Source: Agarophyton chilense (taxonomy: Eukaryota; Rhodophyta; Florideophyceae; Gracilariales; Gracilariaceae). Taken from it: 64,000 bases of DNA. The notes below the pieces were generated by a model. That model made no database searches. It worked only from the letters and a program-made list of their open reading frames with translations, and was not told the origin of the DNA. The stretch spans positions 992,001 through 1,056,000 of the forward strand of contig JARGXX010000115.1 in the NCBI GenBank assembly GCA_030374765.1, in the 5' to 3' direction. The stretch's first letter is position 1, and every line of letters begins with the position of its first letter. Of the stretch, positions 1 to 64,000 are shown one piece after another. The translations under genes and the position numbers were made by a program.

Positions 1-1846
1 TCGCTACGCTCCTACGTATCCGATCAGCCAATGACGTGGGAAATTTATTCTGATGCTATCACCTACGCCTACAACACGCAGGTTCACCGGACAACCGGTC
101 TGACTCCCTTCGAGCTTGTGCTATCCAGGACACCCCCGCCAGTGGCGGTCGAACCCCAACACAGGGTCAACTCTTTCCCATCCGTGGGTCAATACCGCCT
201 CAAGTGGAAGAACTGGCTTACCAAGCTCGTACCGGTCGCCCGGAAGTCCATGTAACGTGCCCAGGCCGCCTACAAGCGGGATTTTGATAACCGCTTACGC
301 GGACCACTACCGGCACCGCCCAAGCTGGGAACCTACGTGTTCATTCGCCGGGAGTACTACAACCCCCGGACCAACAAGCGTCACAAGCTCTCGCCTGTCG
401 CTGAAGGTCCGTTCCGGGTCGTGTCCTCCCTCCCCGGCACCGTTGTGGTGGACAAGAACGGCGACCACGAACGTCTTTCACAAGACCGCATCGTAGCCGC
501 CCCACCGCCGCAGGCGGAAAACGCATCAGCCTCAGCCCCCGTCGAAACGGCCTCGGATACCTGGCACCACGCCCCGCCGTGGTACCGCACCCCTCATGGG
601 GTCTCTCCGATATACCGACTTTATCGGAACCACCGACAATGCCGGAAACACCTGGCCCTCGCGGCCAGCTACACTTACGGGCGCCGCGCAGCGGTATCTG
701 TACCCGCCATGCGGTTAGCCCACCATCACCCGTCGCTCCGTCTAAGGAGGGGGAGGGGACTCGCTCAATCGCGGAAGCATCGCCGTCACAACGGAAGTTT
801 AACCGGACACCCCGGGCAAGGCCCCCGAGCGGGCAACCGGCATCGTCGCCGGACGTCAATCCGCTCCCGCGGGACGCAGCGGTCAACCCGACCGCCACGC
901 AACCCCGCAAGGGGAACCAAGGCGCTCGAAGACCCGAAGCCGGGAAGCGAGACCCTACGGACGCTCCGCATCGCGTGGAAGCAACTGAGGGCTCCCCGCA
1001 CATTCACGGTCGCACACTGAGCGTTTCGGTCGATACCGGTACTCCGGCGGGCGCAAGCAAGCAGGTCTAGCGAACCACTCCTTTGAGAACGGTACGAACT
1101 CCATGGGGGAAAAGGGGCGCGACGACAAGTCGAAAACCGCCTCCCTTGCCGAACAATCGGAGCCAACCGTCCGCGACGGTCCGACCACCCGTCCTCAAGG
1201 TCACGTGACCCGGGCGGAAGATCGGACCAATGGGCACCCGGCATCCCGGTCATTGGCTGACAGCCACCCCGCGGAGGCGGATCGCCGGGACGGTGAACCA
1301 CTCACCGCCCACGGCGCACCGCACAGCAGAAACTGCCCACCAATGGGAACGCCGCATGCCGCAAACCAAGCGGAGGCCTCCGGCGAACCGTCACCAAGAC
1401 GGAAGGATCCCCGCAAACTCGCGGTAGGAGCGGACTTCAGGTAAGCCCCTACCGCCCAGCGGAAACACAACCCGGCCGCGCCGGCAACTTCCGCGAAGCG
1501 GTACGGCAGCCCCGGCAACCCGGCAAAAACCGCAGAGTGGAATGACAAACCGGGTGACCCGGAACAGGCGACGAAGAGCCCAGCACCACGTGGCGCTGAG
1601 GCTCGGGTCACCACCACCCGGCAAGGCCGGCAAGTTTACGTGCAGGAGTACGTCCTCTACCGAATCGTCGGACATAGCTACGATGAGCACGGGGTGCTCC
1701 AGTACGGGACCCGCTGGTACGGATACGGGCCGGAGTGGGACACCCCGGAGCCCATCGAGCACCTCCCGCGCTCCGCGGTAATGCGATACCACCGCCTTGC
1801 GGGGACCGCACTCCCAGCCATGCTGGTAAACGCCCAAGAGGGATAA
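1..1846 (+). pseudogene. E1 pol 3' region: integrase tail, linker, chromodomain
   Basis: The first 250 bases encode the end of the integrase core, including AYNTQVHRTTGLTPFELV, typical of gypsy integrases. A basic GPY/F-like module follows to about 500 (ADGPYKV-like segment with VVVDKNG). About 1.1 kb of low-complexity Pro/Arg/Ser-rich sequence separates this from a chromodomain at about 1640-1846 (YGYGPEWDTPEPIEHLP, with the conserved W and acidic residues). Chromodomains at the pol C-terminus are known in chromoviruses, where they bind modified histone H3 and steer integration to heterochromatin. The region is broken in several places. The identity of the domains is secure; the linker is recognised only by its equivalents in E3, E5 and E6. 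Confidence 0.8.
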
Positions 1847-2178
1847 ACTGTGAACACGGAATGGAATGGCTGATGGCGCCACGCGCCATCTCCGTCCATG
1901 CCCCAACGCGGGGAAGGAAGCAACCGCTCACGCTATCCCAACGTCGTTGGTGGTCGTGCCAGTTACCTGGTCCGCGCGCGAAGCCCCCACCGTTAAACAC
2001 GGAACTCCCAGCTAGGCTGGTTCCCTGCAACGCCGGAACCCCGGTTGAAGGCCGGTACCCCGGAAAGAAAGAAGTGGACTTGGGAAAGGGCGTCGGAAAG
2101 GCGACCCTCATCTTTTATTTCTCACTACTGGCAAGGGCGCCCTAGTGGCGTCGCCCTACATTCTACCGGAAGCTCCGG
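1847..2178. other. E1 spacer between pol and aORF
   Basis: This non-coding spacer lies between the converging ends of pol (+) and the aORF (-). It contains tttatt on the plus strand near 2115, read as AATAAA on the minus strand about 60 bases past the aORF stop, a plausible poly(A) signal for the antisense transcript. No other gene is seen. Confidence 0.5.
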
Positions 2179-3954
2179 TCATTCCTCCGCACGAGGTGGA
2201 CCCCCGCCCAGGTGGTTGGCTAAGGCATCCCGCATGGCGGCCATATCACCCGAGATCTCGGAAGGGCGAAGCCCCACCTCCCGAAGGAAGCGCGCGATGA
2301 CCTCGCCCCGCTCCGCGCCAGCGGCAGTTGCGGGCGGGCCCGCCACCGATGGAGTCGGATGGGAATCCGTTCGCACGGCATCAGCAGCCCCGGATGGAGC
2401 CTCACCACCGTTTTCAACGGACTCCTCACCGGCCTCGCCGGACTCGTCATCCTCCATCGGAGCGTAACCCGAATCCCCCGGTTCGTTGTCGACCATCGGG
2501 TCACCATCCGCATAGCCGCGGTAATAGTCGCTCGAGTCGACATACCCTCGCGGGTGGTCGGCCGGGACTTCACGCGGCGCATGCCGGTTGGCTTCCGCTT
2601 CCTCGCGGCTGATCTCGTGGTACTCCCAGGGGTCGAAGTAGATGAAATCCCCCGCTAGCGCGGTATTCCTCCCGAATCCGGGGCCAGACCCGCGACGCGG
2701 TTGAATGCGTTGGGAGTTCTGCAGCGGGACCTCATCTCACTGGACCCCCTCCACAAAGTCGAGGAGACCCAGCATCTCTTCTTCGTTCGCCTCGCCCCCG
2801 AGGGGGATGCGCATGTCCAAACGGCGGATCGCAGCCCGCACACGCGGTGGCACGTACCACAATCGGTATTGGTCGTACGCCTCAGCGAGGATAAAAGCCG
2901 CAGTGCGGACGGCCCATTCGCTTACCACGACGGACCACCACCCCGACTGGGGATCGTTCAAGAACGACGACCCTACATAGGTGAAGACTGGGGGCAGCTC
3001 AATGAAGCAACCCCAGCACGCCTCCAAGGAGGACCACCAGTCTGGGAGACTGACGTACCGACCACGTCGGTGAGCAGGCGCGATGCGCTCAATCTCCGTG
3101 TTCTGGTACGGTACGAAATACCCGGTCCGGGCCCGCCAACGCCGCTCATCGCGGATGAAGTTCTGAAGGAAGTTCGAGCGCGACTGCCGCGGTTGGTAGC
3201 GGAACTCTGCCCGAAGAATCGGTCGTCCCCAACAAAGGGCTTCTTGCCGAGAGATCGGTGTGCCCCTCCAAGCGAGGGTTTCCAATCCGTTAAGACGGTC
3301 ACAGTACGACATTTCCCCGCGAGTGCGGTAAAGGTGGACGTCGAATTCGACCTCTGGCGGTATCGGGAACTCGAAAGGCGCCCGATGGTGCCTGAGATAA
3401 GCGATCCGCACAAGCGCGGCCTGAGCCTCCGCAGAGGATTCACCGCGTCGGCGGAGTATGTGATGTACCGAGATGGCGATACGATTACGCCAATCCCAGG
3501 ACATGGTCACCACGCCGGGCAGGTCGCCCGCGAGCATATCCGAGTTATCTGTGTAGGACTGGATCAAATCCTCGTCGCGGACAGCCAATGGGTGAAACCA
3601 AGGCGCATACCGCAACATCGCGGAGCCATGCCGAGTTCTCGTATTTGCACCCACAAGGGCGTCGTAGGTCGGCCACTGCGGTGGGTCCGCCTGTCCGCGA
3701 AAGCGGGCGCCAATACGGCGGTCTTCGTACGCGAGGTTGGTAACATCCCCAGGGTGGGGCGCGGACCGAAAGCCGGTGGAACCGCCAAAGGCGGGAGTCG
3801 CGGATGTGTTATGACGGTCGGGGTTGGACATGGTACGTGTTGGTGTGCTGTGGTTGGAATCGGATGCGAAGAGCTTGCATGCGATCCTTGGTGAAGGTGT
3901 GTTGGTTTCCCGAGACCCGGTGTCGGGCGCTCTCTTATCACGACGAGCTGCCAT
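2179..3954 (-). pseudogene. E1 antisense ORF (aORF), broken copy
   Basis: This is the antisense gene of E1, running opposite to pol, with its start facing the 3' LTR. It is the duplicate of the uninterrupted 591-codon frame at 19639-21414 and nearly identical to it, but carries about one break. The start at 3954 gives the MAARRDKR N-terminus shared with E1' and E5 and lies about 50 bases from the LTR edge. Order: Ser/Thr/Arg-rich N-terminus, Trp-rich central domain (PPQWPTYDALVG, WWSSLEACWGCFIELPPV, EAYDQYRLWYVPPRVR), acidic region and a C-terminal conserved block (GEVIARFLREVGL). The function is unknown. Confidence 0.75.
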
Positions 3955-3984
3955 GCCGACTTCCTCTTCGAGGTGTTCGCCCTG

Positions 3985-4003
3985 TCTTAAGGGGGGGGGG
4001 ATA
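3985..4003 (+). promoter_or_regulatory. Polypurine tract of E1
   Basis: A CTTAAG followed by a run of G and ata lies directly before the LTR start TGAAG. A purine run at this place primes plus-strand DNA synthesis in LTR elements. The same arrangement is seen beside every 3' LTR in the window. Confidence 0.7.
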
Positions 4004-4869
4004 TGAAGAGCAACGTCCTCCAGGGAGGTTTTTGGGGACTTAAGTTTTTTTTGGGAGCCTCCGGCGTGCAACCTCGTTATGAGTAGGAGTAATCCGTATT
4101 TACGGCGATGGCCGGAACGCCGGTGATGCACCGCCGGGACCGGGTGCCATACACGTGGCCGCAGCGCCCGCGCGACACGTGGCCGCCAGATTGGCCCCTT
4201 TTGTTAGACGGACATTTAGCTATTTAGGATAGACTTTATTTATTCTATTCTACGGTGACTACAGTACTTAGGCCGCCGGCCTCGCTGCCGCCGGTCCAGT
4301 AAAGTCTGCCCAACAAGGGTGATCTTGGTCTTCCAGATCTTGGCTCTGGGTCGAACCGCCTGCGCGGATATACAACTCCTTAGGGAGGGATTTCCCGTGG
4401 TGCACGGCTTCCCAACCCCCTTGGACGTTCAAGCAGCCTTCGTGTGTTGGGTATCTATTCCCACTTTCGTGGTTCCGCCCGTGTATACGGTTTGCTACAC
4501 CCGGCAGTGCCGGCTATTCCCGAGTCCCCTCTTGCGACTCGTGGTCAACCTCGCCCTCTTGCCTCCGTTCCCATTTTCCTTCCCTTTTCCTCACCTTCAT
4601 TGGGCAATTCCCGCTCTTGCGGCTCGCACTGACACCTGTCGTGCTCGCCACTCTGGTGGGTTTTGCCTCCTAAGAGGATACGCAAGCACCGCTTCGGCGG
4701 ATATTCTCGGCTTCTTTCAGCCTCCCTGCGCCCGTCGCGATGGTTCGGCTCCGGCTTACACCCGGCATTGCGCGCCGATCCCTGGGAGGGCTCTACCGCG
4801 CCGGTTACCTCGTGAGAGGAAGATCCGGACGTCTTCGTAGGTTTTCCCCCCTGGGGGCATTGTCCTACA
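4004..4869 (+). repeat. LTR type 1 of E1 (3' LTR)
   Basis: This 866-bp repeat starts TGAAGAGCAACG and ends GCATTGTCCTACA (TG...CA). The same sequence occurs at 21463-22400, 33308-34171, 37473-38338 and 47998-48838. The ends are imperfect inverted repeats, each followed by a short hairpin (CCTCC-AG-GGAGG at the start, CCCCC-GGGGG type at the end). One unit of a 24-bp CACGTG-containing repeat lies at 4151-4174. A T/A-rich stretch around 4215-4250 may hold promoter or poly(A) signals. Open frames inside the LTR look incidental. Confidence 0.9.
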
Positions 4870-5306
4870 CAATGGACGCTCGCGCTGTATGCGGGGAAGA
4901 AGCGCCGAAGGCGAAAAGTTCAGAGCCAAGACTCCCTCCTTGGGATCCCCCAAGAGGGTGTCTACTGGGGAGCAGTGCTCAACCTCCTAAGTAGTGTGGC
5001 GCGCGGCCTCTGACAGTGGGCGCGCGCCCGAAAAATAGACACTAAATTGCGATAGCGTAGCTAAATAAATACTAAAAATTACTAAATAATACTAACCATT
5101 GGGTACAGTCCGGGTCACGTGCGGCACGCCTCGTACTCGAGCGTTGGCATCCGTGAAGTCCACGTGTTCCACCAGTGTGCCCTTCCGGTCCTAACCGGCC
5201 GTCAGCACGCAATAGCGGTATAGCTTGTCATAGCCCAATCTATTCCTCAAGCGAGCGAAACTTCTAAGTCCTGCGAAGAAACCCCCTTGAAGGTCATTGT
5301 CCTTCA
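4870..5306 (-). repeat. LTR type 4 (partial, 3' LTR of E2)
   Basis: The right end, read on the minus strand, begins TGAAGGACAATGACC and then a short CCTT-AAGG hairpin, the same plan as LTR types 1 and 2 but with otherwise different sequence. A purine tract (minus strand CCTAAAGAGAGGGATA) abuts it at 5307-5322. The left end is cut by the E1 insertion. An AT-rich block (about 5036-5100, with repeated TAAATA and ACTAAA motifs) may be the promoter or termination area. Confidence 0.7.
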
Positions 5307-5341
5307 TATCCCTCTCTTTAGGTGACGAACACGCCGTCGAA

Positions 5342-5987
5342 ATGGCGGGGAGGCAACGGTCCAACCGGCATAAGAGCGAGCCGCGTAACGCATCCAGCGA
5401 CCAATCGACTGTCGAAGACAGAGCTGCACAAGCGAACGACAAACGCACCAACGCGGGAACCACTCCTCGAACTTCGAGCGCTCTTCCGCATCGTACCCCA
5501 ACTTCCAGGGACCACATCCCAATACCTCGGCGACCAGCACTCCCGATGAACGGTGGTAACAATCCCCGCCGGGGTTACTTCTCCGGTTTCCATTCAGCTC
5601 CCCTTCCGCGGGGGAGTGCCTCCTCAACCGCGCCGAGCCGATTCCGGGGTCCCGTTGAAGCTTCAAGCCACATCACTCCTGCGGAGGGCACCTGGCCCAG
5701 CCACGACGAACTCGTCGGGTTAAACCCGCGTCAACATGCGACGATTCTCCGGAGAGCTCCGTGGTTCAATCCGACAGCCGTCTTCGACGACGAGCTCGTG
5801 GCCGCGAATGCTGACTGCAATGCGCGTCTCCCAGGCGAGCTGCCGGCTTTAATCACCACTTCGTCGGAATGGCGACGCCTTGTGGCGGTTCCCGTTCACG
5901 CGATTCTGCGGCGAAGGCGCGAGTCGGCGGAAGAGGCGCATTGTACCTTCGTCCGCTTCGGCTACTCACGGATCAACCGGGCAAACT
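5342..5987 (+). pseudogene. E2 antisense ORF, N-terminal part
   Basis: This is the N-terminal third of the E2 aORF. The ATG at 5342 (MAGRQRSN) corresponds to MAARRDK in E5 and lies 35 bases from the LTR edge. After a Ser/Thr/Pro/Arg-rich start comes the conserved block WPSHDELVGLNPRQHATILR, then APWFNPTAVFDDELV and LPGELPALITTSSEWRR, clearly matching the central domain of the other copies. The frame is interrupted by E3, and the homologous remainder lies at 17385-18607. Confidence 0.75.
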
Positions 5988-6781
5988 TGTAGTGCAAGGC
6001 CAAGGGCGGCGGAAACACACGAAGATGTCCGAGTCTTCCTCCAAGGAGGGTAGCACGGCGACGGAGCCTCTCCGGAGTGAACACGACTAAGTCGGGGTGT
6101 AAGGCCGAGGTTCACCGGCACGCCAAGCGGGGAGAGTGTGGGATGCTAGAAGGGAGCAGACCAGGTATGAGCTGTATTCCACGAGAGTGGGCAAGGGATA
6201 AAGGGGGGACCACCCAGTGGGGGCGATCGGGGGCATGGGCCACGAGAGCCAAAAGAAATATGTAGCAAACCCAATACTGGGGCGAGAACACGGCAGGGGT
6301 GTGGAAGATATACACGCTAACAGCGGTGAGTCTTCTGTTCACGCAGGGTGGATAAGTCTACCGTTAGTAACGCGGCTTCACCTCCGTAGAGTGTGGAAGA
6401 CTCGCGAAAGCGGAAAAAGACTTAGAGCCAAGAACCCTGGTTGGGGAGGTTTACTGAGTGTCAGGGCGAGATCGCCCTGGCACTATATAGTGTATAATAC
6501 TGTAAAGAGCTCCCTAAACAAGTGTAGTAAAGCTAAATAAATAGAGAAATATCCAGCTATGCTGTGCCAACCTGTCCTGGGCCACCCGTGGTACACGTGG
6601 GTAAGTCACACCCGAATCGGGGCCACGGGGCACGGCCGCCGGTGCACTTCGCGTACAACGCGTATACACCTGGCTACGCCAGCCCGCTAGTAGCGGTATT
6701 ACTCATCGATCTCACAAGTATCGCCCGAGGCGGAAAAACAACCAAGTCCTGGAAAACGGCTCTCACGAGGGTTGCACTTCA
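5988..6781 (-). repeat. LTR type 2 (3' LTR of E3)
   Basis: This 794-bp LTR reads on the minus strand TGAAGTGCAACCCT...GCAAGG/CACTACA-type ends. On the plus strand it starts TGTAGTGCAAGGCC and ends GGGTTGCACTTCA, so the termini are near-perfect inverted repeats. A 12-bp palindrome CACTATATAGTG lies at 6481-6492, next to a strong hairpin (CAGGGCGA-ga-TCGCCCTG), and is a likely TATA core. Other copies are at 16586-17379, 23519-24312, 37164-37472 plus 48844-49328, and 59137-59930. Confidence 0.93.
6481..6492. promoter_or_regulatory. Palindromic TATA-like core in LTR type 2
   Basis: CACTATATAGTG is a perfect palindrome containing TATATA and is present in every type 2 LTR in the window (also 17079-17090, 24012-24023, 37453-37464 and 59426-59437). 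Its symmetry would allow a TATA box on either strand. The promoter role is inferred. Confidence 0.5.
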
Positions 6782-6816
6782 TATCCCCCTCCTGAGGCGC
6801 GAGTACGACATCCGCG

Positions 6817-8754
6817 ATGGTGGGCGACGCGCCGAGACGAATGCATAAGAGTGCAACCAGCTCGCTGGGATCCACTTCATCCGATGCCAACAAACGCAGT
6901 GCGGCAAAACTCCAGTCTCCTGGCAACAACCGTTCTCAACGTTCCATCTCAACCGAATCGGCATCCTTGCGTGCCAGTCCTCCGATTCCTCGGCATCGTC
7001 TTTCGCTTCGCCGGTCTCCTTTTCCGGTCATCCGGCCTCTTCGCTCACCGATGAGCAACCAAAACAATCAACCCAACCGTCTCCCTGCGGGGTAGTTCTT
7101 CGGCATCCGGTCCGCTCCGCTTCCGCAAAGCGCGTCATCGGCTGCGCCGCAGATTCCTATCGCGAACGCGGCTGCTGCTCCGTACGGAATGTTCCCCCCG
7201 AGAGGGTGGCCGCCATACGAGATGCTGGTCGGGCGCCATCCTGGGCATCATGCGTCCGTTCTTCGGCTTGCGCCGTGGTTCCACCCGATTGCGGTGTTAA
7301 ACGAAGCGCTCATAGCGATGTACACCGATGGAAACGGGATGCTGCCGGGCGATATTCCGGCCGTGGCGACAACTTCGTTGGATTGGCGACGCTGCGAAGC
7401 GGTTCCGGTCCACGCTGTGGCGCGCCGGGGTAGGGAAACCTCGGCTTCCGCTCATGCGGCCTTCGTCCTTCTTGGCCATCAACGGCTTCGCCGGGCTCCT
7501 TTCGAATATCCCATCCCTGATGGTCTCGGCACCGACATTCGGCTTTACCGCACTCAAGGTGAGATTGGTTACGTCGACCGCCTGGCGGGTTTGGAAACAC
7601 TCTCGTGGAGGGGCATCCCGATAGCGCGGCAAGAGGCCATGTGCTGGACGCGACCGATTATCCGGGCAGAATTCCGCTACATGCGTCGACTTGCGCGGGC
7701 CAACATCCTCGCCCTGATCCACTTCGAGCGTCGAGCTCGATCCCGATTCGGGTATTTGGTCCCGTATCAGAACGTGGAGATCGAAAGCCTTCGCGTGGCC
7801 GACCGACGGGGTCGCTATGTCCTCATTCCACCGTGGTGGTCGAACCTCGAGGCCTGCCGGGGCTGTTACATCGAGCTGCCACCAGTCATCACGTATTACG
7901 GTTTGTACCTCATCGAGGATCCCGAGTCCGGACTGTGGTCCGTGGTGATTACCGAACGGGCAGTCCGCGCGGCGGTGTTCATCCTCTGGGAGGTGTATGA
8001 CCAGTACAGACTGTGGTTCCTCCCGTTCCGGTTGAGGTCCGCGATTCGCAGCCTGGACCTGAGCATCCCACTTGGTGGAGTAACCAACGCCGAAGAAGTG
8101 GCGGGTCTTCTCGATTACATCGACTGGTTGGACTGGACCACCGTTCCGATCGAACAAAGCGGGCGCACCATGGGTAGCCGGGGTCAGGACCTGTCACCAG
8201 GAAAGCGTACTCCCTTGGGAGGTGATTTCGTATACTTTGACCCTTGGGAAGGGCACGAAATCTCCGCGGAGGAAGCGAACGAACTCCGGTTTGCACCACG
8301 GCATATCTCCGAGGGGCATCCGATCGGTTTCGTGGACGCCGATTGATATTACCACGTCTACGACGGCGACGATCCAATTGTGGACAAAGAACCCGACGAC
8401 GGGGAAGCGCACGCCGAGGCGGAGGTCGAGGGATCCGAAACGGAAGGTCCCTACAACGCGGGGACGCCAGCCACGCCTTACGTGGATTTGGATAACCCCG
8501 CGGGGGCTGGCTCGGAGTACGCGGTAGCTGGACCACCTCCGGTTCCACCGCTGAATCTACCAAGTGGTGGGGCGTCCGCCCCAGGCGATGCGAGCTCCGC
8601 TCCGGTGGATCAAGCGGCCGTGATCTCCCAGTTCCTGCGACAGGTGGGGCTGGGGACCCACGCAGAGAGTGGCGATGTTGCCGCGATGCCCGAGGACTTG
8701 ATCACCCGCCTCCAGGGAGGTAACCAACCCGGGGGCGGTGAGCCGAACCCGTGA
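6817..8754 (+). pseudogene. E3 antisense ORF (aORF)
   Basis: This is the antisense gene of E3. It starts 36 bases inside the LTR edge (ATG at 6817) with a basic Ser-rich N-terminus (to about 7095). The central domain lies at about 7189-8346 (WPPYEMLVGRHPGHHASVLR, APWFHPIAVLNEALIAMYTD, YFDPWEGHEISAEEANELR), then an acidic segment and the conserved C-terminal block AVISQFLRQVGL. It is broken in about two places. By eye roughly half of the central-domain residues agree with the type 1 family protein. The AATAAA at 8838-8843 follows the stop by about 85 bases. The function is unknown. Confidence 0.8.
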
Positions 8755-8933
8755 CGGGGCACGCAATCCCGATGGGTAGTTTTCCCTTGTGACTTAGAGT
8801 AGTATCCCGAGTGCTCGGTATTCCATCGATAGCTTCGAATAAAAACCAAGTGACTTGTGTAACCCAAAACCTTCCTTCACCAGCCTGTTCTCAAGCAAAC
8901 CTACTTCTCTTTTCTCTTCCACTGAGGTGGGTT
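8755..8933. other. E3 spacer between aORF and chromodomain end of pol
   Basis: This is a convergent non-coding spacer. The plus-strand AATAAA at 8838-8843 is a likely poly(A) signal for the aORF transcript, and a pyrimidine-rich stretch follows (about 8900-8930). No gene is seen. Confidence 0.5.
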
Positions 8934-11900
8934 TTATCCCACCTGGGCTTTAACAACCAATGCCGGGATTCCCGTCCGCGTTCTGCGGTGATATGACACC
9001 ACCTTCGAACGTGGGAGATGTTCCATCGGCTCATCCGAATCCCATTCGGGCCCTAAACCGTACCAACGGACGAGGTATTGAATATAACCATCCGGATGGT
9101 ATGAGTGCTTCACTATGTGGTCGACCACGAACTCCTTCTCGTAGACTTCCCGCCCTTGCGGTGTACGCGTCACCGGACCAAACTGGTGTACGTCCGCAGG
9201 TGCGTGTGGGCTACTGTGCCCTTCCCCCGAGGGGTCCATGGGTTGGCGTTGCCTTTCCATGCCCTGGGTAGGGGAACGAACCGGGTTCCGGGTTGCCTTG
9301 GCTGCTTGGCGGGTTGCTTCCGCCAAGGCGTCATGACGAAGAGCGTCAGTTCGACGGCTTCGGCCGGAGGCCTTCCCGTGGGGCAATTCTCCCAGTTTTT
9401 GGGTCGGAATGCTTTCCGAGAGTTCTCGTGCAGAGGCCACCCTTCGGGGGAACGCAGACTCATCCCAAGGCTGAGTTTCGCGGTCGCGTTCCACGAGTCG
9501 TCCGGGTGAAATCCGTCGCGACGGTGCTGGACTTGACGCGGGAGGCGGTTTCATCACGGGGCGTCGTGCCTTGCCGGGTGAGCCGCCTTGGGCGTTGATT
9601 GGCGTATCTCCCGAGCCGGGTGTCGTCTGGTCACGTGACACGTCCGGCTGATGGCTGGGAGTACTCCGCGCCGTGCGGCGTTCCGCCTCCTCACGTGAGG
9701 GCGTGTGCAACGGCGCTGCCGGTATGTCTGCTCGCTTGGGCGACAAAGTACCGCGACGGGCGTGCAACTCCGGGTCAACCGTGCCTTCGTCACCAACGGG
9801 CGGCGAAGTGCGCGGCGAGGAACCCCTGCGGGGAGCGAGTTCGCCCTCAACTATCCCATTCGAGGGTTCAACTTCACTCGGCGACGAGGTACTTCCGTCC
9901 TTGACGGGCACATTCTCCGGGGTGACCGGTGTGCCTTCGACAACGCGGTCGGTGTCAACCGAGACACTCGGAGTGCGTCCGCCACTGCGCACGGGTTCTG
10001 AACCAGCATCAAGCGTGCTGGGTGTGAATCTCCCGTCTGCTACGGTGTGCTTGCCCAGCTTAGCCGGTGTGTCCTGCCGTACAGTACGAGGGACCACTTC
10101 CGATCGATTCGGCCTAGAGGGGCCTGCGAGGGCGTTCTCTAAGTTTTCCAGCGTAGCTGGTGTCGACGAACCGTGACCCACGGGCTGCGGGTCAACGCTC
10201 GACGGCATAGCCGGTCCAGTATCGCGAGGGCGAACAGCATCCTGCGACGATTTCGGTTTCGCTTCGGCGAGAGGTTTTCCACTACGTGGTGCGTCCTGTC
10301 GAATAGAGTCCTCGTGGGGAGTGCTATCAGACGCAGATGCGGTGAGGCTTCCCATAGAGGGTTCAGCAACGGCTGTAGCGCGCAAATGCGGAGATGGCAC
10401 GTCGGTAGACGGGACGTCCGGGTCACCGTTGTTCTTGCTGGTGTGTCCAGGAGTCCGTGCACCACGGTTGTCATGACGCGACGAAGCGGTTTCCGTCTCT
10501 CGACGAGAGTTATGAGCCTCCTCCCCCTCCTGAGACGGAGCGGCATGGGGAGTGGTTGAAACGCCCAACGGACGGGGGTAGACACCGCGCCGTGCCGTGA
10601 GAGAAGAGAGGCCATTCTGGCCTTGGTACGATAAGATCGGCAAGTCAGAGAGTCCCCGGGTAGGGTGTGGTAACGCAGAAGGTCTGGAAACCACGGCAGT
10701 GGGCTGAGTTACTGTTGTGTGCCGAGCACCATCATCCTCAGAGAGGGATTGTTGACCCATTTCGGTTACTTCCAAAGTCGGTGGCGGGGCGAGTACAACG
10801 CAGTCGCGGGAGATCCGCTCATTAGCGTCGACAATTTCTACCACGATGGTGTCGTCTTTCACCGAAATGACCTTGTAAGGACCGTCGGCGACAGAAGAAA
10901 GCTTGTGCTTCTTTTCCTTTTCAGGGTTCCAGTACTCCTTACGGACGAAGACGAAGTCACCGGTTTTGATTGGCGGGGCCTTACCGCGTACGCGAGAGTC
11001 GAAATCACGCTTGTAAGCGGCTTGGGCACGAGCCATCGAGCTTCGGGCGACCGGGATCAGCTTCGTAAGCCACTCTTTCCACCTGTGGCGATAATCCTTC
11101 ACGGAAGGGAACGCATCCAGCGTGGGCTGGGGTTCTAACGCGACAGCGGGCGGAGGGCGGGACAAGACCAGTTCGAATGGATTCAAGCCCGTAGTACGGT
11201 GTACCTGCGTATTGTACGCGAACGTCAAGGCGTCGGTATATAAATCCCATGTCTTTGGGTGGTCGGCCGCGTAAGAACGGACAGACGCTAATAGCGTTCG
11301 GTTAAACCGCTCCACTGTCCCATTAGACTGGGGGTGATAGGTCGTGGTGAACAGGTTCTTGATGTCAAGAATCCTGCACACGTCCTCGAAGAATCGCGAT
11401 GCCAACTGTTTTCCGTTATCGGATAGAAGATTAACCGGCGGGCCGTAGACGAATACCCAATGGGTTACAAATGCTTGTGCAACCGTGAAAGCGGATATCT
11501 TCCGTAAAGGTACGGTCCGAACCAGTTTTGAGAAACGATCAGTGATAACGAGTAGAAACTTATGCCTACGTCATGTGGTGAGGAGCTTACCGAGTATGTC
11601 AATGGCGACAAACTCGAGAGGAGCCCGTGCCGGGAATAGTTTCAACTTCGTTGAGTACTTGCGAAGTTTCACCCGATTCTTAGCACATTCGGTACAAAAC
11701 CGCACCGTTGCGTAGCAATCCACCGCCACGGCGGGCCAGTAGAAATTCCTTCGCAAAGTGAAGTAGAGCTTCCGTCCACCGGCGTGTCCACCAAGTTTCG
11801 CATAGTGCGATAGATGCAAAACTCTAGACTGTAGACTATGCGGCACCACGACTTGTGGGGATGACTGAACCGTCCTGACGAGGTATCCAAGATCGTTCAC

Positions 11901-14350
11901 CTCGAAAGGGAGTTGTGCACCGCCATTAAGCCAGGCGCGAATCTTCGTACTGAAGGGGTCACCCTACTGTTCTCTGACCATCTCCTCCGGGGGTATCGGC
12001 ACAAAATTACCCGGCGGGGGTTTCTCTGAATCGTCCGAGACGAGCAATGCGTCAATATCATCATCCGATTTCGGGCTTTCGTTCCATTTATCGTGTAACC
12101 AAGCCGGGTCCGCCGGTGTTCCATCGTCTACGACGAAGCACGGTATATCCTCGTCATCGACGGCTAGAGCTTCCCCATTCGTGAGTAAACGCGAGAGCGC
12201 GTCCGCATGCGCGTTCTGAATGCCCTTCTTGTAGATCACTTCAAAGTCATATTCCGCGAGGCGGAGTCTCTAACGCATTAAGCGGCCTGACGGCTCAGAG
12301 ATGGTCATGAGCCATCGTAGGGACGAGTGATCCGTGTAAACGGTAAAGTGCACACCCATGAGGTAGGGGCAGAGTGTAGAGAGGGCCCACACAACTGCGA
12401 GGCACTTCTTCTCCGACACGGAGTAGTTCCGCTGGTGGACATTGAGCGAGCGTGACCAGTACCCAATGGGTTTGCGTTCTCCTTTGGGAGTAGTTTGAAA
12501 GAGCGCACAGCCTACCTGGTAGTCGCTAGAGTCGGTGTCCACGGCTAACGGTAGTCCGGATTTCGGTAACGATAGAATCGGTGCTGATGTGACAGCCTCC
12601 CTAAGGGAGTTAAAAGCATCCGTCTGGGCGGACGTAAAGGGGTCCAGTCTAGGTGGTTGACCTTTCCGCAGAAGCGCGTTCAAGGGGGCCGCGATGTCAG
12701 CGAAGTTAGGGATAAACCGTCGGTAGACGTTGACCAATCCTAGAAAGAAGCGCAGTTCCGTCTGGGTAGCGGGTTCTTTCGCCTTGTGAAGGGACCTCAC
12801 TCGAGCTTCCACGATCATTACACGTCCCGGACGGATAATGTGCCCGAGATACTTCACAGTATCGGTAAAGAACTCACATTTCCTCAGTTTGAGGGTTATT
12901 CCAGCATCACGTAGCGTGGTCATTATGTCCCTGACATGGGTGAGATGGTCATCCAGATTGTCTGAGAATACAATGATATCGTCCAAATAGACGAGGCAAG
13001 TACGCCACTTAAAGCGGGCCAACAAAATGTCGATAGCACGCTGAAAGGTAGCGGGGGCATTGGTTAGACCAAAAGGCATCCGTTTGAAACGGTAGAGTCC
13101 CGAGTGACAGACAAACGCAGTCTTATCTTGGTCGTCCTCCCTAACGGGAACCTGCCAATATCCCCAATTGGCGTCCAAAGCCGTGAACACGGTAGCACTG
13201 CCGAGAAAGTCGATGTACTCATCCATTCGTGGGATCGGATACACGTCCTTGACGGTAACATCATTCAAGCGACGTTAGTCGATGCAAAAGCGCCAGGACC
13301 CATCGGGTTTTGGGGCCAGTACAACTGGGGATGCCCACGGCGACTGAGCCGGTTCGATCACTCCAGCTCGGAGCATTTCGTCCACTTGGAACTGTTCCTC
13401 TTCTCGAGCCTTGGGGCCTGCCCTGTAAGGGTGTTGAGCCACCGGTCGGGTGTTCGGCAATAAATCTATCCGGTGTTCCGTTGTATTTATCTCACCAAGA
13501 GAGCCATCCCACATTGTGGTAAACTCCCGTAACATCTCACGCAGACTTTCACGGTGTGACTCCGGTACATGACCGAGGTCGAGTTCCACGAGTTCTTTCA
13601 CGGGGTATACCCGGTCGTAACTCGTCGGAACGGGCTTCTTTTCTGTTTTGGCAGGTTGCGATTCCGAATCATTCGGTGATTGGACGGCCGCTTCCTCCCC
13701 CTCCTTAGAGTGAACGAGACCGAGGACTTCGGCAGCGGTCAGCCTAGTGGGGACCATCGCGGCGGGGTGAGGCATTACCGATCCAATAACTTGGTTTTTC
13801 ACCAGTGACTGGGGGGTGGAGCCCAGATTGGCAACGAGCACGGTGAACGGCTTGTCTGGGACAATCTGCGCGACTCCATTCGCCACGGCGAGTTGATATC
13901 CATCGTACAGAGATGAGAGAGGCTGAATGACTCGTAAACCGTGTTGACGGGAAGTGACACGCACCCATACTTGGAACTCTGGCGGGATTCGGATAGATGC
14001 AGCCACGCGGAGCTTGGTAGACTCCCGAGAAGCGGGTGGAGGTTCCTGCGCGGCAGGGAGCGGTACGTGCTTCTTGGAGGCACGCCGCAGCGGACGACGG
14101 AAAATCGGGACCGACGAGCCGTCTTCCATCTCAACACGCTTTAATCGGGGCCTTATGGCGTCAACGAATCTGTCACAGAAGTCACATCCCAAGATGATGG
14201 GGGCAGCCAATTTCCGGCATACAATAAAGTCGAGTTTCACCACGAAGGAGCCCAAGCGAACGACGAGAGCGACGGTTCCAACCGTTGACAACGGGTTGTT
14301 ATTCGCGTCCGCGACGTCGGGCACCACGCCAAGGCGGATCCTGAACCACT
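8934..14350 (-). pseudogene. E3 pol: protease, RT, RNase H, integrase, linker, chromodomain
   Basis: Read on the minus strand, the protease-related segment (IILGCDFCDRFVDA) lies at about 14000-14330. RT is at about 12850-13480 ([32 protein letters not shown], and catalytic YLDD at 12978-12989). RNase H is at about 12250-12660 (YTDHSSLRW). The zinc-binding integrase N-terminus is at about 11680-11870 (two His then CTEC) and the core and GPY/F module at about 10850-11560 (TTYHPQSNGTVERFN). A linker of some 450 codons rich in Pro, Ser, Thr and Arg leads to a chromodomain at about 8940-9150 (YLVRWYGLGPEWDSDEPMEHLP). The 3' part, 8934-11405, is one open stretch of 823 codons. Overall the gene is broken. 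Confidence 0.88.
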
Positions 14351-14544
14351 AGCAATGGGGCGCTAGCGGCGGGGTTTGAAGGAACGGGGCGGTGGTCGGG
14401 AGCCTGCTCGGCAGGGTAAAGCAACGCATTGCGCGGTTTCGCCTCCGGAATACTCCGTGGAAAATCGATCTTCGCTCGAAGATACGACGTCATCGGAACA
14501 ATCCGCTTTTCCACTGGGGTCAACGCCTCATAATTACCGATTCC

Positions 14545-16425
14545 TCAGGCTACTTCCCTCATGGTGAGGATACAGTCCGGTGAAATGTGACCGTGTTCGT
14601 AGCATACGTGGCATATGAGTCCCGGGCGTGAGGGCTTCAAACCGGAGCGAGCATCCGTGAACTTCACCGCTTGGCGGGTATCCTTCCATCCAGGGCGACT
14701 CTGTCGGAGCGCACCGTTTGAATACGGGATGCGAGGTCCGTGAACACTGGGAGAGTCTGCGTACAGCAGGGGCCCATCCTGGGCCGTGTCATATGAGTCG
14801 TCCGTCGTAGACGGTAGTTGGGTTGTCGGGACCGAATGGATATCGTTTCGAGCGAAGTGTACGTTGTCGTACTTCTGTTGGGGGCGCCCAATCGCAACCA
14901 GCGATAGGGATGGCGACTTCGTTTCCATCACCAACGCCTTGGCGGTTCGCGACCTGTGTCCGAGGGCACGAGCTCTTAAAGCGTCACCTTCCACTTGCGC
15001 GTGTTGGACCAACTCCAGATACGTGGTCTTCCTTCGGTCTTCCCGGTAACGGGCCACGAGTGTTCAGATAGCGGGGTCCCGTCCATCGATGAACATGGGG
15101 CAGCGCTCTCCGGCGGAGTGTACGTTCCCACTACGGTGGAAAACCTTGTTCAGGCGCACCGATAATTCGGTTTCCGTTTCTCCAGACTTCTGGCGCGTAT
15201 TGCGAAGAGCGAGAATGGCCGACTGAATCGCGTGATTAGTGGCGTAGGACCTCAAGAGGTATTGTACTGCTTCTGGCCAGCAGGTTACCCCTCCTTCGGA
15301 GGCTCTAGACGAACCTCTTACAGAGTTGTATTGATCTTCGGCGAGGCCTTTCATAAAGTACGGGAGTGCAATGAACGCCTGTCCTTCGGTCATACCGAGA
15401 ATATCCGCTTCGGCGACGAACCTCGCAAGAAAATCCAACACCAAAATGGGGTCGTCTCCAGAAAAGCTCTGGTTCCTGAGGGACAGTTGCATACGCTTTA
15501 TGCAATCCTTCACTCTACCCGTGGCACGGGGCGTGCGATCCAAAGAGGAGTTTCCTAGCCGATAGTATCGGTAAGAAACCAACTTCTTGTACAGGGGGTT
15601 GGTGCATTTCAGCTCCTTCAACCCGGAGTGTCTCCTTCCCTTCTCGCGGGCGCGGATCACACCTTGGATGGCAGACGACCGTTTAGCACGCGATGAACGC
15701 CTGCGATGGCCATCGTCAGAAGACGAATCTGACGAGTCCGACCCATTTGAATGATGAGAGCCACGCGACGACTGTGAGGAGTTCGACGAGTCCGAGTCAT
15801 CGCTGTCACGCTTTCCACGCCGACGGCGGGTATCGTCCCTTTTTCTCTCGTGTTTCGCTTTGTGCGACACAGCAACCGGCTTCTCCGGGTTGTCTTCCAT
15901 CAAGATGGTTTGCTCTAACGTCTGGAGACGGGCGCTAACACGATTGAATCGGGTCTCGACACCTTCCACGTAAGCGGCGGGACCACCAAAACATTCCAAC
16001 AGGGTGTTGACGTCCGCCCGCAACAAGCGGAGGTCGTCAACCACTTCCTTCATAGAAGAGCCATCACACCTGGAACGCAGGGCTTCGAACTCTTCCACGA
16101 AGGCATTGTGCGCTTCCCGCATTACGCGGATCTGCTGCCTCACACTTGAGGTGGTGTTGATGTGGAACTCGTTTTTCTAGGCCTTTTCATCGGCAAGAGC
16201 CGGGTCATCCACGGCAGGGGCCGGCCCAGCACGATAATTGGGTCCATTCTTCGACGCCTTAGGCGGTAGCTTGTTGTTCTTGGAGGAGTTCGACCCCTTA
16301 CTCTTGCTTTTCGGAGCGGCTTGAGGTAACGGCGGGGGAACCCTTCCAGGGTCCGCAGGCACCACGTCATTGACGGAACGGCTCCGCGTGATCGCGGGTT
16401 CCGCTTCCGACGGTAGTCGTGACAT
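14545..16425 (-). pseudogene. E3 gag
   Basis: This is the gag region on the minus strand. The likely start is at 16425 (MSRLPSEAEPAITRSRSVND). Next come a Pro/Lys-rich segment, a predicted coiled coil (about 15900-16140), a Ser/Asp-rich low-complexity stretch (about 15690-15830) and a retrotransposon gag domain (about 15080-15560, LSLRNQSFSGDDPILVLDFL). A CCHC zinc knuckle follows at about 14560-14610 (CHVCYEHGHISPDC, CX2CX4HX4C). It would form the particle and bind the RNA. The region is broken in a few places, mostly shared with E6. Confidence 0.82.
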
Positions 16426-16564
16426 GATTGTAGCGTTGACCACTAAGAATAGGACAACAAAAGCTTCCACCAAGTGGGTCCAAACCAAGAAATTGGAAAG
16501 CAGATCTCGACGAGAGAAGACAGCACAGCAATGTGAAAAACAACCAAACAAGGTTCCCCTACCC

Positions 16565-16582
16565 TTCTAAGTCGGGAGACCA
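16565..16582 (-). promoter_or_regulatory. Primer-binding site of E3
   Basis: On the minus strand TGGTCTCCCGACTTAGAA begins three bases inside the 5' LTR. TGG pairs with a tRNA 3' CCA. TGGTCTCCCG would pair with a tRNA ending CGGGAGACCA, as in the tyrosine tRNA of budding yeast, so a tRNA-Tyr primer is possible. The same motif serves E5, E6 and (nearly) E7. Confidence 0.65.
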
Positions 16583-16585
16583 GTT

Positions 16586-17379
16586 TGTAGTGCAACGCCA
16601 AGGGCGGCGGAAACACACGAAGATGTCCGAGTCTTCCTCCAAGGAGGGTAGCACGGCGACGGAGCCTCTCCGGAGTGAACACGACTAAGTCGGGGTGTAA
16701 GGCCGAGGTTCACCGGCACGCCAAGCGGGGAGAGTGTGGGATGCTAGAAGGGAGCAGACCAGGTATGAGCTGTATTGCACGGGAGTGGGCAACTGATAAA
16801 GGGGGGACCACCCAGTGGGGGCGATCGGGGGCATGGGCCACGAGAGCCAAAAGAAATATGTAGCAAACCCAATACTGGGGCGAGAACACGGCAGGGGTGT
16901 GGAAGATATACACGCTAACAGCGGTGAGTCTTCTGTTCACGCAGGGTGGATAAGTCTACCGTTAGTAACGCAGCTTCACCTCCGTAGAGTGTGGAAGACT
17001 CGCGAAAGCGGAAAAAGACTTAGAGCCAAGAACCCTGGTTGGGGAGGTTTACTGAGTGTCAGGGCGAGATCGCCCTGGCACTATATAGTGTATAATACTG
17101 TAAAGAGCTCCCTAACCTAGTGCAATAAAGCTACATAAATAGAGAAATATCCAGCTATGCTGTGCCAACCTGTCCTGGGCCACCCGTGGTACACGTGGGT
17201 AAGTCACACCCGAGTCGGGGCCACGGCGCACGGCCGCCGGTGTACTTCGCGTACAACGCGTGTAGACCTGGCTACACCAGCCCGCTAGAAGCGGTATTAC
17301 TCATAGATCTCACAAGTATCGCCCGAGGCGGAAAAACAACCAAATCCTGGAAAACGGCCCTCACGAGGGTTGCGCTTCA
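16586..17379 (-). repeat. LTR type 2 (5' LTR of E3)
   Basis: This 794-bp LTR, the partner of 5988-6781, is directly followed by target duplication aaact at 17380-17384. The palindromic TATA core is at 17079-17090. It differs from its partner at about 20 positions by eye. Confidence 0.93.
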
Positions 17380-17384
17380 AAACT

Positions 17385-18607
17385 TTCAATACCCCATCCC
17401 CGACGAATTCGGCTTCGACCTACGGATGTAATGGACTCAGGTTGAGATCGGCTATTGTGACCGCATCGTGGCGTTGGAAACTTACGCATGGCGCGGTCAA
17501 CCGCGAGCGCGTCAAGAAGCGATCTGCTGGGTCCGTCCGATCATTCGTGCCGAGTTCCATCACCTTCGTCGTGAGTCCCGATATCGGTGGTTACAGAACT
17601 TCGTCCGCGAGGAGCGTCGGGGCAGATACTGCTTTGGGTTCCTTGTCCCGTATCAGAACACGGAGATGAACCGGATTAGTCCTTTCTATGAGTTCGGGCG
17701 ATACGTTCCCCTGCCTGGGTGGTGGTCCTCCGTCGAGGTGTGCCGGGGATGTTACGTGGAGTTGCCTCCAGTCGTCTCCTATCTGGGCTCGTACCTCATC
17801 GAGGATCCGCACTCCGTCTTATGGTCCGTGGTCCTAACCGAATGGGCAGTCCGCGCCGCGGCGTACATCTTGTGGGAAGCCTACGACCAGTATCGACTGT
17901 GGTATCTTCCTCCGCGTTTGCGTGGTTAAATCCGGCAGCTGGACCTTCAACTCCCTCTTGGAGGTGTCAATAACGCTGATGAAGCTCAGGAGCTCATCAA
18001 CATCATTGGGCGTGCCGACTGGGCTGTCGTGCCTGTCCGGCAGAGCGGCCGTGGTCATGATGCCGGTGGGGCTGATCGGTCTCCAGGGCGTCGCACGCCG
18101 TTGGCGGGAGTTTTCATCTTCTTTAACCCATGGGAGCAGCAAGAGATCTCCGAGGCGGAGGCGTCGGCACTCCGGATGGCTCCGCGAGGCATACCATACG
18201 AGCACCCCGTGGGGTTTCTCAACTCGGATGACTTCTACTACGCCTATGGCGGTGATGATCTCCCGGAGGAGGCGGGCGAATACCGTGGCAACGAGGTCAT
18301 GGAAGACGTGGAAGACCCCGATGGTGTCGATACTACGGCGCAGCCGGCGAAGGAAGCGACTCACGCAGGTGCGGTCATCGATCCAGTGGCGGCGGCGTTG
18401 CCGGACGAACTGGAAGTTATCGAGGTTCCCATACGCCCAGAGGCGGTCGTGATCTCCCAGTTCCTTCGGGGTGTTGAACTGAACGCGCAAGCGGCGAGCG
18501 GCAACATCGGTGCGATGAGAGACGCCCTCGTGGCACGCCTGACCGGCGGGAGTAACTTCGCTAGCGACTCGGTTGGCGCGCACGATAATCCGGGTTCTTC
18601 CAACTAA
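17385..18607 (+). pseudogene. E2 antisense ORF, C-terminal part
   Basis: This is the part of the E2 aORF to the right of the E3 insertion. It contains conserved blocks of the family: CDRIVALETYAWRGQPRARQ, a GFLVPYQNTEMNRI block, WWSSVEVCRGCYVELPPV, TEWAVRAAAYILWEAYDQ and YRLWYLPPRLR, then FFNPWEQQEISEAEA, an acidic tail and the C-terminal block VVISQFLRGVELNAQAASG before the stop at 18607. It is broken at about one or two places apart from the E3 insertion. It is a third subfamily of the antisense protein, distinct from the E3 and E5 types. Confidence 0.75.
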
Positions 18608-18860
18608 TCCCTTGTGATCCTGGATAGTATATCTCGATGTGCGGTAGTGTGTGCAGCAACTTCGAAAATAGTAAACTGCTTCCGTCTATGACGTATTTCT
18701 TCTCTTTCTTCTCTTCCACTTCTTCTGAGTGTCCCTCCTCCAGGTCTTCTGTACATCTTCTCCTTCTTCCAAGGGTCCTTATCCAGATCTTCTGTTCCTT
18801 TGTCCCCATCGGGTGTCTTCTTATCACACTTGGGCTCGGTCTATGGTAGCCGGCAAAGCC
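18608..18860. other. E2 spacer up to the duplication junction
   Basis: This is a pyrimidine-rich spacer downstream of the E2 aORF, equivalent to 8755-8940 in E3. At 18861 the sequence switches without transition to E1' pol. The two parent sequences share only a few bases at the join, as in end joining. Confidence 0.6.
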
Positions 18861-19306
18861 GGAAGGATCCCCGCAAACTCGCGGTAAGAGCGGACTTCAG
18901 GTAAGCCCCTACTGCCCAGCGGAAACACAACCAGGCCGCGCCGGCAACTTCCGCGAAGCGGTACGGCAGCCCCGGCAACCCGGCAAAAACCGCAGAGTGG
19001 AATGACAAACCGGGTGACCCGGAACAGGCGACGAAGAGCCCAGCACCACGCGGCGCTGAGGCTTGGGTCAGCACCACCCGGCAAGGCCGGCAAGTTTACG
19101 TGCAGGAGTACGTCCTCTACCGAATCGTCGGATATAGCTACGATGAGCACGGGGTGCTCCAGTACGGGACCCGCTGGTACGGATACGGGCCGGAGTGGGA
19201 CACCCCGGAGCCCATCGAGCACCTCCCGCGCTCCGCGGTAATGCGATACCACCGCCTTGCGGGGACCGCACTCCCATCCACGCTGGTAAACGCCCAAGAG
19301 GGATAA
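18861..19306 (+). pseudogene. E1' pol fragment with chromodomain
   Basis: This is the end of the linker plus the chromodomain (about 19100-19306; QEYVLYRIVGYSYDEHG, then WYGYGPEWDTPEPIEHLP). Only the C-terminus is present. Confidence 0.75.
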
Positions 19307-19638
19307 ACTGTGAACACGGAATGGAATGGCTGATGGCGCCACGCGCCATCTCCGTCCATGCCCCAACGCGGGGAAGGAAGCAACCGCTCACGCTATCCCA
19401 ACGTCGTTGGTGGTCGTGCCAGTTACCTGGTCCGCGCGCGAAGCCCCCACCGTTAAACACGGAACTCCCAGCTAGGCTGGTTCCCTGCAACGCCGGAACC
19501 CCGGTTGAAGGCCGGTACCCCGGAAAGAAAGAAGTGGACTTGGGAAAGGGCGTCGGAAAGGCGACCCTCTTCTTTTATTTCTCACTACTGGCAAGGGCGC
19601 CCTAGTGGCGTCGCCCTACATTCTACCGGAAGCTCCGG

Positions 19639-21414
19639 TCATTCCTCCGCACGAGGTGGACCCCCGCCCAGGTGGTTGGCTAAGGCATCCCGCATGGCGG
19701 CCACATCACCCGAGATCTCGGAAGGGCGAAGCCCCACCTCCCGAAGGAAGCGCGCGATGACCTCGCCCCGCTCCGCGCCAGCGGCAGTTGCGGGTGGGCC
19801 CGCCACCGATGGAGTCGGATGGGAATCCGTTCGCACGGCATCAGCAGCCCCGGATGGAGCTGCACCACCGTTTTCAACGGACTCCTCACCGGCCTCGCCG
19901 GAGACGTCATCCTCCATCGGAGCGTAACCCAAATCCCCCGGTTCGTTGTCGACCATCGGGTCACCATCCGCATAGCCCCGGTAATAGTCGCTCGAGTTGA
20001 CATACCCTCGCGGGTGGTCGGCCGGGACTTCACGCGGCGCATGCCGGTTGGCTTCCGCTTCCTCGCGGCTGATCTCGTGGTACTCCCAGGGGTCGAAGTA
20101 GATGAAATCCCCCGCTAGCGCGGTATTCCTCCCGAATCCGGGGCCAGACCCGCGACGCGGTTGAATGCGTTGGGAGTTCTCCAGCGGGACCTCATCCCAC
20201 TGGACCCCCTCCACAAAGTCGAGGAGACCCAGCATCTCTTCTTCGTTCGCCTCGCCTCCGAGGGGGATGCGCATGTCCAAACGGCGGATCGCAGCCCGCA
20301 CACGCGGTGGCACGTACCACAATCGGTATTGGTCGTACGCCTCAGCGAGGATAAAAGCCGCAGTGCGGACGGCCCATTCGCTTACCACGACGGACCACCA
20401 CCCCGACTGGGGATCGTTCAAGAACGACGACCCTACATAGGTGAAGACTGGGGGCAGCTCAATGAAGCAACCCCAGCACGCCTCCAAGGAGGACCACCAG
20501 TCTGGGAGACTGACGTACCGACCACGTCGGTGAGCAGGCGCGATGCGCTCAATCTCCGTGTTGTGGTACGGTACGAAATACCCGGTCCGGGCCCGCCAAC
20601 GCCGCTCATCGCGGATGAAGTTCTGAAGGAAGTTCGAGCGCGACTGCCGCGGTTGGTAGCGGAACTCTGCCCGAAGAATCGGTCGTCCCCAACAAAGGGC
20701 TTCTTGCCGAGAGATCGGTGTGCCCCTCCAAGCGAGGGTTTCCAATCCGTTAAGACGGTCACAGTACGACATTTCCCCGCGAGTGCGGTAAAGGTGGACG
20801 TCGAATTCGACCTCTGGCGGTGTCGGGAACTCGAAAGGCGCCCGATGGTGCCTGAGATAAGCGATCCGCACAAGCGCGGCCTGAGCCTCCGCAGAGGATT
20901 CACCGCGTCGGCGGAGTATGTGATGTACCAGGATGGCGATACGATTACGCCAAACCCAGGACATGGTCACCACGCCGGGCAGGTCGCCCGCGAGCATCTC
21001 CGAGTTATCGGTGTAGGACTGGATCAAATCCTCGTCGCGGACAGCCAATGGGTGAAACCAAGGCGCATACCGCAACATCGCGGAGCCATGCCGAGTTCTC
21101 GGATTTGCACCCACAAGGGCGTCGTAGGTCGGCCACTGCGGTGGGTCCGCCTGTCCGCGAAAGCGGGCGCCAATACGGCGGTCTTCGTACGCGAGGTTGG
21201 TAACATCCCCAGGGTGGGGCGCGGACCGAAAGCCGGTGGAACCACCAAAGGCGGGAGTCGCGGATGTGTTATGACGGTCGGGGTTGGACATGGTACGTGT
21301 TGGTGTGCTGTGGTTGGAATCGGATGCGAAGAGCTTGCATGCGATCCTTGGTGAAGGTGTGTTGGTTTCCCGAGACCCGGTGTCGGGCGCTCTCTTATCA
21401 CGACGAGCTGCCAC
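19639..21414 (-). CDS. E1' antisense ORF (aORF), uninterrupted 591 codons
   Basis: This is one of two uninterrupted aORF copies. It runs opposite to the pol of its element and starts 48 bases from the LTR edge. Residues 1-85 are Ser/Thr/Arg-rich and probably disordered. Residues about 90-460 form a Trp- and Arg-rich domain with blocks WPTYDALVGANPRTRHGSAM, APWFHPLAVRDEDLIQSYTD, LETLAWRGTPISRQEALCW, WWSSLEACWGCFIELPPV and DFIYFDPWEYHEIS. An acidic linker (about 480-530) precedes a C-terminal conserved block (GEVIARFLREVGLRPSEISG). No signal peptide, membrane segment or zinc motif is visible. An AATAAA (minus strand, near 19575) follows the stop by about 60 bases. I do not recognise the family; a regulatory or anti-silencing role is only a guess. 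Confidence 0.75.
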   Translation of the reverse strand: MAARRDKRAPDTGSRETNTPSPRIACKLFASDSNHSTPTRTMSNPDRHNTSATPAFGGSTGFRSAPHPGDVTNLAYEDRRIGARFRGQADPPQWPTYDALVGANPRTRHGSAMLRYAPWFHPLAVRDEDLIQSYTDNSEMLAGDLPGVVTMSWVWRNRIAILVHHILRRRGESSAEAQAALVRIAYLRHHRAPFEFPTPPEVEFDVHLYRTRGEMSYCDRLNGLETLAWRGTPISRQEALCWGRPILRAEFRYQPRQSRSNFLQNFIRDERRWRARTGYFVPYHNTEIERIAPAHRRGRYVSLPDWWSSLEACWGCFIELPPVFTYVGSSFLNDPQSGWWSVVVSEWAVRTAAFILAEAYDQYRLWYVPPRVRAAIRRLDMRIPLGGEANEEEMLGLLDFVEGVQWDEVPLENSQRIQPRRGSGPGFGRNTALAGDFIYFDPWEYHEISREEAEANRHAPREVPADHPRGYVNSSDYYRGYADGDPMVDNEPGDLGYAPMEDDVSGEAGEESVENGGAAPSGAADAVRTDSHPTPSVAGPPATAAGAERGEVIARFLREVGLRPSEISGDVAAMRDALANHLGGGPPRAEE

Positions 21415-21462
21415 GCCGATTTCCTCTTCGAGGTGTTCGCCCTGTCTTAAGGGGGGGGGATA

Positions 21463-22400
21463 TGAAGAGCAACGTCCTCCAGGGAGGTTTTTGGGGACTT
21501 AAGTATTTTTCGGGAGCCTCCGGCGTGCAACCTCGTTATGAGTAGGAGTAATCCGTATTTACGGCGATGGCCGGAACGCCGGTGATGCACCGCCGGGACC
21601 GGGTGCCATACACGTGGCCGCAGCGCCCGCGCGACACGTGGCCGCAGCGCCCGCGCGACACGTGGCCGCAGCGCCCGCGCGACACGTGGCCGCAGCGCCC
21701 GCGCGACACGTGGCCGCCAGATTGGCCCCTTTTGTTAGACGGACATTTAGCTATTTAGGATAGACTTTATTTATTCTAATCTACGGTGACTACAGTACTT
21801 AGGCCGCCGGCCTCGCTGCCGCCGGTCCAGTAAAGTCTGCCCAACAAGGGTGATCTTGGTCTTCCAGATCTTGGCTCTGGGTCGAACCGCCTGCGCGGAT
21901 ATACAACTCCTTACGGAGGGATTTCCCGTGGTGCACGGCTTCCCAACCCCCTTGGACGTTCAAGCAGCCTTCGTGTGTTGTGTATCTATTCCCACTTTCG
22001 TGGTTCCGCCCGTGTATACGGTTTGCTACACCCGGCAGTGCCGGCTATTCCCGAGTCCCCTCTTGCGACTCGTGGTCAACCTCGCCCTCTTGCCTCCGTT
22101 CCCATTTTCCTTCCCTTTTCCTCACCTTCATTGGGCAATTCCCGCTCTTGCGGCTCGCACTGACACCTGTCGTGCTCGCCACTCTGGTGGGTTTTGCCTC
22201 CTAAGAGGATACGCAAGCACCGCTTCGGCGGATATTCTCGGCTTCTTTCAGCCTCCCTGCGCCCGTCGCGACAGTTCGGCTCCGGCTTACACCCGGCATT
22301 GCGCGCCGATCCCTGGGAGGGCTCTACCGCGCCGGTTACCTCGTGAGAGGAAGATCCGGACGTCTTCGTAGGTTTTCTCCCCTGGGGGCATTGTCCTACA
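21463..22400 (+). repeat. LTR type 1 of E1', with expanded minisatellite
   Basis: This 938-bp LTR is identical in plan to 4004-4869 but longer by 72 bases, exactly three more 24-bp units. TGAAG begins at 21463 and CCTACA ends at 22400, followed by caatg of LTR type 4. Confidence 0.9.
21610..21717. repeat. 24-bp CACGTG minisatellite in LTR type 1
   Basis: There are four perfect 24-bp units (21610-21705) plus a partial fifth. Each contains the palindrome CACGTG followed by a GC-rich stretch (GGCCGCAGCGCCCGCGCGA). Other type 1 LTRs carry one unit (4151-4174 and the copies at 33308-34171 and 37473-38338) or none (47998-48838). CACGTG is the classic E-box bound by bHLH factors, so copy number may change promoter strength. 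Confidence 0.85.
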
Positions 22401-22837
22401 CAATGGACGCTCGCGCTGTATGCGGTGAAGAAGCGCCGAAGGCCAAAAGTTCAGAGCCAAGACTCCCTCCTTGGGATCCCCCAAGAGGGTGTCTACTGGG
22501 GAGCAGTGCTCAACCTCCTAAGTAGTGTGGCGCGCGGCCTCTGACAGTGGGCGCGCGCCCGAAAAATAGACACTAAATAGCGATAGCGTAGCTAAATAAA
22601 TACTAAAAATTACTAAATAATACTAACCATTAGGTACAGTCCGAGTCACGTGCGGCACGCCTCGTACTCGAGCGTTGGCATCCGTGAAGTCCACGTGTTC
22701 CACCAGTGTGCCCTTCCGGTCCTAACCGGCCGTCAGCACGCAATAGCGGTATAGCTTGTCATAGCCCAATCTATTCCTCAAGCGAGCGAAACTTCTAAGT
22801 CCTGCGAAGAAACCCCCTTGAAGGGCATTGTCCTTCA
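22401..22837 (-). repeat. LTR type 4 partial, duplicate copy (E2')
   Basis: This is the duplicate of 4870-5306 with only scattered substitutions. It belongs to E2', the second copy of the E2 left end. Confidence 0.75.
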
Positions 22838-22872
22838 TATCCCTCTCTTTAGGTGACGAACACGCCGTCGAA

Positions 22873-23518
22873 ATGGCGGGGAGGCAACGGTCCAACCGGC
22901 ATAAGAGCGAGCCGCGTAACGCATCCAGCGACCAATCGACTGTCGAAGGCAGAGCTGCACAAGCGAACGACAAACGCACCAACGCGGGAACCACTCCTCG
23001 AACTTCGAGCGCTCTTCCGCATCGTACCCCAACTTCCAGGGACCACATCCCAATACCTCGGCGACCAGCACTCCCGATGAACGGTGGTAACAATCCCCGC
23101 CGGGGTTACTTCTCCGGTTTCCATTCAGCTCCCCTTCCGCGGGGGAGTGCCTCCTCAACCGCGCCGAGCCGATTCCGGGGTCCCGTTGAAGCTTCAAGCC
23201 ACATCACTCCTGCGGAGGGCACCTGGCCCAGCCACGACGAACTCGTCGGGTTAAACCCGCGTCAACATGCGACGATTCTCCGGAGAGCTCCGTGGTTCAA
23301 TCCGACAGCCGTCTTCGACGACGAGCTCGTGGCCGCGAATGCTGACTGCAATGCGCGTCTCCCAGGCGAGCTGCCGGCTTTGATCACCACTTCGTCGGAA
23401 TGGCGACGCCTTGTGGCGGTTCCCGTTCACGCGATTCTGCGGCGAAGGCGCGAGTCGGCGGAAGAGGCGCATTGTACCTTCGTCCGCTTCGGCTACTCAC
23501 GGATCAACCGGGCAAACT
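22873..23518 (+). pseudogene. E2' antisense ORF, N-terminal part
   Basis: This is the duplicate of 5342-5987, cut by the E3' LTR at the same site. In this copy the C-terminal part of the aORF does not follow on the other side, because E3' is incomplete and runs into E7. Confidence 0.75.
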
Positions 23519-24312
23519 TGTAGTGCAAGGCCAAGGGCGGCGGAAACACACGAAGATGTCCGAGTCTTCCTCCAAGGAGGGTAGCACGGCGACGGAGCCT
23601 CTCCGGAGTGAACACGACTAAGTCGGGGTGTAAGGCCGAGGTTCACCGGCACGCCAAGCGGGGAGAGTGTGGGATGCTAGAAGGGAGCAGACCAGGTATG
23701 AGCTGTATTCCACGGGAGTGGGCAAGGGATAAAGGGGGGACCACCCAGTGGGGGCGATCGGGGGCATGGGCCACGAGAGCCAAAAGAAATATGTAGCAAA
23801 CCCAATACTGGGGCGAGAACACGGCAGGGGTGGGAAAGATATACACGCTAACAGCGGTGAGTCTTCTGTTCACGCAGGGTGGATAAGTCTGCCGTTAGTA
23901 ACGCGGCTTCACCTCCGTAGAGTGTGGAAGACTCGCGAAAGCGGAAAAAGACTTAGAGCCAAGAACCCTGGTTGGGGAGGTTTACTGAGTGTCAGGGCGA
24001 GATCGCCCTGGCACTATATAGTGTATAATACTGTAAAGAGCTCCCTAAACAAGTGTAGTAAAGCTAAATAAATAGAGAAATATCCAGCTATGCTGTGCCA
24101 ACCTGTCCTGGGCCACCCGTGGTACACGTGGGTAAGTCACACCCGAATCGGGGCCACGGCGCACGGCCGCCGGTGCACTTCGCGTACAACGCGTATACAC
24201 CTGGCTACGCCAGCCAGCTAGTAGCGGTATTACTCATCGATCTCACAAGTATCGCCCGAGGCGGAAACACAACCAAGTCCTGGAAAACGGCCCTCACGAG
24301 GGTTGCACTTCA
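23519..24312 (-). repeat. LTR type 2 of E3'
   Basis: This 794-bp duplicate of 5988-6781 keeps the palindromic TATA core at 24012-24023. Confidence 0.9.
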
Positions 24313-24347
24313 TATCCTTCTCCTGAGGCGCGAGTACGACATCCGCG

Positions 24348-26282
24348 ATGGTGGGCGACGCGCCGAGACGAATGCATAAGAGTGCAACCAGCTCGCTGGG
24401 ATCCACTTCATCCGATGCCAACAAACGCAGTGCGGCAAAACTCCAGTCTCCTCGCAACAACCGTTCTCAACGTTCCATCTCAACCGAATCGGCATCCTTG
24501 CGTGCCAGTCCTCCGATCCCTCGGCATCGTCTTTCGCTTCGCCGGTCTCCTCTTCCGGTCATCCGGCCTCTTCGCTCACCGATGAGCAACCAAAACAATC
24601 AACCCAACCGTCTCCCTGCGGGGTAGTTCTCCGGCATCCGGTCCGCTCCGCTTCCGCAAAGCGCGTCATCGGCTGCGCCGCAGATTACTATCGCGAACAC
24701 GGCTGCTGCTCCGTACGGAATGTTCCCCACGAGAGGGTGGCCGCCATACGACATGCTGGTCGGGCGCCATCCTGGGCATCATGCGTCCGTTCTTCGGCTT
24801 GCGCCGTGGTTCCACCCGATTGCGGTGTTAAACGAAGCGCTCATAGCGATGTACACCGATGGAAACGGGATGCTGCCGGGCGATATTCCGGCCGTGGCGA
24901 CAACTTCGTTGGATTGGCGACGCTGCGAAGCGGTTCCGGTCCACGCTGTGGCGCGCCGGGGTAGGGAAACCTCGGCTTCCGCTCATGCGGCCTTCGTCCT
25001 TCTTGGCCATCAACGGCTTCGCCGGGCTCCTTTCGAATATCCCATCCCTGATGGTCTCGGCACCGACATTCGGCTTTACCGCACTCAAGGTGAGATTGGT
25101 TACGTCGACCGCCTGGCGGGTTTGGAAACACTCTCGTGGAGGGGCATCCCGATAGCGCGGCAAGAGGCCATGTGCTGGACGCGACCGATTATCCGGGCAG
25201 AATTCCGCTACATGCGTCGACTTGCGCGGGCCAACATCCTCGCCCTGATCCGCGTCGAGCGTCGAGCACGATCCCGATTCGGGTATTTGGTCCCGCATCA
25301 GAACGTGGAGATCGAAAGCCTTCGCGTGGCCGACCGACGGGGTCGCTATGTCCTCATTCTACCGTGGTGGTCGAACCTCGAGGCCTGCCGGGGCTGTTAC
25401 ATCGAGCTGCCACCAGTCATCACGTATTACGGTTCGTACCTCATCGAGGATCCCGAGTCCGGACTGTGGTCCGTGGTGATTACCGAATGGGCAGTTTGCG
25501 CGGCGGTGTTCATCCTCTGGGAGGTGTATGACCAGTACAGACTGTGGTTCCTCCCGTTCCGGTTGAGGTCCGCGATTCGCAGCCTGGACCTGAGCATCCC
25601 ACTTGGTGGAGTAACCAACGCCGAAGAAGTGGCGGGTCTTCTCGATTACATCGACCGGTTGGACTGGACCACCGTTCCGATCGAACAAAGCGGGCGCACC
25701 ATGGGTAGCCGGGGTCAGGACCTGTCACCAGGAAAGCGTACTCCCTTGGGAGATGATTTCGTATACTTTGACCCTTGGGAAGGGCACGAAATCTCCGCGG
25801 AGGAAGCGAACGAACTCCGGTTTGCACCACGGCATATCTCCGAGGGGCATCCGATCGGTTTCGTGGACGCCGATTGATACCACGTCTACGACGGCGACGA
25901 TCCAATGGTGGACAAAGAACCCGACGACGGGGAAGCCCACGCCGAGGCGGAGGTCGAGGGATCCGAAGCGGAAGGTCCCTACAACGCGGGGTCGCCAGCC
26001 ACGCCTTACGTGGATTTGGATAACCCCGCGGGGGCTGGCTCGGAGTACGCGGTAGCTGGACCACCTCCGGTTCCACCGCTGAATCTACCAAGTGGTGGGG
26101 CGTCCGCCCCAGGCGATGCGAGCTCCGCTCCGGTGGATCAAGCGGCCGTGATCTCCCAGTTCCTGCGACAGGTGGGGCTGGGGACCCACGCAGAGAGTGG
26201 CGATGTTGCCGCGATGCCCGAGGCCTTGATCACCCGCCTCCAGGGAGGTAACCAACCCGGGGGCGGTGAGCCGAACCCGTGA
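24348..26282 (+). pseudogene. E3' antisense ORF
   Basis: This is the duplicate of the E3 aORF, with the central domain at about 24720-25877 and the acidic and C-terminal blocks to 26282. The domain order is as in E3. It is broken in about two places. An AATAAA about 85 bases past the stop is retained (near 26365). Confidence 0.78.
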
Positions 26283-26461
26283 CGGGGCACGCGATCCCGA
26301 TGGGTAGTTTTCCCTTGTGACTTAGAGTAGTATCCCGAGTGCTCAGTATTCCATCGATAGCTTCGAATAAAAACCAAGTGACTTGTGTAACCCAAAACCT
26401 TCCTTCACCAGCCTGTTCTCAAGCAAACCTACTTCTCTTTTCTCTTCCACCGAGGTGGGTT

Positions 26462-28552
26462 TTATCCCACCTGGGCTTTAACAACCAATGCCGGGATTCC
26501 CGTCCGCGTTCTGCGGTGATATGACACCACCTTCGAACTTGGGAGATGTTCCATCGGCTCATCCGAATCCCATTCGGGCCCTAAACCGTACCAACGGACG
26601 AGGTATTGAATATAACCATCCGGATGGTATGAGTGCTTCACTATGTGGTCGACCACGAACTCCTTCTCGTAGACTTCCCGCCCTTGCGGTGTACGCGTCA
26701 CCGGACCAAACCGGTGTACGTCCGCAGGTGCGTGTGGGCTACTGTGCCCTTCCCCCGAGGGGTCCATGGGTTGGCGTTGCCTTTCCATGCCCTGGGTAGG
26801 GGAACGAACCGGGTTCCGGGTTGCCTTGGCTGCTTGGCGGGTTGCTTCCGCCAAGGCGTCATGACGAAGAGCGTCAGTTCGACAGCTTCGGCCGGAGGCC
26901 TTCCCGTGGGGCAATTCTCCCAGTTTTTGGGTCGGAATGCTTTCCGAGAGTTCTCGTGCAGAGGCCACCCTTCGGGGGAACGCAGACTCATCCCAAGGCT
27001 GAGTTCCGCGGTCGCGTTCCACGAGTCGTCGGGGTGAAATCCGTCGCGACGGTGCTGGACTTGACGCGGGAGGCGGTTTCATCACGGGGCGTCGTGCCTT
27101 GCCGGGTGAGCCGCCTTGGGCGTTGATTGGCGTATCTTTCGAGCCGGGTGTCGTCTGGTCACGTGACACGTCCGGCTGATGGCTGGGAGTACTCCGCGCC
27201 GTGCTGCGTTCCACCTCCTCACGTGAGGGCGTGTGCAACGGCGCTGCCGGTATGTCTGCTCGCTTGGGCGACAAAGTACCGCGACGGGCGTGCAACTCCG
27301 GGTCAACCGTGCCTTCCTCACCAACGGGCGGCGAAGTGCGCGGCGAGGAACCCCTGCGGGGAGCGAGTTCGCCCTCAACTATCCCATTCGAGGGTTCAAC
27401 TTCACTCGGCGACGAGGTGCTTCCGTCCTTGACGGGCACATTCTCCGGGGTGACCGGTGTGCCTTCGACAACGCGGTCGGTGTCAACCGAGACACTCGGA
27501 GTGCGTCCGCCACTGCGCACGGGTTCTGAACCAGCATCAAGCGTGCTGGGTGTGAATCTCCCGTCTGCTACGGTGTGCTTGCCCGGCTTAGCCGGTGTGT
27601 CCTGCCGTACAGTACGAGGGACCACTTCCGATCGATTCGGCCTAGAGGGGCCTGCGAGGGCGTGCTCTAAGTTTTCCAGCGTAGCTGGTGTCGACGAACC
27701 GTGACCCACGGGCTGCGGGTCAACGCTCGACGGCATAGCCGGTCCAGTATCGCGAGGGCGAACAGCATCCTGCGACGATTTCGGTTTCGCTTCGGCGAGA
27801 GGTTTTCCACTACATGGTGCGTCCTGTCGAACAGAGTCCTCGTGGGGAGTGCGATCAGACGCAGATGCGGTGAGGCTTCCCACAGAGGGTTCAGCAACGG
27901 CTGTAGCGCGCAAATGCGGAGATGGCACGTCGGTAGACGGGACGTCCGGATCACCGTTGTTCTTGCTGGTGTGTCCAGCAGTCCGTGGACCACGGTTGTC
28001 ATGACGCGACGAAGCGGTTTCCGTCTCTCGACGAGAGTTATGAGCCTCCTCCCCCTCCTGAGACGGAGCGGCATGGGGAGTGGTTGAAACGCCCAACGGA
28101 CGGGGGTAGACACCGCGCCGTGCCGCTGCGACGCGGAGCTTATGAGATTCACGGTTATCCGGTCCAGGTTCCTGTGCTGCCGGTAGCGGGACATGCTGCT
28201 TCGTGGCACGCCTAAGCGGACGACGAACGAGCGGAGTGGACGATCCATCCTCCATCTCGACAAGCCGTTGGCGGGGGAAGATCGCTTCGACGAAGCGGTC
28301 GCAAAAGTCGCAACCCAGGATGACTGGGGCGGCTAGTTTCCGACATAAGACGAAGTCGAGTTTCACCATGCGAGTGCCAACGCGGACTACCAGTGCTATG
28401 AAACCCACCGTATCTAACGGTTTGTTGTTCGCGTCAGCGACCTCCGGGACTTGGTCGCGGCGGATCCTAGAGTACAAACCAGGCCGTAACACTTCCTCCA
28501 CGACAAAGTTCGGACTGGCACCTGTGTCTAAGACGGTAAGGTGTCGCACCAT
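26462..28552 (-). CDS. Chimeric ORF: E7 protease joined to E3' linker and chromodomain (696 codons)
   Basis: This open frame exists as such in the sequence and spans the E7/E3' junction at about 28125. The N-terminal 140 residues are an aspartic-protease-like segment (LTVLDTGASPNFVVEE, VILGCDFCDRFVEA) of a subfamily different from E3. The remainder is the Pro/Ser/Thr/Arg-rich linker and C-terminal chromodomain (YLVRWYGLGPEWDSDEPMEHLP, about residues 620-665) of the E3 type. It probably arose by recombination or deletion between two elements. Expression is unknown; it has no RT or integrase. Confidence 0.6.
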   Translation of the reverse strand: MVRHLTVLDTGASPNFVVEEVLRPGLYSRIRRDQVPEVADANNKPLDTVGFIALVVRVGTRMVKLDFVLCRKLAAPVILGCDFCDRFVEAIFPRQRLVEMEDGSSTPLVRRPLRRATKQHVPLPAAQEPGPDNRESHKLRVAAARRGVYPRPLGVSTTPHAAPSQEGEEAHNSRRETETASSRHDNRGPRTAGHTSKNNGDPDVPSTDVPSPHLRATAVAEPSVGSLTASASDRTPHEDSVRQDAPCSGKPLAEAKPKSSQDAVRPRDTGPAMPSSVDPQPVGHGSSTPATLENLEHALAGPSRPNRSEVVPRTVRQDTPAKPGKHTVADGRFTPSTLDAGSEPVRSGGRTPSVSVDTDRVVEGTPVTPENVPVKDGSTSSPSEVEPSNGIVEGELAPRRGSSPRTSPPVGEEGTVDPELHARRGTLSPKRADIPAAPLHTPSREEVERSTARSTPSHQPDVSRDQTTPGSKDTPINAQGGSPGKARRPVMKPPPASSPAPSRRISPRRLVERDRGTQPWDESAFPRRVASARELSESIPTQKLGELPHGKASGRSCRTDALRHDALAEATRQAAKATRNPVRSPTQGMERQRQPMDPSGEGHSSPHAPADVHRFGPVTRTPQGREVYEKEFVVDHIVKHSYHPDGYIQYLVRWYGLGPEWDSDEPMEHLPSSKVVSYHRRTRTGIPALVVKAQVG

Positions 28553-28730
28553 AAACTGGGGTGAAAGGCCAAGGTCAGCTTAGACCTTGTAATTTCTTTT
28601 GGCCATCACCAGAACTCTATCCGGGAATCGGTTATGGGAAACACGTTTCCACGGACGACGCAGAACGCTAAATTGTTCCGAGTTCACGTCATTGACGGCC
28701 TCTTTCCTTGAAAGGGTTTTGACCGGGGAG
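28126..28730 (-). pseudogene. E7 protease region
   Basis: The segment aligns with the gag-protease border of E5 (about 45170-45695): the DTGA protease motif, VILGCDFCDRF, then upstream sequence up to the conserved ggggag where B is inserted. Part of it forms the start of the chimeric 696-codon frame. Confidence 0.7.
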
Positions 28731-29182
28731 TGTTAGAACACTGGTCAGTAGTTGAAAAAGTGAATCCTCGTGACGGCCGAGGTGACAGTCGGCCGGTCGA
28801 CCAGGGTTTATATAGACTACTGAACCTTCGAAGAAGAGGTCATAAAGAGTGTTTTCTAATGTCCCATTCTAATTGGGTGCCGTGTGAAACATGGTTGCTT
28901 CCACGAGGTTCAATCGTGCATGCGTGTCCAATGCCTCGTTGTCACTTGCTCGATGATACTGACAGTGACAGCTTTGTTGATTGTGACAAGAATGTCATCT
29001 ATAAAGTCATTGTGACGTGTGAGATGACAATGATCCTTGAAATGACGATTAGGGTCGAAATGGATTATGGGACTGGACCGCCAAAGCACTGAAACTCAAA
29101 TAACATACTTAAAGCATAGTATAACTAAATCATAACATAAATGCATAAGATAATTGACTAAAAATCATCTGAATTCCTAACA
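28731..29182 (-). repeat. 3' LTR of element B
   Basis: This 452-bp LTR starts TGTTAGAACACTGG and ends GAATTCCTAACA on the plus strand, with inverted-repeat ends TGTTAG...CTAACA. A purine tract (minus strand ATGGGGGAAGTGA) abuts it at 29183-29196. Confidence 0.92.
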
Positions 29183-29217
29183 TCACTTCCCCCATGAAAG
29201 AGAGTCGTCCCGACTCG

Positions 29218-29727
29218 TCAGTGGTTCAGTGTTCCATTGGGGACGGCGTTCAGTTCTGGTATACCAGGAGGATTTCGGGAAATCAACATATCAGGCCTTG
29301 GTTCGAATTCCATTGAAAAGTCTACATCAGGATTATCCTCGATTTGTAGTATAGATGATTCAACGGCATTGAGAAACGTATCTTCAGGATCGGCACTTAA
29401 ATGTCCATATTGCGAGACTATAAATGTGAATAGGAAGAGAATGAACTGCTCGTCTATGGACTCCAGAATCCCATTGTCGTAAACCTTGAACAATTTTTGG
29501 AGTATATCGGCCTTTTCTTCGGTTAGGAACGGGCCACGAAGTTGAAGAAACGCGTAGCAAATATGACAAGAAGCCCAAGCTAAACGGAACTTCACTAGAA
29601 TTTCCTCAGATATATCTTCAAACCAAAGAAGCATGCGCCTTCCGCCAAGCCAAATTCGGCAGTAGAAAGAAGATGCGGCATCAATCTGAAGAGCTTGAGT
29701 CGGATTTGTAACGTGATTATCGGTCAT
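29218..29727 (-). CDS. Extra 3' ORF of element B, 169 codons, unknown
   Basis: This is a sense-strand frame between the chromodomain end of pol and the 3' LTR. It begins MTDNHVTNPTQALQIDAASS and is rich in aromatic and acidic residues (RIWLGGRRMLLWFEDISEE, FILFLFTFIVSQYGHL). The FILFLFTFIV stretch is hydrophobic but short for a membrane helix. I recognise no family. It is uninterrupted and occupies most of the space before the polypurine tract, so it may be a genuine accessory gene of B. It has no similarity by eye to the antisense proteins of E1-E8. Confidence 0.45.
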   Translation of the reverse strand: MTDNHVTNPTQALQIDAASSFYCRIWLGGRRMLLWFEDISEEILVKFRLAWASCHICYAFLQLRGPFLTEEKADILQKLFKVYDNGILESIDEQFILFLFTFIVSQYGHLSADPEDTFLNAVESSILQIEDNPDVDFSMEFEPRPDMLISRNPPGIPELNAVPNGTLNH

Positions 29728-29838
29728 ATCGGAAGGGGTTTGATGACGGTAGAACGGAATGGAAACGAGGGTACGGTGAAGTTCGGCGAGGGTGTGGTGT
29801 GGATGTGGTGACTGTGTGGTGACTGTGCCCCAAAGGTT

Positions 29839-32800
29839 TCAGTGTTTTTGACTCTGTTTATACTGCTTCAGTATGTCTGAGCAGTTTACCAAGGCGGATT
29901 CTTTGAGCCAAGTGTTTTCATGATATGGATAGCCAAGCCATTTGACAAGAAATTCGTTTCTATTTCTTCTTCGCCGGTGATTTAATATGACTTGTACTTC
30001 ATACTCTTCGGATCCATCCGAGAGTTTAATTGGCGTTGGATTTGGAGCTTTATTTCGGGTGAAGGTGCCTTCGTAATTCCTTTTTAGTAGCTGGCAATGA
30101 AACACATCATGGATACGACGTTGCTTCATGGCGATACCAAGATCGAGTCGAAAGGTCACAGGGCTGACTTGTTCAACTATCTTGAATGGTCCACACTATT
30201 TGATGCCAAGTTTGCTTATGGGTCCTGTTTCATCCATATTTAGATTTTTGGTTGAAAGCATTACTTGTTCTCCAACTTTCAGGTCGCAAGGTACTCTTTT
30301 TTGTTGTAGTACTTTTCAGAGTACTTGTTACTTTTGATGATTTGGTCTCTTGCGGTCTTCGTGGCATCCATGACACTAGTCAGAAAGTCGGATGCAGATT
30401 GATTCTGAGATACAAAGCTTTCCAAAGGTGCGGTTCTTGGCTCTTCTCCATATGTTAAGAAAAATGGTGTGGAAGTCGTTGTCGCATGGACCGATGAGTT
30501 GTAGGCTACTTCGAATTCTACCAAGTGTTCATCCCAGTTTGTTTGACGATGGTTGACAAAGCATCTGATCATTTCTTTAATCTTCTTATTCACTACTTCT
30601 GTTTGTCCATCTGTCTGAGGATGGTATGCTGACGAAGATCGCAGCGTTGTTTTAAGAACTCGAAAGACTTCCTTCCAGAATCTGCTCATAAAGATAGAAT
30701 CTCTGTCTGAGATAATTACATCAGACAAACCATGATGACGATAAACGTTGTCAATATAAAGTTTCGCAGTTTCCACGGCTGTGACAGTCTTTGTTGTTGG
30801 TATAATGCGAACTAATTTGGACAGACGATCTACAACCACGTAAAGGGCACTATTTCCTTTTTTAGTTCGTGGCAGCGGTGTGATGAAATCCATCGTTATT
30901 TGAGACCATTTTTTCGTTGGTGGTTCTAGAGGTTGGAGAAAGCCTTGCGGCTTTTGTGTCTTTGGTTTTGTCTCCTGACATCTTTGACAGGTTCTTGTGA
31001 AATGAGATACATCTCTCCTGAGTGTATTCCAATAATAAGACTCCTGAATTCTTCGAAGAGTCTTCTTGAAAGCCATATGGCCTGCAGTTGGTAAATCATG
31101 ATTTTCTCTCAAAACCTTCATTCGGAGGTCGCCTGACGGTATGCAAAGTTTGTTTTCTCGAAATAAGAGATCATTCCTTCTTAAAAATGGTAAAATCGGT
31201 GTTTCATATAGAGAACCAAATTCTGGATCTGCTCTATACCCATCGACGAACGATTGTTGGTCTTTCTTTGATAGTTTGTTGAGAAAATAAATTGAATTCA
31301 GTGGTCGGGTCTTTGACAATGCCTCTCGTAGTAACGAACGGTTACTAACTTGAGTGTCTCCTGCACACTTTGGGTACCTCGAAAGAGCATCAGCCACAAC
31401 ATTGGACTTTCCTTTGATAGGAACGAACCTGAAGTCAAATTCTACGATTTTTTCTAGCCAACAAACTTGACATTGTGATAGATTTGGCTGTGTTTCTAGA
31501 TACTTCAAAGGGAAATGATCTGTGTAAATGGTCAATGATTGACCATGAAGGTAATCTCGCCAAACTCTTAAAGCATCAATCACACTAAGAAGTTCTCTTT
31601 CGTGGGCTGCATAATTTTGTTCCGCGGGGTTAAATGTTCGAGAATGAAATGCAACAGGTCGTGCGACAGAGTTCTCAATCTGTTCCATAATAGCTCCTAA
31701 ATCGTACTGAGATGCATCAGTGGTAATTGAAATGGGTAGATTCGGATCAAAGTGGCGGAGTACGGGGGTTTTGGTTATAGCGGACTTGAGATTTTGAAAA
31801 GCGAAATTCTGCTCCCTTCCCCACTGAAACGGGTTCTTCCCACTAAGCGTTGTAAGGGGCTTCGATATTTGAGAGCAGTTTTTGATAAATCTCCTGTAAT
31901 AATTTACAAGACCTAGAAATGCTTGAACATCGGTCTTGTTCTTAGGCGTTTCCCAGTTGACAATAGCTTTCACTTTATGATTTTCAACAGATATTCCATC
32001 AGAGCTAACCATGTGGCCGAGATATTCAACCTTGCTTCGTAAATATTCACACTTTAAGAGCTTCCCATACAGCTTGTGTGCGCGAAGTTGGTCAAATACA
32101 TGCCTTATGTGTTGAACGTGCTCATCTATAGTTTTGCTGTAAATGAGAATACCATCCAGATAAACAAGGACAAATTTGTCCAGATAATCTTTCAGGACAT
32201 TGTTCATCAGGCTCATAAAGCTTGCTGGCGCGTTGGTTAGACCGAAGGGGAGTACCAAGAATTCAAAGTGTCCATATCGAGTTCTGAACGCAGTGAGCGG
32301 GATAGATTCGTCTGAGAGGCGTAACTGATGATATCCCCAGCGGAGGTCAATTTTCGTGAAAAATTTTGATCCTCTAAGTTGATCGAATATGTCATCAATT
32401 CTGGGAATGGGATAGCTGTTTTTTACTGTGAGTCTGTTGAGCGCTCGAAAATCAATACAAAGTCTCAAGCTTCCGTCCTTTTTTGCTGCAAATAGTACTG
32501 GGGCTCCCCAAGGGCTCGTACTTGGGCGAATAAATCCTTGTTCGATCAGTTCGTTCAATTGAATACGAAGTTCTTTTAGCTCTTTATCAGACATTCGGTA
32601 AACTGCTTTTTTCTGAGGTGTTGCTCCTGGGGTTAGTTTAATATGAAAGTCTTGATCTCAGTGCGGTGGGAGTCCTTTTGGTAACTTGTCAGGAAACAAG
32701 TCATTGTATTCTTCCAGAAGTTTAGACAACCTGGAATCTTTAACAATTTCATGAGATTCGGACTTCAATGAACGAGTGGAGATAGCAAAAACGGGAAGCT

Positions 32801-33302
32801 TTTTCCGTAAGGATTTCTTGATAGCGTTCACAGTGATTAGTTTCTCGGGTTTTTTGATATCGGCTTTCATACGTATTATGTGAAAATTGTATTTGAATTT
32901 AATCTCATTGGTTCTGTGGTTGATGTAAGGGTTGTAATCATAAAGCCAATTTTTTCCTAAAATAACGTCATATCCATATATTGCGCAAATTGCGAAGCGT
33001 CGTTGTTCTTGGAATTTTCCTATTTCGATGGTTACTCCAGCACTGTTGGTTTCCTGTAATACTCTTACGGAGCCGCTCCCCATTTCGGCTTCGTAATTTG
33101 TCTTAATGGTTGAAAGTTTTAGCTGTTTGCTCGTGGCTTTTGACCAAAAGCTAATTTCGGAGCCATTGTCAATGAGCGCAATACACTTCCTGCCATTAAC
33201 ACGTATCCTGGCTAGAAGTAGTCCGGCTGATGGTGTTTCAAATGGTGACGCTATATGAGACGTGAGTAGTCTATAAATGCCTTGGTTCGGTGGGTTTCTG
33301 TG
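29839..33302 (-). pseudogene. B pol: protease, RT, RNase H, integrase, chromodomain
   Basis: The protease segment is at about 32960-33300 (GSEISFW, ICAIYGYDVILGKNWL). RT is at about 31980-32560 ([37 protein letters not shown]). RNase H is at about 31380-31780 ([35 protein letters not shown]). The integrase zinc domain is at about 30960-31100 and the core at about 30470-30900 ([20 protein letters not shown]). A chromodomain lies at 29860-30050 (VILNHRRRRNRNEFLVKWLG, then YPYHENTWL). It encodes all enzymes for copying and integration. Pol is nearly continuous, with few breaks besides the solo LTR at its upstream end. Confidence 0.88.
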
Positions 33303-33307
33303 TGGGT

Positions 33308-34171
33308 TGAAGAGCAACGTCCTCCAGGGAGGTTTTTGGGGACTTAAGTTTTTTCCGGAGCCTCCGGCGTGCAACCTCGTTATGTGTAGGAGTAATCCGT
33401 ATTTACGGCGATGGCCGGAACGCCGGTGATGCACCGCCGGGACCGGGTGCCATACACGTGGCCGCAGCGCCCGCGCGACACGTGGCCGCCAGATTGGCCC
33501 CTTTTGTTAGACGGACATTTAGCTATTTAGGATAGACTTTATTTATTCTATTCTACGGTGACTACAGTACTTAGGCCGCCGGCCTGGCGGCCGCCGGTCC
33601 AGTAAAGTCTGCCCAACAAGGGTGATCTTGGTCTTCCAGATCTTGACTCTGGGTCGAACCGCCTGCTGTGATATACAACTCTTTACGGAGGGATTTCCCG
33701 TGGGCACGGCTTCCCAACCCCCTTGGACTTTCAAGCAGCCTTCGTGTGTTGGGCATCTATTCTCACTTTCGTGGTTCCGCCCGTGTATACGGTTTGCTAC
33801 ACCTGGCAGTGCTGGCTATTCCCGAGTCCCCTCTTGCGACTCGTGGTCAACCTCGCCCTCTAGCCTCCGTTCCCATTTTCCTTCCCTTTTCCTCCCCTTC
33901 ATTGGGCAATTCCCCCTCTTGCGGCTCGCACTGACACCTGTCGTGCTCGCCACTCTCGTGGGTTTTGCCTCCTCAGAGGATACGCAAGCACCGCTTCGGC
34001 GGATATTCTCGGCTTCTTTCAGCCTCCCTGCGCTCGTCGCGACGGTTCGGCTCCGGCTTACACCCGGCATTGCGCGCCGATCCCTGGGAGGGCTCTACCG
34101 CGCCGGTTACCTCGTGAGAGGAAGATCCGGACGTCTTCGTAGGTTTTCCCCCTTGGGGGCATTGTCCTACA
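33308..34171 (+). repeat. Solo LTR type 1 inside element B
   Basis: This 864-bp LTR type 1 (TGAAGAGCAACG...GTCCTACA) has no internal element sequence and a perfect target duplication tgggt at 33303-33307 and 34172-34176. Solo LTRs form by recombination between the two LTRs of one element. It lies between gag and protease of B and carries one 24-bp unit. Confidence 0.93.
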
Positions 34172-34356
34172 TGGGTCTAGGGTATCTGCAGATTCGATGG
34201 TTCTTTGGTTAGTTGGTTGGTTTATGACGTGTTTGGTGTTTGGTGTTTCAATGGTGTTCGTTGGTATCCTAAGGAGGTTCAATGGTGGATTAAGGGGATT
34301 CGATGGTGTTCTAGTGGTGTCGCGTGGAACTGACGCTGGTACTGAACGTACATTGG

Positions 34357-35229
34357 TCAGTTCCTTTGAGAGTTTTTTGGGCAGCGCGCATCACGCGCCA
34401 TATGTCCGGGTTGTCGACAGCGATAGCAAAGTCCTTTCTTTCGACACATTTCTCGTTCTTCCTTGGTCAATTTCTCTAACTTCATGTTTCCAATATCCAT
34501 CGGTACAGGTCCTTGAGATGATCCTGAGGTGCTCGCTTGCCTGCCAAACCGTGCCTGTCCACCCCGACGGAAAGCTGACTCAACACGTTCTGCATCTTTC
34601 ATGGCTTCAATTAAGGACTTGTAATCATTGGTGCAGAGTTCTTTCCAAATGAAGCTCTTCAATCCTCTGGTATATCGATCGAGCTGTTCTTCCATACTGA
34701 TATTGGGAATATCAAGAACAATTTTTAAGAAGTCCTCATTATACTGCTGAACATCTTTGTACTGTTTCCAATTACTAAGCTTATCCCTTGCAAGCTTTTC
34801 TTTGTTCACAGTAGTAAATCTCTTTTTCAGATGCTCGAAGAGGTCATCGAGAGAAATCAACTCCAGTCCATTGCGTTCTTGGGCTAGATACCACTCATGC
34901 GCTGCGCCACTAATGTAACTGAGCGCAATTGGTATGGCTTTTTCGTCAGGGGTTCCTTCAAGGTAATTACGGACATGAGTTATCCAACTTTCAATATTCT
35001 GCTTGCCAGAAAAGTTTATTGGTTTATTAATCTTCGGAGCGGACGAGGAGCTTCCAGAACTCGCCAGTAGGGCCATTGAAGATTCCAACGCTGATATCTT
35101 GGTCTGAGCTTCCAACTCTAATCCTTCCATTTTTCCGCGAGTTTCTTCCAAGGCGCGAGCCATACTTTGCATAATCTGGTTTGCACAGACTTGGGGGGGC
35201 GTGCCAGGAATGCCTGGGGTCGATGCCAT
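34357..35229 (-). pseudogene. B gag
   Basis: This is an uninterrupted 290-codon gag frame of an otherwise interrupted element. Residues 20-60 may form a coiled coil. The retrotransposon gag domain spans about 70-215 (INFSGKQNIESWITHVRNYL, AAHEWYLAQ, FTTVNKEKLARDKLSNWKQY). A zinc knuckle is near 268-283 (CYRCRQPGHMARDARC) beside a PMDIGN motif, common before the knuckle in this family. It would assemble the particle and bind RNA. Confidence 0.85.
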
Positions 35230-35728
35230 TGCGTAAACTGTTTGAGTGAGAAAACCTTCGAAATTGGTCCGAAATCGAGGGTCCGACCAATAAATTAGAG
35301 AATTTTTTGAACCTATACCAGATCGGGCAGCGCGTGTGGCCTAGTGGGTATGGGCCGCAGTCTGCAACTAAAAGGTCCTGAGTTCAATTTCCCTTCGCTG
35401 TAAGGTTCGGAGTGGTTCAATTAAAGTTTCTTCATTTCACTTGCGTAGCGTCAAGAGTTTGGGAAGATGGTAAGCCCTGTACGGCAACTTTTCCCTTGGC
35501 AATGCTAAATAATATGAACGCAGCGGAAACTGGAAGACAACCACAAACGGTGGCTTAAAGGGTTGAACGATCTATTCTTAAAAATCTTTGTTTTTTGGAT
35601 GGTTTCTGCAACCGCCAATTCAGATGTCTGAGAGCGGGGTTTTGAACCCTACTCCTGGATTTGTGGCAAAAATGAGCAGTTTGCAAGAAATAGTATGGGT
35701 AGTACTTGGGCAACAAATTTGTTGGTAT
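35230..35728 (+). other. B inter-ORF stretch with tRNA-derived SINE-like sequence
   Basis: Within this gene-free stretch, TGGCCTAGTGGG (35337-35348) fits an RNA polymerase III A box and AGTTCAATTTCC (35381-35392) fits a B box, 33 bases apart, as in tRNA-headed SINEs. A complete tRNA cloverleaf cannot be drawn. The sequence then continues non-tRNA to about 35590 with an A/T-rich end. A second B-box-like motif (minus strand GGTTCAAAACCCC, about 35637-35650) is present. Assignment to a SINE is tentative. Confidence 0.4.
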
Positions 35729-36340
35729 TTACTGGAAATAAGCTTGTTCACAGCGGTTTTCTCTCCTAACTGCGGCTTGATGCTTTTTTCCACCTTTATG
35801 ATCTTCGTAGTGCTTCCAGTTGTTGAAAGATCGAATACCACAATTGTAGCAACCTGGAGCGGACTTCTGATTCAGTACTATGTTCCTGTGTCGGCTGCCA
35901 GAGAGATGTTCACCAAGTTGAACGCGGCTATTGAAACGTAAATCACACGTGTCGCAACGAGGGGTTTTGAGGCGACGACGGAGAGTGCGCTTACGTTGCC
36001 GCCTGATACGGTGGGATGCTACACGAAAGGTGTGGAAGTTGGCACCCTCGTCGATTGGGAGTAAGCGACGGCTTTGGGCCTTGTTATCCTTAGTTGCACT
36101 TGGTCTCGGTTCGAAGGTTGACAACAGTTCACGAAGAGGAGACGACTGCGAAGAAGGTTCGTACGGTGGTGGAGTACGCGCTTCCAAGGATCTGAAATGG
36201 TTACAATCAGCAGGGTCGATCTGTGGTGGCGGTGGTGGCGGCGGAGATGACGGTGGTTCGGAGGAGATATCCGTGTTCGTATAGAACGACGGCGGAGACG
36301 GCGGTATCTGAGACCGGTTTATTGAGCTCATTGGAAACAC
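35729..36340 (-). CDS. Extra 5' ORF of element B with two U1-type zinc fingers
   Basis: This 203-codon frame lies between the primer-binding site and gag, in sense orientation. Residues 1-90 are Pro/Ser-rich with a run of seven prolines (33-39). Residues 110-125 are very basic (RIRRQRKRTLRRRLK), a likely nuclear or RNA-binding signal. Finger 1 uses C129, C132, H145, H151 (CX2CX12HX5H) and finger 2 uses C164, C167, H181, H187. This spacing is typical of U1/matrin-type fingers that bind double-stranded RNA or RNA-protein complexes. A zinc-finger ORF ahead of gag is unusual for Ty3/gypsy. It could be a captured host gene or an accessory gene of the family. The frame is uninterrupted. Confidence 0.6.
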   Translation of the reverse strand: MFPMSSINRSQIPPSPPSFYTNTDISSEPPSSPPPPPPPQIDPADCNHFRSLEARTPPPYEPSSQSSPLRELLSTFEPRPSATKDNKAQSRRLLPIDEGANFHTFRVASHRIRRQRKRTLRRRLKTPRCDTCDLRFNSRVQLGEHLSGSRHRNIVLNQKSAPGCYNCGIRSFNNWKHYEDHKGGKKHQAAVRRENRCEQAYFQ

Positions 36341-36469
36341 GCAAAAACGCGGCAGAAATCGACAGTCAGTAAAGAGCTGGATTCCTGTGGCTCATCCAAA
36401 CCTGGGGAATTTTGTATAGAAAAATCCACAAGGGCTGGATGGTCACCAGTTTCAAGTGAGTGCAATACT

Positions 36470-36487
36470 TACTTGCGATGGCTACCA
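36470..36487 (-). promoter_or_regulatory. Primer-binding site of element B
   Basis: On the minus strand TGGTAGCCATCGCAAGTA starts one base inside the 5' LTR. The tRNA is not identified. It differs from the TGGTCTCCCG site of the GC-rich elements, confirming a separate lineage. Confidence 0.55.
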
Positions 36488-36488
36488 A

Positions 36489-36940
36489 TGTTAGAACACT
36501 GGTCAGTTGTTGAAAAGGTGAAACTTCGTGACGGCCGAGGTGAGAGTTGGCCGGTCGACAAGGGTTTATATAGGGTACTGAACCTTCGAAGAAGAGGTCA
36601 TAAAGAGTGTTTTCTAATGTACCATTCTAATTGGGTGCCGTGTGAAACATGGTTGCTTCCACGAGGTTCAATCGTGCATGCGTGTCCAATGCCTCGTTGT
36701 CACTTGCTCGATGATGCTGACAGTGACAGCTTTGTTGATTGTGTCAAGAATGTCATCTATAAAGTCATTGTGACGTGTGAGATGACAATGATCCTTGAAA
36801 TGACGATTAGGGTCGAAATGGATTATGGGACTGGACCGCCAAAGCACTGAAACGCAAATAACATACTTAAAGCATAGTATAACTAAATCATAACATAAAT
36901 GCATAACATAATTGACTAAAAATCATCTGAATTCCTAACA
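36489..36940 (-). repeat. 5' LTR of element B
   Basis: This 452-bp partner of 28731-29182 is followed by target duplication gggag. Confidence 0.92.
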
Positions 36941-37163
36941 GGGAGCGAGGCTTGGACGCCTCGGGCGCCGTCGACCTCGACTTTGAGGGCGTCTCTCCTT
37001 GAGAGAAGACTCCCACATTTAGTTTTTTTGGGCCTTCTCCGCCGGAGGCGGCTGCTCAGGGCGTTGAACGGGCAAGGCCTGGGCATCAGGTACAGAAGGT
37101 ACCGCAGAAGCGATGGGGTGACCGACCACGTCGGTGACACGAGATTCCGGTGCAGGTACCACC
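36941..37163 (-). pseudogene. E7 gag-protease junction piece
   Basis: The sequence continues E7 on the right of B and aligns with E5 at about 45691-45840 (gggagcgagg, CGCCTCGGGCG, gagagaagactccc). It ends in the ccacc target of E6. It is too short to hold a full domain. Confidence 0.65.
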
Positions 37164-37472
37164 TGAAGTGCAACCCTCGTGAGGGCCGTTTTCCAGGACT
37201 TGGTTGTTTTTCCGCCTCGGGCGATACTTGTGAGATCTATGAGTAATACCGCTACTAGCGGGCTGGCGTAGCCAGGTGTATACGCGTTGTACGCGAAGTG
37301 CACCGGCGGCCGTGCGCCGTGGCCCCGATTCGAGTGTGACTTACCCACGTGTACCACGGGAGGCCCAGGACAGGTTGGCACAGCATAGCTGGATATTTCT
37401 CTATTTATTTAGCTTTATTACACTAGGTTAGGGAGCTCTTTACAGTATTCTACACTATATAGTGCCAGGGCG
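37164..37472 (+). repeat. LTR type 2, left part of E6 5' LTR
   Basis: These are the first 309 bases of the type 2 LTR (TGAAGTGCAACCCTC), with palindrome CACTATATAGTG at 37453-37464. The LTR is cut by E5 at the hairpin gccagggcg. Its continuation is at 48844-49328. Confidence 0.9.
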
Positions 37473-38338
37473 TGTAGGACAATGCCCCCAAGGGGGAAAA
37501 CCTACGATGACGTCCGGACCTTCCTCTCACGAGGTAACCGGCGCGGTAGAGCCCTCCCAGGGATCGGCGCGCAATGCCGGGTGTAAGCCGGAGCCGAACC
37601 GTCGCGACGGGGGCAGGGAGGCTGAAAGAAGCCGAGAATATCCGCCGAAGCGGTGCTTGCGTATCATCTGAAAAGGCAACACCCACGAGAGTGGCGAGCA
37701 CGACAGGTGTCAGTGGGAGCCGCAAGAGCGGGAATTGCCCAATGAAGGGGAGGAAAATGGAAGGAAAATGGGAACGGAGGCAAGAGGGCGAGGTTGACCA
37801 CGAGTCGCAAGAGGGGACTCGGGAATAGCCGGCACTGACGGGTGTAGCAAACCGTATACACGGGCGGAACCACGAAATTGAGAATAGATACCCAACACAC
37901 GAAGGCTGCTTGAACGTCCAAGAGGGTTGGGAAGCCGTGCACCACGAGAAATCCCTCCGTAAAGAGTTGTATATCCGCGCAGGCAGTTCGACCCAGAGTC
38001 AAGATCTGGAAGACCAAGATCACCCTTGTTGGGCAGACTTTACTGGACCGGCGGCAGCGAGGCCGGCGGCCTAAGTACTGTAGTCACCGTAGATTAGAAT
38101 AAATAAAGTCTATCCTAAATAGCTAAATGTCCGTCTAACAAAAGGGGCCAATCTGGCGGCCACGTGTCGCGCGGGCGCTGCGGCCACGTGTATGGCACCC
38201 GGTCCCGGCGGTGCATCACCGGCGTTCCGGCCATCGCCGTAAATACGGATTACTCCTACTCATAACGAGGTTGCACGCCGGAGGCTCCGGAAAAAAACTT
38301 AAGTCCCCAAAAACCTCCCTGGAGGACGTTGCTCTTCA
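37473..38338 (-). repeat. LTR type 1 (3' LTR of E5)
   Basis: This 866-bp LTR, read on the minus strand, starts TGAAGAGCAACG at 38338. One 24-bp CACGTG unit is present. A polypurine tract lies directly beyond (38339-38356, minus strand CTTAAG, then G-run, then ATA). Confidence 0.92.
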
Positions 38339-38386
38339 TATCCCCCCCCCTTAAGACAGGGCGAACACCTCGAAGAGGAAGTCGGC

Positions 38387-40162
38387 ATGGCAGCTCGTCG
38401 TGATAAGAGCGCGTCCAACACCGGGTCTCGGGAAACCAACACACCTTCACCAAGGATCGCACACAAGCTCTTCGCATCCGATTCCAACCACAGCACACCA
38501 ACACGTACCATGTCCAACCCCGACCGTCATAACACATCCGCGACTCCCGCCCTTGGCGGTTCCACCGGCTTCCGGTCCGCGCCCCACCCTGGGGATGTTA
38601 CCAACCTCGCGTACGGAGACCGCCGTATTGGCGCCCGCTTTCGCGGACAGGCGGACCCTCCGCAGTGGCCGACCTACGACGCCCTTGTGGGTGCAAATCC
38701 GAGAACTCGGCATGGCTCCGCGATGTTGCGGTATGCGCCTTGGTTTCACCCATTGGCTGTCCACGACGAGGATTTGATCCAGTCCTACACCGATAATTCG
38801 GAGATGCTCCCGGGCGACCTGCCGGGCGTGGTGACCATGTCCTGGGATTGGCGTAATCGTATCTCCATCCCGGTACACCACATACTTCGCCGACGCGGTG
38901 AATCCTCTGCGGAGGCTCAGGCCGCGCTTGTGCGGATCGCTTATCTCAAGCACCATCGGGCGCCTTTCGAGTTCCCGACACCGCCAGAGGTCGAATTAGA
39001 CGTCCACCTTTACCGCACTCGCGGGGAAATGTCGTACTGTGACCGTCTTAACGGATTGGAAACCCTCGCTTGGAGGGGCACACCGATCGCTTGGCAAGAA
39101 GCCCTTTGCTGGGGAAGACCGATTCTTCGGGCAGAGTTCCGCTACCAACCGCGGCAGTCGCGCTCGAACTTCCTTCAGAACTTCATCCGCGATGTGCGGC
39201 GTTGGCGGGCCCGGACCGGGTATTTCGTACCGTACCAGAACACGGAGATTGAGCGCATCGCGCCTGCTCACCGACGTGGTCGGTACGTCAGTCTCCCAGA
39301 CTGGTGGTCCTCCTTGGAGGCGTGCTGGGGTTGCTTCATTGAGCTGCCCCCAGTCTTCACCTATGTAGGGTCGTCGTTCTTGAACGATCCCCAGTCGGGG
39401 TGGTGGTCCGTCGTGGTAAGCGAATGGGCCGTCTGCACTGCGGCTTTTATCCTCGCTGAGGCGTACGACCAATACCGATTGTGGTACGTGCCACCGCGTG
39501 TGCGGGCTGCGATCCGCCATTTGGACATGCGCATCCCCCTCGGGGGCGAGGCGAACGAAGAAGAGATGCTGGGCCTCCTCGACTTTGTGGAGGGGGTCCA
39601 TTGGGATGAGGTCCCGCTGGAGAACTCCCAACGCATTCAACTGCGTCGCGGGTCTGGCCCCGGATTCGGGAGGAATACCGCGCTAGCGGGGGATTTCATC
39701 TACTTCGACCCCTGGGAGTACCACGAGATCAGCTGCAAGGAAGCGGAAGCCAACCGGCATGCGCCGCGTGAAGTCCCGGCCGACCACCCGCGAGGGTATG
39801 TCGACTCGAGCGACTATTACCGCGGCTATGCGGATGGTGACCCGATGGTCGACAACGAACCGGGGGATTCGGGTTACGCTCCGATGGAGGATGACGAGTC
39901 CGGAGAGGCCGGTGAGGGGTCCGTTGAATACGGTGGTGCGGCTCCATCCGGGGCTGCTGATGCCGTGCGAACGGATTCCCATCCGACTCCATCGGTGGCG
40001 GGCCCACCCGCAACTGCCGCTGGCGCGGAGCGGGGCGAGGTCATCGCGCGCTTCCTTCGGGAGGTGAGGCTTCGCCCTTCCGAGATCTCGGGTGATGTGG
40101 CCGCCATGCGGGATGCCTTAGCCAACCGCCTGGGCGGGGGTCCACCTCGTTCGGAGGAATGA
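38387..40162 (+). CDS. E5 antisense ORF (aORF), uninterrupted 591 codons
   Basis: This antisense gene of E5 is nearly identical to 19639-21414. The ATG at 38387 lies 48 bases from the LTR edge. Residues 1-85 are Ser/Thr/Arg-rich. The central domain spans about 90-460 and carries WPTYDALVGANPRTRHGSAM, MLPGDLPGVVTMSWDWRNR, an AFILAEAYDQYRLWYVPP block and RVRAAIRHLDMRIPLGG. Next come FIYFDPWEYHEIS, an acidic stretch and the C-terminal block EVIARFLREVRLRPSEISG. The stop at 40162 is followed 60 bases later by AATAAA (40222-40227). It has no membrane segment, signal peptide or known catalytic motif. The frame has stayed open while gag-pol beside it did not, suggesting either recent selection or chance. 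The family is not recognised. Confidence 0.78.
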   Translation: MAARRDKSASNTGSRETNTPSPRIAHKLFASDSNHSTPTRTMSNPDRHNTSATPALGGSTGFRSAPHPGDVTNLAYGDRRIGARFRGQADPPQWPTYDALVGANPRTRHGSAMLRYAPWFHPLAVHDEDLIQSYTDNSEMLPGDLPGVVTMSWDWRNRISIPVHHILRRRGESSAEAQAALVRIAYLKHHRAPFEFPTPPEVELDVHLYRTRGEMSYCDRLNGLETLAWRGTPIAWQEALCWGRPILRAEFRYQPRQSRSNFLQNFIRDVRRWRARTGYFVPYQNTEIERIAPAHRRGRYVSLPDWWSSLEACWGCFIELPPVFTYVGSSFLNDPQSGWWSVVVSEWAVCTAAFILAEAYDQYRLWYVPPRVRAAIRHLDMRIPLGGEANEEEMLGLLDFVEGVHWDEVPLENSQRIQLRRGSGPGFGRNTALAGDFIYFDPWEYHEISCKEAEANRHAPREVPADHPRGYVDSSDYYRGYADGDPMVDNEPGDSGYAPMEDDESGEAGEGSVEYGGAAPSGAADAVRTDSHPTPSVAGPPATAAGAERGEVIARFLREVRLRPSEISGDVAAMRDALANRLGGGPPRSEE

Positions 40163-40494
40163 CCGGAGCTTCCGGTAGAATGTAGGGCGGCGCCACTAGG
40201 GCGCACTTGCCAGTAGTGAGAAATAAAAGAAGAGGGTCGCCTTTCCGACGCCCTTTCCCAAGTCCACTTCTTTCTTTCCGGGGTACCGGCCTTCAACCGG
40301 GGTTCCGGCGTTGCAGGGAACCAGCCTAGCTGGGAGTTCTGTGTTTAACGGTGGGCGCTTCGCGCGCGGACCAGGTAAGTGGCACGACCACCAACGACGT
40401 TGGGATAGCGTGAGCGGTTGCTTCCTTCCCCGCGTTGGGGCATGGACGGAGATGGCGCGTGGCGCCATCAGCCATTCCATTCCGTGTTCACGGT
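40163..40494. other. E5 spacer between aORF and pol
   Basis: This convergent spacer of about 330 bases has a plus-strand AATAAA at 40222-40227, a plausible poly(A) signal of the aORF. The rest holds GC-rich short inverted repeats (for example CCGGAGCTTCCGG near 40164) and no gene. Confidence 0.5.
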
Positions 40495-43400
40495 TTATCC
40501 CTCTTGGGCGTTTACCAGCGTGGCTGGGAGTGCGGTCCCCGCAAGGCGGTGGTATCGCATTACCGCGGAGCGTGGGAGGTGCTCGATGGGCTCCGGGGTG
40601 TCCCACTCCGGCCCGTATCCGTACCAGCGGGTCCGGTACTGGAGTTCCCCGTGCTCATAGTAGCTATGTCCGACGATTTGGTCGAGAACGTACTCCTGCA
40701 CGTAAACTTGCCGGCCTTGCCGGGTGGTGGTGGCCCGAGCTTCAGCGCCGCGTGGTGCTGGGCTCGTCGTCGCCTGTTCCGGGTCACCCGGTTTGTCATT
40801 CCGCTCTGCGGTTGTTGCCAGGTTGCCGGGGCTGCCGTACTGCTTCGCGGAAGTTGCCGGCGAGGCCGGGTTGTGTTTCCGCTGGGCGGTAGGGGCTTCC
40901 CTGAAGTCCGCTCTTACCGCGAGTTTGCGGGGGTCCTTCCGTCTTGGTGACGGTTCGCCAGAGGCCTCCGCTTGATTTGCGGCATGCGGCGTTCCCATTG
41001 GTGGGCAGTTTCCGCTGTGCGGTGCGCCGTGGGCGGTGAGTGGTTCACCGTCCCGGCGATCCGCCTCCGCGGGGTGGCTGTCAGCCAATGACCGGGATGC
41101 CGGGTGCCCATTGGTCCGATCTCCCGCCCGGGTCACGTGACCTTGAGGACGGGTGGTCGGACCGTCGCAGACGGTTAGCTCCGATTGTTCGGAAAGGGAG
41201 GCGGTTTTCGACTTGTCGTCGCGCCCCTTTTCCCCCATGGGGTTCGTACCGTTCTCAAAGGAGTGGTTCGCTAGACCTGCTTGCGCAGCGCCCGCCGGAG
41301 TTCCGGTATCGACCGAAACGCTCGGTGTGCGACCGTGAATGTGCGTGGAGCCCTCAGTTGCTTCCACGCGATGCGGAGCGTCCGTAGGGACTCGCTTCCC
41401 GGCTTCGGGTCTTCGAGCGCCTTGGTTCCCCTTGCGGGGTTGCGTGGCGGTCGGGTTGACCGCTGCGTCCCGCGGGAGCGGATTGACGTCCGGCGACGAT
41501 GCCGGTTGCCCGCTCGGGGGCCTTGCCCGGGGTGTCCGGTTAAACTTCCGTTGTGACGGCGATGCTTCCGCGATTGAGCGAGTCCCCTCCCCCTCCTTAG
41601 ACGGAGCGACGGGTGATGGTGGGCTAACCGCATGGCGGGTACAGATACCGCTGCGCGGCGCCCGTAAGTGTAGCTGGCCGCGAGGGCCAGATGTTTCCGG
41701 CATTGTCGGTGGTTCCGATAAAGTCGGTATATCGGAGAGACCCCATGAGGGGTGCGGTACCACGGCGGGGGGTGGTGCCAGGTATCCGAGGCCGTTTCGA
41801 CGGGGGCTGAGGCTGATGCGTTTTCCGCCTGCGGCGGTGGGGCGGCTACGATGCGGTCTTGTGAAAGACGTTCGTGGTCGCCGTTCTTGTCCACCACAAC
41901 GGTGCCGGGGAGGGAGGACACGACCCGGAACGGACCTTCAGCGACAGGCGAGAGCTTGTGACGCTTGTCAGTCCGGGGGTTGTAGTACTTCCGGCGAACG
42001 AACACGTAGGTTCCCGGCTTGGGCGGTGCCGGTAGTGGTCCGTGTAAGCGGTTATCAAAATCCCTCGTGTAGGCAGCCTGGGCACGTTCCATGGACTTCC
42101 GGGCGACAGGTACGAGCTTGGTAAGCCAGTTCTTCCACTTGAGGCGGTATTGACCCACGGATGGGAAAGAGTTGACCCTGTGTTGGGGTTCGACGGCCAC
42201 TGGCGGGGGGTGTCCTGGAGAGCACAAGCTCGAAGGGAGTCAGACCGGTTGTCCGGTGAACCTGCGTGTTGTAGGCGTAGATGATAGCATCAGAATAAAT
42301 GTCCCACGTCATTGGGTGATCGGATACGTAGGAGCATAGCGACGCGAGTAGGGTGCGGTTGAAGCGTTCCACCTGCCCGTTTGTTTGCGGGTGGTAGGTG
42401 GTAGTAAACAGGTTCTTGACGTCGAGGATGCGGCAGACGTCCTGAAAGAACTTAGAGGCGAACTGCTTACCGTTATCGGATAGAACCTCTATCTGAGGGC
42501 CATAAACGAACGCCCAGTGCGTAACGAAGGCGTTCGCAACCGTGAAAGCGGTGATCTTCCGTAAAGGTACGGTGTGCATCAGCTTCGAAAAGCGGTCAGT
42601 GATAACCAAGAGGAACTTGTTTCCCTTGCGCGTCTTGAGTAGAGGCCCGAGAATGTCGATTGCGACAAACTAGAGGGGCGCCCTTGCGGGGAAAAGCTTC
42701 ATCCGTTTGGAGTGCTTCCGGAGTTTCACCCGGTTCTTTGCGCATTGGGTGCAGAACTGCACCGTAGCGTAGCAATCAACCGCCATAGCGGGCCAATAAA
42801 AGTCCCTTCGCAGGGTTAGATAAAGTTTTCTCCCACCGGAGTGTCCCCCGAGGGTCGGGTAGTGTGAGAGGTGGAGCACCCTGGTTTGCAGGGTGTGGGG
42901 GACCACGATCTGGGATCGGTGGTCCACCGTCCGGACGAGGTAACAGATGTCGTTTACCTCGAACGGGAGGTCCTCTCCACCGTTTAGGCGGGCCCGTATG
43001 CGCGTGCAGAACGGGTCGCCGAAATGTTCTCGGATCATCTCCTCGGTGGAGATGGGTACAAAGGTCCCGGTACGAGTGTTTCATTCTCGCGCGCTGCGAA
43101 TAGCTCATCCATTTCCATGGTGTCTTCCCCGGTTTCGGGCCAGTCCGACTCCGTCGGTGTTTCCCCTTCCAAGGTAAAGCACGGGATCTCGTCGACCTCG
43201 GGTCGGCAAGTGCTTCACCTGTCGTAGGTAATCGAGAGAGGGCCTCTGCTTGGGTGTTCTGGACACCCTTTTTGTAGACGACCTCGAAGTCGAATTCTGC
43301 TGAGCGGAGGCGCCACCGCATTAAGCGGCCAGAAGGATCTGCGATGCTCAGCAGCCACCTCAACGAGGCATGGTCCGTGTATACGGTGAAATGAACGCCC

Positions 43401-45631
43401 ATGAGGTATGGGCGCAGAGTGGATAGCGCCCAGACCACTGCGAGGCACTCCTTCTCGGAGACCGAGTAGTTGCGCTCGTGGACGTTCAGCGTGCGGGACC
43501 AATAGCCAATTGGTTTGCGTTCCCCCTCGGGGGTAGTTTGGAACAGTGCTCAGCCCAACTGGTGTTCACTGGCGTCGGTGTCGATGGAGTGGGGAAGCCC
43601 AGGTTTGGGCAAGGATAGGATGGGAGCTGTCGTAACTGCCTTAATCAAGGAGCGAAAAGATTCCGACTGATCGGTGGTAAATGGCGCAAGCTTCGGTGGC
43701 TGGCCCTTCCGCAGTAGCGCGTTTAGCGGAGCGGCGATATCCGAGAAACTCGGTATAAACCGTCGATAGACGTTGACCAGACCTAAAAAGGATCGGAGCT
43801 CCTTTTGAGTACGGGGCTCCTTCGCCTCGCAGAGGGACTTGATACGAACTTGTTCGATCATTAACCGTCCTGGACGGATGACGTGCCCGAGATACTTCAC
43901 CGTGTCGGTGAAGAACTCGCACTTCCTCAACTTGAGGGTTATTCCTGCGTCTCGCAGTACGGTCATCACGTCCCGCACGTGGGTCAGGTGATCGTCCAGG
44001 TTTCCGGAAAAGACAATGATGTCGTTCAAGTAGACAACGCACGTGCGCCACTTGAAACGCGACATCAGTAGGTCTATTGCCCTTTGAAAGGTGGCCGGTG
44101 CATTGGTTAAACCAAACGGCATCCGCTTGAAGCGGTAGGAACCCGAGTGGAAAACAAACGCGGTTTTGTCTCGGTCCTCTTCCCGGACTGAGACTTGCCA
44201 GTAGCCCCAGTTAGCATCCAGAGCCGTAAACACGGTAGCGTCCCCGAGCGAGCCTATACACTTGTCCATGCGCGGAATCGGGTAGGTGTCCCTCACGGTG
44301 ACGGCATTGAGGCGGCGGTAGTCAACGCAAAACCGCCACGTGACGTCAGCCTTGAGGGCCAGCACCACCGGTGAAGCCCAAGGAGATTGGGCGGGCTCGA
44401 TGACTCCAGCACGGAGCATCTTGTCCACCTGAAATTCTTCCTCCTCCCGAGCTTTCGGTCCCGCCCTGTAAGGGGGTTGTGCAACCGGACGTGCGTCCGG
44501 TAGCAAGTCTATCCGATGTTCGGTTGTATTGATCTCACCCAGTGAGCCGTCCCACATTGTGGTAAACTCGCGTAGCATTCCGCGTAAGCGGTCCCGGTTT
44601 GAGACCGGTACATGACTCAGGTCCAGGTCCTCGAGGGCCTTGATCGGGTCTATCTTATCGTAGCTCGTAGGCTGTGCCCTGGTGTCAGGTGTGGGAACCG
44701 ACGAGGTCGGAAGTGCATCCGTCTTGACGGTTTTATCGAGCGCCAACTGCTGTGCCTCCCCGGAGGTTTCTGCACCGGATACCGGGAGACCATCCTCGGT
44801 AGAGGGAGTTATTCCGAGTACTTCGGCAGCCGTCACCTTTGTAGGGAGCATCGCGAGCGGGTGCGGCGTCACAGACCCAATGACTTGGTTCTTTGCCAGC
44901 GTCTGGGGAGCCTTTCCCAGATTGGCAACCAACACCCTGAAAGGGGAATTTGGCGTGACTTGCACGATTCCGTTCGCAACGGTTAACTGAAATTTCTCGT
45001 ACAACGAGGGCAAGGTCTGAACAACCCGAAGACCGTGTTGACAGGAATTGACTGAAACCATAACCTGGCTCTCCGGAGGTATGGTGACTGACGAGGCAAC
45101 GCGTAGCTTCGTAGAATCCCGGTTCGCCGGGGTGGGTTCCTGCGCAGCAGGTAGAGGAACGTGTTTCTTCGATGCCCGTTTCAGCGGTTGACGAACAATG
45201 GGAACGGTCGATCCGTCCTCAAGTTCCACCTGCTTAAGGCGTGGGCGGATGGCGTCGACAAACCTGTCGCAGTAGTCACATCCCAGTATAACTGGCGCGG
45301 CCAGCGAGCGGCACACAATAAAAGTTAGTTTAACCACCATCCGCTCTAGCCTGACGACCAGGTCGATCACACCAGCCGTTTTCAACGGGTTTTTATTGGC
45401 GTCTGAGACGTCGGTTACCGTTTCAGAACGGATGAGTGACCGCAATGGCGGGGGTAAAACCGATTCCACAATAAAGTTCGGCCCAGCACCTGTATCCAGG
45501 ACAGTGAGATATCTCACCATAAACTGCGTGTGCAGACAAAGGTCAGCGTAAACCTTGTAGTTACGCTTGGCCATTACCAAGACTCTATCCGGGATCCGGT
45601 TATTTCTAATCCGTATCCACGGTCGACGCAA
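40495..45631 (-). pseudogene. E5 pol: protease, RT, RNase H, integrase, linker, chromodomain
   Basis: The protease is at about 45200-45520 (LTVLDTGAGPNFIVES, VILGCDYCDRFVDA). RT is at about 43950-44480 ([37 protein letters not shown]). RNase H is at about 43210-43640 (YTDHASLRWLL). The integrase zinc domain is at about 42700-42890 (LSHYPTLGGHSGGRKLYLTL, CTQC) and the core at about 42240-42610 (TTYHPQTNGQVERFN). The GPY/F module is at about 41880-42100. A linker rich in Pro, Arg and Ser leads to a chromodomain at about 40500-40720 (WYGYGPEWDTPEPIEHLP). It is broken in several places. Confidence 0.88.
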
Positions 45632-45765
45632 AACACCGAGGTGTTAAGAGTCCGCGTCTGCGGTGTCCTTCCTTGTCAGGATTTTCACCGGGGAGCGAGG
45701 CATCGGCGCCTCGGGCGTCGTCAGCCTCAACTCTGAGGACGCCTCTTCCGAAAGGGAGACTCCCT

Positions 45766-47874
45766 CTATTCTTTTCCCTGTACAGGGTCCTGGTCGGGCG
45801 AAGGCCCGACTTCCTCGGCAACGAGTGCATGATTACGTTGCACGGTAGCTACCGCAGGAGCGGGTTGAGATCCACCAGCGTGGTTTGGGGCTGGTGCGGC
45901 GCGTGCCGGCTGAGCCGGTTTGTATCGAGAATTCGGAGTGTGAGCCAATGCGTTGGGGAAGTCCGTCTTCGCGCGGAGATATGACGTGAGTGGCACGGAG
46001 CCCTTCTCCTGTAGGGAGAGGGCTTCGTAAATATCCACCACTCGCGCCATATCGCGTAGCGATAAAAGGCATTGCGGGGAGGTGTGCCTGCGCTCGTAGC
46101 ACAATTGGCACACCAACGTCACTCCCGCGTTTCGCAGTACGGCATTCCGAGCATCGGTGTATCTTCCGGGTTCCCGGTTTCCAACCCATCCAGGGCGCTG
46201 ACTTCGTGTCATTCCGTTCGAGTATGGCATACGGGGGGCTGGAGTGCGGCGGTCATTAAGATAAAAGACCTGCCCGTTCTCCGTGTCCCTTGCGGTTGAG
46301 TCAACCGAGCCATCCGTCGTAGACGGTAATTCCGTTGTCGGAATAGATAAACCATCGTGATGGATGACATTCATATTGTCCTAACCCTGTTTGGGGATGC
46401 CATCCGTCGCAAATGACGGTGAAGAAGAGTCCGACTCAAGCAGAATGCCTTAGCGGCCTTCGACCGGGTTCCCGGATTGCGTGCACGTAGTGCATCTCCC
46501 TCTACGCGGGCAAACTGTACGAGTTCAAGGTAGGTCACCTTCGGCTCTTGTTCCCTGTAACGGGCGACAAGAGTCTTGATGGCTGGATCCAAGCCATCAA
46601 TGAACATCGTACAGCGTTCCCCAGCGGGGTATACATTACCACAACGGTGGAAAGCCTTATTCAGGCGTACCGAGTAATCGGTCTCGAGCTCGCCGGAGCG
46701 TTGTCGAGTGTCTCGAAAAGCGAGTATCGCCGCTTGTATCGCGGAGTTGGTTGCGTAGGAACGCAGGAGGTACTGCACGGCCTCGGGCCAGCAGGTCACA
46801 CCTCCTTCGGAGGCTCGCGACGAACCCCGAACCGACAAAAACTGATCTTCAGCGACAACCCTTAGAAAGCGGGGTAGCGCCACGTAGGCTTGTCCTTCGT
46901 TCATTCCGAGTATATCGGCTTCCACTACAAAGCGGTGTAGGAAATCCAAGACCAGAATTGGATCATCTCCAGTAAACGACTGGTTACGAAGTGAAAGCTG
47001 CATCCGCTTGATGCAGTCTTTCACTTTACCCGTGTCACGCGGTGTCCGACCTAAAGAGGAATCTTCTAGCCGGTAATACCAGTAGGACAGGAGTGTCCTG
47101 TGCAGAGGGTTGGTGGGCTTCAAGGGTTTGAGGCCCGGAAGTCGCCGACTCTTGGGGCGCAACCGGATGGCCTCGTAGGTGGCAGAGGACCGCTTTGGGC
47201 GGGAAGAGCGCCCATAACGATCCTGGGTCATCGCTCACCGACGAATCGGAACTCTCCGAGTCACTCGGTTTACCGTCCGACTCAGATGATGAGTCGGACG
47301 GGTGTCCGTGCTTACAGTTAGAATCCCGGTTCTTCCGGCTCTTCCGGTTCCGCGACTGGGTCTCTCGATGAGAGACAACCGGTCTAGCCGCGTTCGCGGG
47401 AGAGGTTAACGTCCTCTCGACCGACTCAAGTCGGCTTCGGAGACGCTCGAAGCGATTCTCCATACCTTCTACGAAGGAAGACGGAGCGCCAAAACACTCG
47501 AGTAGTGTATTGACGTCTGACCGCAATACGCGGATATCCTCGGCTAACTCACTTGGAGGGGGGTTAGCGAGGCTTCCTCGTAAAGAGGTGAACTCCCTCG
47601 AGAGGGTATTGTGAGCAGCCCGCAGGGAGCGGAGCTGCTCTTCCAAGCGTACAATCCGTGCTTGGTCGACCAACCGCGGAGGCGGAGAAACCACCGTTGC
47701 GACGGTCGTTAACCCGGAATCGGGCTGCGGGTTTTCAGTGCTGGTGACCGGTATCTCCCGGGAATGGGGTGTTGGAGCCAGGGCCTGTGGAACATCAGTG
47801 CCCCTGGCATCACCGCTTTGGCGGGAACGGCTGCGTGTTGCAGGAGGCTCCATGCTAGGTAGTTTCCTCGGCAT
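45766..47874 (-). pseudogene. E5 gag
   Basis: The likely start is at 47874 (MPRKLPSMEPPATRSRSRQS), chosen by similarity to MSRLPSEAEP in E3 and E6. Order: Pro/Thr-rich N-terminus, coiled coil (about 47400-47660, RIVRLEEQLRSLRAAHNTL), Ser/Asp-rich low-complexity stretch (about 47220-47310), retrotransposon gag domain (about 46480-47000, LSLRNQSFTGDDPILVLDFL) and CCHC knuckle (CQLCYERRHTSPQC, about 46070-46120). It is broken in about two places. Confidence 0.83.
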
Positions 47875-47976
47875 GGGCCACACCGTTTCGACGGAAGAAT
47901 AGAAAGCAAACCGGTGAGACCGGAGAAAACCCGTTAAACGGAAAACAAACTCAGAGGGGACACAAGCGGTCTTGAC

Positions 47977-47994
47977 TTCTAAGTCGGGAGACCA
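47977..47994 (-). promoter_or_regulatory. Primer-binding site of E5
   Basis: On the minus strand TGGTCTCCCGACTTAGAA lies three bases inside the 5' LTR and is identical to the E3 and E6 site, although their LTRs differ. Confidence 0.65.
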
Positions 47995-47997
47995 ATT

Positions 47998-48838
47998 TGT
48001 AGGACAATGCCCCCGAGGGGGAAAACCTACGAAGACGTCCGGATCTTCCTCTCACGAGGTAACCGGCGCGGTAGAGCCCTCCCAGGGATCGGCGCGCAAT
48101 GCCGGGTGCAAGCCGGAGCCGAACCGTCGCGACTGGCGCAGGGAGGCTGAAAGAAGCCGAGAATATCGGCCGAAGCGGTGCTTGCGTATCCTGTGAGGAG
48201 GCAAAACCCACGAGAGTGGCGAGCATGACAGGTGTCAGTGCGAGCCGAAAGAGCGGGAATTGCCCAATGAAGGGGAGGAAAAGGGAAGGAAAATGGGAAC
48301 GGAGGCAAGAGGGCGAGGTTGACCACGAGTCGCAAGAGGGGACTCGGGAATAGCCGGCACTGCCGGGTGTAGCAAACCGTATACACGGGCGGAACCACAA
48401 AAGTGAGAATAGATACCCAACACACGAAGGCTGCTTGAACGTTCAAGAGGGTTGGGAAGCCGTGCACTACGGGAAATCCCTCCGTCAGGAGTTGTATATC
48501 CGCGCAGGCGGTTCGACCCAGAGCCAAGATCTGGAAGACCAAGATCACCCTTGTTGGGCAGACTTTACTGGACCGGCGGCAGCGAGGCCGGCGGCCTAAG
48601 TACTGTAGTCACCGTAGAATAGAATAAATAAAGTCTATCCTAAATAGCTTAATATCCGTCTAACAAAAGGGGCCAATCTGGCGGCCACGTGTATGGCACC
48701 CGGTCCCGCCAGTGCATCACCGGCGTTCCGGCCATCTCCGTAATTACGGATTACTCCTACTCATAACGAGGTTGCACGCCGGAGGCTCCGGAAAAAACTT
48801 AAGTCCCCAAAAACCTCCCAGGAGGACGTTGCTCTTCA
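47998..48838 (-). repeat. LTR type 1 (5' LTR of E5)
   Basis: This 841-bp LTR has no full 24-bp CACGTG unit, only the flanking half motif. It is followed by target duplication gggca. Confidence 0.92.
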
Positions 48839-48843
48839 GGGCA

Positions 48844-49328
48844 ATCTCGCCCTGACACTCAGTAAACCTCCCCAACCAGGGTTCTTGGCTCTAAGTCTTT
48901 TTCCGCTTTCGCGAGTCTTCCACACTCTACGGAGGTGAAGCCGCGTTACTAACTGTAGACTTATCCACCCTGCGTCAACAGGAGACTCACCGCTCTTAGC
49001 GTGTATATCTTTCATACCCCTGCCGTGTTCTCGCCCCAGTATTGGGTTTGCTACATATTTCTTTTGGCTCTCGTGGCCCATGCCCCCGATCGCCCCCACT
49101 GGGTGGTCCCCCCTTTATCACTTGCCCACTCCCGTGGAATACAGCTCATACCTGGTCTGCTCCCTTCTAGCATCCCGCACCCTCCCCGCTTGGCGTGCCG
49201 GTGAACCCCGGCCTTACACCCCAACTTAGTCGTGTTCACTCCGGAGAGGCTCCGTCGCCGTGCTACCCTCCTTGGAGGAAGACTCGGACATCTTCGTGTG
49301 TTTCCGCCGCCCTTGGCGTTGCACTACA
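48844..49328 (+). repeat. LTR type 2, right part of E6 5' LTR
   Basis: These 485 bases continue LTR type 2 after E5 and end GCGTTGCACTACA at 49328. Together with 37164-37472 they make 794 bases, the same length as the other copies. Confidence 0.9.
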
Positions 49329-49331
49329 AAC

Positions 49332-49350
49332 TGGTCTCCCGACTTAGAAG
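49332..49350 (+). promoter_or_regulatory. Primer-binding site of E6
   Basis: TGGTCTCCCGACTTAGAAG lies three bases after the 5' LTR and would pair with a tRNA ending CGGGAGACCA (possibly tRNA-Tyr). Confidence 0.65.
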
Positions 49351-49488
49351 TGTAGGGGAACCTGGTTTGGTTGTTTTTCACATTGCTGTGCTGTCTTCTC
49401 TCGTCGAGATCTGCTTTCCATTTTCTTGGTTTGGACCCACTTAGTGGAAGCTTTTGTTGTCCTATTCTTAGTGGTCAACGCTACAACC

Positions 49489-51369
49489 ATGTCACGACTA
49501 CCGTCGGAAGCGGAACCCGCGATCACGCGGAGCCGTTCCGTCAATGACGTGGTGCCTGCGGACCCTGGAAGGGTTCCCCCGCCATTACCTCAAGCTGCTC
49601 CGAAAGGCAAGAGTAAGGGGTCGAACTCCTCCAAGAACAACAAGCTACCGCCTAAGGCGTCGAAGAATGGACCCAATTCTGGTGCTGGACCGGCCCCTGC
49701 CGTGGATGACCCGGCTCCTGCCGACGAAAAGGCCTAGAAAAACGAGTTCCACATCAACACCACCTCAAGTGTGAGGCAGCAGATCCGCGTAATGCGGGAA
49801 GCGCACAATGCCTTCGTGGAAGAGTTCGAAGCCCTGCGTTCCAGGTGTGATGGCTCTTCTATGAAGGAAGTGGTTGACGACCTCCGCTTGTTGCGGGCGG
49901 ACGTCAACACCCTGTTAGAATGTTTTGGTGGTCCCACCGCTTACGTGGAAGGTGTCGAGACCCGATTCAATCGTGTTAGCGCCCGTCTCCAGACGTCAGA
50001 GCAAACCATCTTGATGGAAGACGTCCCGGAGAAGCCGGTTGCTGTGTCGCACAAAGCGAAACACGAGAGGAAAAGGGACGATACCGGCCGTCGGCGTGGA
50101 AAGCGTGACAGCGATGACTCGGACTCGTCGAACTCCTCACGGTCGTCGCGTGGCTCTCACCATTCAAATGGGTCGGACTCGTCAGATTCGTCTTCTGACG
50201 ATGGCCATCGCTGGTGTTCATCCCGTTCTAAACGGTCGTCTGCCACCTAAGGTGTGATCCGCGCCCGCGAGAAGGGAAGGAAACACTCCGGGTTGAAGGA
50301 GCTGAAATGCACCAACCCCCTGTACAAGAAGTTGGTTTCTTACCGATACTACCGGCTAGGGAACTCCTCTTTGGATCGCACGCCCCGTGCCACGGGTAGA
50401 GTGAAGGATTGCATAAAGCGTATGCAACTGTCCCTCAGGAACCAGAGCTTTTCTGGAGAAGACCCCATTTTGGTGTTGGATTTCCTTGCGAGGTTCGTCG
50501 CCGAAGCGGATATTCTCGGTATGACCGAAGGACAGGCGTTCATTGCACTCCCGTACTTTATGAAAGGCCTCGCCGAAGATCAATACAACTCTGTAAGAGG
50601 TTCGTCTAGAGCCTCCGAAGGAGGGGTAACCTGCTGGCCAGAAGCAGTACAATACCTCTTGAGGTCCTACGCCACTAATCACGCGATTCAGTCGGCCATT
50701 CTCGCTCTTCGCAATACGCGCCAGAAGTCTGGAGAAACGGAAACCGAATTATCGGTGCGCCTGAACAAGGTTTTCCACCGTAGTGGGAACGTACACTCCG
50801 CCGGAGAGCGCTGCCCCATGTTCATCGATGGACGGGACCCCGCTATCCGAACACGCGTGGCCCGTTACCGGGAAGACCGAAGGAAGACCACGTATCTGGA
50901 GTTGGTCCAACACGCGCAAGTGGAAGGTGACGCTTTAAGAGCTCGTGCCCTCGGACACAGGTCGCGAACCGCCAAGGCGTTGGTGATGGAAACGAAGTCG
51001 CCATCCCTATCGCTGGTTGCGATTGAGCGCCCCCAACAGAAGTACGACAACGTACACTTCGCTCGAAACGATATCCATTCGGTCCCGACAACCCAACTAC
51101 CGTCTACGACGGACGACTCATATGACACGGCCCAGGATGGGCCCCTGCTGTACGCAGACTCTCCCAGTGTTCACGGACCTCGCATCCCGTATTCAAACGG
51201 TGCGCTCCGACAGAGTCGCCCTGGATGGAAGGATACCCGCCAAGCGGTGAAGTTCACGGATGCTCGCTCCGGTTTGAAGCCCTCACGCCCGGGACTCATA
51301 TGCCACGTATGCTACGAACACGGTCACATTTCACCGGACTGTATCCTCACCATGAGGGAAGTAGCCTGA
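49489..51369 (+). pseudogene. E6 gag
   Basis: The start at 49489 gives MSRLPSEAEPAITRSRSVND. Pro/Lys-rich sequence follows, then a coiled coil (about 49771-49980), a Ser/Asp-rich stretch (about 50110-50210), the gag domain (about 50400-50870; DPILVLDFLARFVAEADILG, GERCPMFIDGRDPAI) and a CCHC knuckle at 51301-51342 (CHVCYEHGHISPDC). It is nearly identical to E3 gag. It is broken in a few places, mostly shared with E3. Confidence 0.83.
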
Positions 51370-51586
51370 GGAATCGGTAATTATGAGGCGTTGACCCCAG
51401 TGGAAAAGCGGATTGTTCCGATGACGTCGTATCTTCGAGCGAAGATCGATTTTCCACAGAGTATTCCGGAGGCAAAACCGCGCAATGCGTTGCTTTACCC
51501 TGCCGAGCAGGCTCCCGACCACCGCCCCGTTCCTTCAAACCCCGCCGCTGGCGCCCCATTGCTAGTGGTTCAGGATCCGCCTTGGC

Positions 51587-54500
51587 GTGGTGCCCGACGT
51601 CGCGGACGCGAATAACAACCCGTTGTCAACGATTGGAACCGTCGCTCTCGTCGTTCGCTTGGGCTCCTTCGTAGTGAAACTCGACTTTATTTTATGCCGG
51701 AAATTGGCTGCCCCCATCATCTTGGGATGTGACTTCTGTGACAGATTCGTTGACGCCATAAGGCCCCGATTAAAGCGTGTTGAGATGGAAGACGGCTCGT
51801 CGGTCCCGATTTTCCGTCGTCCGCTGCGGCGTGCCTCCAAGAAGCACGTACCGCTCCCTGCCGCGCAGGAACCTCCACCCGCTTCTCGGGAGTCTACCAA
51901 GCTCCGCGTGGCTGCATCTATCCGAATCCCGCCAGAGTTCCAAGTATGGGTGCGTGTCACTTCCCGTCAACACGGTTTAGGAGTCATTCAGCCTCTCTCA
52001 TCTCTGTACGATGGATATCAACTCGCCGTGGCGAATGGAGTCGGGCAGATTGTCCCAGACAAGCCGTTCACCGTGCTCGTTGCCAATCTGGGCTCCACCC
52101 CCCAGTCACTGGTGAAAACCCAAGTTATTGGATCGGTAATGCCTCACCCCGCCGCGACGGTCCCCACTAGGCTGACCGCTGCCGAAGTCCTCGGTCTCGT
52201 TCACTCTAAGGAGGGGGAGGAAGCGGCCGTCCAATCACCGAATGATTCGGAATCGCAACCTGCCAAAACAGAAAAGAAGCCCGTTCCGACGAGTTACGAC
52301 CGGGTATACCCCGTGAAAGAACTCGTGGAACTCGACCTCGGTCATGTACCGGAGTCACACCGTGAAAGTCTGCGTGAGATGTTACGGGAGTTTACCACAA
52401 TGTGGGATGGCTCTCTTGGTGAGATAAATACAACGGAACACCGGATAGATTTATTGCCGAACACCCGACCGGTGGCTCAACACCCTTACAGGGCAGGCCC
52501 CAAGGCTCGAGAAGAGGAACAGTTCCAAGTGGACAAAATGCTCCGAGCTGGAGTGATCGAACCGGCTCAGTCGCCGTGGGCATCCCTAGTTGTACTGGCT
52601 CCGAAACCCGATGGGTCCTGGCGCTTTTGCATCGACTACCGTCGCTTGAATGATGTTACCGTCAAGGACGTGTATCCGATCCCACGAATGGATGAGTACA
52701 TCGACTTTCTCGGCAGTGCTACCGTGTTCACGGCTTTGGACGCCAATTGGGGATATTGGCAGGTTCCCGTTAGGGAGGACGACCAAGATAAGACTGCGTT
52801 TGTCTGTCACTCGGGACTCTACCGTTTCAAACGGATGTTTTTTGGTCTAACCAATGCCCCCGCTACCTTTCAGCGTGCTATCGACATTTTGTTGGCCCGC
52901 TTTAAGTGGCGTACTTGCCTCGTCTATTTGGACGATATCATTGTATTCTCAGACAATCTGGATGACCATCTCACCCATGTCAGGGACATAATGAACACGC
53001 TACGTGATGCTGGAATAACCCTCAAACTGAGGAAATGTGAGTTCTTTACCGATACTGTGAAGTATCTCGGGCACATTATCCGTCCGGGACGTGTAATGAT
53101 CGAGGAAGCTTGAGTGAGGTCCCTTCACAAGGCGAAAGAACCCGCTACCCAGACGGAACTGCGCTCCTTTCTAGGATTGGTCAACGTCTACCGACGGTTT
53201 ATCCCTAACTTCGCTGACATCGCGGCCCCCTTGAACGCGCTTCTGCAAAAAGGTCAACCACCTAGACTGGACCCCTTTACGTCCGCCCAGACGGATGCTT
53301 TTAACTCCCTTAGGGAGGCTGTCACATCAGCACCGATTCTATCGTTACCGAAACCCGGACTACCGTTTGCCGTGGACGCCGACTCTAGCGACTACCAGGT
53401 AGGCTGTGCACTCTTTCAAACTACTCCCAAAGGAGAACGCAAACCCATTGGGTACTGGTCACGCTCGCTCAATGTCCACCAGCGGAACTACTCCGTGTCG
53501 GAGAAGAAGTGCCTCGCAGTTGTGTGGGCCCTCTCTACACTCTGCCCCTACCTCATGGGTGTGCACTTTACCGTTTACACGGATCACTCGTCCCTACGAT
53601 GGCTCATGACCATCTCTGAGCCGTCAGGCCGCTTAATGCGTTAGAGACTCCGCCTCGCGGAATATGACTTTGAAGTGATCTACAAGAAGGGCATTCAGAA
53701 CGCGCATGCGGACGCGCTCTCGCGTTTACTCACGAATGGGGAAGCTCTAGCCGTCGATGACGAGGATATACCGTGCTTCGTCGTAGACGATGGAACACCG
53801 GGGGACCCGGCTTGGTTACACGATAAATGGAACGAAAGCCCGAAATCGGATGATGATATTGACGCATTGCTCGTCTCGGACGATTCAGAGAAACCCCCGC
53901 CGGGTAATTTTGTGCCGATACCCCCGGAGGAGATGGTCAGAGAACAGTAGGGTGACCCCTTCAGTACGAAGATTCGCGCCTGGCTTAATGGCGGTGCACA
54001 ACTCCCTTTCGAGGTGAACGATCTTGGATACCTCGTCAGGACGGTTCAGTCATCCCCACAAGTCGTGGTGCCGCATAGTCTACAGTCTAGAGTTTTGCAT
54101 CTATCGCACTATGCGAAACTTGGTGGACACGCCGGTGGACGGAAGCTCTACCTCACTTTGCGAAGGAATTTCTACTGGCCCGCCGTGGCGGTGGATTGCT
54201 ACGCAACGGTGCGGTTTTGTACCGAATGTGCTAAGAATCGGGTGAAACTTCGCAAGTACTCAACGAAGTTGAAACTATTCCCGGCACGGGCTCCTCTCGA
54301 GTTTGTCGCCATTGACATACTCGGTAAGCTCCTCACCACATGACGTAGGCATAAGTTTCTACTCGTTATCACTGATCGTTTCTCAAAACTGGTTCGGACC
54401 GTACCTTTACGGAAGATATCCGCTTTCACGGTTGCACAAGCATTTGTAACCCATTGGGTATTCGTCTACGGCCCGCCGGTTAATCTTCTATCCGATAACG

Positions 54501-56984
54501 GAAAACAGTTGGCATCGCGATTCTTCGAGGACGTGTGCAGGATTCTTGACATCAAGAACCTGTTCACCACGACCTATCACCCCCAGTCTAATGGGACAGT
54601 GGAGCGGTTTAACCGAACGCTATTAGCGTCTGTCCGTTCTTACGAGGCCGACCACCCAAAGACATGGGATTTATATACCGACGCCTTGAAGTTCGCGTAC
54701 AAACAATACGCAGGTACACCGTACTACGGGCTTGACTCCATTCGAACTGGTCTTGTCCCGCCCTCCGCCCGCTGTCGCGTTAGAACCCCAGCCCACGCTG
54801 GATGCGTTCCCTTTTGTGAAGGATTATCGCCACAGGTGGAAAGAGTGGCTTACGAAGCTGATCCCGGTCGCCCGAAGCTCGATGGCTCATGCCCAAGCCG
54901 CTTACAAGCGTGATTTCGACTCTTGCGTACTCGGTAAGGCCCCGCCAATCAAAGCCGGTGACTTCGTCTTCGTCCGTAAGGAGTACTGGAACCCTAAAAA
55001 GGAAAAGAAGCACAAGCTTTCTTCCGTCGCGGACGGTCCTTACAAGGTCTTTTCGGTGAAAGACAACACCATCGTGGTGGAAATTGTCGACGCTCATGAG
55101 TGGATCTCCCGCGACCGCGTTGTACTCGCCCCGCCACCGACATTGGAAGTAACCGAAATGGGTCAACAATCCCTCTCTGAGGATGATGGTGCTCGGCACA
55201 CAACAGTAACTCAGCCCACTGCCGTGGTTTCCAGACCTTCTGCGTTACCACACCCTACCCGGGGACTCTCTGACTTGCCGATCTTATCGGACCAAGGCCA
55301 GAATGGCCTCTCTTCTCTCACGGCACGGCGCGGTGTCTACCCCCGTCCGTTGGGCGTTTCAACCACTCCCCATGCCGCTCCCTCTCAAGAGGGGGAGGAG
55401 GCTCATAACTCTCGTCGATAGACGGAAACCGCTTCGTCGCGTCATGACAACCGTGGTGCACGGACTCCTGGACACACCAGCAAGAACAACGGTGATCCGG
55501 ATGTCCCGTCTACCGACGTGCCATCTCCGCATTTGCGCGCTACAGCCGTTGCTGAACCCTCGATGGGAAGCGCCACCGCATCTGCGTCTGATCGCACTCC
55601 CCACGAGGACTCTACTCGACAGGACGCACCACGTAGTGGAAAACCTCTCGCCGAAGCGAAACCGAAATCGTCGCAGGATGCTGTTCGCCCTCGCGATACT
55701 GGACCGGCTATGCCGTCGAGCGTTGACCCGCAGCCCGTGGGTCACGGTTCGTCGACACCAGCTACGCTGGAAAACTTAGAGAACGCCCTCGCAGGCCCCT
55801 CTAGGCCGAATCGATCGGAAGTGGTCCCTCGTACTGTACGGCAGGACACACCGCCTAAGCCGGGCCAGCACACCGTAGCAGACGGGAGATTCACACCCAG
55901 CACGCTTGATGCTGGTTCAGAACCCGTGCGCAGTGGCGGACGCACTCCGAGTGTCTCGGTTGACACCGACCGCGTTGTCGAAGGCACACCGGTCACCCCG
56001 GAGAATGTGCCCGTCAAGGACGGAAGTACCTCGTCGCCGAGTGAAGTTGAACCCTCGAATGGGATAGTTGAGGGCGAACTCGCTCCCCGCAGGGGTTCCT
56101 CGCCGGGCACTTCGCCGCCCGTTGGTGAGGAAGGCACGGTTGACCCGGAGTTGCACGCCCGTCGCGGTACTTTGTCGCCCAAGCGAGCAGACATACCGGC
56201 AGCGCCGTTGCACACGCCCTCACGTGAGGAAGCGGAACGCAGCACGGCGCGGAGTACTCCCAGCCATCAGCCGGACGTGTCACGTGACCAGACGACACCC
56301 GGCTCGAGAGATACGCCAATCAACGCCCAAGGCGGCTCACCCGGCAAGGCACGACGCCCCGTGATGAAACCGCCTCCCGCATCAAGTCCAGCACCGCCGC
56401 GACGGATTTTACCCCGACGACTCGCGGAACGCGACCGCGAAACCCAGCCTTGGGATGAGTCCGCGTTCCCCCGAAGGGTGGCCTCTGCACGAGAACTCTC
56501 GGAAAGCATTCCGACCCAAAAACTGGGAGAATTGCCCCACGGGAAGGCCTCCGGCCGAAGCTGTCGAACTGACGCTCTTCGTCATGACGCCTTGGCGGAA
56601 GCAACCCGCCAAGCAGCCAAGGCAACCCGGAACCCGGTTCGTTCCCCTACCCAGGGCATGGAAAGGCAACGCCAACCCATGGACCCCTCGGGGGAAGGGC
56701 ACAGTAGCCCACACGCACCTGCGGACGTACACCGGTTTGGTCCGGTGACGCGTACACCGCAAGGGCGGGAAGTCTACGAGAAGGAGTTCGTGGTCGACCA
56801 CATAGTGAAGCACTCATACCATCCGGATGGTTATATTCAATACCTCGTCCGTTGGTACGGTTTAGGGCCCGAATGGGATTCGGATGTGCCGATGGAACAT
56901 CTCCCACGTTCGAAGGTGGTGTCATATCACCGCAGAACGCGGACGGGAATCCCGGCATCGGTTGTTAAAGCCCAGGTGGGATAA
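51587..56984 (+). pseudogene. E6 pol: protease, RT, RNase H, integrase, linker, chromodomain
   Basis: The protease-related segment is at about 51590-51760 (IILGCDFCDRFVDA). RT is at about 52440-53070 (LDANWGYWQVPVREDDQDK, LTNAPATFQRAIDILLARF, VYLDDIIVFS near 52920-52950). RNase H is at about 53260-53640 (YTDHSSLRWLM). The integrase zinc domain is at about 54080-54240 and the core at about 54340-54760 (TTYHPQSNGTVERFN). The GPY/F module is at about 54880-55090 (KLSSVADGPYKV). The linker at about 55150-56740 is rich in Pro, Ser, Thr and Arg, and a chromodomain lies at about 56770-56940. It is broken in several places. Confidence 0.87.
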
Positions 56985-57163
56985 CATCCACCTCAATGGA
57001 AGAGAAAAGAGAAGTAGGTTTGCTTGAGAACAGGCTGGTGAAGGAAGGATTTGGGTTACACAAGTCACTTGGTTTTTATTCAAAGCTATCGATGGAATAC
57101 CGAGCACTCGGGATACTACTCTAAGTCACAAGGGAAAACTCCCCATCGGGATTGCGTGCCCCG
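56985..57163. other. E6 spacer between pol and aORF
   Basis: This convergent spacer carries tttatt on the plus strand at 57075-57080, giving AATAAA on the minus strand about 85 bases past the aORF stop, matching E3. No gene is seen. Confidence 0.5.
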
Positions 57164-59101
57164 TCACGGGTTCGGCTCACCGCCCCCGGGTTGTTTACCT
57201 CCCTGGAGGCGGGTGATCAAGGCCTCGCGCATCGCGGCAACATCGCCACTCGCTGCGTGGGTCTCCAGCCCCACCTGTCGCAGGGACTGGGAGATCACGG
57301 CCGCTTGACCAGCCGGAGCGGAGCTCGCATCGCCTGGGGCAGACGCCCCACCACTTGGGAGAATCACCGGTGGAACCGGAGGTGGTCCAGCTACCGCGTA
57401 CTCCGACCCAGCCCCCGCGGGGTTATCCAAATCCACGTAAGGCGTGGCTGGCGTCCCCGCGTTATAGGGACCTTCCGCTTCGGATCCCTCTACCTCCGCC
57501 TCGGCGTACGCTTCCCCGTCGTCGGGTTCGTTGTCCACCATTGGATCGTCGCCGTCGTAGACGTGGTAATATTCATCCGCGTCCACGAAACCGATCGGAT
57601 GCCCCTCGGGGATATGACGTGGTGCAAACCGGAGTTCGTTCGCTTCCTCAGCGGAGATTTCGTGCCCTTCCTAAGGGTCAAAGTATACGAAATCACCTCC
57701 CAAGGGAGTACGCCTTCTTGGTGACAGGTCCTGACCCCGGCTACCCACGGTGCGCCCGCTTTGTTCAATCGGAACGGTGGTCCAGTCCAACTGGTCGATG
57801 TAATCGAGAAGACCCGCCACTTCTTCGGCGTTGGTTACTCCACCAAGAGGGATGCTCAGGTCCAGGCTGCGAATCGCGGACCTCAACCGGAACGGGAGGA
57901 ACCACAGTCTGTACTGGTCAAACACCTCCCAGAGGATGAACACCGCCGCGCGGACTGCCCATTCGGTAATCACCACGGACCACAGTCTGGACTCGGGATC
58001 CTCGATGAGGTACGAACCGTAATACGTGATGACTGGTGGCAGCTCGATGTAACAGCCCCGGCAGGCCTCTAGGTTCGACCACCACGGTGGAATGAGGACA
58101 TAGCGACCCCGTCGGTCGGACACGCGAAGGCGTTCGATCTCCACGTTCTGATACGGGACCAAATACCCGAATCGGGATCGTGCTCGACGCTCGAAGCGGA
58201 TCAGGGCGAGGAAGTTGGCCCGCGCAAGTCGACGCATGTAGCGGAATTCTGCCCGGATAATCGGTCGCGTCCAGCACACGGCCTCTTGCCGTGCTATCGG
58301 GATGCCCCTCCACGAGAGTGTTTCCAAACCCGCCAGGCGGTCGACGTAACCAATCTCACCTTGAGTGCGGTAAAGCCAAATGTCGGTGCCGAGACCATCA
58401 GGGATGGGATATTCGAAAGGAGCCCGGCGAAGCCGTTGATGGCCAAGAAGGACGAAGGCCGCATGAGCGGAAGCCGAGGTTTCCCTACCCCGGCGCGCCA
58501 CAGCGTGGACCGGAATCGCTTCGCGGCGTCGCCAATCCAACGAAGTTGTCGCCACGGCCGGAATATCGCCCGGCAGCATCCCGTTTCCATCGGTGTACAT
58601 CGCTATGAGCGCTTCGTTTAACACCGCAATCGGGTGGAACCACGGCGCAAGCCAAAGAACGGACGCATGATGCCCAGGATGGCGCCCGACCAGCATGTCG
58701 TATGGCGGCCACCCTCTCGGGGGGAACATTCCGTACGGAGCAGCAGCCGCGTTCGCGATAGGAATCTGCGGCGCAGACGATGACGCGCTTTGGGGAAGCG
58801 GAGCGGACCGGAAGCCGGAGAACTACCCCGCAGGGAGACGGTTTGGTTGATTGTTTTGGTTGCTCATCGGTGAGCGAAGAGGCCGGATGACCGGAAGAGG
58901 AGACCGGCGAAGCGAAAGACGATGCCGAGGAATCGGAGGACTGGCACGCAAGGATGCCGATTCGGTTGAGATGGAACGTTGAGAACGGTTGTTGCCAGGA
59001 GACTGGAGTTTTGCCGCACTGCGTTTGTTGGTATCGGATGAAGTGGATCCCAGCGAGCTGGTTGCACTCTTATGCATTCGTCTCGGCGCGTCGCCCACCA
59101 T
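57164..59101 (-). pseudogene. E6 antisense ORF (aORF)
   Basis: This antisense gene starts at 59101 (MVGDAPRRMHKSATSS), 36 bases from the LTR edge, as in E3. The central domain is at about 57670-58729 (WPPYDMLVGRHPGHHASVL, SWRGIPIARQEAVCW, WWSNLEACRGCYIELPPV, WEVFDQYRLWFLPFRLR). Acidic segment and C-terminal block (AVISQSLRQVGLETHAASG) follow to 57164. It is broken in two or three places. Confidence 0.8.
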
Positions 59102-59136
59102 CGCGGATTTCGTACTCGCGCCTCACGAGGGGGATA

Positions 59137-59930
59137 TGAAGTGCAACCCTCGTGAGGGCCGTTTTCCAGGACTTGGTTGTTTTTCCGCCTCGGGCGATAC
59201 TTGTGAGATCGATGAGTAATACCGCTACTAGCGGGCTGGCGTAGCCAGGTGTATACGCGTTGTACGCGAAGTGCACCGGCGGCCGTGCGCCGTGGCCCCG
59301 ATTCGGGTGTGACTTACCCACGTGTACCACGGGTGGCCCAGGACAGGTTGGCACAGCATAGCTGGATATTTCTCTATTTATTTAGCTTTACTACACTTGT
59401 TTAGGGAGCTCTTTACAGTATTATACACTATATAGTGCCAGGGCGATCTCGCCCTGACACTCAGTAAACCTCCCCAACCAGGGTTCTTGGCTCTAAGTCT
59501 TTTTCCGCTTTCGCGAGTCTTCCACACTCTACGGAGGTGAAGCCGCGTTACTAACGGTAGACTTATCCACCCTGCGTGAACAGAAGACTCACCGCTGTTA
59601 GCGTGTATATCTTTCACACCCCTGCCGTGTTCTCGCCCCAGTATTGGGTTTGCTACATATTTCTTTTGGCTCTCGTGGCCCATGCCCCCGGTCGCCCCCA
59701 CTGGGTGGTCCCCCCTTCATCCCTTGCCCACTCCCGTGGAATACAGCTCATACCTGGTCTGCTCCCTTCTAGCATCCCACACTCTCCCCGCTTGGCGTGC
59801 CGGTGAACCTCGGCCTTACACCCCGATTTAGTCGTGTTCACTCCGGAGAGGCTCTGTCGCCGTGCTACCCTCCTTGGAGGAAGACTCGGACATCTTCGTG
59901 TGTTTCCGCCGCCCTTGGCGTTGCACTACA
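59137..59930 (+). repeat. LTR type 2 (3' LTR of E6)
   Basis: This 794-bp LTR has its palindromic TATA core at 59426-59437. It is preceded by purine tract cacgagggggata and followed by TSD ccacc (59931-59935). Confidence 0.93.
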
Positions 59931-59935
59931 CCACC

Positions 59936-60640
59936 CGAGCTCGGGGAAGCGACACATGACGTGGAACATCCGTTCGAGCACGGATATACGATGCAATCGG
60001 AACAGCTGCTTTGTCCTCCGGGGATAGGGCCTCGTAATTGACTACGACTTGTGCCCATTCTCGGAGAGACAACACACACTGTGGAGTAGTTTGGCCTGGT
60101 TTGTAGCAGAGATTACAAATCAGACCAGAAGCCGGTGTTGGGTGGCGAGGCTCGGCGAACTTCACCGCGGGGCGGGTATCTCTCCAATCAGGACGCGAAA
60201 AGCGGACATTACCACTCTCGTGTGGGACGCGTGGCGCTCGGACGCGACCATTATCTGCATAGAGTGGCGTGTCATCCTCAATCACGTATTGTGACTCGTC
60301 CAAGGTTGAGGGTAACTCCGTTGTCGGGATGGAATGAACATCGCTATGGGCTAGCTGCACGTTATCATAATCCCTTCGAGAGGCCTGTTCGTCGATCATC
60401 GAAGCTGACGGGGTACCGGTTGTAACATCAACGCTTTTGCGGAGCTAACCCTGGATCCAGGAGTTCGTGCGCGCAGGGCTTCACCTTCTGCGCGAGCGAA
60501 CTGCACTAGTTCTAAATACGTGGCTTTAGGTCTATCCTCTCGACGTCAAGCAACAAGAGTCCGGATCGCCGGGTCCAAACCATCGACAAACATGGTACAA
60601 CCCTCTTCAGCGGGGTAAACTGTAACGCAATGCGCTACTC
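59936..60640 (-). pseudogene. E7 gag piece
   Basis: The sequence to the right of E6 continues E7 gag on the minus strand: the knuckle region (CNLCYKPG...PQC type, near 60100), SIPTTELPSTLDES matching the gag of E5 and E6 (SVPTTQLPSTTDDS), and the end of the gag domain near 60540-60620. Only the C-terminal half of gag is present before the primer-binding site. It is a subfamily distinct from E3 and E5. Confidence 0.72.
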
Positions 60641-60649
60641 GGGAGACCA
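60635..60649 (-). promoter_or_regulatory. Primer-binding site of E7
   Basis: On the minus strand TGGTCTCCCGAGTAG lies two bases inside LTR type 3. The first 11 bases equal those of E3, E5 and E6, so the same tRNA is probably used. Confidence 0.6.
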
Positions 60650-60651
60650 GC

Positions 60652-61801
60652 TGCGGGCGGCGAGAGCTACACACAGGCAGAGCCTGGAAAGCCGGGGTCG
60701 GCTATCTGGCCTTAGAGTCCGCAACGACTCAAGAGAGACGTCGTCGCCAGGCGAGGAGTGTCTACTAGGCACAGACTCCTATCGTTCCACAGGAGCCCTT
60801 GGCGTCCGGAAGACGTGCTCGGAGTGGTGTCGATCCGACACGAACCGAAGTGATCGGCCTGGATATACACCGCGTATGACGAGTAGCCGGGGCGAGCCCC
60901 GGGATTGTACCAGAGCCCGGACGAGCTCCACGAACCTAACGTTGGCAACGGCGCACCAACCACTTCACCCAACGTGTGGCGATAGCAAAGCAGGGCAAGC
61001 CCTGAGATTGTACCAGCGCTCAGACGAGAGCGTCTGCTTGGCTATGCCGACTGGCGCCACAAAGTGGTAATCACTCACACCCAACGGGTGACGATAGCAA
61101 AGCAGGGCAAGCCCTGGGATTGAACCAGCGCCCAGATGAATGCGCCTGCCTGGCTTTACCAGCTGCACCTGGAAGTGATACTCACTTATCCGAGGCTCCC
61201 GATCCACACCTCGGTATCCAACGGATACGGGTCTACAATCTGCTCGGGCAGTAGAACTGCCAGCGGTCCAATAGACCGAGCGAAAGTGCAATGCGCCACG
61301 CGGCGACCGATGGCCGTGAGGGCAAGGACTGGACGGGGAATACTCGATAGGCTAAAACGAGAGAGGTACCTCTGCAGCAGTTGATCAGACTGTTGCCTGT
61401 CTTGTCGGCGTCGACTGGGAACGAAGGTCTGATAACCCTATAGTCTCAAGACAAGAACTAGTAGTTCGGAGGGCCCCCCCCCCTCCCCCTCTGGACTTTA
61501 CTTCGGTCTAGCCCCCGGCGACCCGGCGCTCAAGTACCGCCGGCCGCTTAGCATTTAGCCATTACGATAGATTACAACTAATAAATACAATTAAAAATTA
61601 CAAGGCAGCAGTGCAGAGCACTGTATGGTGCCAACCACACGAACTAGCTGCCGGCCGTTGCCACACGTATGACACCTAGCGCCATGCACGGTATTCCATC
61701 CTGGCAGTATGTTAGCTATTACGGCGTCGCCACTGCTTAGTGTAAGGAGGTCGGAGGAGGGTGGCTACTTGTCCTCAATAAGGGCCCGGCGCGTTGCGTC
61801 A
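60652..61801 (-). repeat. LTR type 3, shared by E7 (5' LTR) and E8 (3' LTR)
   Basis: The repeat starts TGCGGGCGGCGAG and ends GCGCGTTGCGTCA on the plus strand (TG...CA). On the left it is bordered by a primer-binding site of an element reading left (E7), and on the right by a polypurine tract (61802-61818, minus strand GAGAAGGGGGTGATG) and an aORF of an element E8. Only one copy is in the window, so the ends are inferred from this context. At about 1,150 bp it is longer than LTR types 1 and 2. Confidence 0.65.
60885..61190. repeat. Imperfect tandem repeat in LTR type 3 (3 units of about 100-112 bp)
   Basis: Units begin near 60885, 60984 and 61096 and share AGCAAAGCAGGGCAAGCCCT-like starts followed by GGGATTG(A/T)ACCAG. 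On the minus strand the third unit has GGTTCAATCCC, identical to a tRNA T-arm or B-box consensus; the others are close. No full tRNA can be folded. The repeats may be regulatory. Confidence 0.6.
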
Positions 61802-61859
61802 CATCACCCCCTTCTCAGCTTGTAGCGTCCCCGCTACAGCCAAGAGTGATCCCGATCAC

Positions 61860-63717
61860 AAGACAGCACAGCATCGCTGATATTGCTTCAACTGTGCCAC
61901 GCACAGTATGATAAGAACGGATCCCTGCAAGCGCCGCCGCGATGGCCACCGTTAACCGCTCTTTGAGCGATCGCTTCAACGGGTTCGCTGGGCCTCAGAG
62001 ACAACCTTGTCTCGCCTGGAAGTTCCAATGGGACTCGCAAAAGTAGCCACATGGCTAAAAGATATCGCAGGCATGGAAGAGTGCTTCCGCTCATACACCT
62101 TCAGAGAGATGGCTAGCCATCCTTCATCGGACCTGACTGTGTGGGGTCGCCGTCACTTTTTGCGGCTGCTAATCGAAACGACGAGCGCGTCTTGCCGCGT
62201 TCCGCCGCTTAATTTCCGATGACTTCATCGGCCGGGTAGACATCGAGTTCTACCGACGTCCGGCGGATGAGCCGTACGTAGCGAGGACGCTACGCGAAAG
62301 CTTCCTGAACAGGGTTGAAAGTTGGGCGGACGACCGCCCTCTGGTTCACAAGCTTTGATTGCCTTTCCCGTACCTCTGCGAGGATGATGCGGGGATTCCC
62401 TGGCTGACCACTTTCGAGGAAGTCCACAACGGCATGTGTGCCGAGGAGATTGAGCGCATCCTACGGAATCCGAAAATACTCCGTGTGCTGCCTCCGACGG
62501 TCATCCGTGACAACGGAGCCAATTGGGTCCTCAATTCCTGTAGGCGCGATGCGTCAGGCGAATTTGTCGCAAGGGTACTACCTCCGATGGACGCTTGGCT
62601 CGACCAAATCATGACGTACACGCCCCATTCTTGGCGACAATTCGAGCGCATGCGCCGACATAAGTACCAGGTTCTGGTAGCCTACCACCAAGTCGAGGTC
62701 GACTGCTTCCAGAAAGATGTCATCCACGACATATCATGGCCGTTGCCATCGTGGTGGAAGGAAGTTGAAGTTCCCTACGGGTTCTTCAACGAAATCCCGC
62801 CGGTAGTCGTCTACCGTGGCTCATACTTCACCACGTATCCTGGATACCAAACAGTGCTCCGCACTGAATGGGCCTGCTCGGTGGCACGCCATCTCATCTA
62901 TGAGGCCCGCGCGGGTCGCTTATGGTGGATCCCTCCACTGGTACGCAAGGACATAAGAGATCTTTATTTCACTGGCGTCGAGCCCGATCTGGCTGATGAC
63001 GAGCGACGCAACGCCGAAGCGGAGAGTCTGGAGACACTACTCGAATTTATCGACAAGACCTGGTGGTTTTCTCTTCCAAAACACGGGGTGTTTCCTGACT
63101 TCCCTCCGACGCCACGCGTCCGAATGTGTGGCCCAATGCGCCCTGCCCACAACGATGGAGCAACTCCGGTGTATCGCGGCTGTGATTGGGTTGTCTTTAA
63201 CCCTATCCTTTGGACTCTGGACATTCCAGAACAATACCTAGTCATCCATGACCAAGGAGGCAACCTCGTTGTGGAGAATCCGCGGGCGGACTTCATCGCT
63301 CCTCTCTCTGTAGGCCGGGTATCTACCTCGTCGAACTCGACGAACTCGGTACTCCTTGCAGAATGGCGATGCCAACAACTAGCGAAGCTAGCCTCCGAAC
63401 CGAAGGATGTCGACATGGTCGACCAACCGTTGGTTAAACGGCCAAAACTTGGATTGGTGTCCGCACCGCCAAGTGAGATTGCAAAAGAGAACTCCGCTGC
63501 GGCTCTACCGGATGCCCTCAAGGCCTACGGGGTGACGAGCCTTGCTCAACTCCAGGCCAGGATGGCCAACAACCCTTCGTCAACGCCGGGACCTGCTGCA
63601 GTAGCCATACCAACTACTTCGACTACGGGGGCTATCCCTGATATCAGCAGCACTGCCGTGCCTGCAGGGCCGTCGACGGCCCCTGGGGACGAACTCTTAG
63701 ATAGTGAGGAGGAATAA
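61860..63717 (+). pseudogene. E8 antisense ORF, most divergent member
   Basis: The region is recognised as aORF by position and by conserved blocks: VDIEFYRRPADE (like DVHLYRTRGE), SWWKEVEVPYGFFNEIPPVV (like WWSSLEACWGCFIELPPV), RTEWACSVARHLIYEARAGR (like TEWAVRAAVFILWEVYDQ), LWWIPPLVRKDIRDL and WVVFNPILWTLDIPEQYL (like FIYFDPWEYHEIS). The 3' part (62359-63717) is open for 452 codons; upstream it is broken in about one or two places. Near residue 359 of that frame lies KRPKLG, a possible nuclear localisation signal. It ends in a Pro/Ser/Thr-rich then acidic tail (LLDSEEE). By eye only about a quarter of residues agree with the E5 protein. Confidence 0.6.
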
Positions 63718-64000
63718 TCTCAAGTGTAGCTGTCCGAATCTTCTTTTCAAAAAAGAAATGCGTTCCCTTGAACACCTGCTTGCGTCCTTTGCTCTACCAT
63801 TCCAGTAGGTTAGCCATCTAGCGAATGTGTTGGGATTGGGACGGGCTCTGCTCCGGCCGCAATAGCGGGGAGCCCGCACAGGTCCAACAGTTTCAGTGTA
63901 GTGTTTACACTTTCGAGTTTGCATCAGCGGGTTCCACTAGGTCATGAGTGGAGCCCTGGTTAGCTCGCAGAAGTATCTCATCCCGGTCGGGGACGCTGAT
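63718..64000. other. E8 region beyond the aORF, unassigned
   Basis: By analogy with E3 and E5 the chromodomain end of E8 pol should begin here on the minus strand, but I cannot recognise it. No AATAAA follows the aORF stop. Nothing else is supported. Confidence 0.4.

Follow-up and report, generated by a model that had tools for sequence, protein, structure and literature searches.

Antisense genes of LTR retrotransposons are on record from flowering plants and a fungus, where their function is without explanation. The window, meaning the whole stretch of 64,000 nucleotides analysed here from the red alga Agarophyton chilense, contains an open reading frame that runs opposite to the gag-pol of its element. 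The question that this locus raises is whether the frame is a gene of that kind and, if so, whether it serves the element or the host.

The window is a nest of LTR retrotransposons, and the host genome assembly comprises 79.8 Mb in 135 contigs. The initial annotation had placed an antisense gene between the chromodomain and the 3' LTR. This is confirmed by an intact frame of 591 codons, the antisense ORF (aORF), in the Ty3/gypsy element E5, which is laid out as follows (LTRs located by self-BLAST, with their ends read):

37473-48838, minus strand: element E5 (Ty3/gypsy)
37473-38338, minus strand: 3' LTR of E5, 866 bp, TG...CA
38341-38352, minus strand: G-rich polypurine tract of E5, adjoining the 3' LTR, 34 bases from the aORF start
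38387-40162, plus strand: aORF of E5 (family A), 591 aa, intact, opposite gag-pol, between the chromodomain and the 3' LTR
40222-40227, plus strand: AATAAA, about 60 bases beyond the aORF stop
40498-40722, minus strand: chromodomain at the end of E5 pol, convergent with the aORF
43553-45631, minus strand: reverse transcriptase part of E5 pol
47998-48838, minus strand: 5' LTR of E5, 841 bp, TG...CA

E5 is inserted into the LTR of another element (37164-37472 and 48837-49328), and its flanks, TGCCC and CGCCC, are identical at four of five bases, consistent with a 5-bp target duplication. The longest open run in the segment 38339-40494 is 607 codons. In 1000 first-order Markov resamples of the same segment, the longest open run has a mean of 204 codons and a maximum of 411, and in 60 resamples of the whole window it is at most 392.

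Copies of the antisense frame in the window and the genome

Nine aORF genes, including that of E5, are found in the window by tblastn. Besides E5, these are:

19639-21414, minus strand: family A (E1'), 591 aa, intact, segmental duplicate of E1 (tblastn match 19642-21414)
2182-3954, minus strand: family A (E1), one in-frame stop (tblastn)
6820-8751, plus strand: family B (E3), interrupted (tblastn match 6949-8721)
24351-26279, plus strand: family B (E3'), interrupted, segmental duplicate (tblastn match 24480-26249)
57167-59098, minus strand: family B (element 48837-59930), interrupted (tblastn match 57197-58969)
5342-5989, plus strand: family C (E2), N-terminal part, separated from the rest by the inserted E3 (tblastn match 5549-5983)
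17363-18604, plus strand: family C (E2), remainder beyond E3 (tblastn match 17318-18550)
22873-23520, plus strand: family C (E2'), N-terminal part (tblastn match 23080-23514)
61908-63726, plus strand: family E, two matching stretches with a break (distant tblastn match 62656-63078)

Both frames that had been described as uninterrupted for 591 codons, in E5 and E1', are indeed open. The related frames reported from the other elements are likewise recovered by tblastn, but not all of them are independent. Positions 1396-10597 and 18856-28125 form a direct duplication of ~9.2 kb with ~98.7-98.9% identity and the same nested insertions (self-BLAST), so that E1/E1', E2/E2', and E3/E3' are three pairs of one origin. 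In E2, the related gene is present, but as a single gene split by the E3 insertion. The sequence blocks that had been quoted as common to all copies are also less general, as family E (window copy near 62-63 kb; representative L016, 21-22% identical to E5) is without several of them.

All three window copies of family B have a common in-frame stop in the poorly conserved N-terminus, and the copies of this family fetched from elsewhere in the genome are open in three of three. The window copies come from what look like two independent insertions, and two of them contain a 385-aa ORF that starts at a downstream ATG and spans much of the core. A further Ty3/gypsy element of the window (28731-36940), the one other that was examined, has a match to neither a chromodomain nor the aORF. 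It is AT-richer, matches a Ty3 capsid, zinc knuckle, protease, and RT-RNaseH-integrase, carries a 203-aa C2H2 (zf-met) ORF upstream of gag (35732-36340, minus strand), and has a family-A LTR inside it at 33308-34171.

The host genome holds five aORF families, termed A (E5 type), B (E3/E8 type), C (E2 type), D, which was found using a Gracilariopsis chorda protein, and E, the distant type at 61.9-63.7 kb. The representatives of these families are 21% (A-E) to 52% (B-C) identical to one another. Candidates scored were at least 71 with the A-like protein P0002, at least 77 D matches, and at least 31 near-full-length E matches; the searches with B and C gave at least 107 and at least 150 matches, which overlap. 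The matched part is free of stops in 54 of the 77 scored D-family matches (at least 77 in the genome). Coding capacity is conserved in most copies, though the fetched copies are the best-scoring ones, which biases the sample towards intact frames.

At every one of the 58 loci fetched with enough flank, a chromodomain lies antisense to the aORF and downstream of its stop. These loci represent 57 distinct places and comprise 18 of family A (two from the same place), 20 of D, and 20 of E, the fetched B and C loci being too short. The distance from the aORF end to the chromodomain is 183-476 bases (A, D, E). A Ty3/gypsy pol that ends in a chromodomain is one mark of a chromovirus, which these elements probably are. 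In the pol of A and B, the Pfam scores for PF00385 (E 0.001 to 4e-5) fall slightly short of the curated threshold; in D and E elements the domain was recognised by similarity. On the other side of the gene, a pyrimidine run stands within 130 bases upstream of the aORF in 18/18 A, 2/3 B, 3/3 C, 20/20 D, and 17/17 eligible E loci, 22-91 bases before the start, and it is absent from one of the three B loci. In E5, the one element in which adjacency to the LTR was read, this run is the polypurine tract as it appears on the opposite strand. Read directly in E5, the gene occupies the space that separates pol from the 3' LTR and runs against gag-pol.

Some copies occur in head-to-tail arrays. Family-E aORFs are spaced by 9734 bases at C5:10318-50609 (five copies) and C78:14761-25850 (two), and family-A aORFs by 9197 bases at C68:3138181-3158350 (three copies). 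These arrays may be tandem elements with LTRs in common.

Selection on the antisense frame

Selection was followed by sorting variants into private ones, present in one copy and mostly arisen after insertion, and shared ones, present in two or more copies and mostly derived from source lineages. With such a comparison it can be demonstrated that an accessory gene benefits the element and not its host. The within-family tests used 16/18 A, 20/20 D, 10/20 E, 3/3 B, and 3/3 C loci, after removal of matches that had gaps or lacked part of the N-terminus and of copies with 99.5% identity or more. Shared and private changes were compared in A, D, and E, as B and C have too few copies.

From family to family, the third codon position of the aORF frame diverges most. 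The fractions that differ at positions 1/2/3 are 0.39/0.35/0.62 for A-B and 0.36/0.31/0.62 for B-C, and the signal is weaker for pairs with E (A-E 0.59/0.56/0.69). Within families, omega on shared changes is 0.44 in D (95% range 0.25-0.73) and 0.15 in E (0.04-0.38). Private changes over the whole gene give 0.84 in A, 0.89 in D, and 0.87 in E. Replacement to silent counts are 28:26 shared vs 217:86 private in D (Fisher p 0.004), 5:12 vs 114:48 in E (p 0.001), and 14:17 vs 111:60 in the core of A (p 0.03), where shared omega is 0.36. The purifying selection that the initial annotation expected is therefore borne out in D, E, and the core of A, but is not significant over the whole gene of A, where shared omega is 0.74 (95% range 0.46-1.27) and the counts of 43:24 vs 156:76 do not differ significantly (p 0.37).

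A yardstick is provided by the integrase of the same 10 E copies (214 codons), with omega 0.08 on shared and 0.81 on private changes. After insertion, the aORF decays almost neutrally, much as integrase does in family E. In the A core this decay is not fully neutral, as private changes there have an omega of 0.70 and a replacement share of 0.649 vs 0.724 expected (p 0.02). Since shared changes are constrained and private ones near neutral, the aORF is used by elements that transpose and then decays, and it is not kept for the host. The aORF thus codes for protein and is an accessory gene on which selection acts on behalf of the element and not of the host. Together with the chromodomain found at all 58 loci, these tests support the earlier proposal of a separate conserved gene of chromodomain-bearing elements.

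The same results bear on the origin of the gene. Retrotransposons do capture genes, and a captured host gene, carried as a passenger or kept for host benefit, might be suspected. A lone homologue could be missed, as the surroundings of 58 loci were checked and the genome matches are the best candidates listed. Nevertheless, single copies are not kept by the host, given private omegas of 0.84-0.89 over whole genes, and five families have the gene in common, which makes this origin very unlikely. A mere passenger is refuted by the selection tests.

Apparent conservation of a frame may also be a by-product, with the constraint lying on a gene of the sense strand or on the DNA as such. In the -2 frame, omega on shared changes is indeed low, at 0.32 in D and 0.27 in E, since this frame and the aORF have their wobble base at the same site. 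That frame is full of stops, however, with means per copy of 19.0 in A, 20.7 in B, 24.7 in C, 21.3 in D, and 11.4 in E, which rules out sense-strand overprinting, and its identity between families equals that of codon-shuffled controls (z -1.5 to 1.2). Across the sense frames, stops average 3-25 per copy. Other alternative frames stand modestly above shuffled controls in the closer pairs (z up to 4.4, B-C), which is ascribed to leftover DNA similarity. A by-product is scarcely credible on these figures. The test set beforehand, which looked for an omega near 1 in the aORF frame or for constraint in the sense frames, was run, and neither outcome was obtained.

Equally, the transcript rather than the protein could matter. 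Non-coding antisense RNAs of retrotransposons do exist (PMC7264820), and one of them could regulate the element with the ORF being incidental. The codon-position bias and the deficit of shared relative to private replacements in the aORF frame render this highly improbable, and they refute it as the only function; an added role of the RNA is possible.

The protein, its relatives and its lysine content

The aORF protein of ~600 aa has a variable N-terminus, a ~400-residue core rich in Trp, Arg, Gly, and Pro, and, after an acidic linker, a conserved C-terminal segment of short length. Its 89 strongly conserved columns include 15 Pro, 15 Arg, 11 Gly, 9 Glu, and 7 Trp. Whole proteins of A-E are acidic to neutral (pI 5.5-6.6). 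The N-terminal 100 residues are basic in A, B, C, and E (pI 10.8-12.0) and acidic in D and the database relatives P0007 and P0008 (4.6-4.7). No membrane segment was found in 13 proteins, in which the highest 19-residue mean hydropathy is 1.70. An env-like extra ORF was considered and rejected, as the aORF is antisense to pol and no 19-residue window in these 13 proteins exceeds that value. An Argonaute hook was likewise discarded, because GW/WG motifs are not conserved.

Among the best 8000 candidates per search, eight proteins are relatives (P0001-P0008), six of them related to A-D and two to E. The closest named proteins among these candidates are from G. chorda (60% identity) and Gracilaria domingensis (44%), and the two relatives of family E are 31-32% identical. 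Four named A-D-related homologues are among the matches listed, three from G. chorda and one from G. domingensis. The profile search proposed for the 591-residue protein was carried out, and neither it nor the sequence searches of Pfam, PHROGs, and PDB with aORF proteins gave a convincing match. The best weak matches are Phage_zn_bind_4 (E 0.039, one of 10 members) and DUF7691 (E 0.038, P0007), followed by phrog_22291 (E 0.09) and PDB 8vb2 (E 9.4). Of 11 pattern matches in viral contigs, none was confirmed.

The proteins of families A-D are very poor in lysine. Within ~600 residues there are 4 lysines in A, 3 in B, and 2 in C, vs 61 or more arginines, and the reference copies of B and C have no lysine after residue 34. 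The ratio of lysine to arginine is 4/61 in the family-A aORF vs 35/56 in reverse transcriptase (p 2e-6) and 3/61 vs 23/40 in family B (p 6e-6), the two families that this comparison covers. The aORF is also poorer in lysine than the gag-like ORFs (p 0.012 in A, 0.0005 in B), and the gag-like and chromodomain ORFs of A and B are intermediate (2.1-4.7% K). PMC10665810 defines a lysine desert as a stretch that contains no lysine over 150 aa or more, or over at least half of the protein. By this measure, 12 of 13 proteins (A-D and P0001-P0008, of which P0003, P0005, and P0006 look partial) have a desert, with a longest lysine-free run of at least 171 aa. Family E has none; it contains 17 lysines, its longest lysine-free run is 102 aa, and its K:R ratio does not differ between aORF and integrase (p 0.13).

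Composition accounts for the scarcity in part. AAR codons number 4, 3, 2, and 7 in A-D vs a Markov expectation of 7.6-10.7, and the GC-rich composition partly explains the low lysine. The supply of lysine is not the limit, since Asn and Glu are not reduced and private changes readily create lysine (12 of 156 private replacements in family A, vs 3.4% expected). Shared replacements to lysine (2/43 in A, 1/28 in D, 0/5 in E) are not clearly rarer than private ones, so the within-family test does not prove selection against lysine.

Lysine deserts occur in proteins of the ubiquitin system and in some viral proteins (PMC10169902, PMC10665810). San1, Slx5, VHL, and SOCS1 are examples from the ubiquitin system, and their likeness to the aORF protein is in composition only. 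The Pfam searches gave no ubiquitin-ligase domain in aORF proteins, nor any other convincing match. With many copies in one genome and a lysine desert, the gene offers a study system with a concrete biochemical hint.

Known antisense genes and the proposed role

Grande and RIRE2 are placed near Retand among plant elements. A fungal counterpart, brtn of Boty-like Ty3/gypsy elements, was reportedly described by Zhao et al. in 2011. HBZ, a small bZIP regulator, is a viral antisense gene, and no match to a bZIP-type domain was seen in the aORF proteins. According to PMC7264820 and PMC11963269, antisense additional ORFs lie between pol and the 3' LTR in Grande of maize (gene23), RIRE2 of rice, and Retand of Silene, where they occur in most copies and related families and are without known function. 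The red-algal aORF resembles them in place, in antisense direction, and in its presence across most copies and related families; their hosts are flowering plants, whereas a red alga is the host here. Retand elements belong to a non-chromovirus lineage in which Transposase_28 is encoded by 97% of the clusters (PMC11963269), while the red-algal elements have a chromodomain in pol and Transposase_28 was not found. This domain (PF04195) is absent from the Pfam matches of 10 alignment members to E 5 and from those of P0007, P0008, P0002, and family C to E 10, although filters drop most weak matches. It has 0 matches in the host genome, and the control genomes likewise have 0.

The brtn gene of Botrytis cinerea also lies antisense between pol and the 3' LTR (PMC7264820), outside plants but in a different kingdom from the red-algal host, and it is likened to the aORF by position, not by sequence. 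The same source describes HBZ of HTLV-1 as driven by an antisense promoter inside the 3' LTR, which resembles the promoter proposed below. Among the open-licence PMC papers listed by the literature searches (including PMC5970526, PMC5408684, and PMC8365987), no report was found of a red-algal gene of this kind or of a lysine desert in one. Within the reach of the searches, the earlier description of the gene as undescribed holds for the protein family, but it is too broad for the class, as antisense ORFs at this position were known, including one in a fungal element (PMC7264820). As far as the searches reach, what is new is this protein family, its host group, and its lysine desert. With no detectable kin among the known antisense genes and with selection at the level of the element, the red-algal aORF suggests that this gene position may have been filled more than once.

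Given the polypurine tract, or pyrimidine run, near the aORF start, transcription of the aORF is expected to start on the antisense strand, within the 3' LTR or at its edge. No TATA-like box was found on either strand of the E5 LTR with the strings used. At the other end, AATAAA lies 62-63 bases past the aORF stop in 18/18 family-A loci, and none lies within 400 bases past the stop in 20 D and 20 E loci. A poly(A) signal common to all families was therefore rejected, AATAAA being seen in family A only and the B and C stretches being too short to tell. Families C (L063) and D (L031) have in common the string AATAGTAAACT, noted by eye ~40-65 bases past the aORF stop, which is possibly a 3'-end signal.

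An antisense promoter in the 3' LTR would drive the aORF as described, and the gene product is probably a soluble, non-membrane accessory protein that aids the element in the host cell. We give this reading, which leaves the precise role aside, a probability of roughly 0.7.

What the help consists of is more tentative. Four Piwi-domain matches (Argonautes) are present in the host genome, and a search for C5 DNA methyltransferase gave 0 matches there vs positive results in 10 of 14 control genomes, which makes RNA-guided silencing a likely host defence. Sense and antisense transcripts that converge would pair into double-stranded RNA and feed RNAi, so the aORF must repay that cost. A host-interaction factor that counters silencing or restriction is our guess, at somewhat less than even odds.

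Nearly as likely, though doubtful too, is a nuclear regulator, which like Grande gene23 or HBZ would bind to DNA or chromatin and govern integration or the transcription of the LTR. The position and orientation of the gene match those of the aORFs of Grande and Retand, whose proteins are nuclear (Grande) or predicted to bind DNA (Retand) (PMC7264820, PMC11963269), and the Arg-rich core (15 of the 89 conserved columns) and the basic N-termini of A, B, C, and E are in keeping with it. Against this stand the lack of Transposase_28 or another convincing DNA-binding domain in the searches (Phage_zn_bind_4 at E 0.039 in one of 10 members), the pI of the whole proteins, and the acidic N-termini of D, P0007, and P0008.

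A structural helper in the virus-like particle, such as a second capsid-like or packaging protein, is unlikely. Element-level selection like that on pol would suit it, as would the faster evolution of the aORF compared with reverse transcriptase (A-B identity 49% vs 72-79%), which gag-like proteins also show. However, profile comparison with four gag or gag-like pieces revealed no similarity (hhalign probability 0.2%; the A pieces have no Pfam gag match and the B match is weak, E 0.035), and an antisense mRNA is an odd route to a bulk particle protein.

For a factor that counters silencing or restriction, the lysine desert would offer protection from ubiquitylation. Lentiviral accessory proteins Vif and Vpr follow a strategy resembling ubiquitin-based antagonism. 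A candidate lysine-free adaptor, expressed antisense from the 3' LTR, might mark a silencing or restriction factor for ubiquitin-dependent destruction while itself escaping ubiquitylation; this is a speculative and rather improbable version. If true, it would place a Vif/Vpr-like strategy in red-algal LTR retrotransposons.

A minor observation concerns the host assembly itself. Its plastid-like contig 39 carries phycobilisome genes, in line with a red-algal host, and has them twice (38445-41661 and 224129-227691), with further linker genes on other contigs; the doubling suggests a circular genome assembled with an overlap or a repeat.
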